This document shows positions 1 through 46,994 of a DNA stretch of 46,994 bases, piece by piece (within the stretch, counting starts at the first letter, position 1; every line of letters begins with the position of its first letter). Location: NCBI GenBank assembly GCA_024225395.1, contig JAAEMR010000253.1:1-46994 (forward strand). The letters are read 5' to 3'. Source of the DNA: Gammaproteobacteria bacterium (lineage in GTDB: Bacteria > Pseudomonadota > Gammaproteobacteria > GCA-001735895). The translations under genes and the position numbers were made by a program. Below the pieces are notes generated by a model. The model was given only the letters and a program-made list of their open reading frames with translations. It did no database searches and was not told where the DNA came from.

Positions 1-300
1 CCCTGATACTCACCTGCTTCGCAGGCCAGCTAAAGCTGTCCCAATTCGTTCCTGATGAATTGGTCACAGTGTTTTTGCTCCAAACAGTAAACATAGAACC
101 CTGGTCACGCCTGCCCGACGTGGGAAATGCCTGCAAGATGGAAACAAAACGCCAGAAGAAAAACGCAGGGCCATGACCTGAGCTCAACGGTTGAAAAGGG
201 TGTACACCAAAAGTAGGCGCTTTAGGCGACATTGATGTAGAAACCTGTGTGCAATGTGGGGAATCGTCAAGGTTTTGCCATGGATAATGGTATGGACCCA
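1..300 (+). mobile_element. Decayed IS91-type transposase C-terminal remnant
   Basis: Reading the plus strand from 65 gives a stretch (HSVFAPNSKHRTLVTPARRG, then KTPEEKRRAMT) that matches, from memory, the region just before the end of IS91-family Y2 transposases. A stop codon (TGA, 179-181) sits where that family has Trp. AQRLKRV follows in the same frame. The reading frame is then displaced and the typical zinc-ribbon text DIDVETCVQCG resumes at 228-260, followed by another shift. One stop and at least two frameshifts make this non-functional. The left end lies outside the window, and the right boundary near 300 is an estimate. Confidence 0.6.
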
Positions 301-376
301 CTCCACTGTTAGTACGGCTTCAAAAGAGCCAAAATGGAAACGTTAACAACCATTTAAAAAAGCGGAGTGGATCGAT

Positions 377-488
377 ATGAAGATTACAACAATTGGGCTG
401 GATATAGCAAAAGCAGTTTTTCATTTATTTGCAGTAAGTAAAACGGGACGTTTGGTAAAAAAGAAGCAATTCAAGCGCCAGCAGGTGA
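377..488 (+). mobile_element. IS110-family transposase N-terminal fragment
   Basis: An ATG at 377 opens a peptide beginning MKITTIGLDIAKAVFHLFAV and running to about KKKQFKRQQV. This is the start of IS110-type DEDD transposases; Asp9 in the GLDIAK motif is the first catalytic acidic residue. After about position 488 the plus-strand reading loses all resemblance and the DNA becomes the antisense of a cytochrome gene, so only about 37 codons survive. The fragment cannot be active. It lies directly beside the IS91-type remnant, which suggests nested or successive insertions. Confidence 0.7.
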
Positions 489-791
489 ATGGCAGGCAAG
501 GTAGGCACCCACTTTGTACATGGCTTTGGGCTCTCCTCTCATCTGGGAAAGCAATACATCATACACCTGGCCCTGGAAGACAGGGGTGATAAATGCTCTG
601 GCATGCATCGATTTCTCAAATTGTCTGTATAAATATTGGTGACAATCAGAGCATACCCATGAAGGAGAATAAATTTGCGGCTTAGACCAACCAGTTGTGC
701 TGGTCTGACCTGAAAAGGTATCTGCAATTACTACCTGAACCTGCAACAGAGCAGCAAAAAAGATCAATACATTGGACAGATAAGTTGTCAT
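471..791 (-). pseudogene. Truncated multiheme cytochrome c (cytochrome c554-like N-terminus)
   Basis: The 106-residue peptide has a signal peptide (about residues 1-24) and then a heme site VCSDCHQYLYRQFEKSMHA, typical of the first heme of cytochrome c554-like multiheme proteins. The second expected site reads YLACHSP: Tyr (TAC) stands where the first heme Cys (TGC) should be, a single-base difference. The frame ends at the junction with the IS110 remnant, so all later hemes are lost. It lies downstream of the 12-heme gene on the same strand and was probably once the last gene of that electron-transfer cluster. It may still be transcribed, but a functional product is unlikely. Confidence 0.65.
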
Positions 792-946
792 ATCTCCATT
801 TCGACATAACTATCAAACAAAAATTACAGATGCAAAAATCGCTTAATGTTTTTACAAACTTGCCATTATGCTTTTCATTAATCGTGCAAACACCCCTCAG
901 ATCAGGTTATAAACCCAAATTGTCTGCAATAGTTGATCACGATGCC

Positions 947-2773
947 TTAAAGACCTGATCCGTCCAAATATTGTTCACCATTATGGTCTTTCCCATGACA
1001 TAAAAGATAACAGGTACCACTGTATACCCCATCATCAATCCAGGTTGGCTGAGTATAGTTGCCTGACCCGGTTATACTGATATTCTGACCACCCACGCTG
1101 GAAAAAGTGAGGAAATTAATCAAATGAGGACCGGCTTCTGAACCATGTGGATCATGGCAGTTAATGCATGAAGTATTATTTTTTTGAACGTGTATGTTAT
1201 GCATAAAAGATACATCAGCCATCAGGTTGGCCGAATCATGGCATTTGTAACAAAGCTCGTTATCAAAAGCACTTGATGAGGATACCGGGTTAAAACTGTA
1301 GTTCTGAGCCATTATTCCCTCATAGGTGGAACCATGTGGTCCGGCAGAGCCCGTTCCGCCAGCAGCAGGTGAATCGTTACTGCTGTGACAGTCGCTACAA
1401 TAAATTTGACTACTGACGCTATCGAGAGGAATATCATTACGCAGGCTAGGTACTTCGCTATTGTTACTGGCATTGTTTGCATACACCGGATGATAAGATA
1501 CTAACGATGGGTTTCCTGTATCAAATTTGTCTCGAATATTGTAAATATTATCCTGTCGAACCATTTGATATCCGGCTGCTGTAGAACATCGACCATTGTC
1601 ACAGGCACCATTACCGGTTACTCCATGGCATTTGAAACAAACTTCATACTCATATTGAGATTCATCTTTCACACTACCGCTAATATCGATACCTTTAACA
1701 CCCGCCAGGCTGCCGTTGGCAAATGGAGCCACAGTCAGGTTGGTATCTTGTGGGTTTCCAGGATTGAATGAAATCATCGGAGCCGAACTATAACTGGCAT
1801 GAGGGTTGTGACAATCTTGACATTCAACGTGCAGTGGCATGGTACTTGAGTTTTCAACAGCTGCATGATCGTGATTCATGTTGGGCGTCACATCAACCGG
1901 GTGGCGAAAAAACTTCTGAAAATCTGTCTGGATATTATTTTGACCAACTGAGCCATCATGACAGCGGTAACAGGTCTGTTCTTCCTGATCTTTGACCAGT
2001 CTGGCAGCAGTCGTAGCATTGTGGGGAGTATGGCAGTTCATACAGGCATTATCGGCCACCGTCTGACCTTTCCATTCCGGCTTACGTTCAGACCATGGGT
2101 CGGTTCCCTGAGGTGTCGCTATCGAAGTGGCATGAGAACTGGATGACCAGTCCCAGTTTAATCCGGATGAAACATGACAGGTAATGCATAGTTCGCCGTT
2201 GATGGTTGATTTATGTAAAAAAGGTGGAATGGTATTGTCATGGGAATCATGACAGGATGTACAATGCAGTTCACCGTCAGGCAATGGTAAGTTAACGCTT
2301 GCAGGATGAACCAGATCCGGGTCTGCAGTACTCAAACCTGCATCATAAATAATGGAAACCGGATGATCATCCGACAGGTCAGTACCAAGTGATGCTCTGT
2401 TAGCCAGTTTGGTTGTACCCAGATTATCAACTATACCGACCCGACTGTTGGCCATGTCACCCAGTGCAATAGTTCCGTCATGGCAGGAAAGGCAGTTAAG
2501 TGAGGAAGTACTAACCTGACCGGGAGAGGCGTCTGACGTACTGCTTTGGTAATTTGTGATAACACCCCCCGGAGAGAGTCTGTTCCACAAGGGAGCATCC
2601 GCAGAAGATGAATGTGGCGTATGACAATAGATACATATTCGATCCTCTGTCTGGCTTTTTATCAGACCCGGCCCACTAACAGATAGGTTATGAACGGTAT
2701 CTGCTACAATTCCTACCGCAAATGCTGCCGGGGTTATCAGCAGGCATACTCCTGTTAAAATGACTCTATACAT
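947..2773 (-). CDS. Dodecaheme c-type cytochrome, exported
   Basis: The 608-residue protein has a signal peptide (residues 1-19, ending AAFA) and eleven CxxCH heme sites in order CIYCH, CLSCH, CTSCH, CITCH, CMNCH, CYRCH, CQDCH, CFKCH, CSDCH, CYKCH, CINCH. A final CYLLCH has the rarer CxxxCH spacing, giving twelve probable hemes. The sites fall into three groups of four. The first group (CxxCHTPH, CLSCHDGT, TDLSDDHP, CTSCHD, CITCH) clearly resembles the whole tetraheme cytochrome encoded at 6993-7580. It should act as a long electron wire in the periplasm or at the cell surface. A good ribosome site (GGGGAGG) precedes the ATG, and the gene begins one base after the NHL lipoprotein gene ends. 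No membrane anchor is visible. Confidence 0.9.
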   Translation of the reverse strand: MYRVILTGVCLLITPAAFAVGIVADTVHNLSVSGPGLIKSQTEDRICIYCHTPHSSSADAPLWNRLSPGGVITNYQSSTSDASPGQVSTSSLNCLSCHDGTIALGDMANSRVGIVDNLGTTKLANRASLGTDLSDDHPVSIIYDAGLSTADPDLVHPASVNLPLPDGELHCTSCHDSHDNTIPPFLHKSTINGELCITCHVSSGLNWDWSSSSHATSIATPQGTDPWSERKPEWKGQTVADNACMNCHTPHNATTAARLVKDQEEQTCYRCHDGSVGQNNIQTDFQKFFRHPVDVTPNMNHDHAAVENSSTMPLHVECQDCHNPHASYSSAPMISFNPGNPQDTNLTVAPFANGSLAGVKGIDISGSVKDESQYEYEVCFKCHGVTGNGACDNGRCSTAAGYQMVRQDNIYNIRDKFDTGNPSLVSYHPVYANNASNNSEVPSLRNDIPLDSVSSQIYCSDCHSSNDSPAAGGTGSAGPHGSTYEGIMAQNYSFNPVSSSSAFDNELCYKCHDSANLMADVSFMHNIHVQKNNTSCINCHDPHGSEAGPHLINFLTFSSVGGQNISITGSGNYTQPTWIDDGVYSGTCYLLCHGKDHNGEQYLDGSGL

Positions 2774-2774
2774 A

Positions 2775-3782
2775 TCAGTTATCCTCCCCTAAATAACGGA
2801 ACATTTGAACTCGTCCATTATAAGAATCGGCTACAAAAATTTTATCTTTCCAAATTGATATCCCGGCAGGCAATTGAAAATTACCTGGTTCTCTCCCGAA
2901 TGTACCGAATCCAAGCAGGAGTAAACCATTTTGATCAAAAATCTGAATACGCCCGGCAAGAGCATCCGCCACATACACATGACCGTCCGAATCGACAGCA
3001 ACACCCTTTGACTGAGCAAAAGCACCAGATACATCACCCTGTCTACCAAATGTATTCAAGTGAGATCCATCGTGCTTAAAAGACTGAATTCTAAAATTCA
3101 TTGTATCATTGACGAACAAAAGATCATCACCAAATGACAGATGGCTTGGGAAATTGAATTGAGCATCTTTTTCACCATGCCCTCCTATCAAGAACTGGAA
3201 ATGGCCGTCACGATCAAATACCTTTACATGATGAGCTAAAGTGTCTGTTACAAAGAGATGTTGGCGCATTGAATCAAACGCTAGCCCGGTAGGACGCTGA
3301 AACTGTTGCAGGGTTGTCAAGATTTCCAGGTTTTCATCCAGTACAAAAACCCGGTTTAAAACCGAATCGGCAATGTACAACCGGTTTTCACCCATGGCAA
3401 TACCAATGGGTGAATTTAAAGAAAGCTTGCCTACACGACTTATTTTTTTATATTTTTTCTGTTTCAGATTAAAAACATGAACGGCGGAGGCATCGGGATC
3501 AGCAACAACCAATCTTTCATTATTTACCGCAATCGCATACGGACGCACCATACGACGATCTTCGGGGCCGGCAAAAAACTCTACTATCCTGTGCCAAAAG
3601 GATTTATTCATGCCCAGATCTTCGGCACCTGTAAATTGTTTCACGTATTCAATGCGTGCCGGTTCTGGTGCAGCAGGCCAGACCAGTGACGGTTCACTCT
3701 CTGACCTGGCAAAAGGTTCAGGTACAGTGGTTGCACAGGCTGATAACAACACTGTCAATAATAGAAACCAGCTCAGCTTCAT
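2775..3782 (-). CDS. NHL-repeat beta-propeller lipoprotein
   Basis: The 335-residue protein begins with a lipoprotein signal (lipobox LLSAC, Cys16), followed by VWPAAPEPARIEYV. About six repeats of the NHL type follow (for example RPTGLAFDSMRQHLFVTDT and FPSHLSFGDDLLFVNDTMN), which should fold into a six-bladed beta-propeller. It has no heme site. NHL proteins are often found beside multiheme cytochrome genes, where they are presumed to act as assembly or docking partners; that role is inferred here. A strong GGAGG site precedes the ATG. The start overlaps the stop of the beta-barrel gene by four bases (ATGA). It is a paralogue of the lipoprotein at 8090-9196. Confidence 0.85.
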   Translation of the reverse strand: MKLSWFLLLTVLLSACATTVPEPFARSESEPSLVWPAAPEPARIEYVKQFTGAEDLGMNKSFWHRIVEFFAGPEDRRMVRPYAIAVNNERLVVADPDASAVHVFNLKQKKYKKISRVGKLSLNSPIGIAMGENRLYIADSVLNRVFVLDENLEILTTLQQFQRPTGLAFDSMRQHLFVTDTLAHHVKVFDRDGHFQFLIGGHGEKDAQFNFPSHLSFGDDLLFVNDTMNFRIQSFKHDGSHLNTFGRQGDVSGAFAQSKGVAVDSDGHVYVADALAGRIQIFDQNGLLLLGFGTFGREPGNFQLPAGISIWKDKIFVADSYNGRVQMFRYLGEDN

Positions 3783-5803
3783 AAAAACCTCCGAACCAGT
3801 TTGAACATGACACGGTCTTCATCCAGTTGAGACTCGGTAGCTGTCGGATCCGTCAGGGTTGTCCGCTGGTTACGGAAATAGCTAAAATTCATTACCACCT
3901 GACGATAATTCCAGTGCAAGGTGAAACCTGCCGTCATAAATTCATCGTCACTGTTACCGCTACCCGAGGCAACTTCTGTTGATTGCCGTTTCCAGAATCC
4001 CAGGGTAGGACGGATAGAAAGAGATGGCAGTGGTCGCCAGTCAAGCGAAAGGTCGAGGCTGTAAAGATCTCTCTCCCGATCATCCTGTTGCGTAAAAGAT
4101 TCAATGGTATGCAAATTCCAGCGCGCGTCACTGGAGTATATCCAGGAAAAAGTCTGTCGATAGGTATAGATAGTCGACTCAAAACCACCTGATAAAATGA
4201 AGCGTCTTTCTGCTCCCAGAAAAATATCATAATTGATTAAATTCCAACGAAATTCGATACCAGTAGAAGTAATACGACTATCATTCAGAAAACTTTCATC
4301 AGCACCTGAGATAAGACTATCATTTGATTTGCTGTCACTGTGTGAAAATTGTATCCACCCCAGGTCTATTCCAAAATTATATCTGGCTTGAGTGGTGGAA
4401 AATTCCTGAGAGGGTAATGAATCTGCCTGATAAGTGACCCGAATAGTTTCACCTTCATTAATCTGACCGCCAGGAATAATTTGTATTTCTGTCAGGTCAT
4501 TAACGAGGTCGATAACGTTGTAGTCTAACCCTTCACCATACACTAAAGTAGAATCAGCATTGGTAACAATAATGCTACTGGTCAGAATGAATCGGGTATT
4601 CAGAGTCACTTCACCACCCAGTGGTACTACATAGCTTTCATCAACCACATCTACTAAACCAACGTTGGAATCCCGATCGGTTAGTTCATAGGATATTCCC
4701 AGTCCGGCATTAACATTGGCACCAAACAAATCCTGTTTATGGTATTGACTTCTCAAATCGGTTAACTGATTTTTTTCATCCAGGCTTTCCGAATGAGTCG
4801 AATCTACTTCGACTGATGCAATAGTGGTCAGGTTGTTATATAGATTGTGGTGTAACTCAAATTTTCCCAGCTGTTTTACAGTCTCTATATTCTGGGTGAG
4901 AGAGTAATAGCGATAAGAAGTTCGACTGAACGTATTGTCTGTATGTTGAATACGTGCCGTTTCATCAAGAGAAAGACGTTTATAAGGGTTATAACCCGTA
5001 TTGTCGGAATAATTTAATCGCGATCGAAGCTCACTTTTTCTGCCCCATGGTAACCAGTGATTAATATGCCCCTGACTCAGTTCGAAATCGTTATCACGAG
5101 TTACTACACGATCATCCAGTGTTTTCTGCTCCAAACGCAAATCCAGTTTGCTGCTTCCACCTTGAATGACCCAACTCTGCAAATCTTCATCACGACTAGA
5201 AATCTGGCTACTCAAACTGCTGCGAAAATCCTGTTCAAGTAATTCTTCCCTATAGGTTAAACTCATCGGAAAAACCTTGGTTTTCCAGTCAACAGATGCC
5301 TGTTTACTGTTTATGACATTATCATAGCGACTACCCAGTGATCCTGTGACCAGATTTGTACTATTCTGTACCTCAACATCAAAACCAACTGGAACGGTGG
5401 TTTCCTGCAGTAAACTAATCTGTAACAGATAGTCGAGTTCATCTCCGTCTTCTTCTGTCGTAATCGAATTGGTTTCAGTATCTTCACGGGTTATTGAGGG
5501 TTCTACATTGAGTTGAAACCAGGCTAAATCAGGGTCAGACACATAACCTTCCTGACTTAAACTGACACCAAACTCCCGCTCGTAATCCAGTGAGTGATAA
5601 CTATTATCACCACTGTTTTGCCGGTCTATTCTGTCAATGCTGATTAGTGCTTCTACTTCCGTCGGGTAAAGAGTCAGCCAATCTCCATCTGCTGCGTTTC
5701 CATTAGCAGACCAGAATAAAAAAGGTGTAATAACAATTGCTTTGCACACAGTCACACACCGCTGCAAACCCGGGGCAACTAGGAAGCGCTCCATACTGTT
5801 CAC
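3779..5803 (-). CDS. Large outer-membrane beta-barrel protein, probable cytochrome porin
   Basis: The 674-residue product has an N-terminal export signal (hydrophobic stretch KAIVITPFLFW, then ANGNAAD) and a body of alternating polar and aromatic beta-strand segments with long acidic loops (for example SWVIQGGSSKLDLRLEQ, FTLHWNYRQVVMNFSYF). It ends FKLVRRFL, so an aromatic residue is next to last. Size and pattern fit a barrel of roughly 22-28 strands, similar in size to MtrB/PioB porins that sheathe multiheme cytochromes. The N-terminal CxxC of MtrB is absent, so it is an analogue at most. The GTG start overlaps the upstream stop by four bases and follows GAGG; an ATG three codons later is the alternative. 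Its place between cytochrome genes supports a conduit role. Confidence 0.7.
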   Translation of the reverse strand: MNSMERFLVAPGLQRCVTVCKAIVITPFLFWSANGNAADGDWLTLYPTEVEALISIDRIDRQNSGDNSYHSLDYEREFGVSLSQEGYVSDPDLAWFQLNVEPSITREDTETNSITTEEDGDELDYLLQISLLQETTVPVGFDVEVQNSTNLVTGSLGSRYDNVINSKQASVDWKTKVFPMSLTYREELLEQDFRSSLSSQISSRDEDLQSWVIQGGSSKLDLRLEQKTLDDRVVTRDNDFELSQGHINHWLPWGRKSELRSRLNYSDNTGYNPYKRLSLDETARIQHTDNTFSRTSYRYYSLTQNIETVKQLGKFELHHNLYNNLTTIASVEVDSTHSESLDEKNQLTDLRSQYHKQDLFGANVNAGLGISYELTDRDSNVGLVDVVDESYVVPLGGEVTLNTRFILTSSIIVTNADSTLVYGEGLDYNVIDLVNDLTEIQIIPGGQINEGETIRVTYQADSLPSQEFSTTQARYNFGIDLGWIQFSHSDSKSNDSLISGADESFLNDSRITSTGIEFRWNLINYDIFLGAERRFILSGGFESTIYTYRQTFSWIYSSDARWNLHTIESFTQQDDRERDLYSLDLSLDWRPLPSLSIRPTLGFWKRQSTEVASGSGNSDDEFMTAGFTLHWNYRQVVMNFSYFRNQRTTLTDPTATESQLDEDRVMFKLVRRFL

Positions 5804-6198
5804 TCTGCCTCAACAACATGGCACCGGTTACAGTTTTTAAAACCTGCATCGAAAGCGGTTTTTCCGTCATGGCAGGCACTGCACACTTCTCCTTTATCCA
5901 TAATCTCATGGGTGACGGGTGTGATTCCAGGTTTCATCTCGAACAGGCTGTCATGACAGGCGTCACAACGATAACGAATCCGGTGTACCCAATGCGGGAA
6001 AATAGAAGGAGGGAATGACTTTAGTTTTTCAGGATCAACATCGCCCACTCGTTCATATTGAACGTCACCGGGAGCTCGTTCCCCGAATGCAGGGTTTCCT
6101 GTAATAGACAGGAAAGTAATCACCAACAGAACATAGCTTCGGTATGTTACATTCTTCTGAATAATATTTTTCAACAGAATAACCACAACTCTATTCAC
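5800..6198 (-). CDS. Small triheme c-type cytochrome (c7-like)
   Basis: The 132-residue protein has a hydrophobic N-terminus (VLLVITFLSITGNPAFG) and three heme sites: CDACHDSLF, CSACHDGKTAF and CNRCH close to the C-terminus. The spacing, the AF after the second site and the upstream HWVH histidines resemble triheme cytochrome c7 domains and the C-terminal third of the neighbouring protein at 6191-6967. It is probably a periplasmic shuttle feeding electrons to the barrel complex. The GTG start overlaps the upstream stop by eight bases and no better start is visible, so the exact N-terminus is uncertain. Confidence 0.8.
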   Translation of the reverse strand: MNRVVVILLKNIIQKNVTYRSYVLLVITFLSITGNPAFGERAPGDVQYERVGDVDPEKLKSFPPSIFPHWVHRIRYRCDACHDSLFEMKPGITPVTHEIMDKGEVCSACHDGKTAFDAGFKNCNRCHVVEAE

Positions 6199-6967
6199 TA
6201 TTCAGGTGACAGCGGTCACATGCCTTCAATGAAAAAGCCACTTTATCCCTACCGTGGCAGACACCACAGGATTTTCCTTTTTTCATCTCCTTCATCGTGG
6301 CCGGGTTTCTTCTGAGAGGATAGATAGTCATATGACAGTTTTTACAACTTAACCACTGGGTATGAGCGGAGTGAGGAAAATAGGCGTCATCTTCATGGCC
6401 TTCACCTTCTTCCTCGTCGTCTTCATCTTCGTCCTCATCTTCGTCTTCGTCCTTATCTTCGTCTTCGTCCTTATCTTCGTCTTCGTCCTTATCTTCGTCT
6501 TCGTCCTCATCTTCGTCTTCGTCGACGGCAGCAGGAATGATGAAATCCCACTGAAAAGTAGTCATCAAAATTGTTCTTGGGTCACTTCCGGTTCGTGGTC
6601 TGATCAAACCCTGCCTCAGGGCCTCGGACCAGTCCACATTATCTTCATTGTCCTTGGGTAAGCTCTCTTCAACCTTTTCCCAGTCCATGACCTCTTCAAT
6701 GGCAGGCGGTGGTAAATCTTCATCAGAAAACTGAGGGAATAGAAGTGATGCAATTTCGGGTTTTTTATTTTTTGACTGGGGGTTTGCAGCTGATTCAGCC
6801 GCGGCTTTTTTGCGTGCCTGTTCGGCTAATTCCTCGGTTGTAGGTGGTTGTATATCAAAAAACAGTTGGCGGGTCTCAGTACTGCAGGCAATAACAGACA
6901 ATAAAAAAACAGGAACCAGGGCTAAAAATTTAACACTGAATCCTGTTTTATTTCCGGATAAATACAC
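6191..6967 (-). CDS. Acidic triheme cytochrome lipoprotein
   Basis: The 258-residue protein has a lipoprotein signal (SVIAC, Cys28), a proline- and charge-rich linker, a run of about 45 almost exclusively Asp, Glu and Lys residues (about 149-193), and a C-terminal triheme domain with CKNCH, CGVCH and CDRCH near the end. The heme domain is similar to the 132-residue cytochrome downstream. The anchor plus long acidic tether suggests a heme module held away from the membrane; the acidic run could bind calcium or metal ions or give solubility, which is inference. It starts with GTG (6967) 25 bases after the tetraheme gene. The tether is encoded by an 18-base tandem repeat. Confidence 0.8.
   Translation of the reverse strand: MYLSGNKTGFSVKFLALVPVFLLSVIACSTETRQLFFDIQPPTTEELAEQARKKAAAESAANPQSKNKKPEIASLLFPQFSDEDLPPPAIEEVMDWEKVEESLPKDNEDNVDWSEALRQGLIRPRTGSDPRTILMTTFQWDFIIPAAVDEDEDEDEDEDKDEDEDKDEDEDKDEDEDEDEDEDDEEEGEGHEDDAYFPHSAHTQWLSCKNCHMTIYPLRRNPATMKEMKKGKSCGVCHGRDKVAFSLKACDRCHLNSE
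6431..6520 (-). repeat. Five 18-bp tandem repeats encoding the Asp/Glu/Lys tether
   Basis: Five contiguous 18-base units (plus strand GTCCTTATCTTCGTCTTC, or GTCCTCATCTTCGTCTTC in the first and last) encode six acidic or lysine residues each inside the triheme lipoprotein. Changes in copy number would keep the frame and alter only tether length. Confidence 0.9.
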
Positions 6968-6992
6968 CGTAATACTCTACAGCTTCGTACAA

Positions 6993-7580
6993 TTACTTAA
7001 TGTGGCAAGCAGTACACAAATCAGCAGTGGTTATTGGGCGTTCCAGTTTACCGGTTACTCCGGGTCCATTATGCACATCGTGACATGTCGCACATTCTAC
7101 CTGTCCGTTATACAACTTTAAGCCAGCTCCGGTTACACCAGTCGCCGCTACAAAGTCAGGATCCGCAGCAGGGTCGTAAGCGATATTGATAGGATGATCG
7201 TCTGTTAAGTCTGTTCCTACACTCTTGCCTCCATCCAGAACGTCATTTGCAACTACACCACCATAACTACTGACACCTACGGTTCCATCATGACAACTCA
7301 GGCAGGCAGCAGAAATTCCAGTGGGTGTATTTCCAGCGACCGCCATATCTAAGGTTGAGCTGAAAGCATTATCATACATGGTATAAGCCGCTGAAGAAGC
7401 AGTATGATTCCATAACGGTTTCGCATTGGCATTGGCATTATGCGGTGTATGACAGGCTACACAGAGATTAGGGCCATTTCCTATCTCATGCGGTGAGCCT
7501 AAAATTGCTGCTGAAGCCGTACCATAGATGATCAGAGCAGCAGACAACCCTAATCCTGATAACAATATTTTTCTGATCAT
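6993..7580 (-). CDS. Tetraheme c-type cytochrome, exported (possible filament subunit)
   Basis: The ATG at 7580 is chosen over one eleven codons upstream because AGGGG lies eight bases before it and the signal peptide MIRKILLSGLGLSAALIIYG starts there. The 195-residue protein has four heme sites: CVACHTPH (first Cys at residue 40), CLSCHDGT, CATCHDVH and CTACH near the C-terminus, plus TDLTDDHP, where histidines could be distal ligands. It matches the first four-heme block of the 12-heme cytochrome. Size and heme number are like those of OmcE-type cytochromes that polymerise into extracellular nanowires, and NHL-protein neighbours are also seen beside Geobacter omcS. Filament formation is inferred. 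It is the first gene of the operon below the FNR box. Confidence 0.85.
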   Translation of the reverse strand: MIRKILLSGLGLSAALIIYGTASAAILGSPHEIGNGPNLCVACHTPHNANANAKPLWNHTASSAAYTMYDNAFSSTLDMAVAGNTPTGISAACLSCHDGTVGVSSYGGVVANDVLDGGKSVGTDLTDDHPINIAYDPAADPDFVAATGVTGAGLKLYNGQVECATCHDVHNGPGVTGKLERPITTADLCTACHIK

Positions 7581-7634
7581 TAGTATTTCCCCTAAAAAAT
7601 ATAATAAAGACATAAAAACTCATTCTAAAAAGAA

Positions 7635-7666
7635 CAGTTTTCTACAAATGCAGTTTTCTACAAAAG
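7635..7666. repeat. Two tandem 16-bp repeats in the cytochrome leader
   Basis: CAGTTTTCTACAAATG is followed at once by CAGTTTTCTACAAAAG (15 of 16 bases identical). The pair lies 55-86 bases upstream of the chosen tetraheme start. Its role is unknown; it may be a recent slippage duplication or a pair of binding sites. Confidence 0.7.
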
Positions 7667-7822
7667 ATGCCGGGGTGTAACTTTGGCCGCTTAATCTATT
7701 TTCGTTTCTGTACAGCCATTATAATTATGATCCGCTATTTGTGAATTTAATCCCAAAAGCGATGGTACCAAGGCTAAAGAAGCGATAGACCTACGTCAAT
7801 ATAAAATCCACATTATTTTATT

Positions 7823-7846
7823 AACATAGATTAATTAATCTATGTT
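7823..7846. promoter_or_regulatory. Perfect 24-bp palindrome overlapping the predicted -10
   Basis: The sequence reads the same on both strands, with half-site AACATAGATTAA, and ends three bases from the FNR box. It spans the spacer and predicted -10 element of the cytochrome promoter, which is a suitable place for a repressor of dimeric type. The binding protein cannot be named. Confidence 0.6.
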
Positions 7847-7848
7847 TA

Positions 7849-7862
7849 TTGATGTAAATCAA
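7849..7862 (-). promoter_or_regulatory. Consensus FNR/Anr box upstream of the cytochrome operon
   Basis: TTGATGTAAATCAA matches the FNR consensus TTGAT-N4-ATCAA at all ten defined bases. On the minus strand a TATGTT (7828-7823) lies 30 bases downstream centre to centre, which is the geometry of a class II FNR-activated promoter (site at about -41.5) and predicts a start near 7816. The cytochrome operon is therefore probably induced by oxygen limitation. Confidence 0.75.
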
Positions 7863-8089
7863 CTTTGCAAACAATCACCGGTGTTTCTCTACTCTGAGAA
7901 ATGCATGATAAAAGGTATGTAATACTATATTTTGAAAAAACAGGATGTCAGCCAACATAATAATCTCGACATTTATAAGTGCAAAAACAGACGGAAACAA
8001 TTATGTTTTATTCTGATAAATCGAGCACCGTAGCCAAGTTACTAAGTTGATTTCCTGCAAAATTTGATAAGCGTTTTCCAGCTTTAGGG

Positions 8090-9196
8090 TTATTCCTGTT
8101 CACCGATAAATTCGAACATCTGTATTCGCCGGTTATGCTGGTCAGCTACAAAAATATGGTTTTTTCTATCCACATGCAAGCCGGCAGGCAGGTAAAAACC
8201 ATCTGATTCCAGACTGGCTCGGCCTACAGCCAGCAACAACTGGCCTTGCTGATTCATAATCTGAAAATTATTGAATGCAGCATCAACGGCATAGATGTGC
8301 CCTTCCGTATCCACACCAATTCCCTTCAAGCGACTAAAATCTCCAGGACCATTTCCATTTTTACCAAAGGTCTTGACAAAGGTACCATCCGCTTTAAATA
8401 CCTGAACACGAAAATTCATACTATCAGCAACCAGCAATAAGCTGTTTTTGGCATCCTGAGAAATATTGGTTGGAAAATTAAATTGCCCCGGTTCATTACC
8501 ACGCTCACCGATAGTAAATTCCACTTCGCCTTCAGTGTTAAAGACAATGATCTGATGTTTTTTCACATCCACTACGTAGAGCAATTGAGAGTCATCGATG
8601 AATACCAGGCCAGTGGGATTTGCCAGCACATCCTTTCCACCATAGGCATTCTGGTAGTTTCCATCCTTATCAAAAATCACAACCCGCTTGTCTATGTTAT
8701 CACTGACATAGACATTACCCTGTGCATCCGAAGTTACACCCAGGGGGCCTTTTAATAGTCCGGGACCCGATTTCCCCCAGTACGATAGACTGTTTTGTTT
8801 TAAATCGAACACGACAAGCCCTGATTTACCGGTATCCGTCACAAAAACCTTGCCATTTGAATTGCTGTGAACACCATAGGGCTTGGTAAGTATATTGACA
8901 TCGTCTACCTGTTTTTTACCAAGTAACACGTCACTGAAACTGAGCTTTTTATCAGAGCCACCTTTTCTCGATTTAAGGCTACCCAGATATCGAATTCGAG
9001 CTTGCTGGGGAGGCGCAGGCCAGACTGACTGTAATTCTGGTTTTGCTTCTACAACCGCTACTTCCTCATCAGATTCTGAAAAAATAGCGCAACTGGATAC
9101 CAGCATACTGATTAATACGCTTCCACCTATTGCTGATAACCTGTTTTTGCAGGTTCCAGTCAAATTCAACCAAGATTGAATTGAAATCGCTTTCAT
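8090..9196 (-). CDS. NHL-repeat beta-propeller lipoprotein
   Basis: The 368-residue protein has an N-terminal export signal ending in the lipobox LVSSC (Cys36), then VWPAPPQQARIRYLGSLKS and six NHL-type blades (for example GPLGVTSDAQGNVYVSDN, FPTNISQDAKNSLLLVADS and LPAGLHVDRKNHIFVADQ). It is a paralogue of the propeller lipoprotein at 2775-3782 and shares the VWPA.P..ARI segment after the anchor. It points the same way as the cytochrome operon but is separated by about 510 bases with a promoter between, so it is probably its own unit. A partner role for extracellular or outer-membrane cytochromes is likely but unproven. The ATG is preceded by AGAGG at 11 bases. Confidence 0.85.
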   Translation of the reverse strand: MKAISIQSWLNLTGTCKNRLSAIGGSVLISMLVSSCAIFSESDEEVAVVEAKPELQSVWPAPPQQARIRYLGSLKSRKGGSDKKLSFSDVLLGKKQVDDVNILTKPYGVHSNSNGKVFVTDTGKSGLVVFDLKQNSLSYWGKSGPGLLKGPLGVTSDAQGNVYVSDNIDKRVVIFDKDGNYQNAYGGKDVLANPTGLVFIDDSQLLYVVDVKKHQIIVFNTEGEVEFTIGERGNEPGQFNFPTNISQDAKNSLLLVADSMNFRVQVFKADGTFVKTFGKNGNGPGDFSRLKGIGVDTEGHIYAVDAAFNNFQIMNQQGQLLLAVGRASLESDGFYLPAGLHVDRKNHIFVADQHNRRIQMFEFIGEQE

Positions 9197-9320
9197 TCTG
9201 TCTTAAACCTCTTAAGTTTCAGTGCTTATGCTTATTTTTTATTGCACGGTTAATCTGATACTATTGGGAATATAGTACCATAATTTTTTGAACTCCAGCT
9301 TGTTATAGATGATCCAAAGT

Positions 9321-9335
9321 CTTCCAGACTGGAAG
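9321..9335. promoter_or_regulatory. Operator-like inverted repeat between divergent genes
   Basis: CTTCCAG and CTGGAAG are perfect inverted halves around one base, in the 246-base gap between the divergent NHL lipoprotein gene and the OB-fold gene. The position suits a shared regulatory site; no regulator can be assigned. Confidence 0.4.
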
Positions 9336-9442
9336 GATGGCATAATTTTAACAAAATCCATATACCCGAACTTTCATAAATAAATATTACTATTTATGTT
9401 AAGTCTGGCTAAATAACAAGTCATAAACCAAGGAAAAACTCA

Positions 9443-10174
9443 ATGATAAAAAGATTAACTGCAGGAATAATTTATATCCTGTTTTTTTTTACATCAACCA
9501 TTTCTTCAGCGCAGTCAATCTCACATACCGGGAAAGTCGTGGAAGTCATTCATGTAAAAAGCTATACCTACCTGAGACTTGAAAATCCTCCAAAGTGGAT
9601 TGCCACCTCTCCCACAGCTATTAGTGAAAACACTTCAATCGAATTTGTAGATGGCGTGGAAATGGGCAAATTTTACAGCAAAGTCCTGAATCGAACATTT
9701 GAATCAATTATTTTCGTACCGAAAATAAGTTTGATGGGTCAGCATAAGAAGCCCCCTTCCCACTCTGCCATGAAAAATGAAGCTCATGGAACAGGCAATT
9801 CTGTTATTTCCAAATCAGTTCCGGTCATGCCACCGGCACCCGGAGAAATCGTACCACTGTCGGGAGGTAAAACAATTACAGATATTATTAAAACCTCTGC
9901 AAAACTTAAAAGCACAACGGTTAAGCTTCGCGCAAAAGTTATGAAATTCAGTAAAAACATCCTGGGCAAGAACTGGGTTACCTTACAGGATGGCACAGGC
10001 ACATCACCCGACAACAAATTGCGGGTGACATCTTCTGAAGTTGTATCACCCGGTGATCTTGTGGAAGTTAGCGGGACTTTGATGACTGATATCGATTTGG
10101 GATCCGGATATACCTATAAGGTAATTCTGGAAAAAGCAAAGTTTACTTTAGAAAGAAAAGGAAATAGTCAGTAA
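9443..10174 (+). CDS. Exported protein with two OB-fold domains (NrfJ-like N-terminus)
   Basis: The 243-residue protein has a signal peptide (residues 1-23, ending TISSA). The first domain (about 26-95: GKVVEVIHVKSYTYLRLENP, then KFYSKVLNRTFESIIFV) is of the type seen in NrfJ-related proteins of multiheme-cytochrome bacteria. After a proline-rich linker, a second domain (about 155-240) has the bacterial OB-fold pattern TVKLRAKVMKF, NWVTLQDGTG, GDLVEVSGTL and YTYKVILEKAKF. Neither domain shows a catalytic residue, so it is probably a periplasmic binding or assembly factor. AAGGA precedes the ATG by eight bases. It is transcribed divergently from the NHL lipoprotein, which suggests related function. 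Confidence 0.7.
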   Translation: MIKRLTAGIIYILFFFTSTISSAQSISHTGKVVEVIHVKSYTYLRLENPPKWIATSPTAISENTSIEFVDGVEMGKFYSKVLNRTFESIIFVPKISLMGQHKKPPSHSAMKNEAHGTGNSVISKSVPVMPPAPGEIVPLSGGKTITDIIKTSAKLKSTTVKLRAKVMKFSKNILGKNWVTLQDGTGTSPDNKLRVTSSEVVSPGDLVEVSGTLMTDIDLGSGYTYKVILEKAKFTLERKGNSQ

Positions 10175-10217
10175 ACTTAGAAAATAACCAGATATATACA
10201 ACTCTACTTTCTCTTGA

Positions 10218-10880
10218 TTGCAGGTTTACATTTTTACAAAACTACTATTATTGCTGGTTCAAACAAAAACCGACACAGTACTTTACGAACAAGAGACTAC
10301 CTCTGGTGCAGAAGGAAATTGCACAGTCCAGTGTCTAACGCCAGCTCACATAGTGGCCGACAATTTTTACCTGTCAAACGACTCAATTATTGAATCAATA
10401 GAGTTTGATGCATTGGTAAAAAGGGAATATGACTTTGTTTACCTGCTCACGGATTGGTACATATACGATAATTCTATGCTGGAAGTAGCATCAGGCAGTG
10501 GATGGACTACTGAGGCAGTCAATTTTGGCTATTTATCCGATATTTACGACCTTTATTCATTTTCTGTGGATATGACAGATTTATCGCTAACTGAAGGAAA
10601 TTACTGGCTGGGATTACATACGGATGCTTTTATTTCCAGTGCTCTAACACGGCAATACATGGTCTACCTTCAGGGTTCAAATGATGAATCTGATGCACAG
10701 GTATCCAGCAATGCTGGAAACACCTGGTCTGACTGGAATTATCAGACAGATTTCACTATTTCAGGAAGAGTTCAACAATCTACTTAAGCAACTATCTCAG
10801 AACCTTCGGTTTTTGTGCTTTTTTCAGCTAGATTATTTAGTCTCAACTTTTTTCGCCGCCGTAAAATAGTAAACCAATAA
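10218..10880 (+). pseudogene. PEP-CTERM protein gene interrupted by an in-frame stop
   Basis: The open stretch 10218-10787 (189 residues from a TTG codon) is a beta-rich secreted-type sequence. After the TAA at 10785-10787 the same frame continues ATISEPSVFVLFSARLFSLN and then FFRRRK, a normal PEP-CTERM sorting tail (SEP motif, hydrophobic segment, Arg cluster), ending at 10880. The stop therefore separates the body from its sorting signal. The N-terminus is also poor: a TTG start directly after a TGA, a weak signal peptide and no ribosome site, suggesting the true 5' end has decayed. It could be a pseudogene, a read-through product or a released form; pseudogene is most likely. Confidence 0.65.
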
Positions 10881-11101
10881 CCGTTTTTACGTATTGCTTT
10901 TTCGCTCTGTAACCAACACCTATCCAAGCAGTAAACAACCTATCTAGAAAGCTTTTGCCCTATTTATTATTTTCAATTTTTCATTGACTCTTACCTGCAT
11001 CCCTGCTTAAAATCAGAAAAAAGTAATTCTAACCTTAGAATCCATACTGTTTTCCTGGTTAAAATATAACTATTCTTTATTAGTGATTACGGTTTTCTGT
11101 C

Positions 11102-11797
11102 ATGAATATATCCAAAATATTACTTGGCACTCTGGTCTTATTTTCTTTAACTTCGGCTCGCGCAACCATAATTACTGTATCTGATGTATCCGGCATAACC
11201 CCGACTTACACTGAGAGTTTTGAAGGTTTTAACATTGATCAAACTGTTGGCACATTTTACCAGAGCGAAACTATTTTTGGTACGTCAAGTTTGTTGACAG
11301 GGCAAGGGGCAACATCTTCGTGGGCTGTCTTAGGGACCTGGATGGGAGAGGTGTATACACCGACGTCATATCCCAGTTTTGTTATACCACAAGATGGAAC
11401 CCAGTTTGCACAAACCTTTGGAGCGAAGGGAAGAACTACCTATTTTGACATCAATTTTTCATTCGAAGCCACAGCATTCGGTGGATATTTTGCAGACAAT
11501 TTTGTCGATATAGATACTACCTTCGATTTTTTTGATGCAACTGAAACCCTTGTTGATCATTTCGAAATGAATATTCAGTCGCAAAATGGTGAATTACTCT
11601 GGCGCGGTTTTCAGTCTGATGACGCATCAACTAATTTTTCCAGAGTGCGCATCAGTGGTGGAACTACCATGGATGCATTGGTATCGGATGATGGATCAGT
11701 TGATAATCCAGTACCCGAGCCCTCGATTATTGCACTTATTGGCGCTGGTTTATTTGGTTTGGGTATAATTCGTAGACGCCGATATAATTATTCATAA
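11102..11797 (+). CDS. PEP-CTERM sorted exported protein
   Basis: The 231-residue protein has a signal peptide (MNISKILLGTLVLFSLTSARA) and a C-terminal exosortase signal: VPEPS, a hydrophobic stretch IIALIGAGLFGLGII and RRRR. The region between (residues about 30-200) is beta-rich and aromatic, without recognisable catalytic residues. Such proteins are processed by an exosortase at the inner membrane and released to the surface or exopolysaccharide matrix. The exosortase is not in this window. An AT-rich region precedes the ATG, but no clear promoter was found. Its neighbour upstream is a broken member of the same class. Confidence 0.85.
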   Translation: MNISKILLGTLVLFSLTSARATIITVSDVSGITPTYTESFEGFNIDQTVGTFYQSETIFGTSSLLTGQGATSSWAVLGTWMGEVYTPTSYPSFVIPQDGTQFAQTFGAKGRTTYFDINFSFEATAFGGYFADNFVDIDTTFDFFDATETLVDHFEMNIQSQNGELLWRGFQSDDASTNFSRVRISGGTTMDALVSDDGSVDNPVPEPSIIALIGAGLFGLGIIRRRRYNYS

Positions 11798-11851
11798 GGT
11801 AGATACTGAAGAAGTTCAATTTAGAGATCTAATAGCCCACTGAAAGCCACC

Positions 11852-11995
11852 ATGTCCGCTAGATTTTATATCGAAGCTGGCCTCATTGGTGCCAAAACCG
11901 AAGGTTTATTCATGTCCAATATGACAGCCACAGCAGTACCGGCAGCTATCATAATTATAGGAGCTACAATTTTTATAAACAGATTCATGGGGTAA
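11852..11995 (+). other. Possible small ORF or decayed sorting tail
   Basis: A 47-codon plus-strand frame begins at ATG 11852 and ends TAVPAAIIIIGATIFINRFM-G, a hydrophobic segment preceded by VPAA and followed by a basic residue. It vaguely resembles the end of a VP-type sorting signal, and may be a fragment of a former neighbour or chance. No ribosome site is visible. The rest of 11798-12113 holds a 16-bp palindrome (12024-12039, AGGCAATATATTGCCT) and a run of nine G (12046-12054). Confidence 0.2.
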
Positions 11996-12113
11996 CTTTA
12001 TTAATGGTCTGATTTTTTGTAGTAGGCAATATATTGCCTTGAATTGGGGGGGGGTGTAAAACAACCTAAGATGATATTGATATATCAAAGAAGCCAGTAA
12101 CGATACTGATTTT

Positions 12114-12149
12114 ATTGATTAATATGAGGCAATTTTCATATTAATCAAT
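12114..12149. terminator. Long AT-rich hairpin between convergent genes
   Basis: ATTGATTAATATGA and TCATATTAATCAAT form a perfect 14-bp stem with an eight-base loop, two bases after the stop of the histidine kinase gene. It lies between convergent transcripts, so a bidirectional terminator is likely, but neither side has a strong U-run. Confidence 0.5.
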
Positions 12150-12150
12150 T

Positions 12151-13446
12151 TTAAGAAATTATACTCTCAGGAAGTTCCACCACAAATTTTGAACCGTTCC
12201 CAACTGAGCTTTCTATATCAAGCTTAAGCCCGTAGTTATTACAGATATTCATCACCAGGTGCAATCCTATCCCACACCCTGAACTATCGGGGCTGTGATA
12301 ACAACGTTCAATAATATGATCAATATCATCACCATTAATACCACGACCGGTATCCTCAACGGAAAACCATTCATCTGATACTGTGACACATATTTCACCA
12401 TTATCAGTATTATTAATTGCATTCTGCACCAGGTTTCCCAGAATAATCGTTAAATGTCCTTCGGGCATTCTTACCATGACGTGAGAGTTACTCTTTAATT
12501 TCAAGGATAAATTTTTCTCAGCCGCTCTAGTCTTATATTCTTCTAATGTATCCTGAAATACTGCACTGACCTGTATTCGAGGAATGGTTTTATCTGAAGT
12601 TACTACGGTTGATCGTGCAAAAAATAGTAAGGAGTCTATTACTCCCCGCATATATTTTGTTGATGATTTTATTCTTTCAATAGTTCTTTGCTGGTTTTCT
12701 GGTATTTTGCTATTTAATTCCAGTAACTCTATTGAGGTAGAAATTACCGATACAGGCGTCCTTAACTCATGACTGACCGCAGCAGTGAATGATTGTTCTC
12801 TTTCAACAAATTCATCCATTCTGAGCATAAACTGATCTATTGATTTCGCAATTAAACCCACCTCATAGTCCCGGTATTTTTCTTCTATTTTTACATTACG
12901 TATCGTAGGATCTATATTGGCAACTTCTTCAGCCAGAAGACTTACTGGCATTAAAAACTTTCTGGAAAACCATGTCCCAACACTCAATAGAAAAATGGCC
13001 GAAATAACTCCACCACTAATCAAAATAGCCATCAGAATATCTCCATAGCGTGACAGGTGAGTAACATCAAATGCCAGATAAAGACGGTCATCTTTTAGGT
13101 CAAGAATAGCAATATGATATGTTTTATCACCAACGGTAAGTCCATTATGAATATTCGGGTCTAGAACTTTTAAAAATTCAGGAACAGGCACTTCATCATT
13201 CCGACTCAACAAATAACCATGGACCGAGGCTGTTTTGGGCATCTCAGTGCCAACAGGATCGATAGCCAGTTCATTCACTAACTCATCAACCTCATGCCCA
13301 ACCAGCGTGTTTAACATCGCATACTCAAGCTTATCAATCATTACCCAGATAAATAACGAATAAAATAGAAAACTAACTGCTGCTGTTATAATAAACATGG
13401 TTGCAATCCGACTATGGAGTCGGTATCGGTTATCAGGTTTCAGCAA
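12151..13446 (-). CDS. Membrane sensor histidine kinase
   Basis: The 431-residue protein has a first transmembrane helix (about 15-37), a periplasmic sensor region of about 100 residues, a second helix (about 138-158), a HAMP-like linker, then a kinase core with H-box FTAAVSHELRTPVSVI (His226), N-box NLVQNAINN, G1 box VEDTGRGI and G2 box GCGIGLHLV. It should autophosphorylate on His226 and pass the phosphate to the OmpR-type regulator encoded just upstream, whose gene it overlaps by 14 bases. The sensed signal cannot be read from the short periplasmic domain. It is separated from the secretion operon and may or may not regulate it. Confidence 0.9.
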   Translation of the reverse strand: MLKPDNRYRLHSRIATMFIITAAVSFLFYSLFIWVMIDKLEYAMLNTLVGHEVDELVNELAIDPVGTEMPKTASVHGYLLSRNDEVPVPEFLKVLDPNIHNGLTVGDKTYHIAILDLKDDRLYLAFDVTHLSRYGDILMAILISGGVISAIFLLSVGTWFSRKFLMPVSLLAEEVANIDPTIRNVKIEEKYRDYEVGLIAKSIDQFMLRMDEFVEREQSFTAAVSHELRTPVSVISTSIELLELNSKIPENQQRTIERIKSSTKYMRGVIDSLLFFARSTVVTSDKTIPRIQVSAVFQDTLEEYKTRAAEKNLSLKLKSNSHVMVRMPEGHLTIILGNLVQNAINNTDNGEICVTVSDEWFSVEDTGRGINGDDIDHIIERCYHSPDSSGCGIGLHLVMNICNNYGLKLDIESSVGNGSKFVVELPESIIS

Positions 13447-14107
13447 GTCTGTACCCTACCCCGTGAATCGTGTGTAAAAGTTTTATAGTATTCGCTTTAT
13501 CTATCTCACTTCGAATTGCATAAATATGCGCCCTTAAAACTTCACTGTCAGGTGGATTATCCAGCCAGATTTCCTGTTCTATCTCCTGCCGGGTAACGAC
13601 TCTATGAGTATTTTTCATCAGGATTACAAGAATTTTTCGTGGTACAGGTTTTAGTAACAGCGTTCTATTTGCTCTTTTAAGAACCATTGTACCGGGATGA
13701 TATTCAAGATCTGAAACAACAAGAGTTTTATCGACCACCTGTTGATGGTTTCTTCTATTAAGAGCAATAATTCTTGCTTCGAGTTCTTTCAGGGAAAATG
13801 GTTTTATCAAGTAATCATCTGTGCCAGAGTCAAAACCTTTTAACTTATCCTGTTCAGTATCTCTCGCCGTCAACATGATAACAGGTATATCATTTTGGGC
13901 ATTTAGACGTAACTGCTGACAAAGCTGGTACCCATTCATGCCAGGTAACATGACGTCCAGCACAATAACATTATAACTTTCATTCAAAGCCAGATTCATA
14001 CCGGTAATACCATCGGCAGCATAATCGATAATATGACCCTGGCACTCTAAATATTCAGTTATATTAAGGGCTAGATCATTATTATCTTCGACCAGAAGAA
14101 CTTTCAT
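13433..14107 (-). CDS. OmpR/PhoB-family response regulator
   Basis: The 224-residue protein has a complete receiver domain (acidic pair E7-D8, phosphoacceptor Asp51 in VIVLDVMLPGMNG, TAR and KPF motifs) and a C-terminal winged-helix DNA-binding domain (about 125-222: PRKILVILMKN, TRQEIEQEIW, LRAHIYAIRSEID, HTIHGVGYRL). It is the partner of the downstream histidine kinase. The 140-base gap to the LuxR-type regulator gene upstream probably contains its promoter, so it is likely an independent two-gene unit. Target genes are unknown; cytochrome or secretion genes are plausible by proximity only. Confidence 0.92.
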   Translation of the reverse strand: MKVLLVEDNNDLALNITEYLECQGHIIDYAADGITGMNLALNESYNVIVLDVMLPGMNGYQLCQQLRLNAQNDIPVIMLTARDTEQDKLKGFDSGTDDYLIKPFSLKELEARIIALNRRNHQQVVDKTLVVSDLEYHPGTMVLKRANRTLLLKPVPRKILVILMKNTHRVVTRQEIEQEIWLDNPPDSEVLRAHIYAIRSEIDKANTIKLLHTIHGVGYRLAET

Positions 14108-14247
14108 AGAACCTCACTTAAATTAATCTGAGTAAATTATACAAAAAAAGTGTGAAAATTTCGTATATAAAAACCAGGACTCAGTCAATCAACCATCTAT
14201 CAAAGCATGAGTAAAAAGTGTTAAAGGTGAATGACTCAAGCAACCTT

Positions 14248-14892
14248 CTAACCAATTAAGTTATTATCATAAATATATCTAACTAATTGAGCTGTGTTTT
14301 TAATATTCAATTTTCTAAATATATTGCTTCTATGTTTACTAACTGTTTTCTCACTGATGGACAGGATAACAGCAATTTCTTTACTGGTAATACCATCTCC
14401 TATCAACTTGGCAACCTGTTCTTCTCTATCCGAGAGTGGAGATATTTTTTGACTGTTCGGATCACTATTCAAGCTAAGAAAATTATTAACCAGTGGATCT
14501 GAGATGCCCGGGCTAAGAAACTTTTTTTTTGGAATAACTGAAATAGCTTCCGTTAACATTGAGTATTGATCACTCTTAAGCAAAATGCCATCTACACCAG
14601 CACTTAATACCTTATGAATAACGAGCGGTGAAATAACAGACGACAACAGTATAATTTTAGACATTAAACCCGTTGCTTTTACTTTACGAATCAAATTGAT
14701 ACCACTAAGTGCTTCCAAATTTAGCTCAGTGATCACTAAATCTGGCTTTTTCTCTCTAATTTCATTGAATGCAGTTACTCCATTAGAAGCAGCACCAATA
14801 ACTTCAAACTTATCCCCTGATTCCAGATTTACTGTTAAGCAATCAGAAAACATATTTTCATTTTCCGCAATATAAATAGTTTTTATCTGCAT
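14248..14892 (-). CDS. LuxR/NarL-type response regulator with altered receiver
   Basis: The 214-residue protein has a receiver-like domain (1-125) and a LuxR-type helix-turn-helix (about 148-210: LSDREEQVAKLIGDG, SKEIAVILSISEKTVSKHRS). In the receiver the phosphoacceptor position is Glu56 (VITELNLEALSG), where NarL-type proteins have Asp, and the acidic pair is Glu10-Asn11 (IAENENMF) instead of Asp-Asp. Ser85 and Lys106 are kept. This pattern suggests phosphorylation-independent activity. The gene starts 28 bases after the secretin gene on the same strand, so it is probably the last gene of the secretion operon and may provide feedback control. Confidence 0.85.
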   Translation of the reverse strand: MQIKTIYIAENENMFSDCLTVNLESGDKFEVIGAASNGVTAFNEIREKKPDLVITELNLEALSGINLIRKVKATGLMSKIILLSSVISPLVIHKVLSAGVDGILLKSDQYSMLTEAISVIPKKKFLSPGISDPLVNNFLSLNSDPNSQKISPLSDREEQVAKLIGDGITSKEIAVILSISEKTVSKHRSNIFRKLNIKNTAQLVRYIYDNNLIG

Positions 14893-14920
14893 TACTTCTT
14901 ACCCGGTTTTTTATTGAGAA

Positions 14921-17005
14921 TTACTCATTTATCACTATGGATGATTTTAGTAATTGCATTTTTTCAGCATATTCTTTTGTTATATCCAGAGCATTTTGAT
15001 GATTGAATATCACTTTTGGTGTAATTAAAACAATCAGCTCACGTTTAATTTTAGAATTTGCCTTCTTACCAAAAAGCCCACCTATAATTGGCCACTTATA
15101 AGCACCAGGTATACCACTTTCCGCTTCTACATTATTTTCCGTAATTAAACCACCCAAAATAATCGTACGACCATCTTGTACCGCGACAGTCGTATTAATG
15201 TTACGTTGCAGAAAACTACGTTGGCCAGTAGCATCATCAATGCTTCCTATATCAGTCACTTCCTGGCTCAGCTCCATAGTCACCAGGCCCCCAGAATTCA
15301 CCCGCGGAGTAACGGACAAAAGTACACCCGTACTTTTATATTCTATTGACTGAGTTAATACATCGTTACTTGAAGATTTAGCTGATGCTACCTGAACCGG
15401 TTGCTGATCACCAACTCGAATTGTAGCGGTATGATTATCCAGAGCCATTAAAGAAGGGCTTGAAATTACATTTAATTTAGATTCTGCAGCAAGGGTATTA
15501 AATACCGCCTGAACAAGAGATCCACTACCGCTCAACAAAAATGAAAACCCGGGGGCAATAGAGCCTATTCCTGCACCGGCATTTAAATCCAAAGTCGTAT
15601 CAGAGTTGAACTTATCACTAATTCCATTATGTCTCAGGTACCATTCTAAGCCATAACTTAACTCATCACTTAGGGTTACTTCGACAATTGAAACTTCTAT
15701 TAAAACTTGCATGGGCAATACATCAAGTTTTTTAATAATAGAAAAAACACTATCATATTCAGCTTTTGTAGATAAAAGAACAATAGAATTATTTATTTCA
15801 TCTGCCACAATTTTAAGATTCGATGGCTTTTCTTTTTTGATCGGATCAGGAGTGCTGACTTTTGTTTTATTGGTTACAACTATTTCATTAGTTGAAGCTG
15901 TTTTTGATTCTTTTGATTCAGAATTACCTGATTGCAAACCAGCTCCTTCATTAAAAATGCCATTCAACAGATCAGCCAGTTCACTTGCTTTTCGATTCTG
16001 CACATCATAAACGAACAACTGGGTTTCAACGGTATGAGTATCCTGATCAAGAATATTCAACCAATTTTTAACGGCATTAATCTCTTTTTTCTTATTCGCA
16101 ACTACCAACAACGCATTAAATCGGTCAATAGTATCGAGGACAATTCCATGGGACTTATTCTGGCTTTCAAGTATTTTAGTTATTTCCTTTTTAACTATTG
16201 ATACCTGAGTTTTTTTTACTGGTAAAACGGCTATGGATTTGGTTTCTAACCAGCTGACATCGAAAATTTGAACAGCATCGACTACATTCGTAATCTCTTG
16301 CTCAGAACCAGTAACAACGATGGCTCGTCTATCCTTATCAATTTTTAAATGACCTGCTCCAGGAGCGACAGATTCAAGTACTGACTTTAAGTCTTCCGGG
16401 TTTACATAATTGACCGGTACAATGACCATTCTATAACCTGGTTTGATGTTTCGAGCACTGTATAACTCAGGTTTTAAAGAATAATTTTTTGCCTTGGCCA
16501 GTGGGATGATTTTAAAATGACCATCTTCTTCAACCATTACAGCATTACGAGATGCAAGAACACTTTCCACAATAGATAAAAGCTGTACTGCATCAAGTTG
16601 TCCTCTGGTTTGAACGGTTACATCACCTTTAATTGTATTATCAAATACATAATTCTTTCCCAACATTTCGGTAAATACTATCGATGTAAACTCCTCAATT
16701 GAAATATTTACGAAATCAAGACTGTATTCACCTTTGCTAGAACTGAATTTCTTTTTAGCGACTTTATTAAAATTACGTTCGTTGCCATATTTGAGCACGG
16801 CACCAAAGGAAGGATTTATTTCACTAGAACCTTCAATTAATCCTTTTTCAGGAGATTCAGCTATTTTTTCTGGTGGCTGTGAATTTATATCAACCTTATA
16901 ACCAGGTTTATTAAATGATACACAACCAGAAATATTTACCAACAACCCAATTATTACAGCATTTAATAACTTATTTTTTAATAATCTATAATTTACCTGA
17001 GACAT
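14921..17005 (-). CDS. gspD: Type II secretion secretin GspD, lipoprotein form
   Basis: The 694-residue protein has a lipoprotein-type signal (NISGC), an N0-like domain (about 90-160, SLDFVNISIEEFTSIVFTEM), repeated N1-N3 ring domains (RMVIVPVNYVNPEDLKSVLE, SIAVLPVKKTQVSIVKKEI, VETQLFVYDVQNRKASELAD) and a C-terminal secretin gate (IEVSIVEVTLSDELSYGLEW, SSPSLMALDNHTATIRVGDQ, VQDGRTIILGGLITEN, LIVLITPKVI). It should form the outer-membrane pore for extracellular export. The ATG at 17005 is chosen because GAGG lies five bases before it. It follows the GspC-like gene closely and ends the structural part of the operon. MshL- or PilQ-type function is less likely given the full pseudopilin set. Confidence 0.9.
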   Translation of the reverse strand: MSQVNYRLLKNKLLNAVIIGLLVNISGCVSFNKPGYKVDINSQPPEKIAESPEKGLIEGSSEINPSFGAVLKYGNERNFNKVAKKKFSSSKGEYSLDFVNISIEEFTSIVFTEMLGKNYVFDNTIKGDVTVQTRGQLDAVQLLSIVESVLASRNAVMVEEDGHFKIIPLAKAKNYSLKPELYSARNIKPGYRMVIVPVNYVNPEDLKSVLESVAPGAGHLKIDKDRRAIVVTGSEQEITNVVDAVQIFDVSWLETKSIAVLPVKKTQVSIVKKEITKILESQNKSHGIVLDTIDRFNALLVVANKKKEINAVKNWLNILDQDTHTVETQLFVYDVQNRKASELADLLNGIFNEGAGLQSGNSESKESKTASTNEIVVTNKTKVSTPDPIKKEKPSNLKIVADEINNSIVLLSTKAEYDSVFSIIKKLDVLPMQVLIEVSIVEVTLSDELSYGLEWYLRHNGISDKFNSDTTLDLNAGAGIGSIAPGFSFLLSGSGSLVQAVFNTLAAESKLNVISSPSLMALDNHTATIRVGDQQPVQVASAKSSSNDVLTQSIEYKSTGVLLSVTPRVNSGGLVTMELSQEVTDIGSIDDATGQRSFLQRNINTTVAVQDGRTIILGGLITENNVEAESGIPGAYKWPIIGGLFGKKANSKIKRELIVLITPKVIFNHQNALDITKEYAEKMQLLKSSIVINE

Positions 17006-17012
17006 AGTCACC

Positions 17013-17471
17013 TCACTTACCTTTAAAGTTAATTACTTTTCCTTGCTCACCTTTTGAAAAGGTAAAACTATCTTCAGACACTCCATCAAGTGACCACCCA
17101 TAAATTTTTTCTTTTATTCTTAAACGAATAATTTTCCCATTTTTCAAGTCCTTAATAACTGCAAGAATTCCCTCGTTTGTCAACGCTATTCCTAGAGCTT
17201 GTACCTTCAAGTCTTCAATAACGGGTTTTCTCTTCACCTTTTTCTTTTTAACAACCTTTTTTGATTTCTCTCGACTTTCAACAAATAAAGGCCTTTCTGT
17301 AATGGATTCATATTCACCAATATTTCCAAGTTTTTTTACACTAAGATCTTCCTGATTAAAATTGACATTATATTCCTCGCTTTCGATTTCCTTGTTTTGA
17401 AGAATATTCACTACAAAAAAATAAGTTAAAAATAACGCGATAAGTAAAATTAATGTAAAAAAATATCTCAT
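17013..17471 (-). CDS. GspC-like inner-membrane protein (HR domain only)
   Basis: The 152-residue protein has one N-terminal transmembrane helix (residues 4-24), a charged linker with lysine cluster (KKVVKKKKVKRKP) and a small C-terminal domain: LKVQALGIALTNEGILAVI, KNGKIIRLRIKEKIYGWSLD and DSFTFSKGEQGKVINFK. This resembles the homology region of GspC or the similar domain of PilP, which contacts the secretin. The PERPLF-like motif (ITERPLFVESR) before it is typical of GspC. No PDZ domain is present, making it shorter than classical GspC. Its position just before gspD fits a link between the platform and the pore. Confidence 0.65.
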   Translation of the reverse strand: MRYFFTLILLIALFLTYFFVVNILQNKEIESEEYNVNFNQEDLSVKKLGNIGEYESITERPLFVESREKSKKVVKKKKVKRKPVIEDLKVQALGIALTNEGILAVIKDLKNGKIIRLRIKEKIYGWSLDGVSEDSFTFSKGEQGKVINFKGK

Positions 17472-17516
17472 AATAAAATTATACGAAAGTTAATTTCTGC
17501 TTTTGTCCAGGAAAAA

Positions 17517-18116
17517 TCATTGCGTATTTCCTCTAAAAAAAGCACTTACTACGAGAATGACTTCCAGCTTATCCACATTACCCTGAGTTTTCACTAGAGC
17601 TTTGTACCTGAGTTGAGTTCTTTTTATATCTAGCTCTTTGATAATCAATGTAGGTGAAGAATTTTCAATCATATAAATAATATTTTTTACTCCATTATGA
17701 CCAATATTCTTCATTCTTATCTCGATAGAGGTTTCTGTATAATGGTCAAACTCAACAAATGGATTAGTTTTAATTGATAATATTTTTGCCTTTGATTTTG
17801 AAACTATCAAATTCTTTATTTTATTCTGAAGTTCGGTTGATGCTGTAGAAGGTTTACTATTCGTCAGAAAAATTTTATTTTTATCAAGTTTTTTCTTTTG
17901 AATTGAAATTTTTGATTTCAGCTCGGCTTCTTTATCAAGAATCGACTCTACCTTGGAAATTTTCTTTAACTTTAAATTGATATCCGTATCAAGTACAAAT
18001 AGCTGATTCAAATAAATATTACTAAAAAGAAAATACCCGGTCATTAAAAAGAAAAGCAATAAAAAAATCGCCAGAAATTTTTCAAGTAAAGGATTTTGTC
18101 GAAAGTTATGCACCAC
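17517..18116 (-). CDS. GspM-like platform protein
   Basis: The 199-residue protein has a single transmembrane helix (about 13-35, FLAIFLLLFFLMTGYFLFS), a coiled-coil stretch (about 45-80) and a C-terminal ferredoxin-like fold domain (about 100-195: AKILSIKTNPFVE, TSIEIRMKNIGHNGVKNIIY, LIIKELDIKRTQ, LEVILVVSAFF). This is the layout of the GspM or PilO proteins of secretion and pilus platforms. It overlaps the end of the GspL-like gene by 11 bases, the usual L-M order. GTG start; the next codon is also GTG. Sequence identity to known GspM is low, so the name rests on layout and order. Confidence 0.65.
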   Translation of the reverse strand: MVHNFRQNPLLEKFLAIFLLLFFLMTGYFLFSNIYLNQLFVLDTDINLKLKKISKVESILDKEAELKSKISIQKKKLDKNKIFLTNSKPSTASTELQNKIKNLIVSKSKAKILSIKTNPFVEFDHYTETSIEIRMKNIGHNGVKNIIYMIENSSPTLIIKELDIKRTQLRYKALVKTQGNVDKLEVILVVSAFFRGNTQ

Positions 18117-19635
18117 TTTTGATCCTCAGTAATAACTCAAAAGATTCCTTATCTGTCCGGGAATTTTTAGTGATCGAAGAAACAAATTTAATACTTTCGA
18201 ATAGACCGGTATCGCTAAGCTCATCAGAAACTGTAGTTGCTGAAATAGCTTCACCCTTTATTCTGATTTCATTATTTTTAAAGCTATATCGTGAAAGCCA
18301 GGCCTGCTGGTCAATTTCATCACTCATTATAGAAAGAAATTTAGTCAGCCTGGGGACATCACTAATTTGTTGTGATAGCGTTTCTCCAAATTTTGACTCA
18401 GCACTAATCGAGTTCATAGAACTGATAATACTCTGAACTCTCTTCATTTCCTCCGGTGAGCTCACCATCAAAGTATCGTTATATTGATGATATAAATAAT
18501 AAGGCAATACTAATAATGTAATCAATAGCGCAGAATTTAACATTAAGTGAACATTAGATACTTTAAATAACGAGTACCATTTAGTCTCTGAAGTTATTTC
18601 AACAAAATTAATTTTTCTACCTAATTTTTCAAAAAAACTTTTTGTAGTACACAAAAGTCCTTTCTTGATATATGGCTCAAGTACTGCGTTCAATAATTCA
18701 AAATCTTGTAATTTTATAACCACCACTTCCACAGTTACTTTGTCCGATACTGAATTGAAGTTTAAAGAATAAAAATATCTTACCTCATGTAAATTAAGTG
18801 GAATGTGTTTTTGCAGGTCAAAACGCAAAACATTCTCAATGTTTTGCGTAACCTGAACAGGATAGCTCAAATTAACCTTAAAAACTTTGTCGTCGGGAAA
18901 CAGATAAAGGCACTTTTTACTACCTTGATACATTGCCAAAAGTCTTGCAACAACCTCAAATTCTTTTAGTGAATCAGGACTATTACCATTATTTTTCTGG
19001 GACTCATCTTCAACTTTTATTTCATCAAAATCATGCTTAATTAATGAAGATTCAACTTTCCTGATTTTTCCACCTTCATTGTGAAAAACCACTGTATTTT
19101 CCTTGGCTTCATCATTGAGATTAATTAACTGCCCCTGATCATTCTTTATTATGATCGTATCTTCATCAGAGTCAGAATTAGTATCTAAATATTGTGTTGT
19201 AATATCCTCATCATCAAATAAAGTTGCATCCACATCTTGCTTAATATTGACAGCTTGTAAGCTAACTACATTAGACTTTCCTGTGTCCACACTATCAATT
19301 TTATCTGTAGCTGAAGATTCCTGAATATTACTCAAAATTTGCTGTTCAGCAGAAAAATGTCCACTATCTACTCCTGATAAACTACTAAAACCAGAACTTG
19401 ATTTTATACTTTGATCTATACCTTCTATTTTTTGTTCTACATTTAAAGAAATAGAATCAATAATCTTTCCTCTATCGGTCTGAATAAATACAGTATTACC
19501 CTGATTAACTATAACGAGATCAATATCCTTATTTAAACCTCCAAAAAATAAAGTCCAGCTATGTGGCAAGCAAGAAACCAGAGTTGAATACCACCATTTA
19601 AAAAAATTAATTAATTTTGTAATAACTAACTTCAT
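18106..19635 (-). CDS. GspL-like platform protein with long acidic insertion
   Basis: The 509-residue protein has GspL/PilM-like segments: an early beta-rich piece (KDIDLVIVNQGNTVFIQTDR) and a later one (VENVLRFDL-type: IENVLRFDLQKHIPLNLHEV, then RYFYSLNFNS). These are interrupted by about 150 residues rich in Ser, Asp and Glu (about 85-235). A transmembrane helix lies near 365-383 (LMLNSALLITLLVLPYYLY), followed by a PilN-like periplasmic domain (ISDVPRLTKFLSIMSDEIDQ, AWLSRYSFKNNEIRIKGEA). It should link the GspE ATPase to the platform. It starts with ATGA overlapping the upstream stop and overlaps the GspM-like gene. The insertion is unusual for the family. Confidence 0.65.
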   Translation of the reverse strand: MKLVITKLINFFKWWYSTLVSCLPHSWTLFFGGLNKDIDLVIVNQGNTVFIQTDRGKIIDSISLNVEQKIEGIDQSIKSSSGFSSLSGVDSGHFSAEQQILSNIQESSATDKIDSVDTGKSNVVSLQAVNIKQDVDATLFDDEDITTQYLDTNSDSDEDTIIIKNDQGQLINLNDEAKENTVVFHNEGGKIRKVESSLIKHDFDEIKVEDESQKNNGNSPDSLKEFEVVARLLAMYQGSKKCLYLFPDDKVFKVNLSYPVQVTQNIENVLRFDLQKHIPLNLHEVRYFYSLNFNSVSDKVTVEVVVIKLQDFELLNAVLEPYIKKGLLCTTKSFFEKLGRKINFVEITSETKWYSLFKVSNVHLMLNSALLITLLVLPYYLYHQYNDTLMVSSPEEMKRVQSIISSMNSISAESKFGETLSQQISDVPRLTKFLSIMSDEIDQQAWLSRYSFKNNEIRIKGEAISATTVSDELSDTGLFESIKFVSSITKNSRTDKESFELLLRIKSGA

Positions 19636-21158
19636 ATCGGTTTATCTCCCTGGGGACAATATTCAGAAACAGGGCCGACAATAGCTCTTTGTTTTGGTGC
19701 ACCTGATACAGAGTTAAAATAAGTATAATTGGGAAAGCTATTTAACATATGTTCAATAATTTCCAATAAGTATGCTCGGGAAAAATGCCCTGCCAGTTGA
19801 TGTATAGAATCTGTTAACAGGCTATAGGCATACAGATTCATCAGTAAACTCTCACTGTCTGTATTTTCCATACCAAACTTCCTTGTTAAAACATCAGCTC
19901 GAATTGTTCTGGTATCTCTTTTTAGCATTTTTCCATAATCTGTCACCCAGCATAAGTTTGAGTTGCTATTTTCATGTAAAAAATGATTTAATTTTTTAAA
20001 GGTGACAGAATCACTCATTAACATCAAAATTTTAATTTTCTGATTAACCGGACATTTTAATTGATGTAAATGTTGTGCGAAGTTGATATCTACTTTGGTA
20101 ATGATAGTACCTTCTATTCCACAAACTTCATTAAATTGCTTTTCTATTGAACTGTAGAAGGATTGTTGAACTTCAAGTGTATCTATTTGACTTGTTTTTA
20201 TATTTTGCAATTTACCTTCAAAATCAAAATATAATAAATTGTTTTTGTTTTGGCGTATTTTTTCGTCAAGAAAATCTTTTTGTTGTTTAACTGTATCGCG
20301 AAAAACAAAATTATAATAATCCCCCTTAGTTTTCACTGATCCATGTGCAAAAAGGCATGGAACCTCCATTTCATCGCAAAACGATCCCACTACCGAATAA
20401 TCACTTTTGATAAACGGAGAAAGTATCACAAAAACGGGTTGCTTCTTATAGAGCTCTTTCAGCTGCTGTTGCCATAAATCGGGAGAGCCTTTTAACTCCC
20501 AGGCGACCAGGTTCCAGTGACGATAGGATTCATATTGAGGTATTTTTTGAACTGGTGAATATTTTTTTCTTTTGAGTTCCCCCCGGGTCAATGAATTTTT
20601 CATATCAAACAGCCTTTGCATAAATTGCAAATGCTGTTGTTTTTTCCTTGCCGTTAGCCGGGAATCAATAACTGTAGCAATGTTAATTACTTCTGAGTCA
20701 ACACCAGGGTCATTTTTAGCATATAGGGTTTTCAGGTACTCCACTAAATGCTCTGTCTGTTTTTCAGAAATCACATAACGTGGCATTAAAGGATCAGCAA
20801 CATCTCCATTTGAATTTATACCTGTTGTTAATAATCTTTGAAGTGATTTAACATCATATGCTTTGCGTTTATTCTGAATAGAATAAAAACGAGAATCATC
20901 ATCTAAGGGTTGATTAACTCCCAGAAAGTTCCAGCTTACAGGTGGAATAGTTTTACCCGACTCAGAAGTTCCAAGCCCAGACTCTCTATGACAGTTTACA
21001 CAGGCTAATGCTGCACCAGATTCAAGGTCATTTATATACGATTTAATTACCTGACCTTGACCATTCAGTCCATCCAGATAAATTTTTTGCCCCTCATTCT
21101 CAATTGCATAACAAATTGGCAATGCTAATATTTGGAAAAATATTACAAGCCATTTCAT
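19632..21158 (-). CDS. Cytochrome c fused to a periplasmic-binding-protein-like domain
   Basis: The 508-residue protein begins with a signal peptide (MKWLVIFFQILALPICYA). Residues about 20-155 form a class I cytochrome c: one heme site ALACVNCH (Cys53, Cys56, His57) and a probable distal Met in DPLMPRYVISEKQTEHLVEY. The remaining 350 residues (about 200-500) look like a type 1 periplasmic binding protein of the branched-chain amino-acid type (PVFVILSPFIKSDYSVVGSF, VEVPCLFAHGS-like MEVPCLFAHGS, IKILMLMSDSVTFKKLNHFL, ADVLTRKFG). The ATG at 21158 overlaps the protease stop (ATGA); an ATG eight codons upstream is the alternative. It sits inside the secretion operon, suggesting redox sensing or a redox partner for a secreted enzyme. 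Confidence 0.75.
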   Translation of the reverse strand: MKWLVIFFQILALPICYAIENEGQKIYLDGLNGQGQVIKSYINDLESGAALACVNCHRESGLGTSESGKTIPPVSWNFLGVNQPLDDDSRFYSIQNKRKAYDVKSLQRLLTTGINSNGDVADPLMPRYVISEKQTEHLVEYLKTLYAKNDPGVDSEVINIATVIDSRLTARKKQQHLQFMQRLFDMKNSLTRGELKRKKYSPVQKIPQYESYRHWNLVAWELKGSPDLWQQQLKELYKKQPVFVILSPFIKSDYSVVGSFCDEMEVPCLFAHGSVKTKGDYYNFVFRDTVKQQKDFLDEKIRQNKNNLLYFDFEGKLQNIKTSQIDTLEVQQSFYSSIEKQFNEVCGIEGTIITKVDINFAQHLHQLKCPVNQKIKILMLMSDSVTFKKLNHFLHENSNSNLCWVTDYGKMLKRDTRTIRADVLTRKFGMENTDSESLLMNLYAYSLLTDSIHQLAGHFSRAYLLEIIEHMLNSFPNYTYFNSVSGAPKQRAIVGPVSEYCPQGDKPI

Positions 21159-22960
21159 TTTAAAAAACGCCTTCCAAACCATAGCAGTACAAGCAAAAAC
21201 AACTGGAGAATACCAGTGGAGGATCCTCCTATAACATCTTCTTCCTCTTCGATATTTTTGTCATTATCTATTATAGTAATTTTTTTCTTTAAATTATTAG
21301 ATGTAATAATTAGATTGAATGATTCTTTATTTTCACGCACATCATCATTAACTAATTCAATACCAATTAGTTTTTGACTTTCACCGGCTAAAAACTCTAC
21401 CATTGTTGAAACACTAATAAAATCAGAACCATTTAAAGCTGTATCATTTTCTGAAATTATTGTTACTGCCTGTTCAGTTGAAATATCACCCGTTCGAAGC
21501 AAACTGATTTCAATGCTAGACTCATCTTCCTTGAAAACATATTTTGCAGATGAAAATGTAACTTCACTGGGCATTCTATCGATATTGTCATTCAACATCA
21601 GATTCATAGCACCATCTACTTTAACCAATCCATTTCCAAAATCTGTATCATCACCCGATTTACCCAGGTCTTTAGCTGAATCAAACAGGGCATTTCTAAA
21701 TTTATAGTGATCAACTGAAGAATCAAACTGACTCCTTAACAGAGCAAGTGCTCCACTCACATGAGGAGAGGAAAAAGAAGTACCGGTATTTTCACCTGTA
21801 TTTCTAATAGCAGAGACACTTCCCAGACTCTTCTCGGCGGCAACAATATCTACTCCCGGAGCCATCAGTGAAGGTAGTACTTTATCTTCACATAAGTTGG
21901 GTCCACGACTGCTTGATGACAATATGGTTTCAACTGAGGAATTAAAAGTATCTACCGCTCCAACAGAAATAACATCCTTATGATAGGATGGCGCAAGCCT
22001 TGAACCGGCTGTAGAACCAGAATTACCTACAGCAAAAACTATATCAATTCCCAGAGCATTGATAGCATCCAGAGAATCATTAAAATCTGTATTGGTACAA
22101 CTACCTTCAGTATTTGCCATCCCCCAGGAATTTTGAACAATATCAGGGTAATCATCTGTAGTTGAATCTTCATCGGGATCCAGCACCCATTGAAGAGCTT
22201 CCTGAATTGTACTTATAGATGAACTTGCGGTAGCACCATTTAGGGTATTAGAAAATATTTTTGCCGCAATCCATTGTGCATTAGGCGCTACACCTAAATA
22301 AGCTCCCGTTTTATTTTCATTTCCACCTAGAACTATACTGGCAACGGCCGTACCATGACCCGAAAAATCTGTTGGTTCATCGGAACCATTTACCGGATCA
22401 AACCAGCTATTTGAACCACCTCGCCAACGGGATTTTAGAGTCGCATGTTCAATATCAACTCCTGAATCCATTATTGCTACAACCACTCCTTGACCTCTAA
22501 ATCCGGTATTCCAGATAGATTCCACCCCGATATCAAATAAATTATTTTGTACTAATTCATCCGAAGGTAATGAAAGAGTAGAGGTTCCCAGCATATCGAC
22601 TTTATATTTTTTGTCAGTTCTTACATGAGAGACAAAAGATAGCGAGTTCAACCTGTCAATATACTGGATAGAAATTGTAATGGCAGCCGATTGATTTACC
22701 CACAAACTACGCTTTATTTCCAGATCAGTATCAGCTAACTCGAACTTTAACCGGTCAATATTTTCCTGTTGTTTACTTCGTAAAAAATCAAAAGCTTTAC
22801 TTTTTTCTTTTCTAATCCTGCCTGTTATATCAATAGAATTTGTGAAATAAACCAGGTATTGGTCAGAAATATTGCCTGCCTGTTTTAGTAAAGCCTGAGC
22901 ATAAGAAGTATCAATAAAGGAAAAAAAAAAAAAAAAAAAAGGAATTATTTTGCCCTTCAT
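21155..22960 (-). CDS. Subtilisin-family (S8) serine protease with GlyGly-CTERM tail
   Basis: The 601-residue protein has a signal peptide containing six consecutive Phe, a propeptide-like region (about 30-125) and an S8 catalytic domain with Asp165 (VAIMDSGVD), His202 (SGHGTAVAS), oxyanion Asn313 (FAVGNSGS) and Ser395 (GTSFSSPHVSGAL). A Calx-beta-like domain follows (about 465-565, ending ITIIDND). The C-terminus, GGSSTG then ILQLFLLVLLWFG then RRFLK, is a GlyGly-CTERM signal, normally cut by a rhombosortase on proteins exported by T2SS. It is therefore probably a substrate of this secretion system and may process other exported proteins. Start overlaps the upstream stop (TAATG). Confidence 0.9.
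   Translation of the reverse strand: MKGKIIPFFFFFFSFIDTSYAQALLKQAGNISDQYLVYFTNSIDITGRIRKEKSKAFDFLRSKQQENIDRLKFELADTDLEIKRSLWVNQSAAITISIQYIDRLNSLSFVSHVRTDKKYKVDMLGTSTLSLPSDELVQNNLFDIGVESIWNTGFRGQGVVVAIMDSGVDIEHATLKSRWRGGSNSWFDPVNGSDEPTDFSGHGTAVASIVLGGNENKTGAYLGVAPNAQWIAAKIFSNTLNGATASSSISTIQEALQWVLDPDEDSTTDDYPDIVQNSWGMANTEGSCTNTDFNDSLDAINALGIDIVFAVGNSGSTAGSRLAPSYHKDVISVGAVDTFNSSVETILSSSSRGPNLCEDKVLPSLMAPGVDIVAAEKSLGSVSAIRNTGENTGTSFSSPHVSGALALLRSQFDSSVDHYKFRNALFDSAKDLGKSGDDTDFGNGLVKVDGAMNLMLNDNIDRMPSEVTFSSAKYVFKEDESSIEISLLRTGDISTEQAVTIISENDTALNGSDFISVSTMVEFLAGESQKLIGIELVNDDVRENKESFNLIITSNNLKKKITIIDNDKNIEEEEDVIGGSSTGILQLFLLVLLWFGRRFLK
22921..22940. repeat. Run of 20 A (20 T in the coding strand) in the protease signal peptide
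   Basis: Twenty consecutive A on the plus strand encode the end of CCT, six TTT codons and the first base of TCC, at codons 7-14 of the protease gene. A change of one base by slippage would put the gene out of frame, so this could switch expression, or it could be a sequencing-length error. Confidence 0.95.
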
Positions 22961-23397
22961 TACTGCAGTACCAGTTCAGAAGATACTTGATTTTTTATCT
23001 GTATTTTAACTCTGTCACCTTTAAGCATATGCTGCCCTTCATTGGAAAACATAGCTATGTAGTTTTTTCCTTTTTTAATAAACCTTCGATTCGATTTTAA
23101 AAATCCGACGGTTGAACCATATGGAACACTGAGCTTTGCTCTGCTTTTCATGGATAAAAGATACGGAAACTCTTTTCTGTCAGAGAGTATCAATGCCTTT
23201 TCAGCATCAAGTACTTTATAGCGAAATTCAATCATAAAACCATTCGCAGTAACCCGAAGATGTACTGGCTCAATCCCCCAATCTCCCTGTAAATCAATAG
23301 GCTTCAAGTCCTGTGCATAGGCTCCTGGAACTGTAAGTAAAAATAAAAAAATCAGCACGAATAAATTCTTCATCTGAAAAAAAATGTTTCCTTTCAT
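22960..23397 (-). CDS. Exported protein of unknown function
   Basis: The 145-residue protein has a signal peptide (MKNLFVLIFLFLLTVPGAYA within residues 9-28). The mature part is beta-rich and basic: DWGIEPVHLRVTANGFMIEF, LSVPYGSTVGFLKSNRRFIK, NYIAMFSNEGQHMLKGDRVK. I do not recognise the family. It has no cysteine, heme site or membrane anchor. AAGG eight bases before the first ATG supports that start. It lies between gspK and the protease gene, overlapping the protease start, and so belongs to the secretion operon. A role as chaperone, inhibitor or partner of the protease is possible, but is only inferred from position. Confidence 0.7.
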   Translation of the reverse strand: MKGNIFFQMKNLFVLIFLFLLTVPGAYAQDLKPIDLQGDWGIEPVHLRVTANGFMIEFRYKVLDAEKALILSDRKEFPYLLSMKSRAKLSVPYGSTVGFLKSNRRFIKKGKNYIAMFSNEGQHMLKGDRVKIQIKNQVSSELVLQ

Positions 23398-23422
23398 TTC
23401 ATTAACCTTCTTTAAACAGAGT

Positions 23423-24223
23423 TTAAACTGCCTCTTTCAATATTATGTTTTCGAGCACAACTTTATAGCTTTTCTGTCGATGGTCATATTTCAGAAAAAT
23501 TCTATAAACAAGATCTTCAAGAGTAATGTAAACTCTAAAATAACTTCCAATATCATCAGAGTATGCTAATCCACGAGTTTCCAAAGAATCAACTATGGAA
23601 TTTCTTAACTGCTCACGCTCAATTTCATCACTTGTTTCAAGCAGTTTACGAACACTGAATTGATCAACCCCTGGAAGCAGAACCAATACATTTTCAGGCG
23701 AATACGATGGATTCACCTCATCTTCATGAAAAATACTCACAATTTGAATTAATTTATCAAGAACCTCCTTATTTATAGCTTCAAACTGATGTAACTCATC
23801 AAAACTATTATAATTTAGCGTTTCATCTGATTTTACTACATCTAATATATTTTCAGTAGTTGATTGGTCAATATTAATCAAATTAAAAATATATTTTAGT
23901 GATTCATTTCTCAGTTTATAAAATGATATAAAACCTACTTCATTAAATATTTGAATACCTATATCCTGATTATTCAAATTTATAGTATATTTTTTATCTT
24001 TCCATTGGTTAGTAATAATTTTAAAAATTGCAAATTGAACCGCTGAATTTACCTGCATTCGATTTTTTAACTGAGCAGATACAGCAGAGTGATTAAGAGT
24101 AATCACACGATTTGAGGATGTCAACTGAAAAGCCAAAATTGAAATTACCACCAAAATCCATAATACGTAAATCAGTACAGCACCTAAGTATTTCTTTTTA
24201 ACCAGGGCATGCCTTTTTCTCAT
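23423..24223 (-). CDS. gspK: Minor pseudopilin GspK
   Basis: The 266-residue protein starts with a basic leader and GAVLIYVLWILVVISILAFQ, a prepilin-type helix without the Glu5 found in other pseudopilins, which is typical of GspK at the tip. A large globular domain follows (residues about 45-260), including SFYKLRNESLKYIFNLINI and PSYSPENVLVLLPGVDQFSV, which resemble the helix-hairpin-helix-like parts of GspK. It begins directly after the gspJ stop (TAA-ATG). It should complete the tip complex with GspI and GspJ. Confidence 0.85.
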   Translation of the reverse strand: MRKRHALVKKKYLGAVLIYVLWILVVISILAFQLTSSNRVITLNHSAVSAQLKNRMQVNSAVQFAIFKIITNQWKDKKYTINLNNQDIGIQIFNEVGFISFYKLRNESLKYIFNLINIDQSTTENILDVVKSDETLNYNSFDELHQFEAINKEVLDKLIQIVSIFHEDEVNPSYSPENVLVLLPGVDQFSVRKLLETSDEIEREQLRNSIVDSLETRGLAYSDDIGSYFRVYITLEDLVYRIFLKYDHRQKSYKVVLENIILKEAV

Positions 24224-24799
24224 TTATCTACGCCCCGTACTTCTTATCCACTCCATTATTTCAGTACCGGGCAACTCAATAATTATTTTAATAAATTCAG
24301 GAAATTGATTCTTTAATTGCCAGTTATCTACCCATCCTTCAGATGATAAATATTGAAAACTAATTTCATCCAATTTGATACCTGTTGATATTTGAAACTG
24401 CCTGTTAGATTTATATTCAGCATCAAACTTACGGTAAGAAACATAAAGTTCATCATCACTATGAAACAATCTAAAAACACGAAAACCTGGTACATCAAAA
24501 TTTTTACTGTATGCACGAGAAATTAACTGAAGAGAGTTTTCCTGCCCCTTAAAAAAATCATCTTTTTGAAATTGATAGACTAAATCTTTTTGATGTAAAC
24601 TTTTTTCAATAATTTGTGAAACCAGGTTGCTTAACAACAATTTATCAGCCCTAATTTCATGGTGAACTTTTGAACGTATCTGGTACTGAATTAAATTACT
24701 AATAACCTGATAGGAACTGATAAAAATTATACTACTCAACACAATTGAAACGAGCATTTCAACTAAAGTAAAACCCTGTCGGTAAAATGTAGAATTCAC
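24224..24799 (-). CDS. gspJ: Minor pseudopilin GspJ
   Basis: The 191-residue protein has a short leader and the prepilin site QG-FTLVEMLVSIVLSSIIF, with Gly at -1 and Glu at +5 of the mature form, followed by a globular domain of about 150 residues (ISRAYSKNFDVPGFRVFRLF, YVSYRKFDAEY, FPEFIKIIIEL). Length and order match GspJ. GTG start at 24799 with GGGA upstream. It belongs to the tip of the secretion pseudopilus, together with GspI and GspK. Confidence 0.85.
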   Translation of the reverse strand: MNSTFYRQGFTLVEMLVSIVLSSIIFISSYQVISNLIQYQIRSKVHHEIRADKLLLSNLVSQIIEKSLHQKDLVYQFQKDDFFKGQENSLQLISRAYSKNFDVPGFRVFRLFHSDDELYVSYRKFDAEYKSNRQFQISTGIKLDEISFQYLSSEGWVDNWQLKNQFPEFIKIIIELPGTEIMEWIRSTGRR

Positions 24800-24849
24800 T
24801 TAATCCCACCAACTCTACAAACAAAAAGATAAGCTAATAAAAACAAGAT

Positions 24850-25215
24850 TTAGTTTACCTCGCTAATATTCAATACATCCCATACAAAAGTGTTACTTTC
24901 ATTTGATACAGAATGAGTTGATTGCTGTAAAATTTTTTCCTTATCCTTTTGAGAGAACGAATCCATAATAAATGTTGAAACAGTCCAGTTATAATTATAA
25001 TAATGATCAGCTTGTATAAGTTGTTGTTCAATACCTATCTTTGAGACTTCTGTAAGATCATAAATCATCTGAACTTTTTGATAAGCATCGTAAGATAAGT
25101 GATAGTGATAAACCTGACCGGAAACATAATCCAGAACCGCTACCAATGAAGATGTAAAGATAACAAAACCTACCAGCACCTCTAATAAGGTAATTCCTTT
25201 CTGTCGAGAGTACAT
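24850..25215 (-). CDS. gspI: Minor pseudopilin GspI
   Basis: The ATG at 25215 is chosen because AAAGGT lies seven bases before it and gives a normal short leader, MYSRQKG-ITLLEVLVGFVI, with Gly at -1 and Glu at +5. The mature part of about 110 residues has a small globular domain (YHYHLSYDAYQKVQMIYDLT, YYNYNWTVSTFIM), which fits GspI. An ATG seven codons upstream would give a longer leader. The prepilin peptidase needed for processing is not in the window. Confidence 0.8.
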   Translation of the reverse strand: MYSRQKGITLLEVLVGFVIFTSSLVAVLDYVSGQVYHYHLSYDAYQKVQMIYDLTEVSKIGIEQQLIQADHYYNYNWTVSTFIMDSFSQKDKEKILQQSTHSVSNESNTFVWDVLNISEVN

Positions 25216-25274
25216 ATGATTACCTTTTAACAACATCGCTTATTTCTCTTATATTTAAATAAAATAAATAAAAA

Positions 25275-25751
25275 CTATACTGGCTTAACATGATGTTTGG
25301 TTGTGATTTTACCTGAAATCCAGGTTAAGATAATTTCGATTAGTTCGTTCTCTGATTCTAGTGCCACTACCCCTCCTGAAGAACTGGCATCAGCATAAAA
25401 TGTGATTGCTACCAGATCTTTTTCAATAAGTTGTCTCTCTGCAGTTTTAATCGTTATAGAAACATCTTCTGGTAAATTCACAGTTTCATCAATGAAATAA
25501 AAAGAGTTATTGGAAAAATCTACTTCAACCTGAAACTGTCTGTTTTCACGTATTGCACGTTGCTGAACCAACTTCATATTCTGAACAATTTTGGTTGTGT
25601 ATGTTTTTAAAGTATCCTTTTTATTAAACATCACAAAAGAGATTGACCCCACTATAATTGACATGATAGTCAAGACAACCAGTAGCTCTACCAGGCTAAA
25701 AGCCTTTTGGGAATGAACTTTAACCTCCCCAGTTAGTAATATCTTTATCAT
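25275..25751 (-). CDS. gspH: Minor pseudopilin GspH
   Basis: The 158-residue protein carries the prepilin helix FSLVELLVVLTIMSIIVGSI and a beta-rich C-terminal domain (QFQVEVDFSNNSFYFIDETV, LVAITFYADASSSGGVVALE), as in GspH. The residue before the predicted cleavage is Ala (QKA-FSLVE), not the usual Gly. The ATG at 25751 (or GTG at 25763) lies inside gspG, an overlap of about 30 bases. A strong GGGGAGG lies further in, at the end of gspG, without a standard start codon after it, so the exact start is uncertain. Confidence 0.75.
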   Translation of the reverse strand: MIKILLTGEVKVHSQKAFSLVELLVVLTIMSIIVGSISFVMFNKKDTLKTYTTKIVQNMKLVQQRAIRENRQFQVEVDFSNNSFYFIDETVNLPEDVSITIKTAERQLIEKDLVAITFYADASSSGGVVALESENELIEIILTWISGKITTKHHVKPV

Positions 25752-26139
25752 CACCTTCACCACCCGGTTGATTATCTGCTCCCAGGCTTATCAAATCAAA
25801 AGACCCATGTTCTCCTGGTTTTTGATATAAATATGAATTACCCCACGGGTCATTTGGAATTTGTGCATTCTTAAAATATGGACCATTCCATCCTACCATC
25901 GACCCATCATCTTTAACCAAAATGGTAATGCCCTTTTCTGTTGCTGGGTACTGCCCGGTATCAAGGAAAAATAATTCTAAAGCCGATTCAATTTCTTTTA
26001 TCTGCAATTTGGCTGTTTTCGCCTTTGAACTTCCCAAATACTTCATTACATTAGGTCCAGCTATACTCGCCACCAAACCCAAAATAATAAGGACAACCAA
26101 TAACTCGACCAATGTAAAACCTGATGTATTTTTTTTCAT
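25720..26139 (-). CDS. gspG: Major pseudopilin GspG
   Basis: The 139-residue protein has the leader MKKNTSG followed by FTLVELLVVLIILGLVASIA and the typical GspG body: KAKTAKLQIKEIESALELFF, DTGQYPATEKG, GPYFKNAQIPNDPWGNSYLY and the calcium-binding end FDLISLGADNQPGGEGDDKD. It forms the shaft of the secretion pseudopilus. Length and motifs are normal for the family, which makes this the surest member of the set. It follows gspF after about 60 bases. Confidence 0.95.
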   Translation of the reverse strand: MKKNTSGFTLVELLVVLIILGLVASIAGPNVMKYLGSSKAKTAKLQIKEIESALELFFLDTGQYPATEKGITILVKDDGSMVGWNGPYFKNAQIPNDPWGNSYLYQKPGEHGSFDLISLGADNQPGGEGDDKDITNWGG

Positions 26140-26197
26140 TTACAATACCAATTTAAAAACCAAAATTTCATATCATATCTTTATGATAAAACTAATT

Positions 26198-27391
26198 TCA
26201 AACAGCCAACTCATTAATACTTAAAATTGCCTGCAACATAGATACCACTATCAATCCAACAACCAAACCTAAAATCATAATTATGGCCGGCTCAGCATAG
26301 GTCATCATGGATTTAATTCGAACATCCAGCTGCTTATAGTAATACTTTGACAGTTTTGAAAAAGATTCTGAAAGGCGCCCTGTTTCTTCTCCAACAGCTA
26401 CAATATAAATAAAGTGTTGCGTGAAAAAATTTGTATTTAATACTTGCTGAATAGATTTACCTCGACTGATTTCTCGGGTCATGGATTCAATTTCATTTTT
26501 ATAAACTATATTCCCGACAGCATCTTTTACATGCTCCAACGCCTTTATAATAGTGATTCTTTTTTTCATTAAAATATGCAGAATCATAGAAATAATATAC
26601 AGATTATATTGCTGAATCATTACTCCGATGACAGGCAATTTGAGAAAATATTTTGCCCAACTTTGATCGGTTAAAGCACTGTTCATTAATTTCCGAAAAA
26701 TAATAATCGACAATATCAGTAACAGTGATATGAGCTGATAGTTTTCAGTTAACACATCAGAGATAGCAACAATCACTCCGGTTATGCCACTCATATCTAC
26801 ACCCATTCCAACAAACAGGGATTTAAATCGGGGAATCACAAGACCAAACAACACAAGAATAGAAATAAACATAACTCCGGAAAGAATCATTGGATAAATC
26901 AGTGCCGATTTTATTTTCTGTTTAAACTCCTGGAGGTCGTGAGTAAGCCGGGCGAGTAGACTAAAAGATTCAGAAAGAGAATCTGTTTCTTCTCCAACAT
27001 TTACCACACCAACATAAAGTGCACTAAAGTGTTCAGGAAATTTTTGCATCGCATCAGACAGTGCTCCCCCCTGTCTAACTAAATCGACAAGTTCAGCCAG
27101 AAAACTCATTGATGGGTTTTGGTTAAAACTTTTGGCTTCTAACTCTAGAGCCTTATCAATCGACAAACCTGAATCCAGATAATCATATATATTTTCAAAA
27201 AACTGCTGAGCTTCAAATTTTTGGCTCTTACTTAAAAATAGATTTATCTTTTTTTTATTTTGTACACTGGTAATTGTGATTGGTGTATATTTTAGTTTTA
27301 TCAGTTCAGCGACTACCGATTCTTCTGAAGAAAGGTTTAACTCTCCTTCAATAAACTCACCTTCTTCATTGAGTGCTTTGTACTTATACAC
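26198..27391 (-). CDS. gspF: T2SS inner-membrane platform protein GspF
   Basis: The 397-residue protein has the N-terminal YKYKALNEEGEFIEGELNLS segment and two copies of the T2SS-F domain with three transmembrane helices (near 165-190, 215-230 and 365-390). The conserved pieces are VGEETDSLSESFSLLA and VGEETGRLSESFSKLS. It anchors the GspE ATPase and pseudopilus assembly. GTG start at 27391, two bases after the gspE stop, with GGAG six bases before. Confidence 0.92.
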   Translation of the reverse strand: MYKYKALNEEGEFIEGELNLSSEESVVAELIKLKYTPITITSVQNKKKINLFLSKSQKFEAQQFFENIYDYLDSGLSIDKALELEAKSFNQNPSMSFLAELVDLVRQGGALSDAMQKFPEHFSALYVGVVNVGEETDSLSESFSLLARLTHDLQEFKQKIKSALIYPMILSGVMFISILVLFGLVIPRFKSLFVGMGVDMSGITGVIVAISDVLTENYQLISLLLILSIIIFRKLMNSALTDQSWAKYFLKLPVIGVMIQQYNLYIISMILHILMKKRITIIKALEHVKDAVGNIVYKNEIESMTREISRGKSIQQVLNTNFFTQHFIYIVAVGEETGRLSESFSKLSKYYYKQLDVRIKSMMTYAEPAIIMILGLVVGLIVVSMLQAILSINELAV

Positions 27392-27393
27392 GA

Positions 27394-29160
27394 CTACTCC
27401 AGTACTACACGGAATAATTCTTCAATAGACGTCTGTCCCATTTTAACTTTTTCAAAGCCATCAACCACCATTGAGGTCATGCCAAATTTAAGTGCTAGCT
27501 GGTGGATATTTGAATTACCAACCGTCACTTCTGTACGAAAATTTTCATTGACCAGCATCACTTCACAAATAGATAGACGACCTTTATAACCCGTATGATT
27601 ACACAAATCACAACCTACCGGTTCATGGCAGTTTATAACTGAATTTGACTCTAAATCCTCGTCAAAAGTATCAAGAATATATTGAGATGTTGAAACCGGT
27701 TTTTTGCAATGATCACAAAGTCTTCTTACTAAACGTTGTGCAACCACACCGATCAATGCCGAAAAAACAAATGATTTTTCAACGCCCAGATCGATAAGAC
27801 GTTCGATACTGGAAACGGCACTGTTCGTGTGCAATGTTGTTAAAATTAAATGCCCTGTCATAGAAGCTCTTACCGCGATTTCAGCTGTTTCGGAATCACG
27901 CATTTCACCCACCATTATTACCTCTGGGTCATGCCTGACAATAGCTCTTAGTGCATTGGAAAAACTAACTCCAACTTCAGGATGTACTTGTATCTGATTA
28001 ACACCATCAATTTTATATTCAACCGGATCCTCCACAGATACTATTTTTTTCTCAGCATTATTTATTTGCTGCAACATAGCGTAAAGTGTTGTTGACTTAC
28101 CGCTACCTGTTGGACCCGTTACTAAAATTAGCCCATGAGGTTTATTCAACATCTGTAAAATTCTTAGCTTGTTTTTTTCCGCATACCCGAGACTCTCAAA
28201 ATCAAAACTGATTGATTTTTTATATAAAAGTCTTAATACAATACTTTCACCATGTATGGTTGGAATGACCGATACCCGGACATCAATATCCTGACCGTCT
28301 ATGCTGATATCAAACCGTCCATCCTGAGGAACTCTGCGCTGTGCAATATCAAGAGAAGATAGAATTTTAATACGAGAAACAATGGCAGCAGATAAATTTA
28401 TCTGAATTTCCTGTACCGTAATTAATACTCCATCAATACGATTTCTTACTTTTAACTCATGACTATGTGGTTCAATATGAATATCTGAGGAATTTTGATG
28501 TATAGCTTCCTGAATAATGGAATTAACTATTTTAATTACAGGCGCTTCACTGGCCAGTTCCTTGAGTTGCTGAATATCTTTTTCCAGTAAAACTTCATCA
28601 ATAGCATCAAACTTATCAACAACAGTTTTATCTTTATCAACTGCTAACACCCGATCTAAAGCTTCCGAAATATCTTTTTTAAAACCTAGCCGGACTTTAA
28701 GATATTTACTACCTATAGCAAATGAAACTGCATTGTATAAACCCGGAGAAAATGGATCATTAATACATATTTCAATTAACTCATCGGTTTCAGATATTAC
28801 AATAACGTTTTGTTCTTTTAAAAAATTAGTATTGAAACTTTTCTCACCAAGCAGTTGAGTTGGATATAGATTTCTATCGAGAATTCGTAAACCATTGGCT
28901 TGCGAAATATAATTCAACATATCTACTTCAGAAGCCAGGCCAAGGTTTAATATTAACTGTATAACTGAAAGATCAGTTTGACCAGACTTCAATATGACAT
29001 TTAATTTCTGTATATCACTTGTTTTTAGTATGTCTTTATTACTTAGAGACTTAATAAAGTCTTCTTCTTTCTCAGAAAACAGATATTTATTTTCTAGATC
29101 AGCCATGCAAGAACCTATTTGATCTTGTTTTTTATAACTATATTTTATTGAATTTAACAT
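27394..29160 (-). CDS. gspE: T2SS assembly ATPase GspE
   Basis: The 588-residue protein has an N-terminal GspE domain, Walker A GPTGSGKST (residues 349-357), the Asp box, Walker B with VIMVGEMRDSETAEIA, a His box (TTLHTNSA) and a zinc-binding CxxC pair at Cys482/Cys485 with Cys517/Cys520. It powers pseudopilus extension. The ATG at 29160 is preferred over a TTG six codons upstream. It is the first gene of the secretion operon, so the promoter should lie in 29161-29231, where an inverted repeat is seen. Confidence 0.95.
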   Translation of the reverse strand: MLNSIKYSYKKQDQIGSCMADLENKYLFSEKEEDFIKSLSNKDILKTSDIQKLNVILKSGQTDLSVIQLILNLGLASEVDMLNYISQANGLRILDRNLYPTQLLGEKSFNTNFLKEQNVIVISETDELIEICINDPFSPGLYNAVSFAIGSKYLKVRLGFKKDISEALDRVLAVDKDKTVVDKFDAIDEVLLEKDIQQLKELASEAPVIKIVNSIIQEAIHQNSSDIHIEPHSHELKVRNRIDGVLITVQEIQINLSAAIVSRIKILSSLDIAQRRVPQDGRFDISIDGQDIDVRVSVIPTIHGESIVLRLLYKKSISFDFESLGYAEKNKLRILQMLNKPHGLILVTGPTGSGKSTTLYAMLQQINNAEKKIVSVEDPVEYKIDGVNQIQVHPEVGVSFSNALRAIVRHDPEVIMVGEMRDSETAEIAVRASMTGHLILTTLHTNSAVSSIERLIDLGVEKSFVFSALIGVVAQRLVRRLCDHCKKPVSTSQYILDTFDEDLESNSVINCHEPVGCDLCNHTGYKGRLSICEVMLVNENFRTEVTVGNSNIHQLALKFGMTSMVVDGFEKVKMGQTSIEELFRVVLE

Positions 29161-29196
29161 ATATTCACACTCTATCAAATAAAGTTATCTCTTTGA

Positions 29197-29210
29197 TGTG
29201 ATAGATCACA
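29197..29210. promoter_or_regulatory. CRP/FNR-like inverted repeat upstream of gspE
   Basis: TGTGATAGATCACA has inverted halves TGTGAT and ATCACA around two bases. The half-sites are CRP-like (TGTGA/TCACA), but the spacing is that of FNR (four bases between pentamers, not six). It lies 37-50 bases upstream of the gspE start, where it could regulate the secretion operon. Confidence 0.4.
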
Positions 29211-29231
29211 CATTGGTTTTAATTTGGGGGT

Positions 29232-29270
29232 AAAAAAAAACCACTACTGAATATATTCAAATAGTGGTTT
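29232..29270 (-). terminator. Rho-independent terminator of the cupredoxin operon
   Basis: On the minus strand AAACCACTA (29270-29262) pairs with TAGTGGTTT (29246-29238) around a 15-base loop, and a run of nine T follows. It lies about 45 bases after the stop of the third cupredoxin gene and separates that operon from gspE. Confidence 0.85.
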
Positions 29271-29315
29271 AAAGATTTTGGCATCCTTGCCTTAAAAAAA
29301 TTCCCTTTTATTTGA

Positions 29316-31676
29316 TTATTTAACTCTGACTTTCACTTTAGCAGCTCGTTGTGATAACTCACCAGTGATTGCATCAGCTAATCTATAGCGGAAAAAGTCT
29401 TTACCGGTGAATCCATCTTTAGGTGTATACATAACTTCGCCGGTTGAGCCAATTATTTCAACCATTCCGTTGACAGGTTGCTCAGTAATTTTGATACCAC
29501 CAGGATTTAAAGCACTATCCTTATCTTTATCGTTTCTCAACAGATCAATACGAACAGCAGTTCCAGATGATGTTCTCGCCCGGTCATTATTAACTCGAGG
29601 TGGATCCATCTTCGGAATGATATTAATCGTAGCTACTGCTGAAGAAGTTCCATAATCATTATAAATTTCAAATATAAATTGGTCGGCTTCTTCATCATCA
29701 CCAATATGAGTATAAACAAAAGTACCATCTTCATTCATGATAACTTCACCATGCTCAGGATACTCTAACAAGCCACTACTGACAGAGACACCCATCGCAC
29801 CACCGGAAACACCCAGCATCGCAACATCCACCGTAAGTGTAGAACCTTCCTCTACATTATAAGTTTTAGCTGCAGCTACCGGAGCAACCCCTGTTGGTGT
29901 GGCTGTTGAACCACCTGATGCGTCACCTGTAGTATAGGTACCCGATCCCGCAGCTGCTTCTGTTACCGTGATATTAAGTTCAGCTGAAGCTGTAGCACCC
30001 TCCGAATCTGATATAACATAACTGACAACCTCAGTTCCTGCTACCTGACCTACATCAAAAACAATAACCTGCCCCATTGCTTCTAAACTACCCAGGCTGG
30101 ACGAACCAACGCTTTGAATAGATAGAGAAGGTGAGTCGACATCTGTATCGTTATTCAAGGCGCGAATTTCAACATTTGATCCAGCCTTGACGCTAACAGT
30201 ATCATTATTAGCTACCGGGGCATCATTGACTGAAGATACATTAATCATAATACCAGCAATGGATTTCTCACCATCAGCATTGCTTAATTGATAAACAATG
30301 GAATCCTGAGAGTGTTCACTACCATCATTCTGATAACTAAAATCACCGTTACCCTCTTCAATTAAATCACCATGTTTTGGAAAAGTTAGAATGGTAACGG
30401 TAGCATTCTCAGCATTCACATCATTTGCCGTTGCTGAAGTCATAACACCGGTTAAAGAGCTACCTTCAAGGACAGCCATATTATCCCTGACTGCTCTCGG
30501 ATGAATAGCACTGGCAACTGGAGCCACATAACCCACAGGAGGTTGAAGCACAAAGTCGAGTACCATGCCGTTACCATCACCGTTGGAGATTTCATCACCA
30601 ACTGCTAGCGCAACAACTGGACCATTAGTAGCGGCTGGATTGCTAACAGCCATGGCACTGTCTGTTAACCTGAAAGAACCATCAACTGTAGGCTGCCCAT
30701 AAATGTCATTTATTCCTGAAACATTCAAAAATGCATCTTTGGATTTTAATGGAGGTAGTTCCACACTGTACTGTTTCAGCACATTGGGGTACAACTTGCC
30801 ATCTTCCGCGATAATGTCAAAGTCAGCTTCAAACACGGTTGGAATATGAATTCTCTGGCCTGCATTGTAAAAACGAACTAAAGGATTAACATTTGGTGTA
30901 ATTGCTATGGCCTGAAGGTCGTTAAAATCAGCAGTTCCATTTGCTCCACCAGGAAAACTGGTTGCTACATCGATAAAGAAGTGCTTGGGATGATAGTCAA
31001 CCGTACTCTGCATATCGACTGTATCGTAAGCCAAAGTCAAGGGATCGGTATCGGCAACACTGTTTCCAACGACATCATGAATTGCCCTGTCAATTTCATA
31101 ATAAAACAGGACAATTTCTTCAGAGTATGCCGTGCCCACATCATCATAAGCCTGGCCTGCCAAAAAATCGTCAGTTAGTGCACCATACAAACCCATTTGA
31201 ACCTGGAGCTGAGGATGAGTACCACTGTGATACATGTAACTACCCGGTTTCAGGTTATTCCAGCTGTATGTCAGGCTTGTGCCTGATGCTGTTTCCACAT
31301 CAAAAGAGTGGACACGTTGCAGACCTTGTGGCCCGGTAAAGAATTGTGGTTCCATTCTCTTGACGGTGCCCGGGATAACCAGCGAAGTAGCCCTGGATAA
31401 GGTATTGGTTAATACAACATCTACCCCATCATAAGCATCATCAATAGTAATCCGGGGACCAGGAGATGTTAAGTTTCCGTTGCATACGCCATTAGTTGCT
31501 CCTCCAAGCGCATATCCCCACATGGGTACGGTTGCAGCCGCGTTTGTTGCCGTAGGTAAAAGTTTATCAAACTGGCCGGCACACAGGGTAACCTGTTGAT
31601 TTGCCGCCAGGACTGTAAAAGTTGAGCTCAATCCAATAACACCCAGGATTGCAGCTGATAATATAGAACGTTTCAT
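29316..31676 (-). CDS. Ligand-poor cupredoxin protein with Ig-like tandem repeats
   Basis: The 786-residue protein starts at ATG 31676 (AGGAG seven bases before), giving the signal peptide MKRSILSAAILGVIGLSSTF. Residues about 25-370 form two multicopper-oxidase-type cupredoxin domains: SPGPRITIDDAYDGVDVVLT, GSYMYHSGTH-PQLQVQMGLYG and PLVRFYNAGQRIHI. The first has a histidine pair (YHSGTH) aligned to a trinuclear-cluster motif, but the HxHG motif is replaced by SLVIPG and there is no type 1 Cys. The C-terminal half has four Ig/cadherin-like repeats (APVANNDTVSVKAG, SFRYRLADAITG-type ends). It is probably a structural subunit of the oxidase encoded upstream in the same operon. It has no sorting tail. 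Confidence 0.75.
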   Translation of the reverse strand: MKRSILSAAILGVIGLSSTFTVLAANQQVTLCAGQFDKLLPTATNAAATVPMWGYALGGATNGVCNGNLTSPGPRITIDDAYDGVDVVLTNTLSRATSLVIPGTVKRMEPQFFTGPQGLQRVHSFDVETASGTSLTYSWNNLKPGSYMYHSGTHPQLQVQMGLYGALTDDFLAGQAYDDVGTAYSEEIVLFYYEIDRAIHDVVGNSVADTDPLTLAYDTVDMQSTVDYHPKHFFIDVATSFPGGANGTADFNDLQAIAITPNVNPLVRFYNAGQRIHIPTVFEADFDIIAEDGKLYPNVLKQYSVELPPLKSKDAFLNVSGINDIYGQPTVDGSFRLTDSAMAVSNPAATNGPVVALAVGDEISNGDGNGMVLDFVLQPPVGYVAPVASAIHPRAVRDNMAVLEGSSLTGVMTSATANDVNAENATVTILTFPKHGDLIEEGNGDFSYQNDGSEHSQDSIVYQLSNADGEKSIAGIMINVSSVNDAPVANNDTVSVKAGSNVEIRALNNDTDVDSPSLSIQSVGSSSLGSLEAMGQVIVFDVGQVAGTEVVSYVISDSEGATASAELNITVTEAAAGSGTYTTGDASGGSTATPTGVAPVAAAKTYNVEEGSTLTVDVAMLGVSGGAMGVSVSSGLLEYPEHGEVIMNEDGTFVYTHIGDDEEADQFIFEIYNDYGTSSAVATINIIPKMDPPRVNNDRARTSSGTAVRIDLLRNDKDKDSALNPGGIKITEQPVNGMVEIIGSTGEVMYTPKDGFTGKDFFRYRLADAITGELSQRAAKVKVRVK

Positions 31677-31695
31677 TTGAATTCTCCTAATCATT

Positions 31696-33144
31696 CTATC
31701 GTGGAACGACAATCATCATGGTTAACATGCCACCTGGAAAGATGTCATTATTGGTCAACGCCCTCTCTGAATGAGAGTGCCACATAAATACCATTCCACC
31801 CCAGGGGTTCAATCCGCCTTCACCAACCGGTAAGGAACCTACATCACCCAGATAAGGACTGCCTCCGTAAAATCCGCCGAAGCCAAGATCCTGGTTTTCT
31901 GGTAAAACAACGGGTAGTGGTTTGCCGTGATCTGCACAGTATTCCCAGGTAATATCATGGAAACCATCAGGAGTAGGCTGACCAGTTCGATTATTGACTG
32001 CGTCATCTCCACCCGCTCCTGAGATACAAGTACCATGCGGAGATTCAGAGTTATAGATATCCCAGCCCATGCCTTCACCGGTCCAGTTGAAAATCAGATC
32101 CTGGGTAGAACCCGGAACAGAATTCAGCGTGTAATCTGAGAATCCTGTATTACCTTCTCGGGTTGTGGTTGCCAGCAAATTACCATCTCGTGCAATCTGG
32201 TCATAGTGATTACCATGCAAGTGCAATGGATGCTGAGATCGACCCGGGTTTAACACACGTAATAAAATTCTTTGTCCCGGCTTCATAATCACCAGTGAAC
32301 CTAATGGCTGATGTTGTAAATAGGGGTAATTATCAGGTGCCAGTGTATCCGGGGCATTTCTACCATTTATGAAAAACAACACCGATCTATATTCCGAATT
32401 ATCCCATTGATCAATCCCGCCATGTTCTGCCAGGTAATGCAGCTTGGGATCCATTTCGCTGAGGAAAAACAGGTACTCCTGATCGTATGCAGTACTAGGG
32501 TCATTATAAGCCACACCACCCAACTGGTTGCCTTCATCATCAAGATTGGTGGGATCCATGTAGGCAGCCGCTGGAATTGGTCCGAATGGTCGTACGATAA
32601 ATGCTCCGACCAGGCCCATATCCGCCTGAATTTGCGGGCTAACACCACTCTGGTACAGATATGTACCCGGTTTCGCTGCGGTAAAGGTATAAGTGATAGA
32701 GTGTACGCCCGCATCATCTGCAGGTACAACATCAGTGCCACTAATGCTAGCGTTACCCCAACAACCATTTCTATTTGGGTATAAACCCGTTGGCTGAGGT
32801 GCTCCCGGTATATCACAAGTTTTGGATATCAAACCCTGTCCTGGAAAAACAAGAGAAACAGCTTGCGGTACATCCACATTATGAATGGTTACATTTACGA
32901 TATCACCTTCATCAACGATAATCGTTGGTGCAGGGTATTCAGCCTCACCTGCAGCACTTCTGGCAAACCCCCAGATTCTCAGGCTATCACCATCAGGCGT
33001 AGATATTTGTGCAGACTTGGCCCATAACTCGATCGAGTTACTTTCAATACCCGGTATCGCAGCATGGAGACCGAAGGACACAGCCATTAGTGACGCCATG
33101 GCCAGAACACGTCCCGTGTTTTTATATGATTTAAAAATTTTCAT
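31696..33144 (-). CDS. Multicopper-oxidase subunit carrying HLHG and HSH motifs
   Basis: The ATG at 33144 is used (GGAG six bases before; another ATG lies just upstream). The 482-residue protein has a signal peptide ending GLHA and two cupredoxin domains. The first (about 65-190) keeps the fold text (GTYLYQSGVSPQIQADMGLV) but has no copper ligands. The second has HPLHLHGNHYDQIA (His305, His308, His310) and, near the C-terminus, MWHSHSERALTNNDIFPGGM (His456, His458). These are the HxHG and HxH motifs of half a trinuclear copper cluster. The position usually held by the type 1 Cys (HCH) is Ser457, so it cannot be a complete oxidase by itself. It needs the neighbouring subunit. Confidence 0.85.
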   Translation of the reverse strand: MKIFKSYKNTGRVLAMASLMAVSFGLHAAIPGIESNSIELWAKSAQISTPDGDSLRIWGFARSAAGEAEYPAPTIIVDEGDIVNVTIHNVDVPQAVSLVFPGQGLISKTCDIPGAPQPTGLYPNRNGCWGNASISGTDVVPADDAGVHSITYTFTAAKPGTYLYQSGVSPQIQADMGLVGAFIVRPFGPIPAAAYMDPTNLDDEGNQLGGVAYNDPSTAYDQEYLFFLSEMDPKLHYLAEHGGIDQWDNSEYRSVLFFINGRNAPDTLAPDNYPYLQHQPLGSLVIMKPGQRILLRVLNPGRSQHPLHLHGNHYDQIARDGNLLATTTREGNTGFSDYTLNSVPGSTQDLIFNWTGEGMGWDIYNSESPHGTCISGAGGDDAVNNRTGQPTPDGFHDITWEYCADHGKPLPVVLPENQDLGFGGFYGGSPYLGDVGSLPVGEGGLNPWGGMVFMWHSHSERALTNNDIFPGGMLTMMIVVPR

Positions 33145-33158
33145 CATTTTCTCCAAAA

Positions 33159-34394
33159 TTAAATTGCAGGTGCGACGACAATTTCTGTCATCGGACCACC
33201 AAAACTTTGCTGATCATTACTCAGTTCATTTAGCTCAGTGATATACACGAAATAAGTTCCCGGCTCGACACCATCGGTATCTACCATGACATCATAGGCT
33301 TCACCACCACCCAGATTCACTGATGCGGTTTCATACTTATCAGTCAATTCTCGAGCACCTCGACCTATAACCTGCATAGGCAGTCCCAGTATTGCTACCG
33401 TATGGAACTTGGTGATACTCAAGTTGGTTATTCTGAGCAACAGTTTCTGGCCCGAGGTAACGGTCACTTTCGAAGTAAGCGGTTGACTGTTAACGCCTCC
33501 GTTTTCATCCTGGGCCTCACCAGGGTTAGTGACATAATAATTCTCATCTTCGACCGTGGTGGGATAACCACGACCATTGAACATATGATAGGTATCCACC
33601 ATATCCGCAAATGGTAAAGGCTGCGTATTTTTCGACGCATCATGGAATACCGGGTCAAAACCGGTCAACTGCAACGGCATTTCCACATCAAAACCGGTTG
33701 AACCCTGATTTTTAGCCAGCGAACCCGGAGCAGCATCATTGTAGGCAAATTTTGTGTAAAAACGACCACTACCGACTGGATATTCAATGGAAGTCCCATC
33801 CTGAGAAGGACGTACATACAGGTTACCCTGCATGCCCATCTGCATATGCTCTGCCGCCTCTACGTGACAGTGATACAGGTATGTTCCCGGCTCTTTAATA
33901 TTGTAAAAATAGGTAAGTGAACCACCCATATTAATGGAAATAGAAGCATCCGGTACACCGTCAAATACACTGGATGCATTTGGAAAACCATGAAAATGCA
34001 CTGTATGGGTATCAAACAGATCGGGACGGTTCATCATGCCGGTATTGGTGAGTGTCAGGTAAAATTCATCCCCCTCATCCAGAATAATTGTCGGTGCTGA
34101 AGTATTGGCATTATAAAGTCCTGTATCTATCGCATCCTCAGGCAGTGTTCCGGTTATATCACCATAACCAAAGACATACTGAAGATAACCATCTCCCATA
34201 TTGGCAAAACCATCACTACTGCTCAGATGAATACACTTGGTATCTGCAGGCTGAATTTCTCCGCCTGTCCACTGTGAATCACCATTATCATCCCCGGGAC
34301 ACTGTACTAATACGGCCGCCTGAGTCGATGTTACCGGTAGCATGAGCATCGCGAGTAACGATGCACAGCTGCCGTATTTTATTAACGTTTTCAT
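33159..34394 (-). CDS. Multicopper-oxidase subunit carrying the type 1 site
   Basis: The ATG at 34394 is chosen (GAGG nine bases before; signal peptide MKTLIKYGSCASLLAMLMLP ending TQAA). The 411-residue protein has two cupredoxin domains. The first contains HTVHFHG (His130, His133, His135) and YLYHCHVEAAEHMQMGM (His175, Cys176, His177, His183, Met188): a complete type 1 copper site plus four trinuclear-cluster histidines. The second domain (about 300-411) has no ligand set. Alone it lacks the other four cluster histidines, which are found in the next protein. The spacing HCHx5H is two residues longer than the usual HCHx3H. The product is probably exported and copper-loaded outside the cytoplasm. 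Confidence 0.85.
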   Translation of the reverse strand: MKTLIKYGSCASLLAMLMLPVTSTQAAVLVQCPGDDNGDSQWTGGEIQPADTKCIHLSSSDGFANMGDGYLQYVFGYGDITGTLPEDAIDTGLYNANTSAPTIILDEGDEFYLTLTNTGMMNRPDLFDTHTVHFHGFPNASSVFDGVPDASISINMGGSLTYFYNIKEPGTYLYHCHVEAAEHMQMGMQGNLYVRPSQDGTSIEYPVGSGRFYTKFAYNDAAPGSLAKNQGSTGFDVEMPLQLTGFDPVFHDASKNTQPLPFADMVDTYHMFNGRGYPTTVEDENYYVTNPGEAQDENGGVNSQPLTSKVTVTSGQKLLLRITNLSITKFHTVAILGLPMQVIGRGARELTDKYETASVNLGGGEAYDVMVDTDGVEPGTYFVYITELNELSNDQQSFGGPMTEIVVAPAI

Positions 34395-34461
34395 TTTTCC
34401 ATACCTCAATTCAGGTTGAATACTTTCCAGGTTACGGTTCTTTTTTGGATTAATAATCATC

Positions 34462-37400
34462 TTATTCCACCTCATCCGAACCTAAATCAGCTAATCCGAT
34501 TTTGGTTTCATTATCGATATCGGTATTGCCATTAGGACGATTACCCACACCTTTGTTAGCCGCAAATGAACCACCTTGTAAGTGATAATCGGAAGGTTGC
34601 TCTCCCATAAGAACAATAAGAGCCCCGGTAGAAGGATCCGCTGAATCAATATCGTTTATGGACAGTGGCGAATAACGTACATCCAGCCAGTTTCCACCTT
34701 CATCCAGTGCAGGAGAGACTTGAATAGTCTGGAATTCTGCGCCGGCAGCCGGGTTCAGACCAGGTGCACGATTGACATATTCCGCTTCAAATGATGGATC
34801 ACCGGAGATATTACTGGAATGATCACCCGTGACATTAGCAGTCAACAAGTTATTTCGGCTCAACCCTTTTTGGCCAGCAGTAGTCACAATAAGCCCTGCA
34901 CTAAAATCGTTATAGACAGGAGTCGTTGATCCCGGATCAACCAGAGAGTTGGTAGCCAGCTCGTAAATACGTGAGCGGTTCTGCCATATAATATTGTTTC
35001 TGAGGAGTGGTAATGAATACCCCTGATTATACCGCCACAGATTATCTTCGATCTGTACTAGCCCGGCCAAACCTTCATGTGGTCGAGACACAATACCAGC
35101 CACCTGTGGATCAGAAACGAGGTTACCATCAACAATCGTACCCAGGGCAAATGCAGCACCGGCTGTTGCGGTACTTTCATTATTGGACATGGTATTGTTG
35201 CGGATATTAACGCGAACCGCGTCTTTCAGTGACATGGCACCACCACCATATCCAGCCACATTATTAACTATCGTATTGTTATCAACATTAACCAGCCACC
35301 AGTCACCTACCTTGTCTGGCGTACCTTCAACATCAAGACCATTAACACGCCTTAGAGCAATACCTGCACCATCACCGGCACCGGCCTGGTTACCCTGAAT
35401 CAGATTCTTGTTAATTTGAACACGACCCGCACCAGCCGTCAGTGCTCCAAGATTAAAGCTGTCAGCGCCTGCTATCAGGATACCGCCACCATCTGTTTCC
35501 ATACCCGGAGTCTGACGGAACGACTGATTAAAAATAATCTGGTTACTGTTAATCTGTCCACCCGAGCTTAATCCCAGATGACCAATACCAGCACCATCTG
35601 TCATTGCGAAGTTACCGCAGATCAGGTTGTTTTCAACACGATAATTCAAAGACCCGGTATAGATGGCAATACCACCACCCGCGCCATTAAACACACCATT
35701 TCGGGTAATCATGTTATTGCGAATATGGATATTACGGTTCATTGCATCAGGATGACGGAAGGTACCGTCCAGATCGCCACCGACGACCTGCTCCTTGACT
35801 GTATTGTGACCCAGGCGAATTCCACCACCATAAGTACCCTGGTTACCGGCAATCAGGTTATTGGTAATACTGAAACCCTGGACGAAACCGTTGACAAAAA
35901 CACCACCACCGGTTGAAGCACCCGTAATGGAGAATCCATCAATACGTGCGGGCCTGCCGTTAACAAACTTGCGGTTGCCAAAAGACTTGCTGACCACCAT
36001 CAAACCGGGACCTTCTTCAGTAACAAACAGTTCAGCCCCTTCCTGTCCAGGAAGCAGAGTGAACCTTGGGTTATTAAAGTTAGGTCCATCAGGATCAAAA
36101 CCCAGCAGGTCATTTACCTTGGCACGCCAGTTAACTACTTTTTCAGCAGGTACACTACGCGCATTGATGAAAGTTGAATAGGCACCAGCACCTTGTAAGG
36201 CAACAGGCTGATACATTATTGGCAACTCGTCATAAGTACCCGGTGCCACCAGGATAATATCTCCCTGACCGGCAAATAACTGGGCTGAAGCATCCAGCGC
36301 ATCCTGAATTGGAGTTGCTCCGGCTGCAGTACTTGGATCAACCAATCTGACTTCACTATTGGCCCATCTTAAGGTACCGACGGTAACCGTTACTGCCATG
36401 GGTGATGATACGCCGTTAGCATTTTCAACAACCAGTTGGAAGTTCTTGATTGGATATTTACCAGGAGTAGTCTCGGGCACGAGCCCTTGTGGGAAATCAA
36501 CTGTAATGACATCGTTCGCCCAGGCTGAACTCGTAGCGGCTGTTGCATTGCCATCTTTGTCAATGAACCAGACCGTTCCCTCAGCAGTGCCAAAGCCATA
36601 ATCTCTCAACACATTTTTCTCGGTGGTTGAACTCAACTCAGTGGCAGAAGGATTCGGTACAGAACGCAGACCGACAGCATTAATGGTCAATGTAGCGGTC
36701 GCTGCAGTTGGATCAGAGATATAAGCACCGTGGTTTGGATATTCGCCACTGAATACCGAACTGATCATTGGAGTCGCATCTGCTGCATCACAGTCCAGCT
36801 GGTAACCAGATCCGGCAAATGCCGCTACAGATACAACCGGTGTATCCAGGTAAGTTGTTCCACCAGGCATGTACTGGAAGGTGTAACAAAACTGGCTGTA
36901 CTGAGGATTATGATTTGGATCGGTTACCAGACCTGTACCATTCGGATCATCGACCAGACCGGAATCATTCATACAGGCAGTCAGCATGTTAGGTGCCATA
37001 CCTGAAGGACTGCCGACATTAACCGTATTGGTAGAAGGCAACATTGCATTGTATTTACCATATTGATCGGTATATACACGTGTTACTTCATGACCATTGA
37101 AGTCATAAAAAGCAACCGGTACCCACGGTGGAGTGAATTTTTCACCGAAAGATGGTGCAAGAGGGTTAAACTCGTTAGCCACATCATTGATAACACCACC
37201 CACTACGTGAGCTGCTTTAGGTACTTCTGTGAAATAATGGAAGTCAGCCGCGGCATTTCTGCTATCGCCTACACGGACACGTTTTGTATCACATAGAGGG
37301 CGAGTATCACCGGCATAAGGTGCTGCATAGTCAGCAGGATCACCTGTAACCACCTGTACTGCACCATCCACTACATGACTTAACAGTGGCGGAACCAAAT

Positions 37401-40056
37401 GATCAGCACCAATACAAGTTGGTGGCAATAACAGAGGAACACCGTATTCATCACCAAAATCTACATTTTTATCTTCTTCCTTCAGCAGGGTATAACCTGG
37501 AGGCGTGAAGGATTGAACAATGTAGTAAGCGGAAGGCAGGTTCTCAGAGAACGCATAACCACCGTCAAATACGCCAGGGCGAACCTGGTTCCAGTTACGT
37601 AAACCGTCAAAACATTTCGTATCGATAGCTTCAAAACCAGGGCCGTTCGAACCACCACAATTGGTTGGAACATTGTCATCCCAGCTGTCTGTCCAGGTAA
37701 CTTCCCATGCATCGCCTTTATCAAATGCACCATTACTGTTACGGTCGATATCTTCCGGACCTTTTGCAGCAGTACCTTCACCCCAACCTAAGGGATGGTT
37801 ATCCACGTCAGGAAGCTGAATACCTGGAACACCATTAATATCATCAATAACTTCATCACCGGCAGCTGCAAATGCTCCATTGGTATCCAGAGAATCCTTA
37901 TACAGTGCAATCTGAACGCGAGGTATACCCGGTTCCCATTCTTCTGCAGCAGCATAACGAGGATCATGCTCGGCACGCGTAATCGCGTAAATCGCCATGC
38001 CTGAGATACCACCATTTTCACCTGGCTCATAATTAGCTTTACCAAATTCAATGGTATTTTTCTGTCCCAGGAATCCCTGGAATGCCTGAGTTAACACGGC
38101 ACCCGTTTCAGTACGGGTTAAACCGCCATCATGTGTACAACCGTTACCGAGGTCAGCTGTATCGTTACCATCCGCATTTAGAACGCCATTACATGCTGGC
38201 ACTAACAGAGGATCCTGGGGTTGTGCCACATAACCATCATCCTGAAGAGTAGCACTATCACCACCTGCATCAGCAGTCATGGTTGCACCTGTTGCTTTAA
38301 AAGCAGCGAAATCAACCTCTGCTACTAACCAGTGAAAAAATGGAAAGATTTCTTCGTGAGGTGCTTCACCGAAAACATCAATCGGTACACTCTTGTACAT
38401 ACGTCCATCTCTCCAGCGTATGTTAGTTGCCGAAGCATCTGCAAACATGGTGACATCATCCTCACCAACTATATTACAATCAGGATTTAAGCAATCACGA
38501 AAACCATTTTGATTTTGATCATAGAAAACAACAGTATCCATCTTGTTAAACCAGTTAAAGACCGGAATCTGACCGAAATCACACATTGCATTTCCTGCTC
38601 CACCACAATTAAGGGTTTGACCGGCAGCATTAAGCTGTGCAGGATTTAACAGAGAAGAAATGGTGTATCCATCAGTCTCATTTCCAGCAACATTAAAAGG
38701 ATGGTTTGCTATAACTGCATCCAGACCATCATCCCAGATCGACAGACTGTAAGAACCGGGAGCCAGGTTATCAACAGTAAATGAAGCAGGAACCGTATCT
38801 GGATCAGGATCATCAAAATCACATTTTTGAGAATAAATGGTTCGGCCTTGAATACCTTCATTGATGGCTACTCGACAACCTTCAAAAGGTTTGCCATTAG
38901 AAAATATAAAACTTCCTCCAGTGCCATCAGGGTTCTGTAAAGGACCAGGACGAGACATATGGTTATCAACAATTTGCCCTGTGATGGTCGCTCCTCCAGT
39001 CACTGGATCGCTTGTGATAACTTCCTTATCACCATCTGCATTAATAATTTCATCCTGACAGGCATTCAGTCCACCCTGGACATAACCTGTATCGCCACTC
39101 ATACAATCATAGTTGCGCACAAAACCGACAAACACGTGAGGACCGGGAGGACCAAACTCTACAAACACCTCTGGCTCATTAGCCTTAACCCAGGCATCAA
39201 TCGTTCTGGTACCTTCAATAGTAGAGGTCTGAACCCAAATCGACTCACCATTAGCACTTTCTCGAGCCGGAGGGGTTATTTCCACACCATACTTAGCTGG
39301 AGGTAAGTGTTTAATGACCAGATAGCCATTCGCATCTGGCCTTAAATTAAAACCATTTGGCGGTGTGAATGTGACATTACCATTCTCATCATAATCTGTG
39401 CCCAATGGATTGCCGTAGGCATCCGCGATTACACGACCACCAGCCATACCGTATTGACCGGCCGCATCAAACAGCTTGACATCAAAATAATGTTTCTGAC
39501 CATCAATAATGGAAAACTGCAAACCATGTTCATCCAGATCAATAGCACCATTTACAGGACTGTTGTCTTCAAACACGCGGACACTGATTTGTGTAGTAGG
39601 AATGGGAAAACTGTTTACAACAACCGTCTTATCAATAGTACCAGTAGCATTTTCAACAGCTACTCCGCTAAGCGCATGCCCGTTATATGGCACTACAGAA
39701 ACAAAGTAGCTCTTATCGTCTGGCACGGTAATTGAAGCAGTATTATCTGCAGGGGTTAATGAAGAACCTGATATACCGTTTCCATCTGCATCAGTTGCTA
39801 CCGGGTTATGACTCTTGTGAAACTCGAAAGAAAGACTGTCAAACCCAGCTGCAGGTTCGTTCAGGATAGGTTTATAGGTAGTATCCTCTTCAACCAGATA
39901 ACGAAATCCGGGAACAGCAGCTCCATTTTGATCTAACACAGTAATATTAATCTGTGCTGCAGAAGCTAACTGCGTTACCGACATTCCTATCGCTAAAGCA
40001 GTAAGTGCAAAGGGTCGGATCAACCCTTCCGGTGTAAATGATTTTTTTATCATCAT
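34462..40056 (-). CDS. Giant exported protein with carboxypeptidase-like and beta-helix domains
   Basis: The ATG at 40056 follows GAGG and gives a signal peptide ending TQLASAAQ; an ATG one codon later is equally good. The 1864-residue protein begins with several Ig-like prealbumin/SdrD-type domains (QINITVLDQNGAAVPGFRYL, TQISVRVFEDNSPVNGAIDL, GFVRNYDCMSG). A long middle region follows with acidic EF-hand-like pieces (DIDRNSNGAFDKGDAWEV). Residues about 1400-1800 form a right-handed parallel beta-helix (GFSITNNLIAGNQGTYGGGI, NIHIRNNMITRNG, VNVDNNTIVNNVAGYGG). It ends DYHLQGGSFAANKGVG and DLGSDE, as in choice-of-anchor Q proteins. It heads the cupredoxin operon and may be a scaffold or adhesin for the oxidase at the cell surface. 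Confidence 0.75.
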   Translation of the reverse strand: MMIKKSFTPEGLIRPFALTALAIGMSVTQLASAAQINITVLDQNGAAVPGFRYLVEEDTTYKPILNEPAAGFDSLSFEFHKSHNPVATDADGNGISGSSLTPADNTASITVPDDKSYFVSVVPYNGHALSGVAVENATGTIDKTVVVNSFPIPTTQISVRVFEDNSPVNGAIDLDEHGLQFSIIDGQKHYFDVKLFDAAGQYGMAGGRVIADAYGNPLGTDYDENGNVTFTPPNGFNLRPDANGYLVIKHLPPAKYGVEITPPARESANGESIWVQTSTIEGTRTIDAWVKANEPEVFVEFGPPGPHVFVGFVRNYDCMSGDTGYVQGGLNACQDEIINADGDKEVITSDPVTGGATITGQIVDNHMSRPGPLQNPDGTGGSFIFSNGKPFEGCRVAINEGIQGRTIYSQKCDFDDPDPDTVPASFTVDNLAPGSYSLSIWDDGLDAVIANHPFNVAGNETDGYTISSLLNPAQLNAAGQTLNCGGAGNAMCDFGQIPVFNWFNKMDTVVFYDQNQNGFRDCLNPDCNIVGEDDVTMFADASATNIRWRDGRMYKSVPIDVFGEAPHEEIFPFFHWLVAEVDFAAFKATGATMTADAGGDSATLQDDGYVAQPQDPLLVPACNGVLNADGNDTADLGNGCTHDGGLTRTETGAVLTQAFQGFLGQKNTIEFGKANYEPGENGGISGMAIYAITRAEHDPRYAAAEEWEPGIPRVQIALYKDSLDTNGAFAAAGDEVIDDINGVPGIQLPDVDNHPLGWGEGTAAKGPEDIDRNSNGAFDKGDAWEVTWTDSWDDNVPTNCGGSNGPGFEAIDTKCFDGLRNWNQVRPGVFDGGYAFSENLPSAYYIVQSFTPPGYTLLKEEDKNVDFGDEYGVPLLLPPTCIGADHLVPPLLSHVVDGAVQVVTGDPADYAAPYAGDTRPLCDTKRVRVGDSRNAAADFHYFTEVPKAAHVVGGVINDVANEFNPLAPSFGEKFTPPWVPVAFYDFNGHEVTRVYTDQYGKYNAMLPSTNTVNVGSPSGMAPNMLTACMNDSGLVDDPNGTGLVTDPNHNPQYSQFCYTFQYMPGGTTYLDTPVVSVAAFAGSGYQLDCDAADATPMISSVFSGEYPNHGAYISDPTAATATLTINAVGLRSVPNPSATELSSTTEKNVLRDYGFGTAEGTVWFIDKDGNATAATSSAWANDVITVDFPQGLVPETTPGKYPIKNFQLVVENANGVSSPMAVTVTVGTLRWANSEVRLVDPSTAAGATPIQDALDASAQLFAGQGDIILVAPGTYDELPIMYQPVALQGAGAYSTFINARSVPAEKVVNWRAKVNDLLGFDPDGPNFNNPRFTLLPGQEGAELFVTEEGPGLMVVSKSFGNRKFVNGRPARIDGFSITGASTGGGVFVNGFVQGFSITNNLIAGNQGTYGGGIRLGHNTVKEQVVGGDLDGTFRHPDAMNRNIHIRNNMITRNGVFNGAGGGIAIYTGSLNYRVENNLICGNFAMTDGAGIGHLGLSSGGQINSNQIIFNQSFRQTPGMETDGGGILIAGADSFNLGALTAGAGRVQINKNLIQGNQAGAGDGAGIALRRVNGLDVEGTPDKVGDWWLVNVDNNTIVNNVAGYGGGAMSLKDAVRVNIRNNTMSNNESTATAGAAFALGTIVDGNLVSDPQVAGIVSRPHEGLAGLVQIEDNLWRYNQGYSLPLLRNNIIWQNRSRIYELATNSLVDPGSTTPVYNDFSAGLIVTTAGQKGLSRNNLLTANVTGDHSSNISGDPSFEAEYVNRAPGLNPAAGAEFQTIQVSPALDEGGNWLDVRYSPLSINDIDSADPSTGALIVLMGEQPSDYHLQGGSFAANKGVGNRPNGNTDIDNETKIGLADLGSDEVE

Positions 40057-40701
40057 ATTTTCCTCTTTACATTTGGTGTAGTGCAATGCAGATAAAACAG
40101 GTAAACCTGCGTAAATCAGCCATCTTTTGTTGATATCTATAATGCAGCTTGCCTTCAAGAGGAGATATACGGAGAACATATGAACTGATGCGACATTTTG
40201 CCGCACCTTGCCCACCCTTTAAGCGTATTCAGTGTTCTTTATTTATGTACTTTGAGGTAGATTTTTACGTAGCATCAATTTAAATCATTACTTTATGCTT
40301 ATATTTCAGATACTTAGATCATTTATTTACAATTAACTTCATACTTAGCTCTTTCTACCAGATTGACTAAAAAACTTAATTTTATGGCTAATAAATTTGT
40401 ATGAAAGCCATGCGTAGTTAACAAATACAAAAACAAACGTTATCTCAGTAGTATTTTGGTGGAATCAATGTCATGGGAAAGTAGCTTACTGAATCTTCAG
40501 AAAAGCTTGTCTAAATAACCTGCAAGAAAAGCAGAAAAGAGAATCAATGACAAAATTTGAACTGCGTCACAATTTTGAGTCAAGGTTAAATATTATTGTT
40601 TTTTTCACGTTTCGTTCACATTAATACTTATAAGATAATAATCAGAAATAACTTAAGTAAGCCAATCTTTTAAAAAGCTGTGAAAGGATGAGTGTGAAAG
40701 G
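40057..40701. other. Intergenic region between divergent operons
   Basis: The 645 bases separate the minus-strand cupredoxin operon from the plus-strand Sco gene. It must hold both promoters. A plausible plus-strand -10 (TATAAGATAAT) lies at 40629-40639. A 25-codon frame at 40547-40624 (MTKFELRHNFESRLNIIVFF) has only a weak ribosome site and is not called as a gene. No consensus FNR site was found. Confidence 0.5.
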
Positions 40702-40707
40702 ATGAGT
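40680..40707 (+). repeat. 14-bp tandem duplication covering the Sco gene start
   Basis: GTGAAAGGATGAGT occurs twice without a gap. The first copy contains an ATG (40688) that opens a five-codon frame (MSVKG) whose TGA at 40703-40705 overlaps the ATG of the Sco gene (40702), as in translational coupling. Confidence 0.85.
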
Positions 40708-41283
40708 AAGCATTTAATTTTTTTAGTTTTATTAACCTACAGCTTAAATCTATCTGCATTCGAAAATGCAAAACAATTTAACTCCGTTGATCTTGACTAT
40801 GTTTTGTCAAATTCATCCAGGGCTAATACATTTTCTTTTTCATTTCCAGAGATGAATGTACTGGATCATCGCAACCAGTCGAAACAACTGAGTGAATTAT
40901 TTGATAAAGATAAAAACGTGGTATTTGCTTTCTTTTTCACTCACTGCGTAAGCATATGTACAACAGTCACCCTCAGTCTAAAAAGTATCCAGCATCGTTT
41001 ACCTGAAAATACGCAAATGGTTATGATCAGTATTGACCCGGAAACTGATACGCCGGACATATTAAGTAATTATGCAAAAACACACCGGATTGAAGACCCA
41101 AACTGGTTTTTACTGACGGGCAATAAAAAACAAATTATAGATTTACAGAAAAAATTTGAAGCTTACCGTGGTAACAAAATGAACCACAACACTTCTCTTT
41201 TCGTTAAAAAATCAAGTTCAGAAAAAATTATAGAAATAAAATCTGACTTTTCGCTTATCCCTCAAATATTTAATAAGAGTTGA
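40702..41283 (+). CDS. Sco1/SenC-type copper protein
   Basis: The 193-residue protein has a signal peptide (residues 1-19, ending LSA), a thioredoxin-like fold and the Sco copper site: Cys82 and Cys86 in FFFTHCVSICTTVT (CxxxC) and His162 in MNHNTSLFV. MISIDPETDTPDIL is the usual conserved stretch after it. Sco proteins deliver copper to copper enzymes or reduce their thiols. Its position opposite the cupredoxin operon makes the split oxidase a likely client. It is followed six bases later by the FHA gene. The start lies in a 14-base tandem duplication. Confidence 0.85.
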   Translation: MSKHLIFLVLLTYSLNLSAFENAKQFNSVDLDYVLSNSSRANTFSFSFPEMNVLDHRNQSKQLSELFDKDKNVVFAFFFTHCVSICTTVTLSLKSIQHRLPENTQMVMISIDPETDTPDILSNYAKTHRIEDPNWFLLTGNKKQIIDLQKKFEAYRGNKMNHNTSLFVKKSSSEKIIEIKSDFSLIPQIFNKS

Positions 41284-41289
41284 AGTATC

Positions 41290-42183
41290 ATGAAAGTACA
41301 AAAACATAATGGATATGTAGCTACGGTGAATTTTACCAATTACTCTGAAACTGCTGAACAATCAAATCTTAGGGAAAGTATTTTCGAAAGATCAACTTCA
41401 CTCAGTAAAATTACCCCACTTCATCGACTTGATATATATGATGAAACAATTTTCATTTTCGATACTTCATGCCATGCACTTACTTTTTTAACTAATCTAT
41501 CCAGAGAAATGAGCATTGGAGAAAACGCATCAAATGATATGAACTTAAGAACAGGACTATGTCGTGGTGACTACTTTGTTATTCAGGATCAAATCTATGG
41601 AGAGGCTGTAAATTTCGCAACTAAATTATCTTTTTCCTCCCGTGAAAATGAAATACTGGTCTGTGGAATTGATAAAGAGACAATGGAAGGTTTTACCAGG
41701 AACCAATACGATGTGTTTTATGCTACAAGAAATCAGGGCGATAATTGTTTTTCTGTCAGTCTAATTGATCCTGACGACACATCAACTTCTTCCCTTAGCA
41801 ATCTTATCTTTAAAGTAAAATATAACAATCAAAGAAAAAAACTGAAGTTATCAAGATTCAAACAAATTACCATTGGTAGATCGACCAAAGCAGATGTATT
41901 TATTGATGATGATAAAATATCAAGAAACCACGCAACAATAACGTTTAATGATGCAGATATTTTTATAGAAGACCACAGTTCTAATGGCACGTATATTTAC
42001 TCAGAGGGCAATGAAGAATATTTAACCAATGATTCTCTTTCTCTATGTGGTAAGGGATATATTTTATGCGGTCACAGACAAGATTTAAAAGAGAATTTAA
42101 CTGCGGAAAATAACATTATTTCCTTTCAACTTACCGAAGATACCGCCTTTCAACTTACCGAAGATACCGCAGTGAATTTTTAA
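41290..42183 (+). CDS. Degenerate cyclase-like domain fused to FHA domain
   Basis: The 297-residue protein begins with about 130 residues that resemble class III nucleotide cyclases (NGYVATVNFTNY, LRTGLCRGDYFVIQDQIYGE, AVNFATKLS), but the metal-binding Asp residues expected in the first part are absent, so activity is unlikely. Residues about 190-260 form an FHA phosphothreonine-binding domain: ITIGRSTKADVFIDDDKISR, NHATI and EDHSSNGTYIY. It has no signal peptide and should be cytoplasmic. The C-terminus has a direct repeat of eight residues (FQLTEDTA twice). It is co-transcribed with the Sco gene, which is an unusual pairing for a signalling adaptor. Confidence 0.75.
   Translation: MKVQKHNGYVATVNFTNYSETAEQSNLRESIFERSTSLSKITPLHRLDIYDETIFIFDTSCHALTFLTNLSREMSIGENASNDMNLRTGLCRGDYFVIQDQIYGEAVNFATKLSFSSRENEILVCGIDKETMEGFTRNQYDVFYATRNQGDNCFSVSLIDPDDTSTSSLSNLIFKVKYNNQRKKLKLSRFKQITIGRSTKADVFIDDDKISRNHATITFNDADIFIEDHSSNGTYIYSEGNEEYLTNDSLSLCGKGYILCGHRQDLKENLTAENNIISFQLTEDTAFQLTEDTAVNF
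42124..42171 (+). repeat. 24-bp tandem duplication in the FHA gene tail
   Basis: A 24-base unit encoding FQLTEDTA occurs twice without a gap; only the last base differs (C or A, both Ala). It looks like a recent slippage duplication that keeps the frame. Confidence 0.9.
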
Positions 42184-42219
42184 TATTCTAAAATAGAGAA
42201 TGCCATTTATTTTAGAATA
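42184..42219. terminator. Perfect AT-rich hairpin after the FHA gene
   Basis: TATTCTAAAATA and TATTTTAGAATA form a perfect 12-bp stem with a 12-base loop, starting one base after the stop codon. It is convergent with the minus-strand giant gene and may end the Sco/FHA transcript, though no strong U-run follows. Nothing else was recognised in 42220-42421. Confidence 0.5.
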
Positions 42220-42421
42220 GACTGTAAAATATATCGTTTTTTATCTATTCTAAACCAGCTTAATTCCTGCTTTTGTTAAATTAAAGCCAGTACCCTGCTG
42301 TTCAAATATCACCTGAAAATAATAAAATCTTTTCCTACCAGAATAATTTCCGTGTATTCATCAGGCATCTGTTTTTGAAACAATTAAAAACGATAACACT
42401 TTTCAATTCATTATTAATATA

Positions 42422-45400
42422 TCATTTTATCAGGCACTTTTTCCTGGATAGAAGTTTGAGTCCAAATAAACTCATCAGGATAATTAAAACGATAACGTTA
42501 ATGCTGCCACCACCAGAACTGCTCTTGACAGTTTTTACAGGCTTAGTGGGTTCAGGAGCAACCGCCACTCCACCTGGATCTAAAATTAAACCGTTTTTTC
42601 GACCATCTGTATCATTAGGACCACCATCCTCAATTAATAATTGAACGCAGTAATCACCTTCAACCAATCCATCATCATGGTCATAAGCGGAATCTCCCGG
42701 AGCAGGACAAACACCTTCTTCACCCACTGCAGAGGATATGGCGTTTTTATCATCTTCTACAAAATTCTGCCATCCATTTGTTTTGGAATATTTACGGTAT
42801 AAAGCATCTTCAGGAATTTCAGAATACTGAGGTATGACTATCATTACTGACTGCCCTGCCCAGGCTAAGCCGTTAATTTCGAAATCAAAATACCCACCTT
42901 TATTTTCATGATTATCCTTAGTCTCAGCAGGTGGAGTATCGTCATCTTTACCCGCATTTTCCTGTATTTCTTCTGAAGTCACATTACAAGTATATCTTTC
43001 TGTAAATAGAGGAATAGTACCTAAACGTATGCCTAAGCCTGGTTGAACATTGAGTAACCACTTATCTGATCTTCCCTGCTTGCCTTGCATTGCAGAAGGA
43101 TTATCAACTCCATCTTCATAATCTGGAATACCATCTTCATCTTCATCATCATAGCCCTCCTCCTTGTCATCTTTTCCATCACCATCACTATCTTCATCTT
43201 CAGAAAGGTCTTCTTTTATTGCCCGAACCTCTAAATAGAGTTCAATGTCAGTAAACAATCCACCTTCATCTTCTACCTTCACGGCAATTTTATAAAAACC
43301 AGCCGCCAGGTTTTCTGGATCAAAGGAGAACTCATCATCATTTTCATCAGGCCTATCATGACCAGTTGAAAACAATATTTCATCTGTTTTACTCCAGTCG
43401 AAAGTATGATGATCATCCGAATTTGTATCTTTAACTTTAACTTTAACACTTACAGATTCATCATTAGCAAATACAATTCGGGTTTTCTTGCCATCCTGTT
43501 TAATTTTTAGCTTTGCAATAGGCGCTATATTTTCACCTTTATTAATCACTCTTATTTTATGCTCGGATTGAGGGCCTTTGACAGCATTAATAGCAGATCT
43601 AATTTTGAATTTTATTTCACCTTCCTCGATATCGCCTGGAATAACATATTCAATTTCACCTTCAGTACCCGAGTCAATCTCAAAAACATGCTCTGTTTTT
43701 TCTGATTCAAAATCGCTGTCACTTTCAATTTTATAAGAAACAATCACAGGATAAACCGCTGCTTTTCCATTCAGTAATACCGGAATTTTTACCATAGCCT
43801 CTGGGGTGGTTAACTGCACAGGTTTAAATTCCACTAATGGCTGTACATTGACATACTGTATGGCCTCGGCCAGGTTTCCAAAAGCATCTTTAGCTGGATT
43901 ACCTAAAGAATCTTTTGCTACCCAGGTTACTTCATGCTGACCAGGTGAAAAAGGTTCTAAAATATTTTTAAGGAATACAGGAACCTCTTCCCCTAAATTA
44001 TTTATAGCACTTGCCTCTCCATGTCCCTGAAGGTCTTCTTTTGATAATTTTGTTAATAGACCATTCGCTTCAACTGTAATTTCCGGTGGTGATGTTATCG
44101 TTATAAAAACAGGGTATGCAATAACAATCATCGTGACAGGTTCACTATCCAAAGATCCATCATTAACGATTAACTGAAATTGATATGTTCCTGCTTCATC
44201 CGGAATAAAATCTGGACTTTGTAATTGACTATCATTTAAAGCCACAGCACTGTTCTCAGGACTGGAAATGATTATCCATTCATAATCCAGGTTACTTCCT
44301 TCTGGATCATAAGAACCAGAACCATCAAGTAATACGGTATTCCCAACATTTCCGGTTAAGTCTGAACCTGCATCAGCAACAGGTGCATCATTGATTTCGA
44401 GTATCGTCACCGTCACTATAGCTGTAGCAGAACCCCCTTTACTATCACTGACTGTATAACTAAAACTGTCACTACCATAGAAGTTAGGTTCTGGCGTGTA
44501 AGTTAATGTGCCATCGTTATTGATCTCGACCAGACCACTAAAACCTTGTGTTGCATGGGTAACTGTCAACAAATCACCATCCAAATCCTGATCATTTAAT
44601 AAAACACTAATGTCGACAGCTACATCTTCATCAGTACTGGCATTGTCTGGTGAAGCTACTGGAACTGAATTAGCATTTACAACTACCTGACGATAGATAG
44701 TCATAGAATTACCTGCTGTATCAGATGCTGTATATTGAATACTATACATTCCCGAAGCACTGGTATTAACAGTACCACTGATATTTACCAACACGCTAGA
44801 ATCAACAATGTCAATCGCATTGGCACCTAATTCCTGATAGTCATCACCAACAGAAAGAGTGATCAAATTCGAACCATTTAAGGTTATTTCTGGAGCAGCA
44901 GTATCGGTAATAGTAACTGTCTGATTTGCAGTGCCGGTGTTAAAAGCTGCATCAGTGACGCTCCATGTAATTGAATGAACACCTACACTGAATGGACCAG
45001 TGATATTAGTGATTGGAGACAAAATACCATCAACCAGATCAGTTGCGGTTGCACTACCCAATGAGACTGGCGTCGTTAATCCAGTAGCTTCCATGACAAT
45101 ACCCAGTGGCGCTTTAACCACAGGTGCTGAAGTATCTTCAATTTTTACAGTAAAGTCAGCTAGTCCAGTATTAGCTGACTGGTCAATGGCACTACAGTTA
45201 ACCGTTGTTGTGCCAAGAGCAAATATACTTCCAGAGACTGGAGCACAACTTGGGGGTAAATCTCCGTCAACTATATCATTGGCAAAGGCACTATAATTAA
45301 CAAGGACACCTGCAGCTGAAGTTGCTTCAACAATCATGTCAGCAGGAAGAGTTAATGCCGGAGCACTGTTATCAGTGATAGTCACTAACTGGGTTTCACT

Positions 45401-46994
45401 ACCTATATTGCCTGCAGTATCACTAACACTCCAGATAACCTGATGATCTCCAACCGTAAATGGACCTGTATTATTGGCATCTGGAATTAACTGACCAGAT
45501 ACCTGATCCAGTGCAGTTGCTGTACCCAGAAAAACTGATGTTGTTGCACCACTTGCCTCTACAGTAATATCTAAAGGTGCAGTAACAACTGGAGCAGTTG
45601 AATCTTCAACGGTAATTGTAAAACTTCCGCTACTGGTATTAATTGCAGCATCCCTGACATCACAGGTCACTGTAGTAATGCCAAATGCGAAGGTATTTCC
45701 AGAAACTGACGAACAATCCGGGTTTAAATCTCCATCGACTATATCACTTGCAGATACATTAAAATCAACAACAGCTCCCGCTAAAGAAGTGGCTTCCACT
45801 GTCATATCGTCTGGTAAAGTCAATGCTGGTAAAGTGCTATCTGTAATGGTAATAATTTGAGTAGCACTACTGGTATTGGCCGATGAGTCACTAGCACTCC
45901 AGGTTACCTGGTGAACACCCACTGCAAAAGGTCCTGTTAAATCGGCAACTGGATTCAAAATTCCATCTACCAGATCCGTCGCACTGGCATTACCTAACGT
46001 GACAGATGTCGTAGTTCCAGTGGCTTCCATTGTAATGTCAGCCGGAGCAGATATGTCCGGTGCAATAGAGTCTTCAACAGATATTATAAAACTTCCGGTA
46101 GACGTATTCTGTTCCAGGTCTTGAGCACTACAATTTACAGCGGTATCTCCTAAAATAAAGGTACTACCAGATTGCGGTAAACAAACGGGCGTGATAATAC
46201 CATCGATTTCATCACTGGCAGTCACAGTATAGTTCACGACTGCACCGGCTGAAGACGTAGCCTCTTCGATTAAATTAGCTGATAAATTTAAGGTTGGAAC
46301 GCCCGTATCAGTGATCGTTACAGAGAACATTTCAGAAGTTACATTTCCAGCATTATCACTCACACTGCAGTTAACGGGAGTTATTCCTAAAGCAAAGCTA
46401 CTGCCTGAAGCAGGTAAACAGACAGGCGTTAACAGGCCATCAACAACATCATTTGAAATCACATTGTAATTCACGATTGCACCGGCCGATGAGGTTGCTT
46501 CAAGATTAATATTCGCAGGTACTGTCAATGTTGGAGCAATACTATCAGTGATAGTCACTGTCTGAATAGCAGAGCCAGTATTTACTGAACTATCACTTAC
46601 ACTCCAGGTCACCTGATGTACACCGACTGTAAAGGGGCCAGTGTTATCACTTCCAGGTACCAATACCCCGTCAACCAGATCTGATGCAGTTGCATCACCT
46701 AAAATTACAACTGTAGTCAGACCAGTAGCTTCTAAAGTGATATCAAACGGTGCAGTTACTGTTGGAGCTGTAGTATCTACTACCGATACACTAAAATTAC
46801 CGGTAGAAGTATTCAATTCAGAATCCTGCACACTACAATTTACGATTGTATCGACTCCTAAACCAAACACACTGCCAGAGGATGGAATACAGCTTGGAGT
46901 GATACTGCCATCAACAATATCACTAGCCTCGGCAATATAATTCACAATGGCTCCTGATAATGAAGTCGCTTCAGCAGTAATATTTGCCGGTAAG
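42422..46994 (-). CDS. Giant HYR-repeat surface protein with GlyGly-CTERM tail (5' end outside window)
   Basis: The frame stays open to the window edge, so at least 1520 residues are seen without the N-terminus. Nine HYR-type repeats of about 80 residues (one partial) alternate two versions (EATSxAGAxVNY, xIVDG, VNCS and EATGxT, DLVDG, GPFxVGxHQxTWS). They are followed by a DUF5011-like domain (ELGANAIDIVDSSVLVNISG), cadherin-like and PKD-like domains, an acidic calcium-binding stretch (EDSDGDGKDDKEEGYDDEDE) and a choice-of-anchor U-like domain (GYFDFEINGLAWAGQSVMIV). The tail SSSGGGSIN, hydrophobic helix and RKK is a GlyGly-CTERM signal. It is probably an extracellular adhesin or matrix protein exported by the T2SS and processed by rhombosortase. 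Confidence 0.85.
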   Translation of the reverse strand, partial: LPANITAEATSLSGAIVNYIAEASDIVDGSITPSCIPSSGSVFGLGVDTIVNCSVQDSELNTSTGNFSVSVVDTTAPTVTAPFDITLEATGLTTVVILGDATASDLVDGVLVPGSDNTGPFTVGVHQVTWSVSDSSVNTGSAIQTVTITDSIAPTLTVPANINLEATSSAGAIVNYNVISNDVVDGLLTPVCLPASGSSFALGITPVNCSVSDNAGNVTSEMFSVTITDTGVPTLNLSANLIEEATSSAGAVVNYTVTASDEIDGIITPVCLPQSGSTFILGDTAVNCSAQDLEQNTSTGSFIISVEDSIAPDISAPADITMEATGTTTSVTLGNASATDLVDGILNPVADLTGPFAVGVHQVTWSASDSSANTSSATQIITITDSTLPALTLPDDMTVEATSLAGAVVDFNVSASDIVDGDLNPDCSSVSGNTFAFGITTVTCDVRDAAINTSSGSFTITVEDSTAPVVTAPLDITVEASGATTSVFLGTATALDQVSGQLIPDANNTGPFTVGDHQVIWSVSDTAGNIGSETQLVTITDNSAPALTLPADMIVEATSAAGVLVNYSAFANDIVDGDLPPSCAPVSGSIFALGTTTVNCSAIDQSANTGLADFTVKIEDTSAPVVKAPLGIVMEATGLTTPVSLGSATATDLVDGILSPITNITGPFSVGVHSITWSVTDAAFNTGTANQTVTITDTAAPEITLNGSNLITLSVGDDYQELGANAIDIVDSSVLVNISGTVNTSASGMYSIQYTASDTAGNSMTIYRQVVVNANSVPVASPDNASTDEDVAVDISVLLNDQDLDGDLLTVTHATQGFSGLVEINNDGTLTYTPEPNFYGSDSFSYTVSDSKGGSATAIVTVTILEINDAPVADAGSDLTGNVGNTVLLDGSGSYDPEGSNLDYEWIIISSPENSAVALNDSQLQSPDFIPDEAGTYQFQLIVNDGSLDSEPVTMIVIAYPVFITITSPPEITVEANGLLTKLSKEDLQGHGEASAINNLGEEVPVFLKNILEPFSPGQHEVTWVAKDSLGNPAKDAFGNLAEAIQYVNVQPLVEFKPVQLTTPEAMVKIPVLLNGKAAVYPVIVSYKIESDSDFESEKTEHVFEIDSGTEGEIEYVIPGDIEEGEIKFKIRSAINAVKGPQSEHKIRVINKGENIAPIAKLKIKQDGKKTRIVFANDESVSVKVKVKDTNSDDHHTFDWSKTDEILFSTGHDRPDENDDEFSFDPENLAAGFYKIAVKVEDEGGLFTDIELYLEVRAIKEDLSEDEDSDGDGKDDKEEGYDDEDEDGIPDYEDGVDNPSAMQGKQGRSDKWLLNVQPGLGIRLGTIPLFTERYTCNVTSEEIQENAGKDDDTPPAETKDNHENKGGYFDFEINGLAWAGQSVMIVIPQYSEIPEDALYRKYSKTNGWQNFVEDDKNAISSAVGEEGVCPAPGDSAYDHDDGLVEGDYCVQLLIEDGGPNDTDGRKNGLILDPGGVAVAPEPTKPVKTVKSSSGGGSINVIVLIILMSLFGLKLLSRKKCLIK

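Follow-up and report, generated by a model that had tools for sequence, protein, structure and literature searches.

A multicopper oxidase copper site apparently divided between two adjacent genes of a conserved three-cupredoxin cluster

Introduction

To our knowledge, multicopper oxidases (MCOs) are generally described with a copper site encoded by one gene; MnxG additionally has the accessory subunits MnxE/F. The known two-domain oxidases are homotrimers, and histidines from the first domain of one subunit and the second domain of the adjacent one make up their trinuclear centre (PMC13151041, PMC6650940). In ceruloplasmin, a six-domain relative, the second domain of each unit lies opposite the first domain of the unit that follows (D6-D1, PMC3600357). 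For the MofA/OmpB oxidases, the available excerpts of PMC5566968 name SCO and MofC as partners, and link OmpB to type II secretion (Mehta 2006, cited therein).

A three-cupredoxin cluster has already been published. In the excerpts available of PMC12016527 and PMC5566968, the Slit_1812-1818 cluster of Sideroxydans lithotrophicus ES-1 comprises two cupredoxin proteins with MCO motifs, a large third one without them, an SCO1/SenC protein and a cytochrome. According to the excerpts of PMC12016527, magnetite-grown cells show a higher abundance of this cluster than cells on Fe(II)-citrate, and similar three-cupredoxin clusters occur in Paraburkholderia. Here we describe a related arrangement in a 46,994-nucleotide stretch of gammaproteobacterial DNA (contig JAAEMR010000253.1, hereafter the window), for which a sequence-only reading had proposed that one MCO active site is divided between two consecutive genes.

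Results

The cluster lies on the minus strand of the window, in the 5'-to-3' order Big, A, B, C. Gene A (33159-34394) encodes a 411-aa protein, numbered from M1 at 34394, and gene B (31696-33147) a 483-aa protein, numbered from M1 at 33147; the span 31696-34394 originally assigned to the two genes is correct. Depending on the start codon chosen, 2 to 11 bases separate the two reading frames. Both products carry two cupredoxin domains, and Pfam multicopper oxidase domains were detected in each. Gene C (29316-31676) encodes two ligand-free cupredoxin-like domains followed by Ig/cadherin-like repeats; it gave weak matches to oxidase models, and its N-terminal part is related to B. A Sec-like signal is present in each of the three chains. 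Upstream of A, Big (34462-40215) encodes a 1917-aa secreted protein with a right-handed beta-helix region. The presence of C directly downstream and of the beta-helix protein directly upstream, and the conservation of the neighbourhood, were not noted in the sequence-only reading.

The copper ligands are confined to domain 1 of A and domain 2 of B. In A, the motif H130xxH133xH135 (33990-34007, minus strand), which ends as HxHG (HxxHxHG), accounts for a type 1 (T1) histidine and the first trinuclear pair, and was invariant in the 27 of 27 alignment rows that cover it. The motif H175-C176-H177...H183....M188 (33831-33872, minus strand) supplies the second trinuclear pair together with the T1 Cys, His and Met (28/28 rows). 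Both motifs together give A domain 1 its type 1 copper set and four of the trinuclear histidines. In B, the third pair belongs to H306xxH309xH311 (32215-32232, minus strand; H306-P-L-H309-L-H311-G) and the fourth to H457-S-H459 (31771-31779, minus strand; W-H457-S-H459), both invariant in 28 of 28 loci. The A residues listed by the sequence-only reading (His130, His133, His135-Gly, His175, Cys176, His177, His183 and Met188) are all present under those numbers. Its B residues are present as well, but were counted from the second Met, and its positions 308, 310, 456 and 458 are H309, H311, H457 and H459. Residue H306 of B, also invariant, had been overlooked.

The ligand pattern is gone from the equivalent columns of A domain 2 and B domain 1 in the alignment of the 28 loci, and C has lost the equivalents of all the ligand motifs. 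Counted together, the cupredoxin domains of A and B contain the four His-x-His pairs and the single type 1 set (Cys, His, His and Met) expected of a member of the multicopper oxidase superfamily. Since identity to the window proteins drops as low as 43% for A, 38% for B and 25% for C, the conservation of the ligands is informative. The pattern is far beyond chance, because the ligands are invariant in all B and in all covering A sequences while the equivalent columns have lost them. The earlier proposal that four trinuclear His pairs and one type 1 site are split over two polypeptides, neither of them complete, is thus borne out across 28 loci. AlphaFold models of A and of B, built from a shallow alignment of four sequences, had pLDDT values of 33-36.

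The same pattern could be read differently, with A as a blue (type 1) electron carrier and B as a copper-binding scaffold that share no centre and do not reduce O2. Neither A nor B alone is a complete oxidase, electron-carrier cupredoxins exist, and an extracellular cytochrome partner is encoded nearby. However, unused half-sites should decay, as they have in the second domain of A, the first domain of B and in C, whereas the eight trinuclear histidines are invariant in the 28 loci at identities down to about 38-43%. We therefore regard two functionally separate proteins as an unlikely explanation.

The closest solved structures for A and for the B profile are the type-C two-domain oxidases 3g5w and 2zwn. 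Domain 1 of A aligns ligand for ligand with domain 1 of 3g5w/2zwn, and domain 2 of B with their domain 2. The 3g5w motifs are HTIHWHG and YHCHVNVNEH in domain 1, and HAIHTHG and HDH in domain 2; B H306xxH309xH311 aligns with HAIHTHG, and B H457-S-H459 with HDH. When single-chain relatives encoded in other genomes (L009 and L083) were included in the alignment, the single chains carried motif blocks 1 to 4, A carried blocks 1 and 2, B blocks 3 and 4, and C none. Because single-chain type-C oxidases such as 3g5w hold all four motifs, A and B appear from the alignment to be complementary halves of one copper site, and the block pattern would be the expected outcome if a two-domain oxidase gene had been duplicated and its copies had then lost ligands in a complementary manner. 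Like the type-C enzymes, A is a two-domain subunit with its type 1 copper in domain 1, but neither A nor B carries all four His pairs on one polypeptide, as the homotrimeric enzymes do. By these alignments, A and B are kin to the type-C two-domain family without being plain members of it, since no single polypeptide holds all four pairs.

A second candidate explanation is that a six-domain manganese oxidase of the MnxG or MofA kind was cut into three genes, and the sequence-only reading had in fact pointed to MnxG for the order of the motifs. The resemblance is real, for the type 1 motif comes first here, in bacterial six-domain oxidases (PMC3600357) and in MofA-like chains; SCO and MofC-like partners are also held in common (PMC5566968, available excerpts). 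The kinship itself was not supported. Profiles of A, B and C gave no match, even at E 10, to three MofA-like chains, which were recognised as such from their motifs and from nearby MofC genes and not from their names. Among solved structures, the two-domain type-C enzymes are the nearest relatives. Furthermore, PMC3600357 reports the centre of bacterial six-domain enzymes between the second and third domains, and here the ligands lie in what would be, in gene order, the first and fourth domains. A, B and C occupy separate genes throughout the loci, unlike the single six-domain chain of MnxG, and their membership of the MnxG family is not supported. We consider a divided MnxG or MofA highly improbable, and rejected the identification of A-B-C as MofA, given that the MofA-like chains near MofC genes lack profile similarity to them. 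Because those chains match no A, B or C profile, the profile comparison assigns A-B-C to a different enzyme family in a MofA-type setting.

The 28 loci were drawn from the source genome, other genome contigs, a plasmid collection and further genomes. Their hosts are Pseudomonadota and one Acidobacteriota MAG, and include complete genomes and Cupriavidus metallidurans. A and B are separate adjoining genes in all 28, and C is next in line in every locus whose contig or stretch extends that far. A survey for the same gene pair and for fused versions had been suggested earlier: neither the genome surveys (about 1,300 genome draws) nor the 28 loci yielded a single-chain fusion of A with B or of B with C. 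One long frame of 1340 aa (in genome G655) was considered as a fusion and rejected, because the usual split is present there and the frame is merely lengthened by being read from stop to stop. Of the haloarchaeal plasmid matches, the one examined was a short lone MCO-like gene, and these were set aside. In the class survey, each A detected had B alongside. In the tree A, B and C form one group each, which indicates that the split predates the spread of the family. The divergence of the three proteins is correlated (r 0.86-0.92), which is expected for any co-inherited genes and is no proof of contact.

A frameshift or contig error breaking one ordinary oxidase gene, which the nearly contiguous frames might suggest, deserves practically no credence and was rejected, since both proteins come with a signal peptide of their own and a full pair of cupredoxin domains, and the identical split recurs in 28 loci, among them complete single-contig genomes (G246, G983 and G1199) and the finished megaplasmid of C. 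metallidurans CH34 (L045).

A second, distinct split pair, A'/B', was found as two adjacent genes of ~340 aa in four genomes (loci L102, L103, L104 and L105; genomes G1221, G1154, G1249 and G1142). The first domain of A' has HT(I/V)HHHG and YHCH...HAEMGM, and the second domain of B' has HAVHxHA (HAVHCHG in L082) and MHLH. The N-terminus of B' carries a twin-arginine signal (TIGR01409 above cut-off in L102), and no hydrophobic signal segment was found in A' in any of the four. Since A' lacks its own signal while B' has a Tat signal, the arrangement is best explained, on sequence grounds, if B' carries a bound A' along as its passenger during export, which would imply a complex. This pair supports the hetero-oligomer idea for A and B. 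It adjoins CusB/CusA-like copper efflux genes, assigned by reading the sequences and not by a model. AU tests on an independent origin of the A'/B' split relative to that of A/B gave p values of 0.32 and 0.31. There is no C gene within the stretch examined around the second pair, so C would be dispensable in principle.

The position of the beta-helix protein varies. It is free upstream of A in the window; in locus L006 the module is fused to the N-terminal side of A (1025-7870), and in L045 (9575-17560) and others to the C-terminal end of C. The same module thus changes its fusion partner between genomes. Because it is fused to A in one case and to C in others, Big is taken as part of the same system.

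The flanking genes were then compared. A SCO1/SenC-type copper chaperone (40702-41283, plus strand; PF02630, 3.7e-18) is the divergent neighbour of the cluster. On the minus strand, type II secretion genes span 14921-29178, with the GspD secretin (14921-17011), GspF (26198-27391), GspE (27394-29178) and pseudopilins. Interspersed among them are a MofC-like gene (19632-21182), with a cytochrome c domain (CVNCH) and a periplasmic-binding-like domain by weak Pfam matches, and a subtilase (S8) gene with a Calx-beta domain (21155-22960). Among the 11 clusters with long flanks, a MofC-like homologue was present in all 11 and the SCO chaperone in 9, and the subtilase and type II secretion genes recurred beside the cluster. 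Within the family of genome G246, MofC-like genes occur in 14 of the 301 genomes, including all six that have a full-length B. In 13 of 13 Burkholderiales-family loci (L153-L165) an SCO gene lies beside a MofC-like gene; the large partners differ there (MofA-like chains, other oxidases, unknowns), and the pair looks like a general accessory module.

Other genes of the window were also recorded. Besides two NHL beta-propeller proteins, the region 947-9196 (minus strand) encodes multiheme cytochromes c (doubled CXXCH). A 674-aa protein from the same region has no Pfam match and the look of an outer-membrane barrel; all these genes together possibly form a trans-outer-membrane electron conduit. 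The C-termini of the subtilase and of the protein encoded at 42422-46945 (minus strand) each combine a Gly-rich segment with a hydrophobic helix and basic residues, and resemble the GlyGly-CTERM sorting tails of type II secretion substrates, with weak model support. Outside the window, the source genome has a further oxidase-domain match in an 818-aa open frame (G000:C19:4893-5213, L166).

The conservation of the SCO1 chaperone, MofC-like cytochrome, subtilase and type II secretion genes suggests that the role of the cluster is metal oxidation outside the cell. With moderate confidence, the substrate would be extracellular Fe(II) (or Mn(II)), and the reaction may take place on the surface of a mineral. 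Iron is somewhat favoured by the published Sideroxydans expression data, as far as the excerpts go. The A/B/C family was located in Paraburkholderia (L046), and the family and Slit_1812-1818 are probably the same, a comparison made by gene make-up, not by sequence, and from excerpts of the published descriptions.

Discussion

We think it quite probable that A and B serve as the two catalytic chains of a single extracellular, metal-oxidising MCO, which arose from a homotrimeric type-C ancestor and in which C occupies the third seat. The subunit gene of the ancestor would have been duplicated and the copies would have lost ligands complementarily, reducing three potential centres to one. Domain 1 of A would contribute the type 1 copper and four trinuclear histidines, and domain 2 of B the other four. 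Since these are the sole ligand-bearing domains, the O2-reducing trinuclear centre would exist only at the A-B contact. Because the trinuclear centre of two-domain oxidases lies between subunits, a hetero-oligomer is the natural reading of the split site. The earlier claim of an obligate hetero-oligomer therefore retains its force from the universal split and the two-domain homology, but not from kinship with MnxG or MofA.

The domains of A, B and C add up to six, as in the known two-domain trimer, and the ligand-free paralogue C most likely takes the third seat in a six-domain ring. The geometry of ceruloplasmin would bring the first domain of A into contact with the second domain of B only in a ring ordered A, C, B; we infer this order, which differs from the gene order, as it can because the chains are separate. 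Attachment of the enzyme to a surface or mineral may be the task of C, through its repeats and together with the linked beta-helix protein. The complex would probably leave the cell through the neighbouring type II system, receive copper with the assistance of SCO and be coupled to the MofC-like cytochrome while it oxidises an extracellular metal (an Fe(II) mineral or Mn(II)). The most detailed form of this proposal, a heterotrimer from a symmetric three-site ring with one interface centre, C as a mineral or surface arm, and type II secretion of an oxidase for solid Fe(II)/Mn, is offered tentatively, with doubt slightly outweighing belief.

Text searches of open-licence papers returned no hetero-oligomeric multicopper oxidase, and earlier notice elsewhere is possible. 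A widespread site made of two gene products would explain why annotators record two MCOs, each holding half of one, and would alter the counting of metal-oxidation genes in genomes. The magnetite-linked Sideroxydans cupredoxin cluster, so far unexplained, becomes testable: neither gene should work alone.

The cluster has the same gene make-up as Slit_1812-1818, whose large motif-free member has adhesin/lyase-like parts. In the excerpts available of PMC12016527 and PMC5566968, two members are called canonical-MCO-motif proteins, and a half-site per protein is unmentioned. Like the extracellular MofA/OmpB systems, the cluster has an SCO chaperone and a MofC-like cytochrome as partners, but the MofA/OmpB oxidases are one long chain with all the His pairs, to which the A, B and C profiles show no similarity. 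With ceruloplasmin and MnxG it shares a total of six cupredoxin domains and would share a single trinuclear centre; in those enzymes, however, all is on one chain, with the centre reported at domains 1-6 or 2-3 (PMC3600357). The closest likeness is to the type-C two-domain MCOs (3g5w, and the 2zwn/4e9v two-domain laccase), whose subunits likewise consist of two cupredoxin domains, with the type 1 copper in the first and four His pairs at the same motif positions. In those enzymes one gene encodes all the ligands and the homotrimer has three centres, whereas here two genes encode half of the ligands each and a third gene encodes none.
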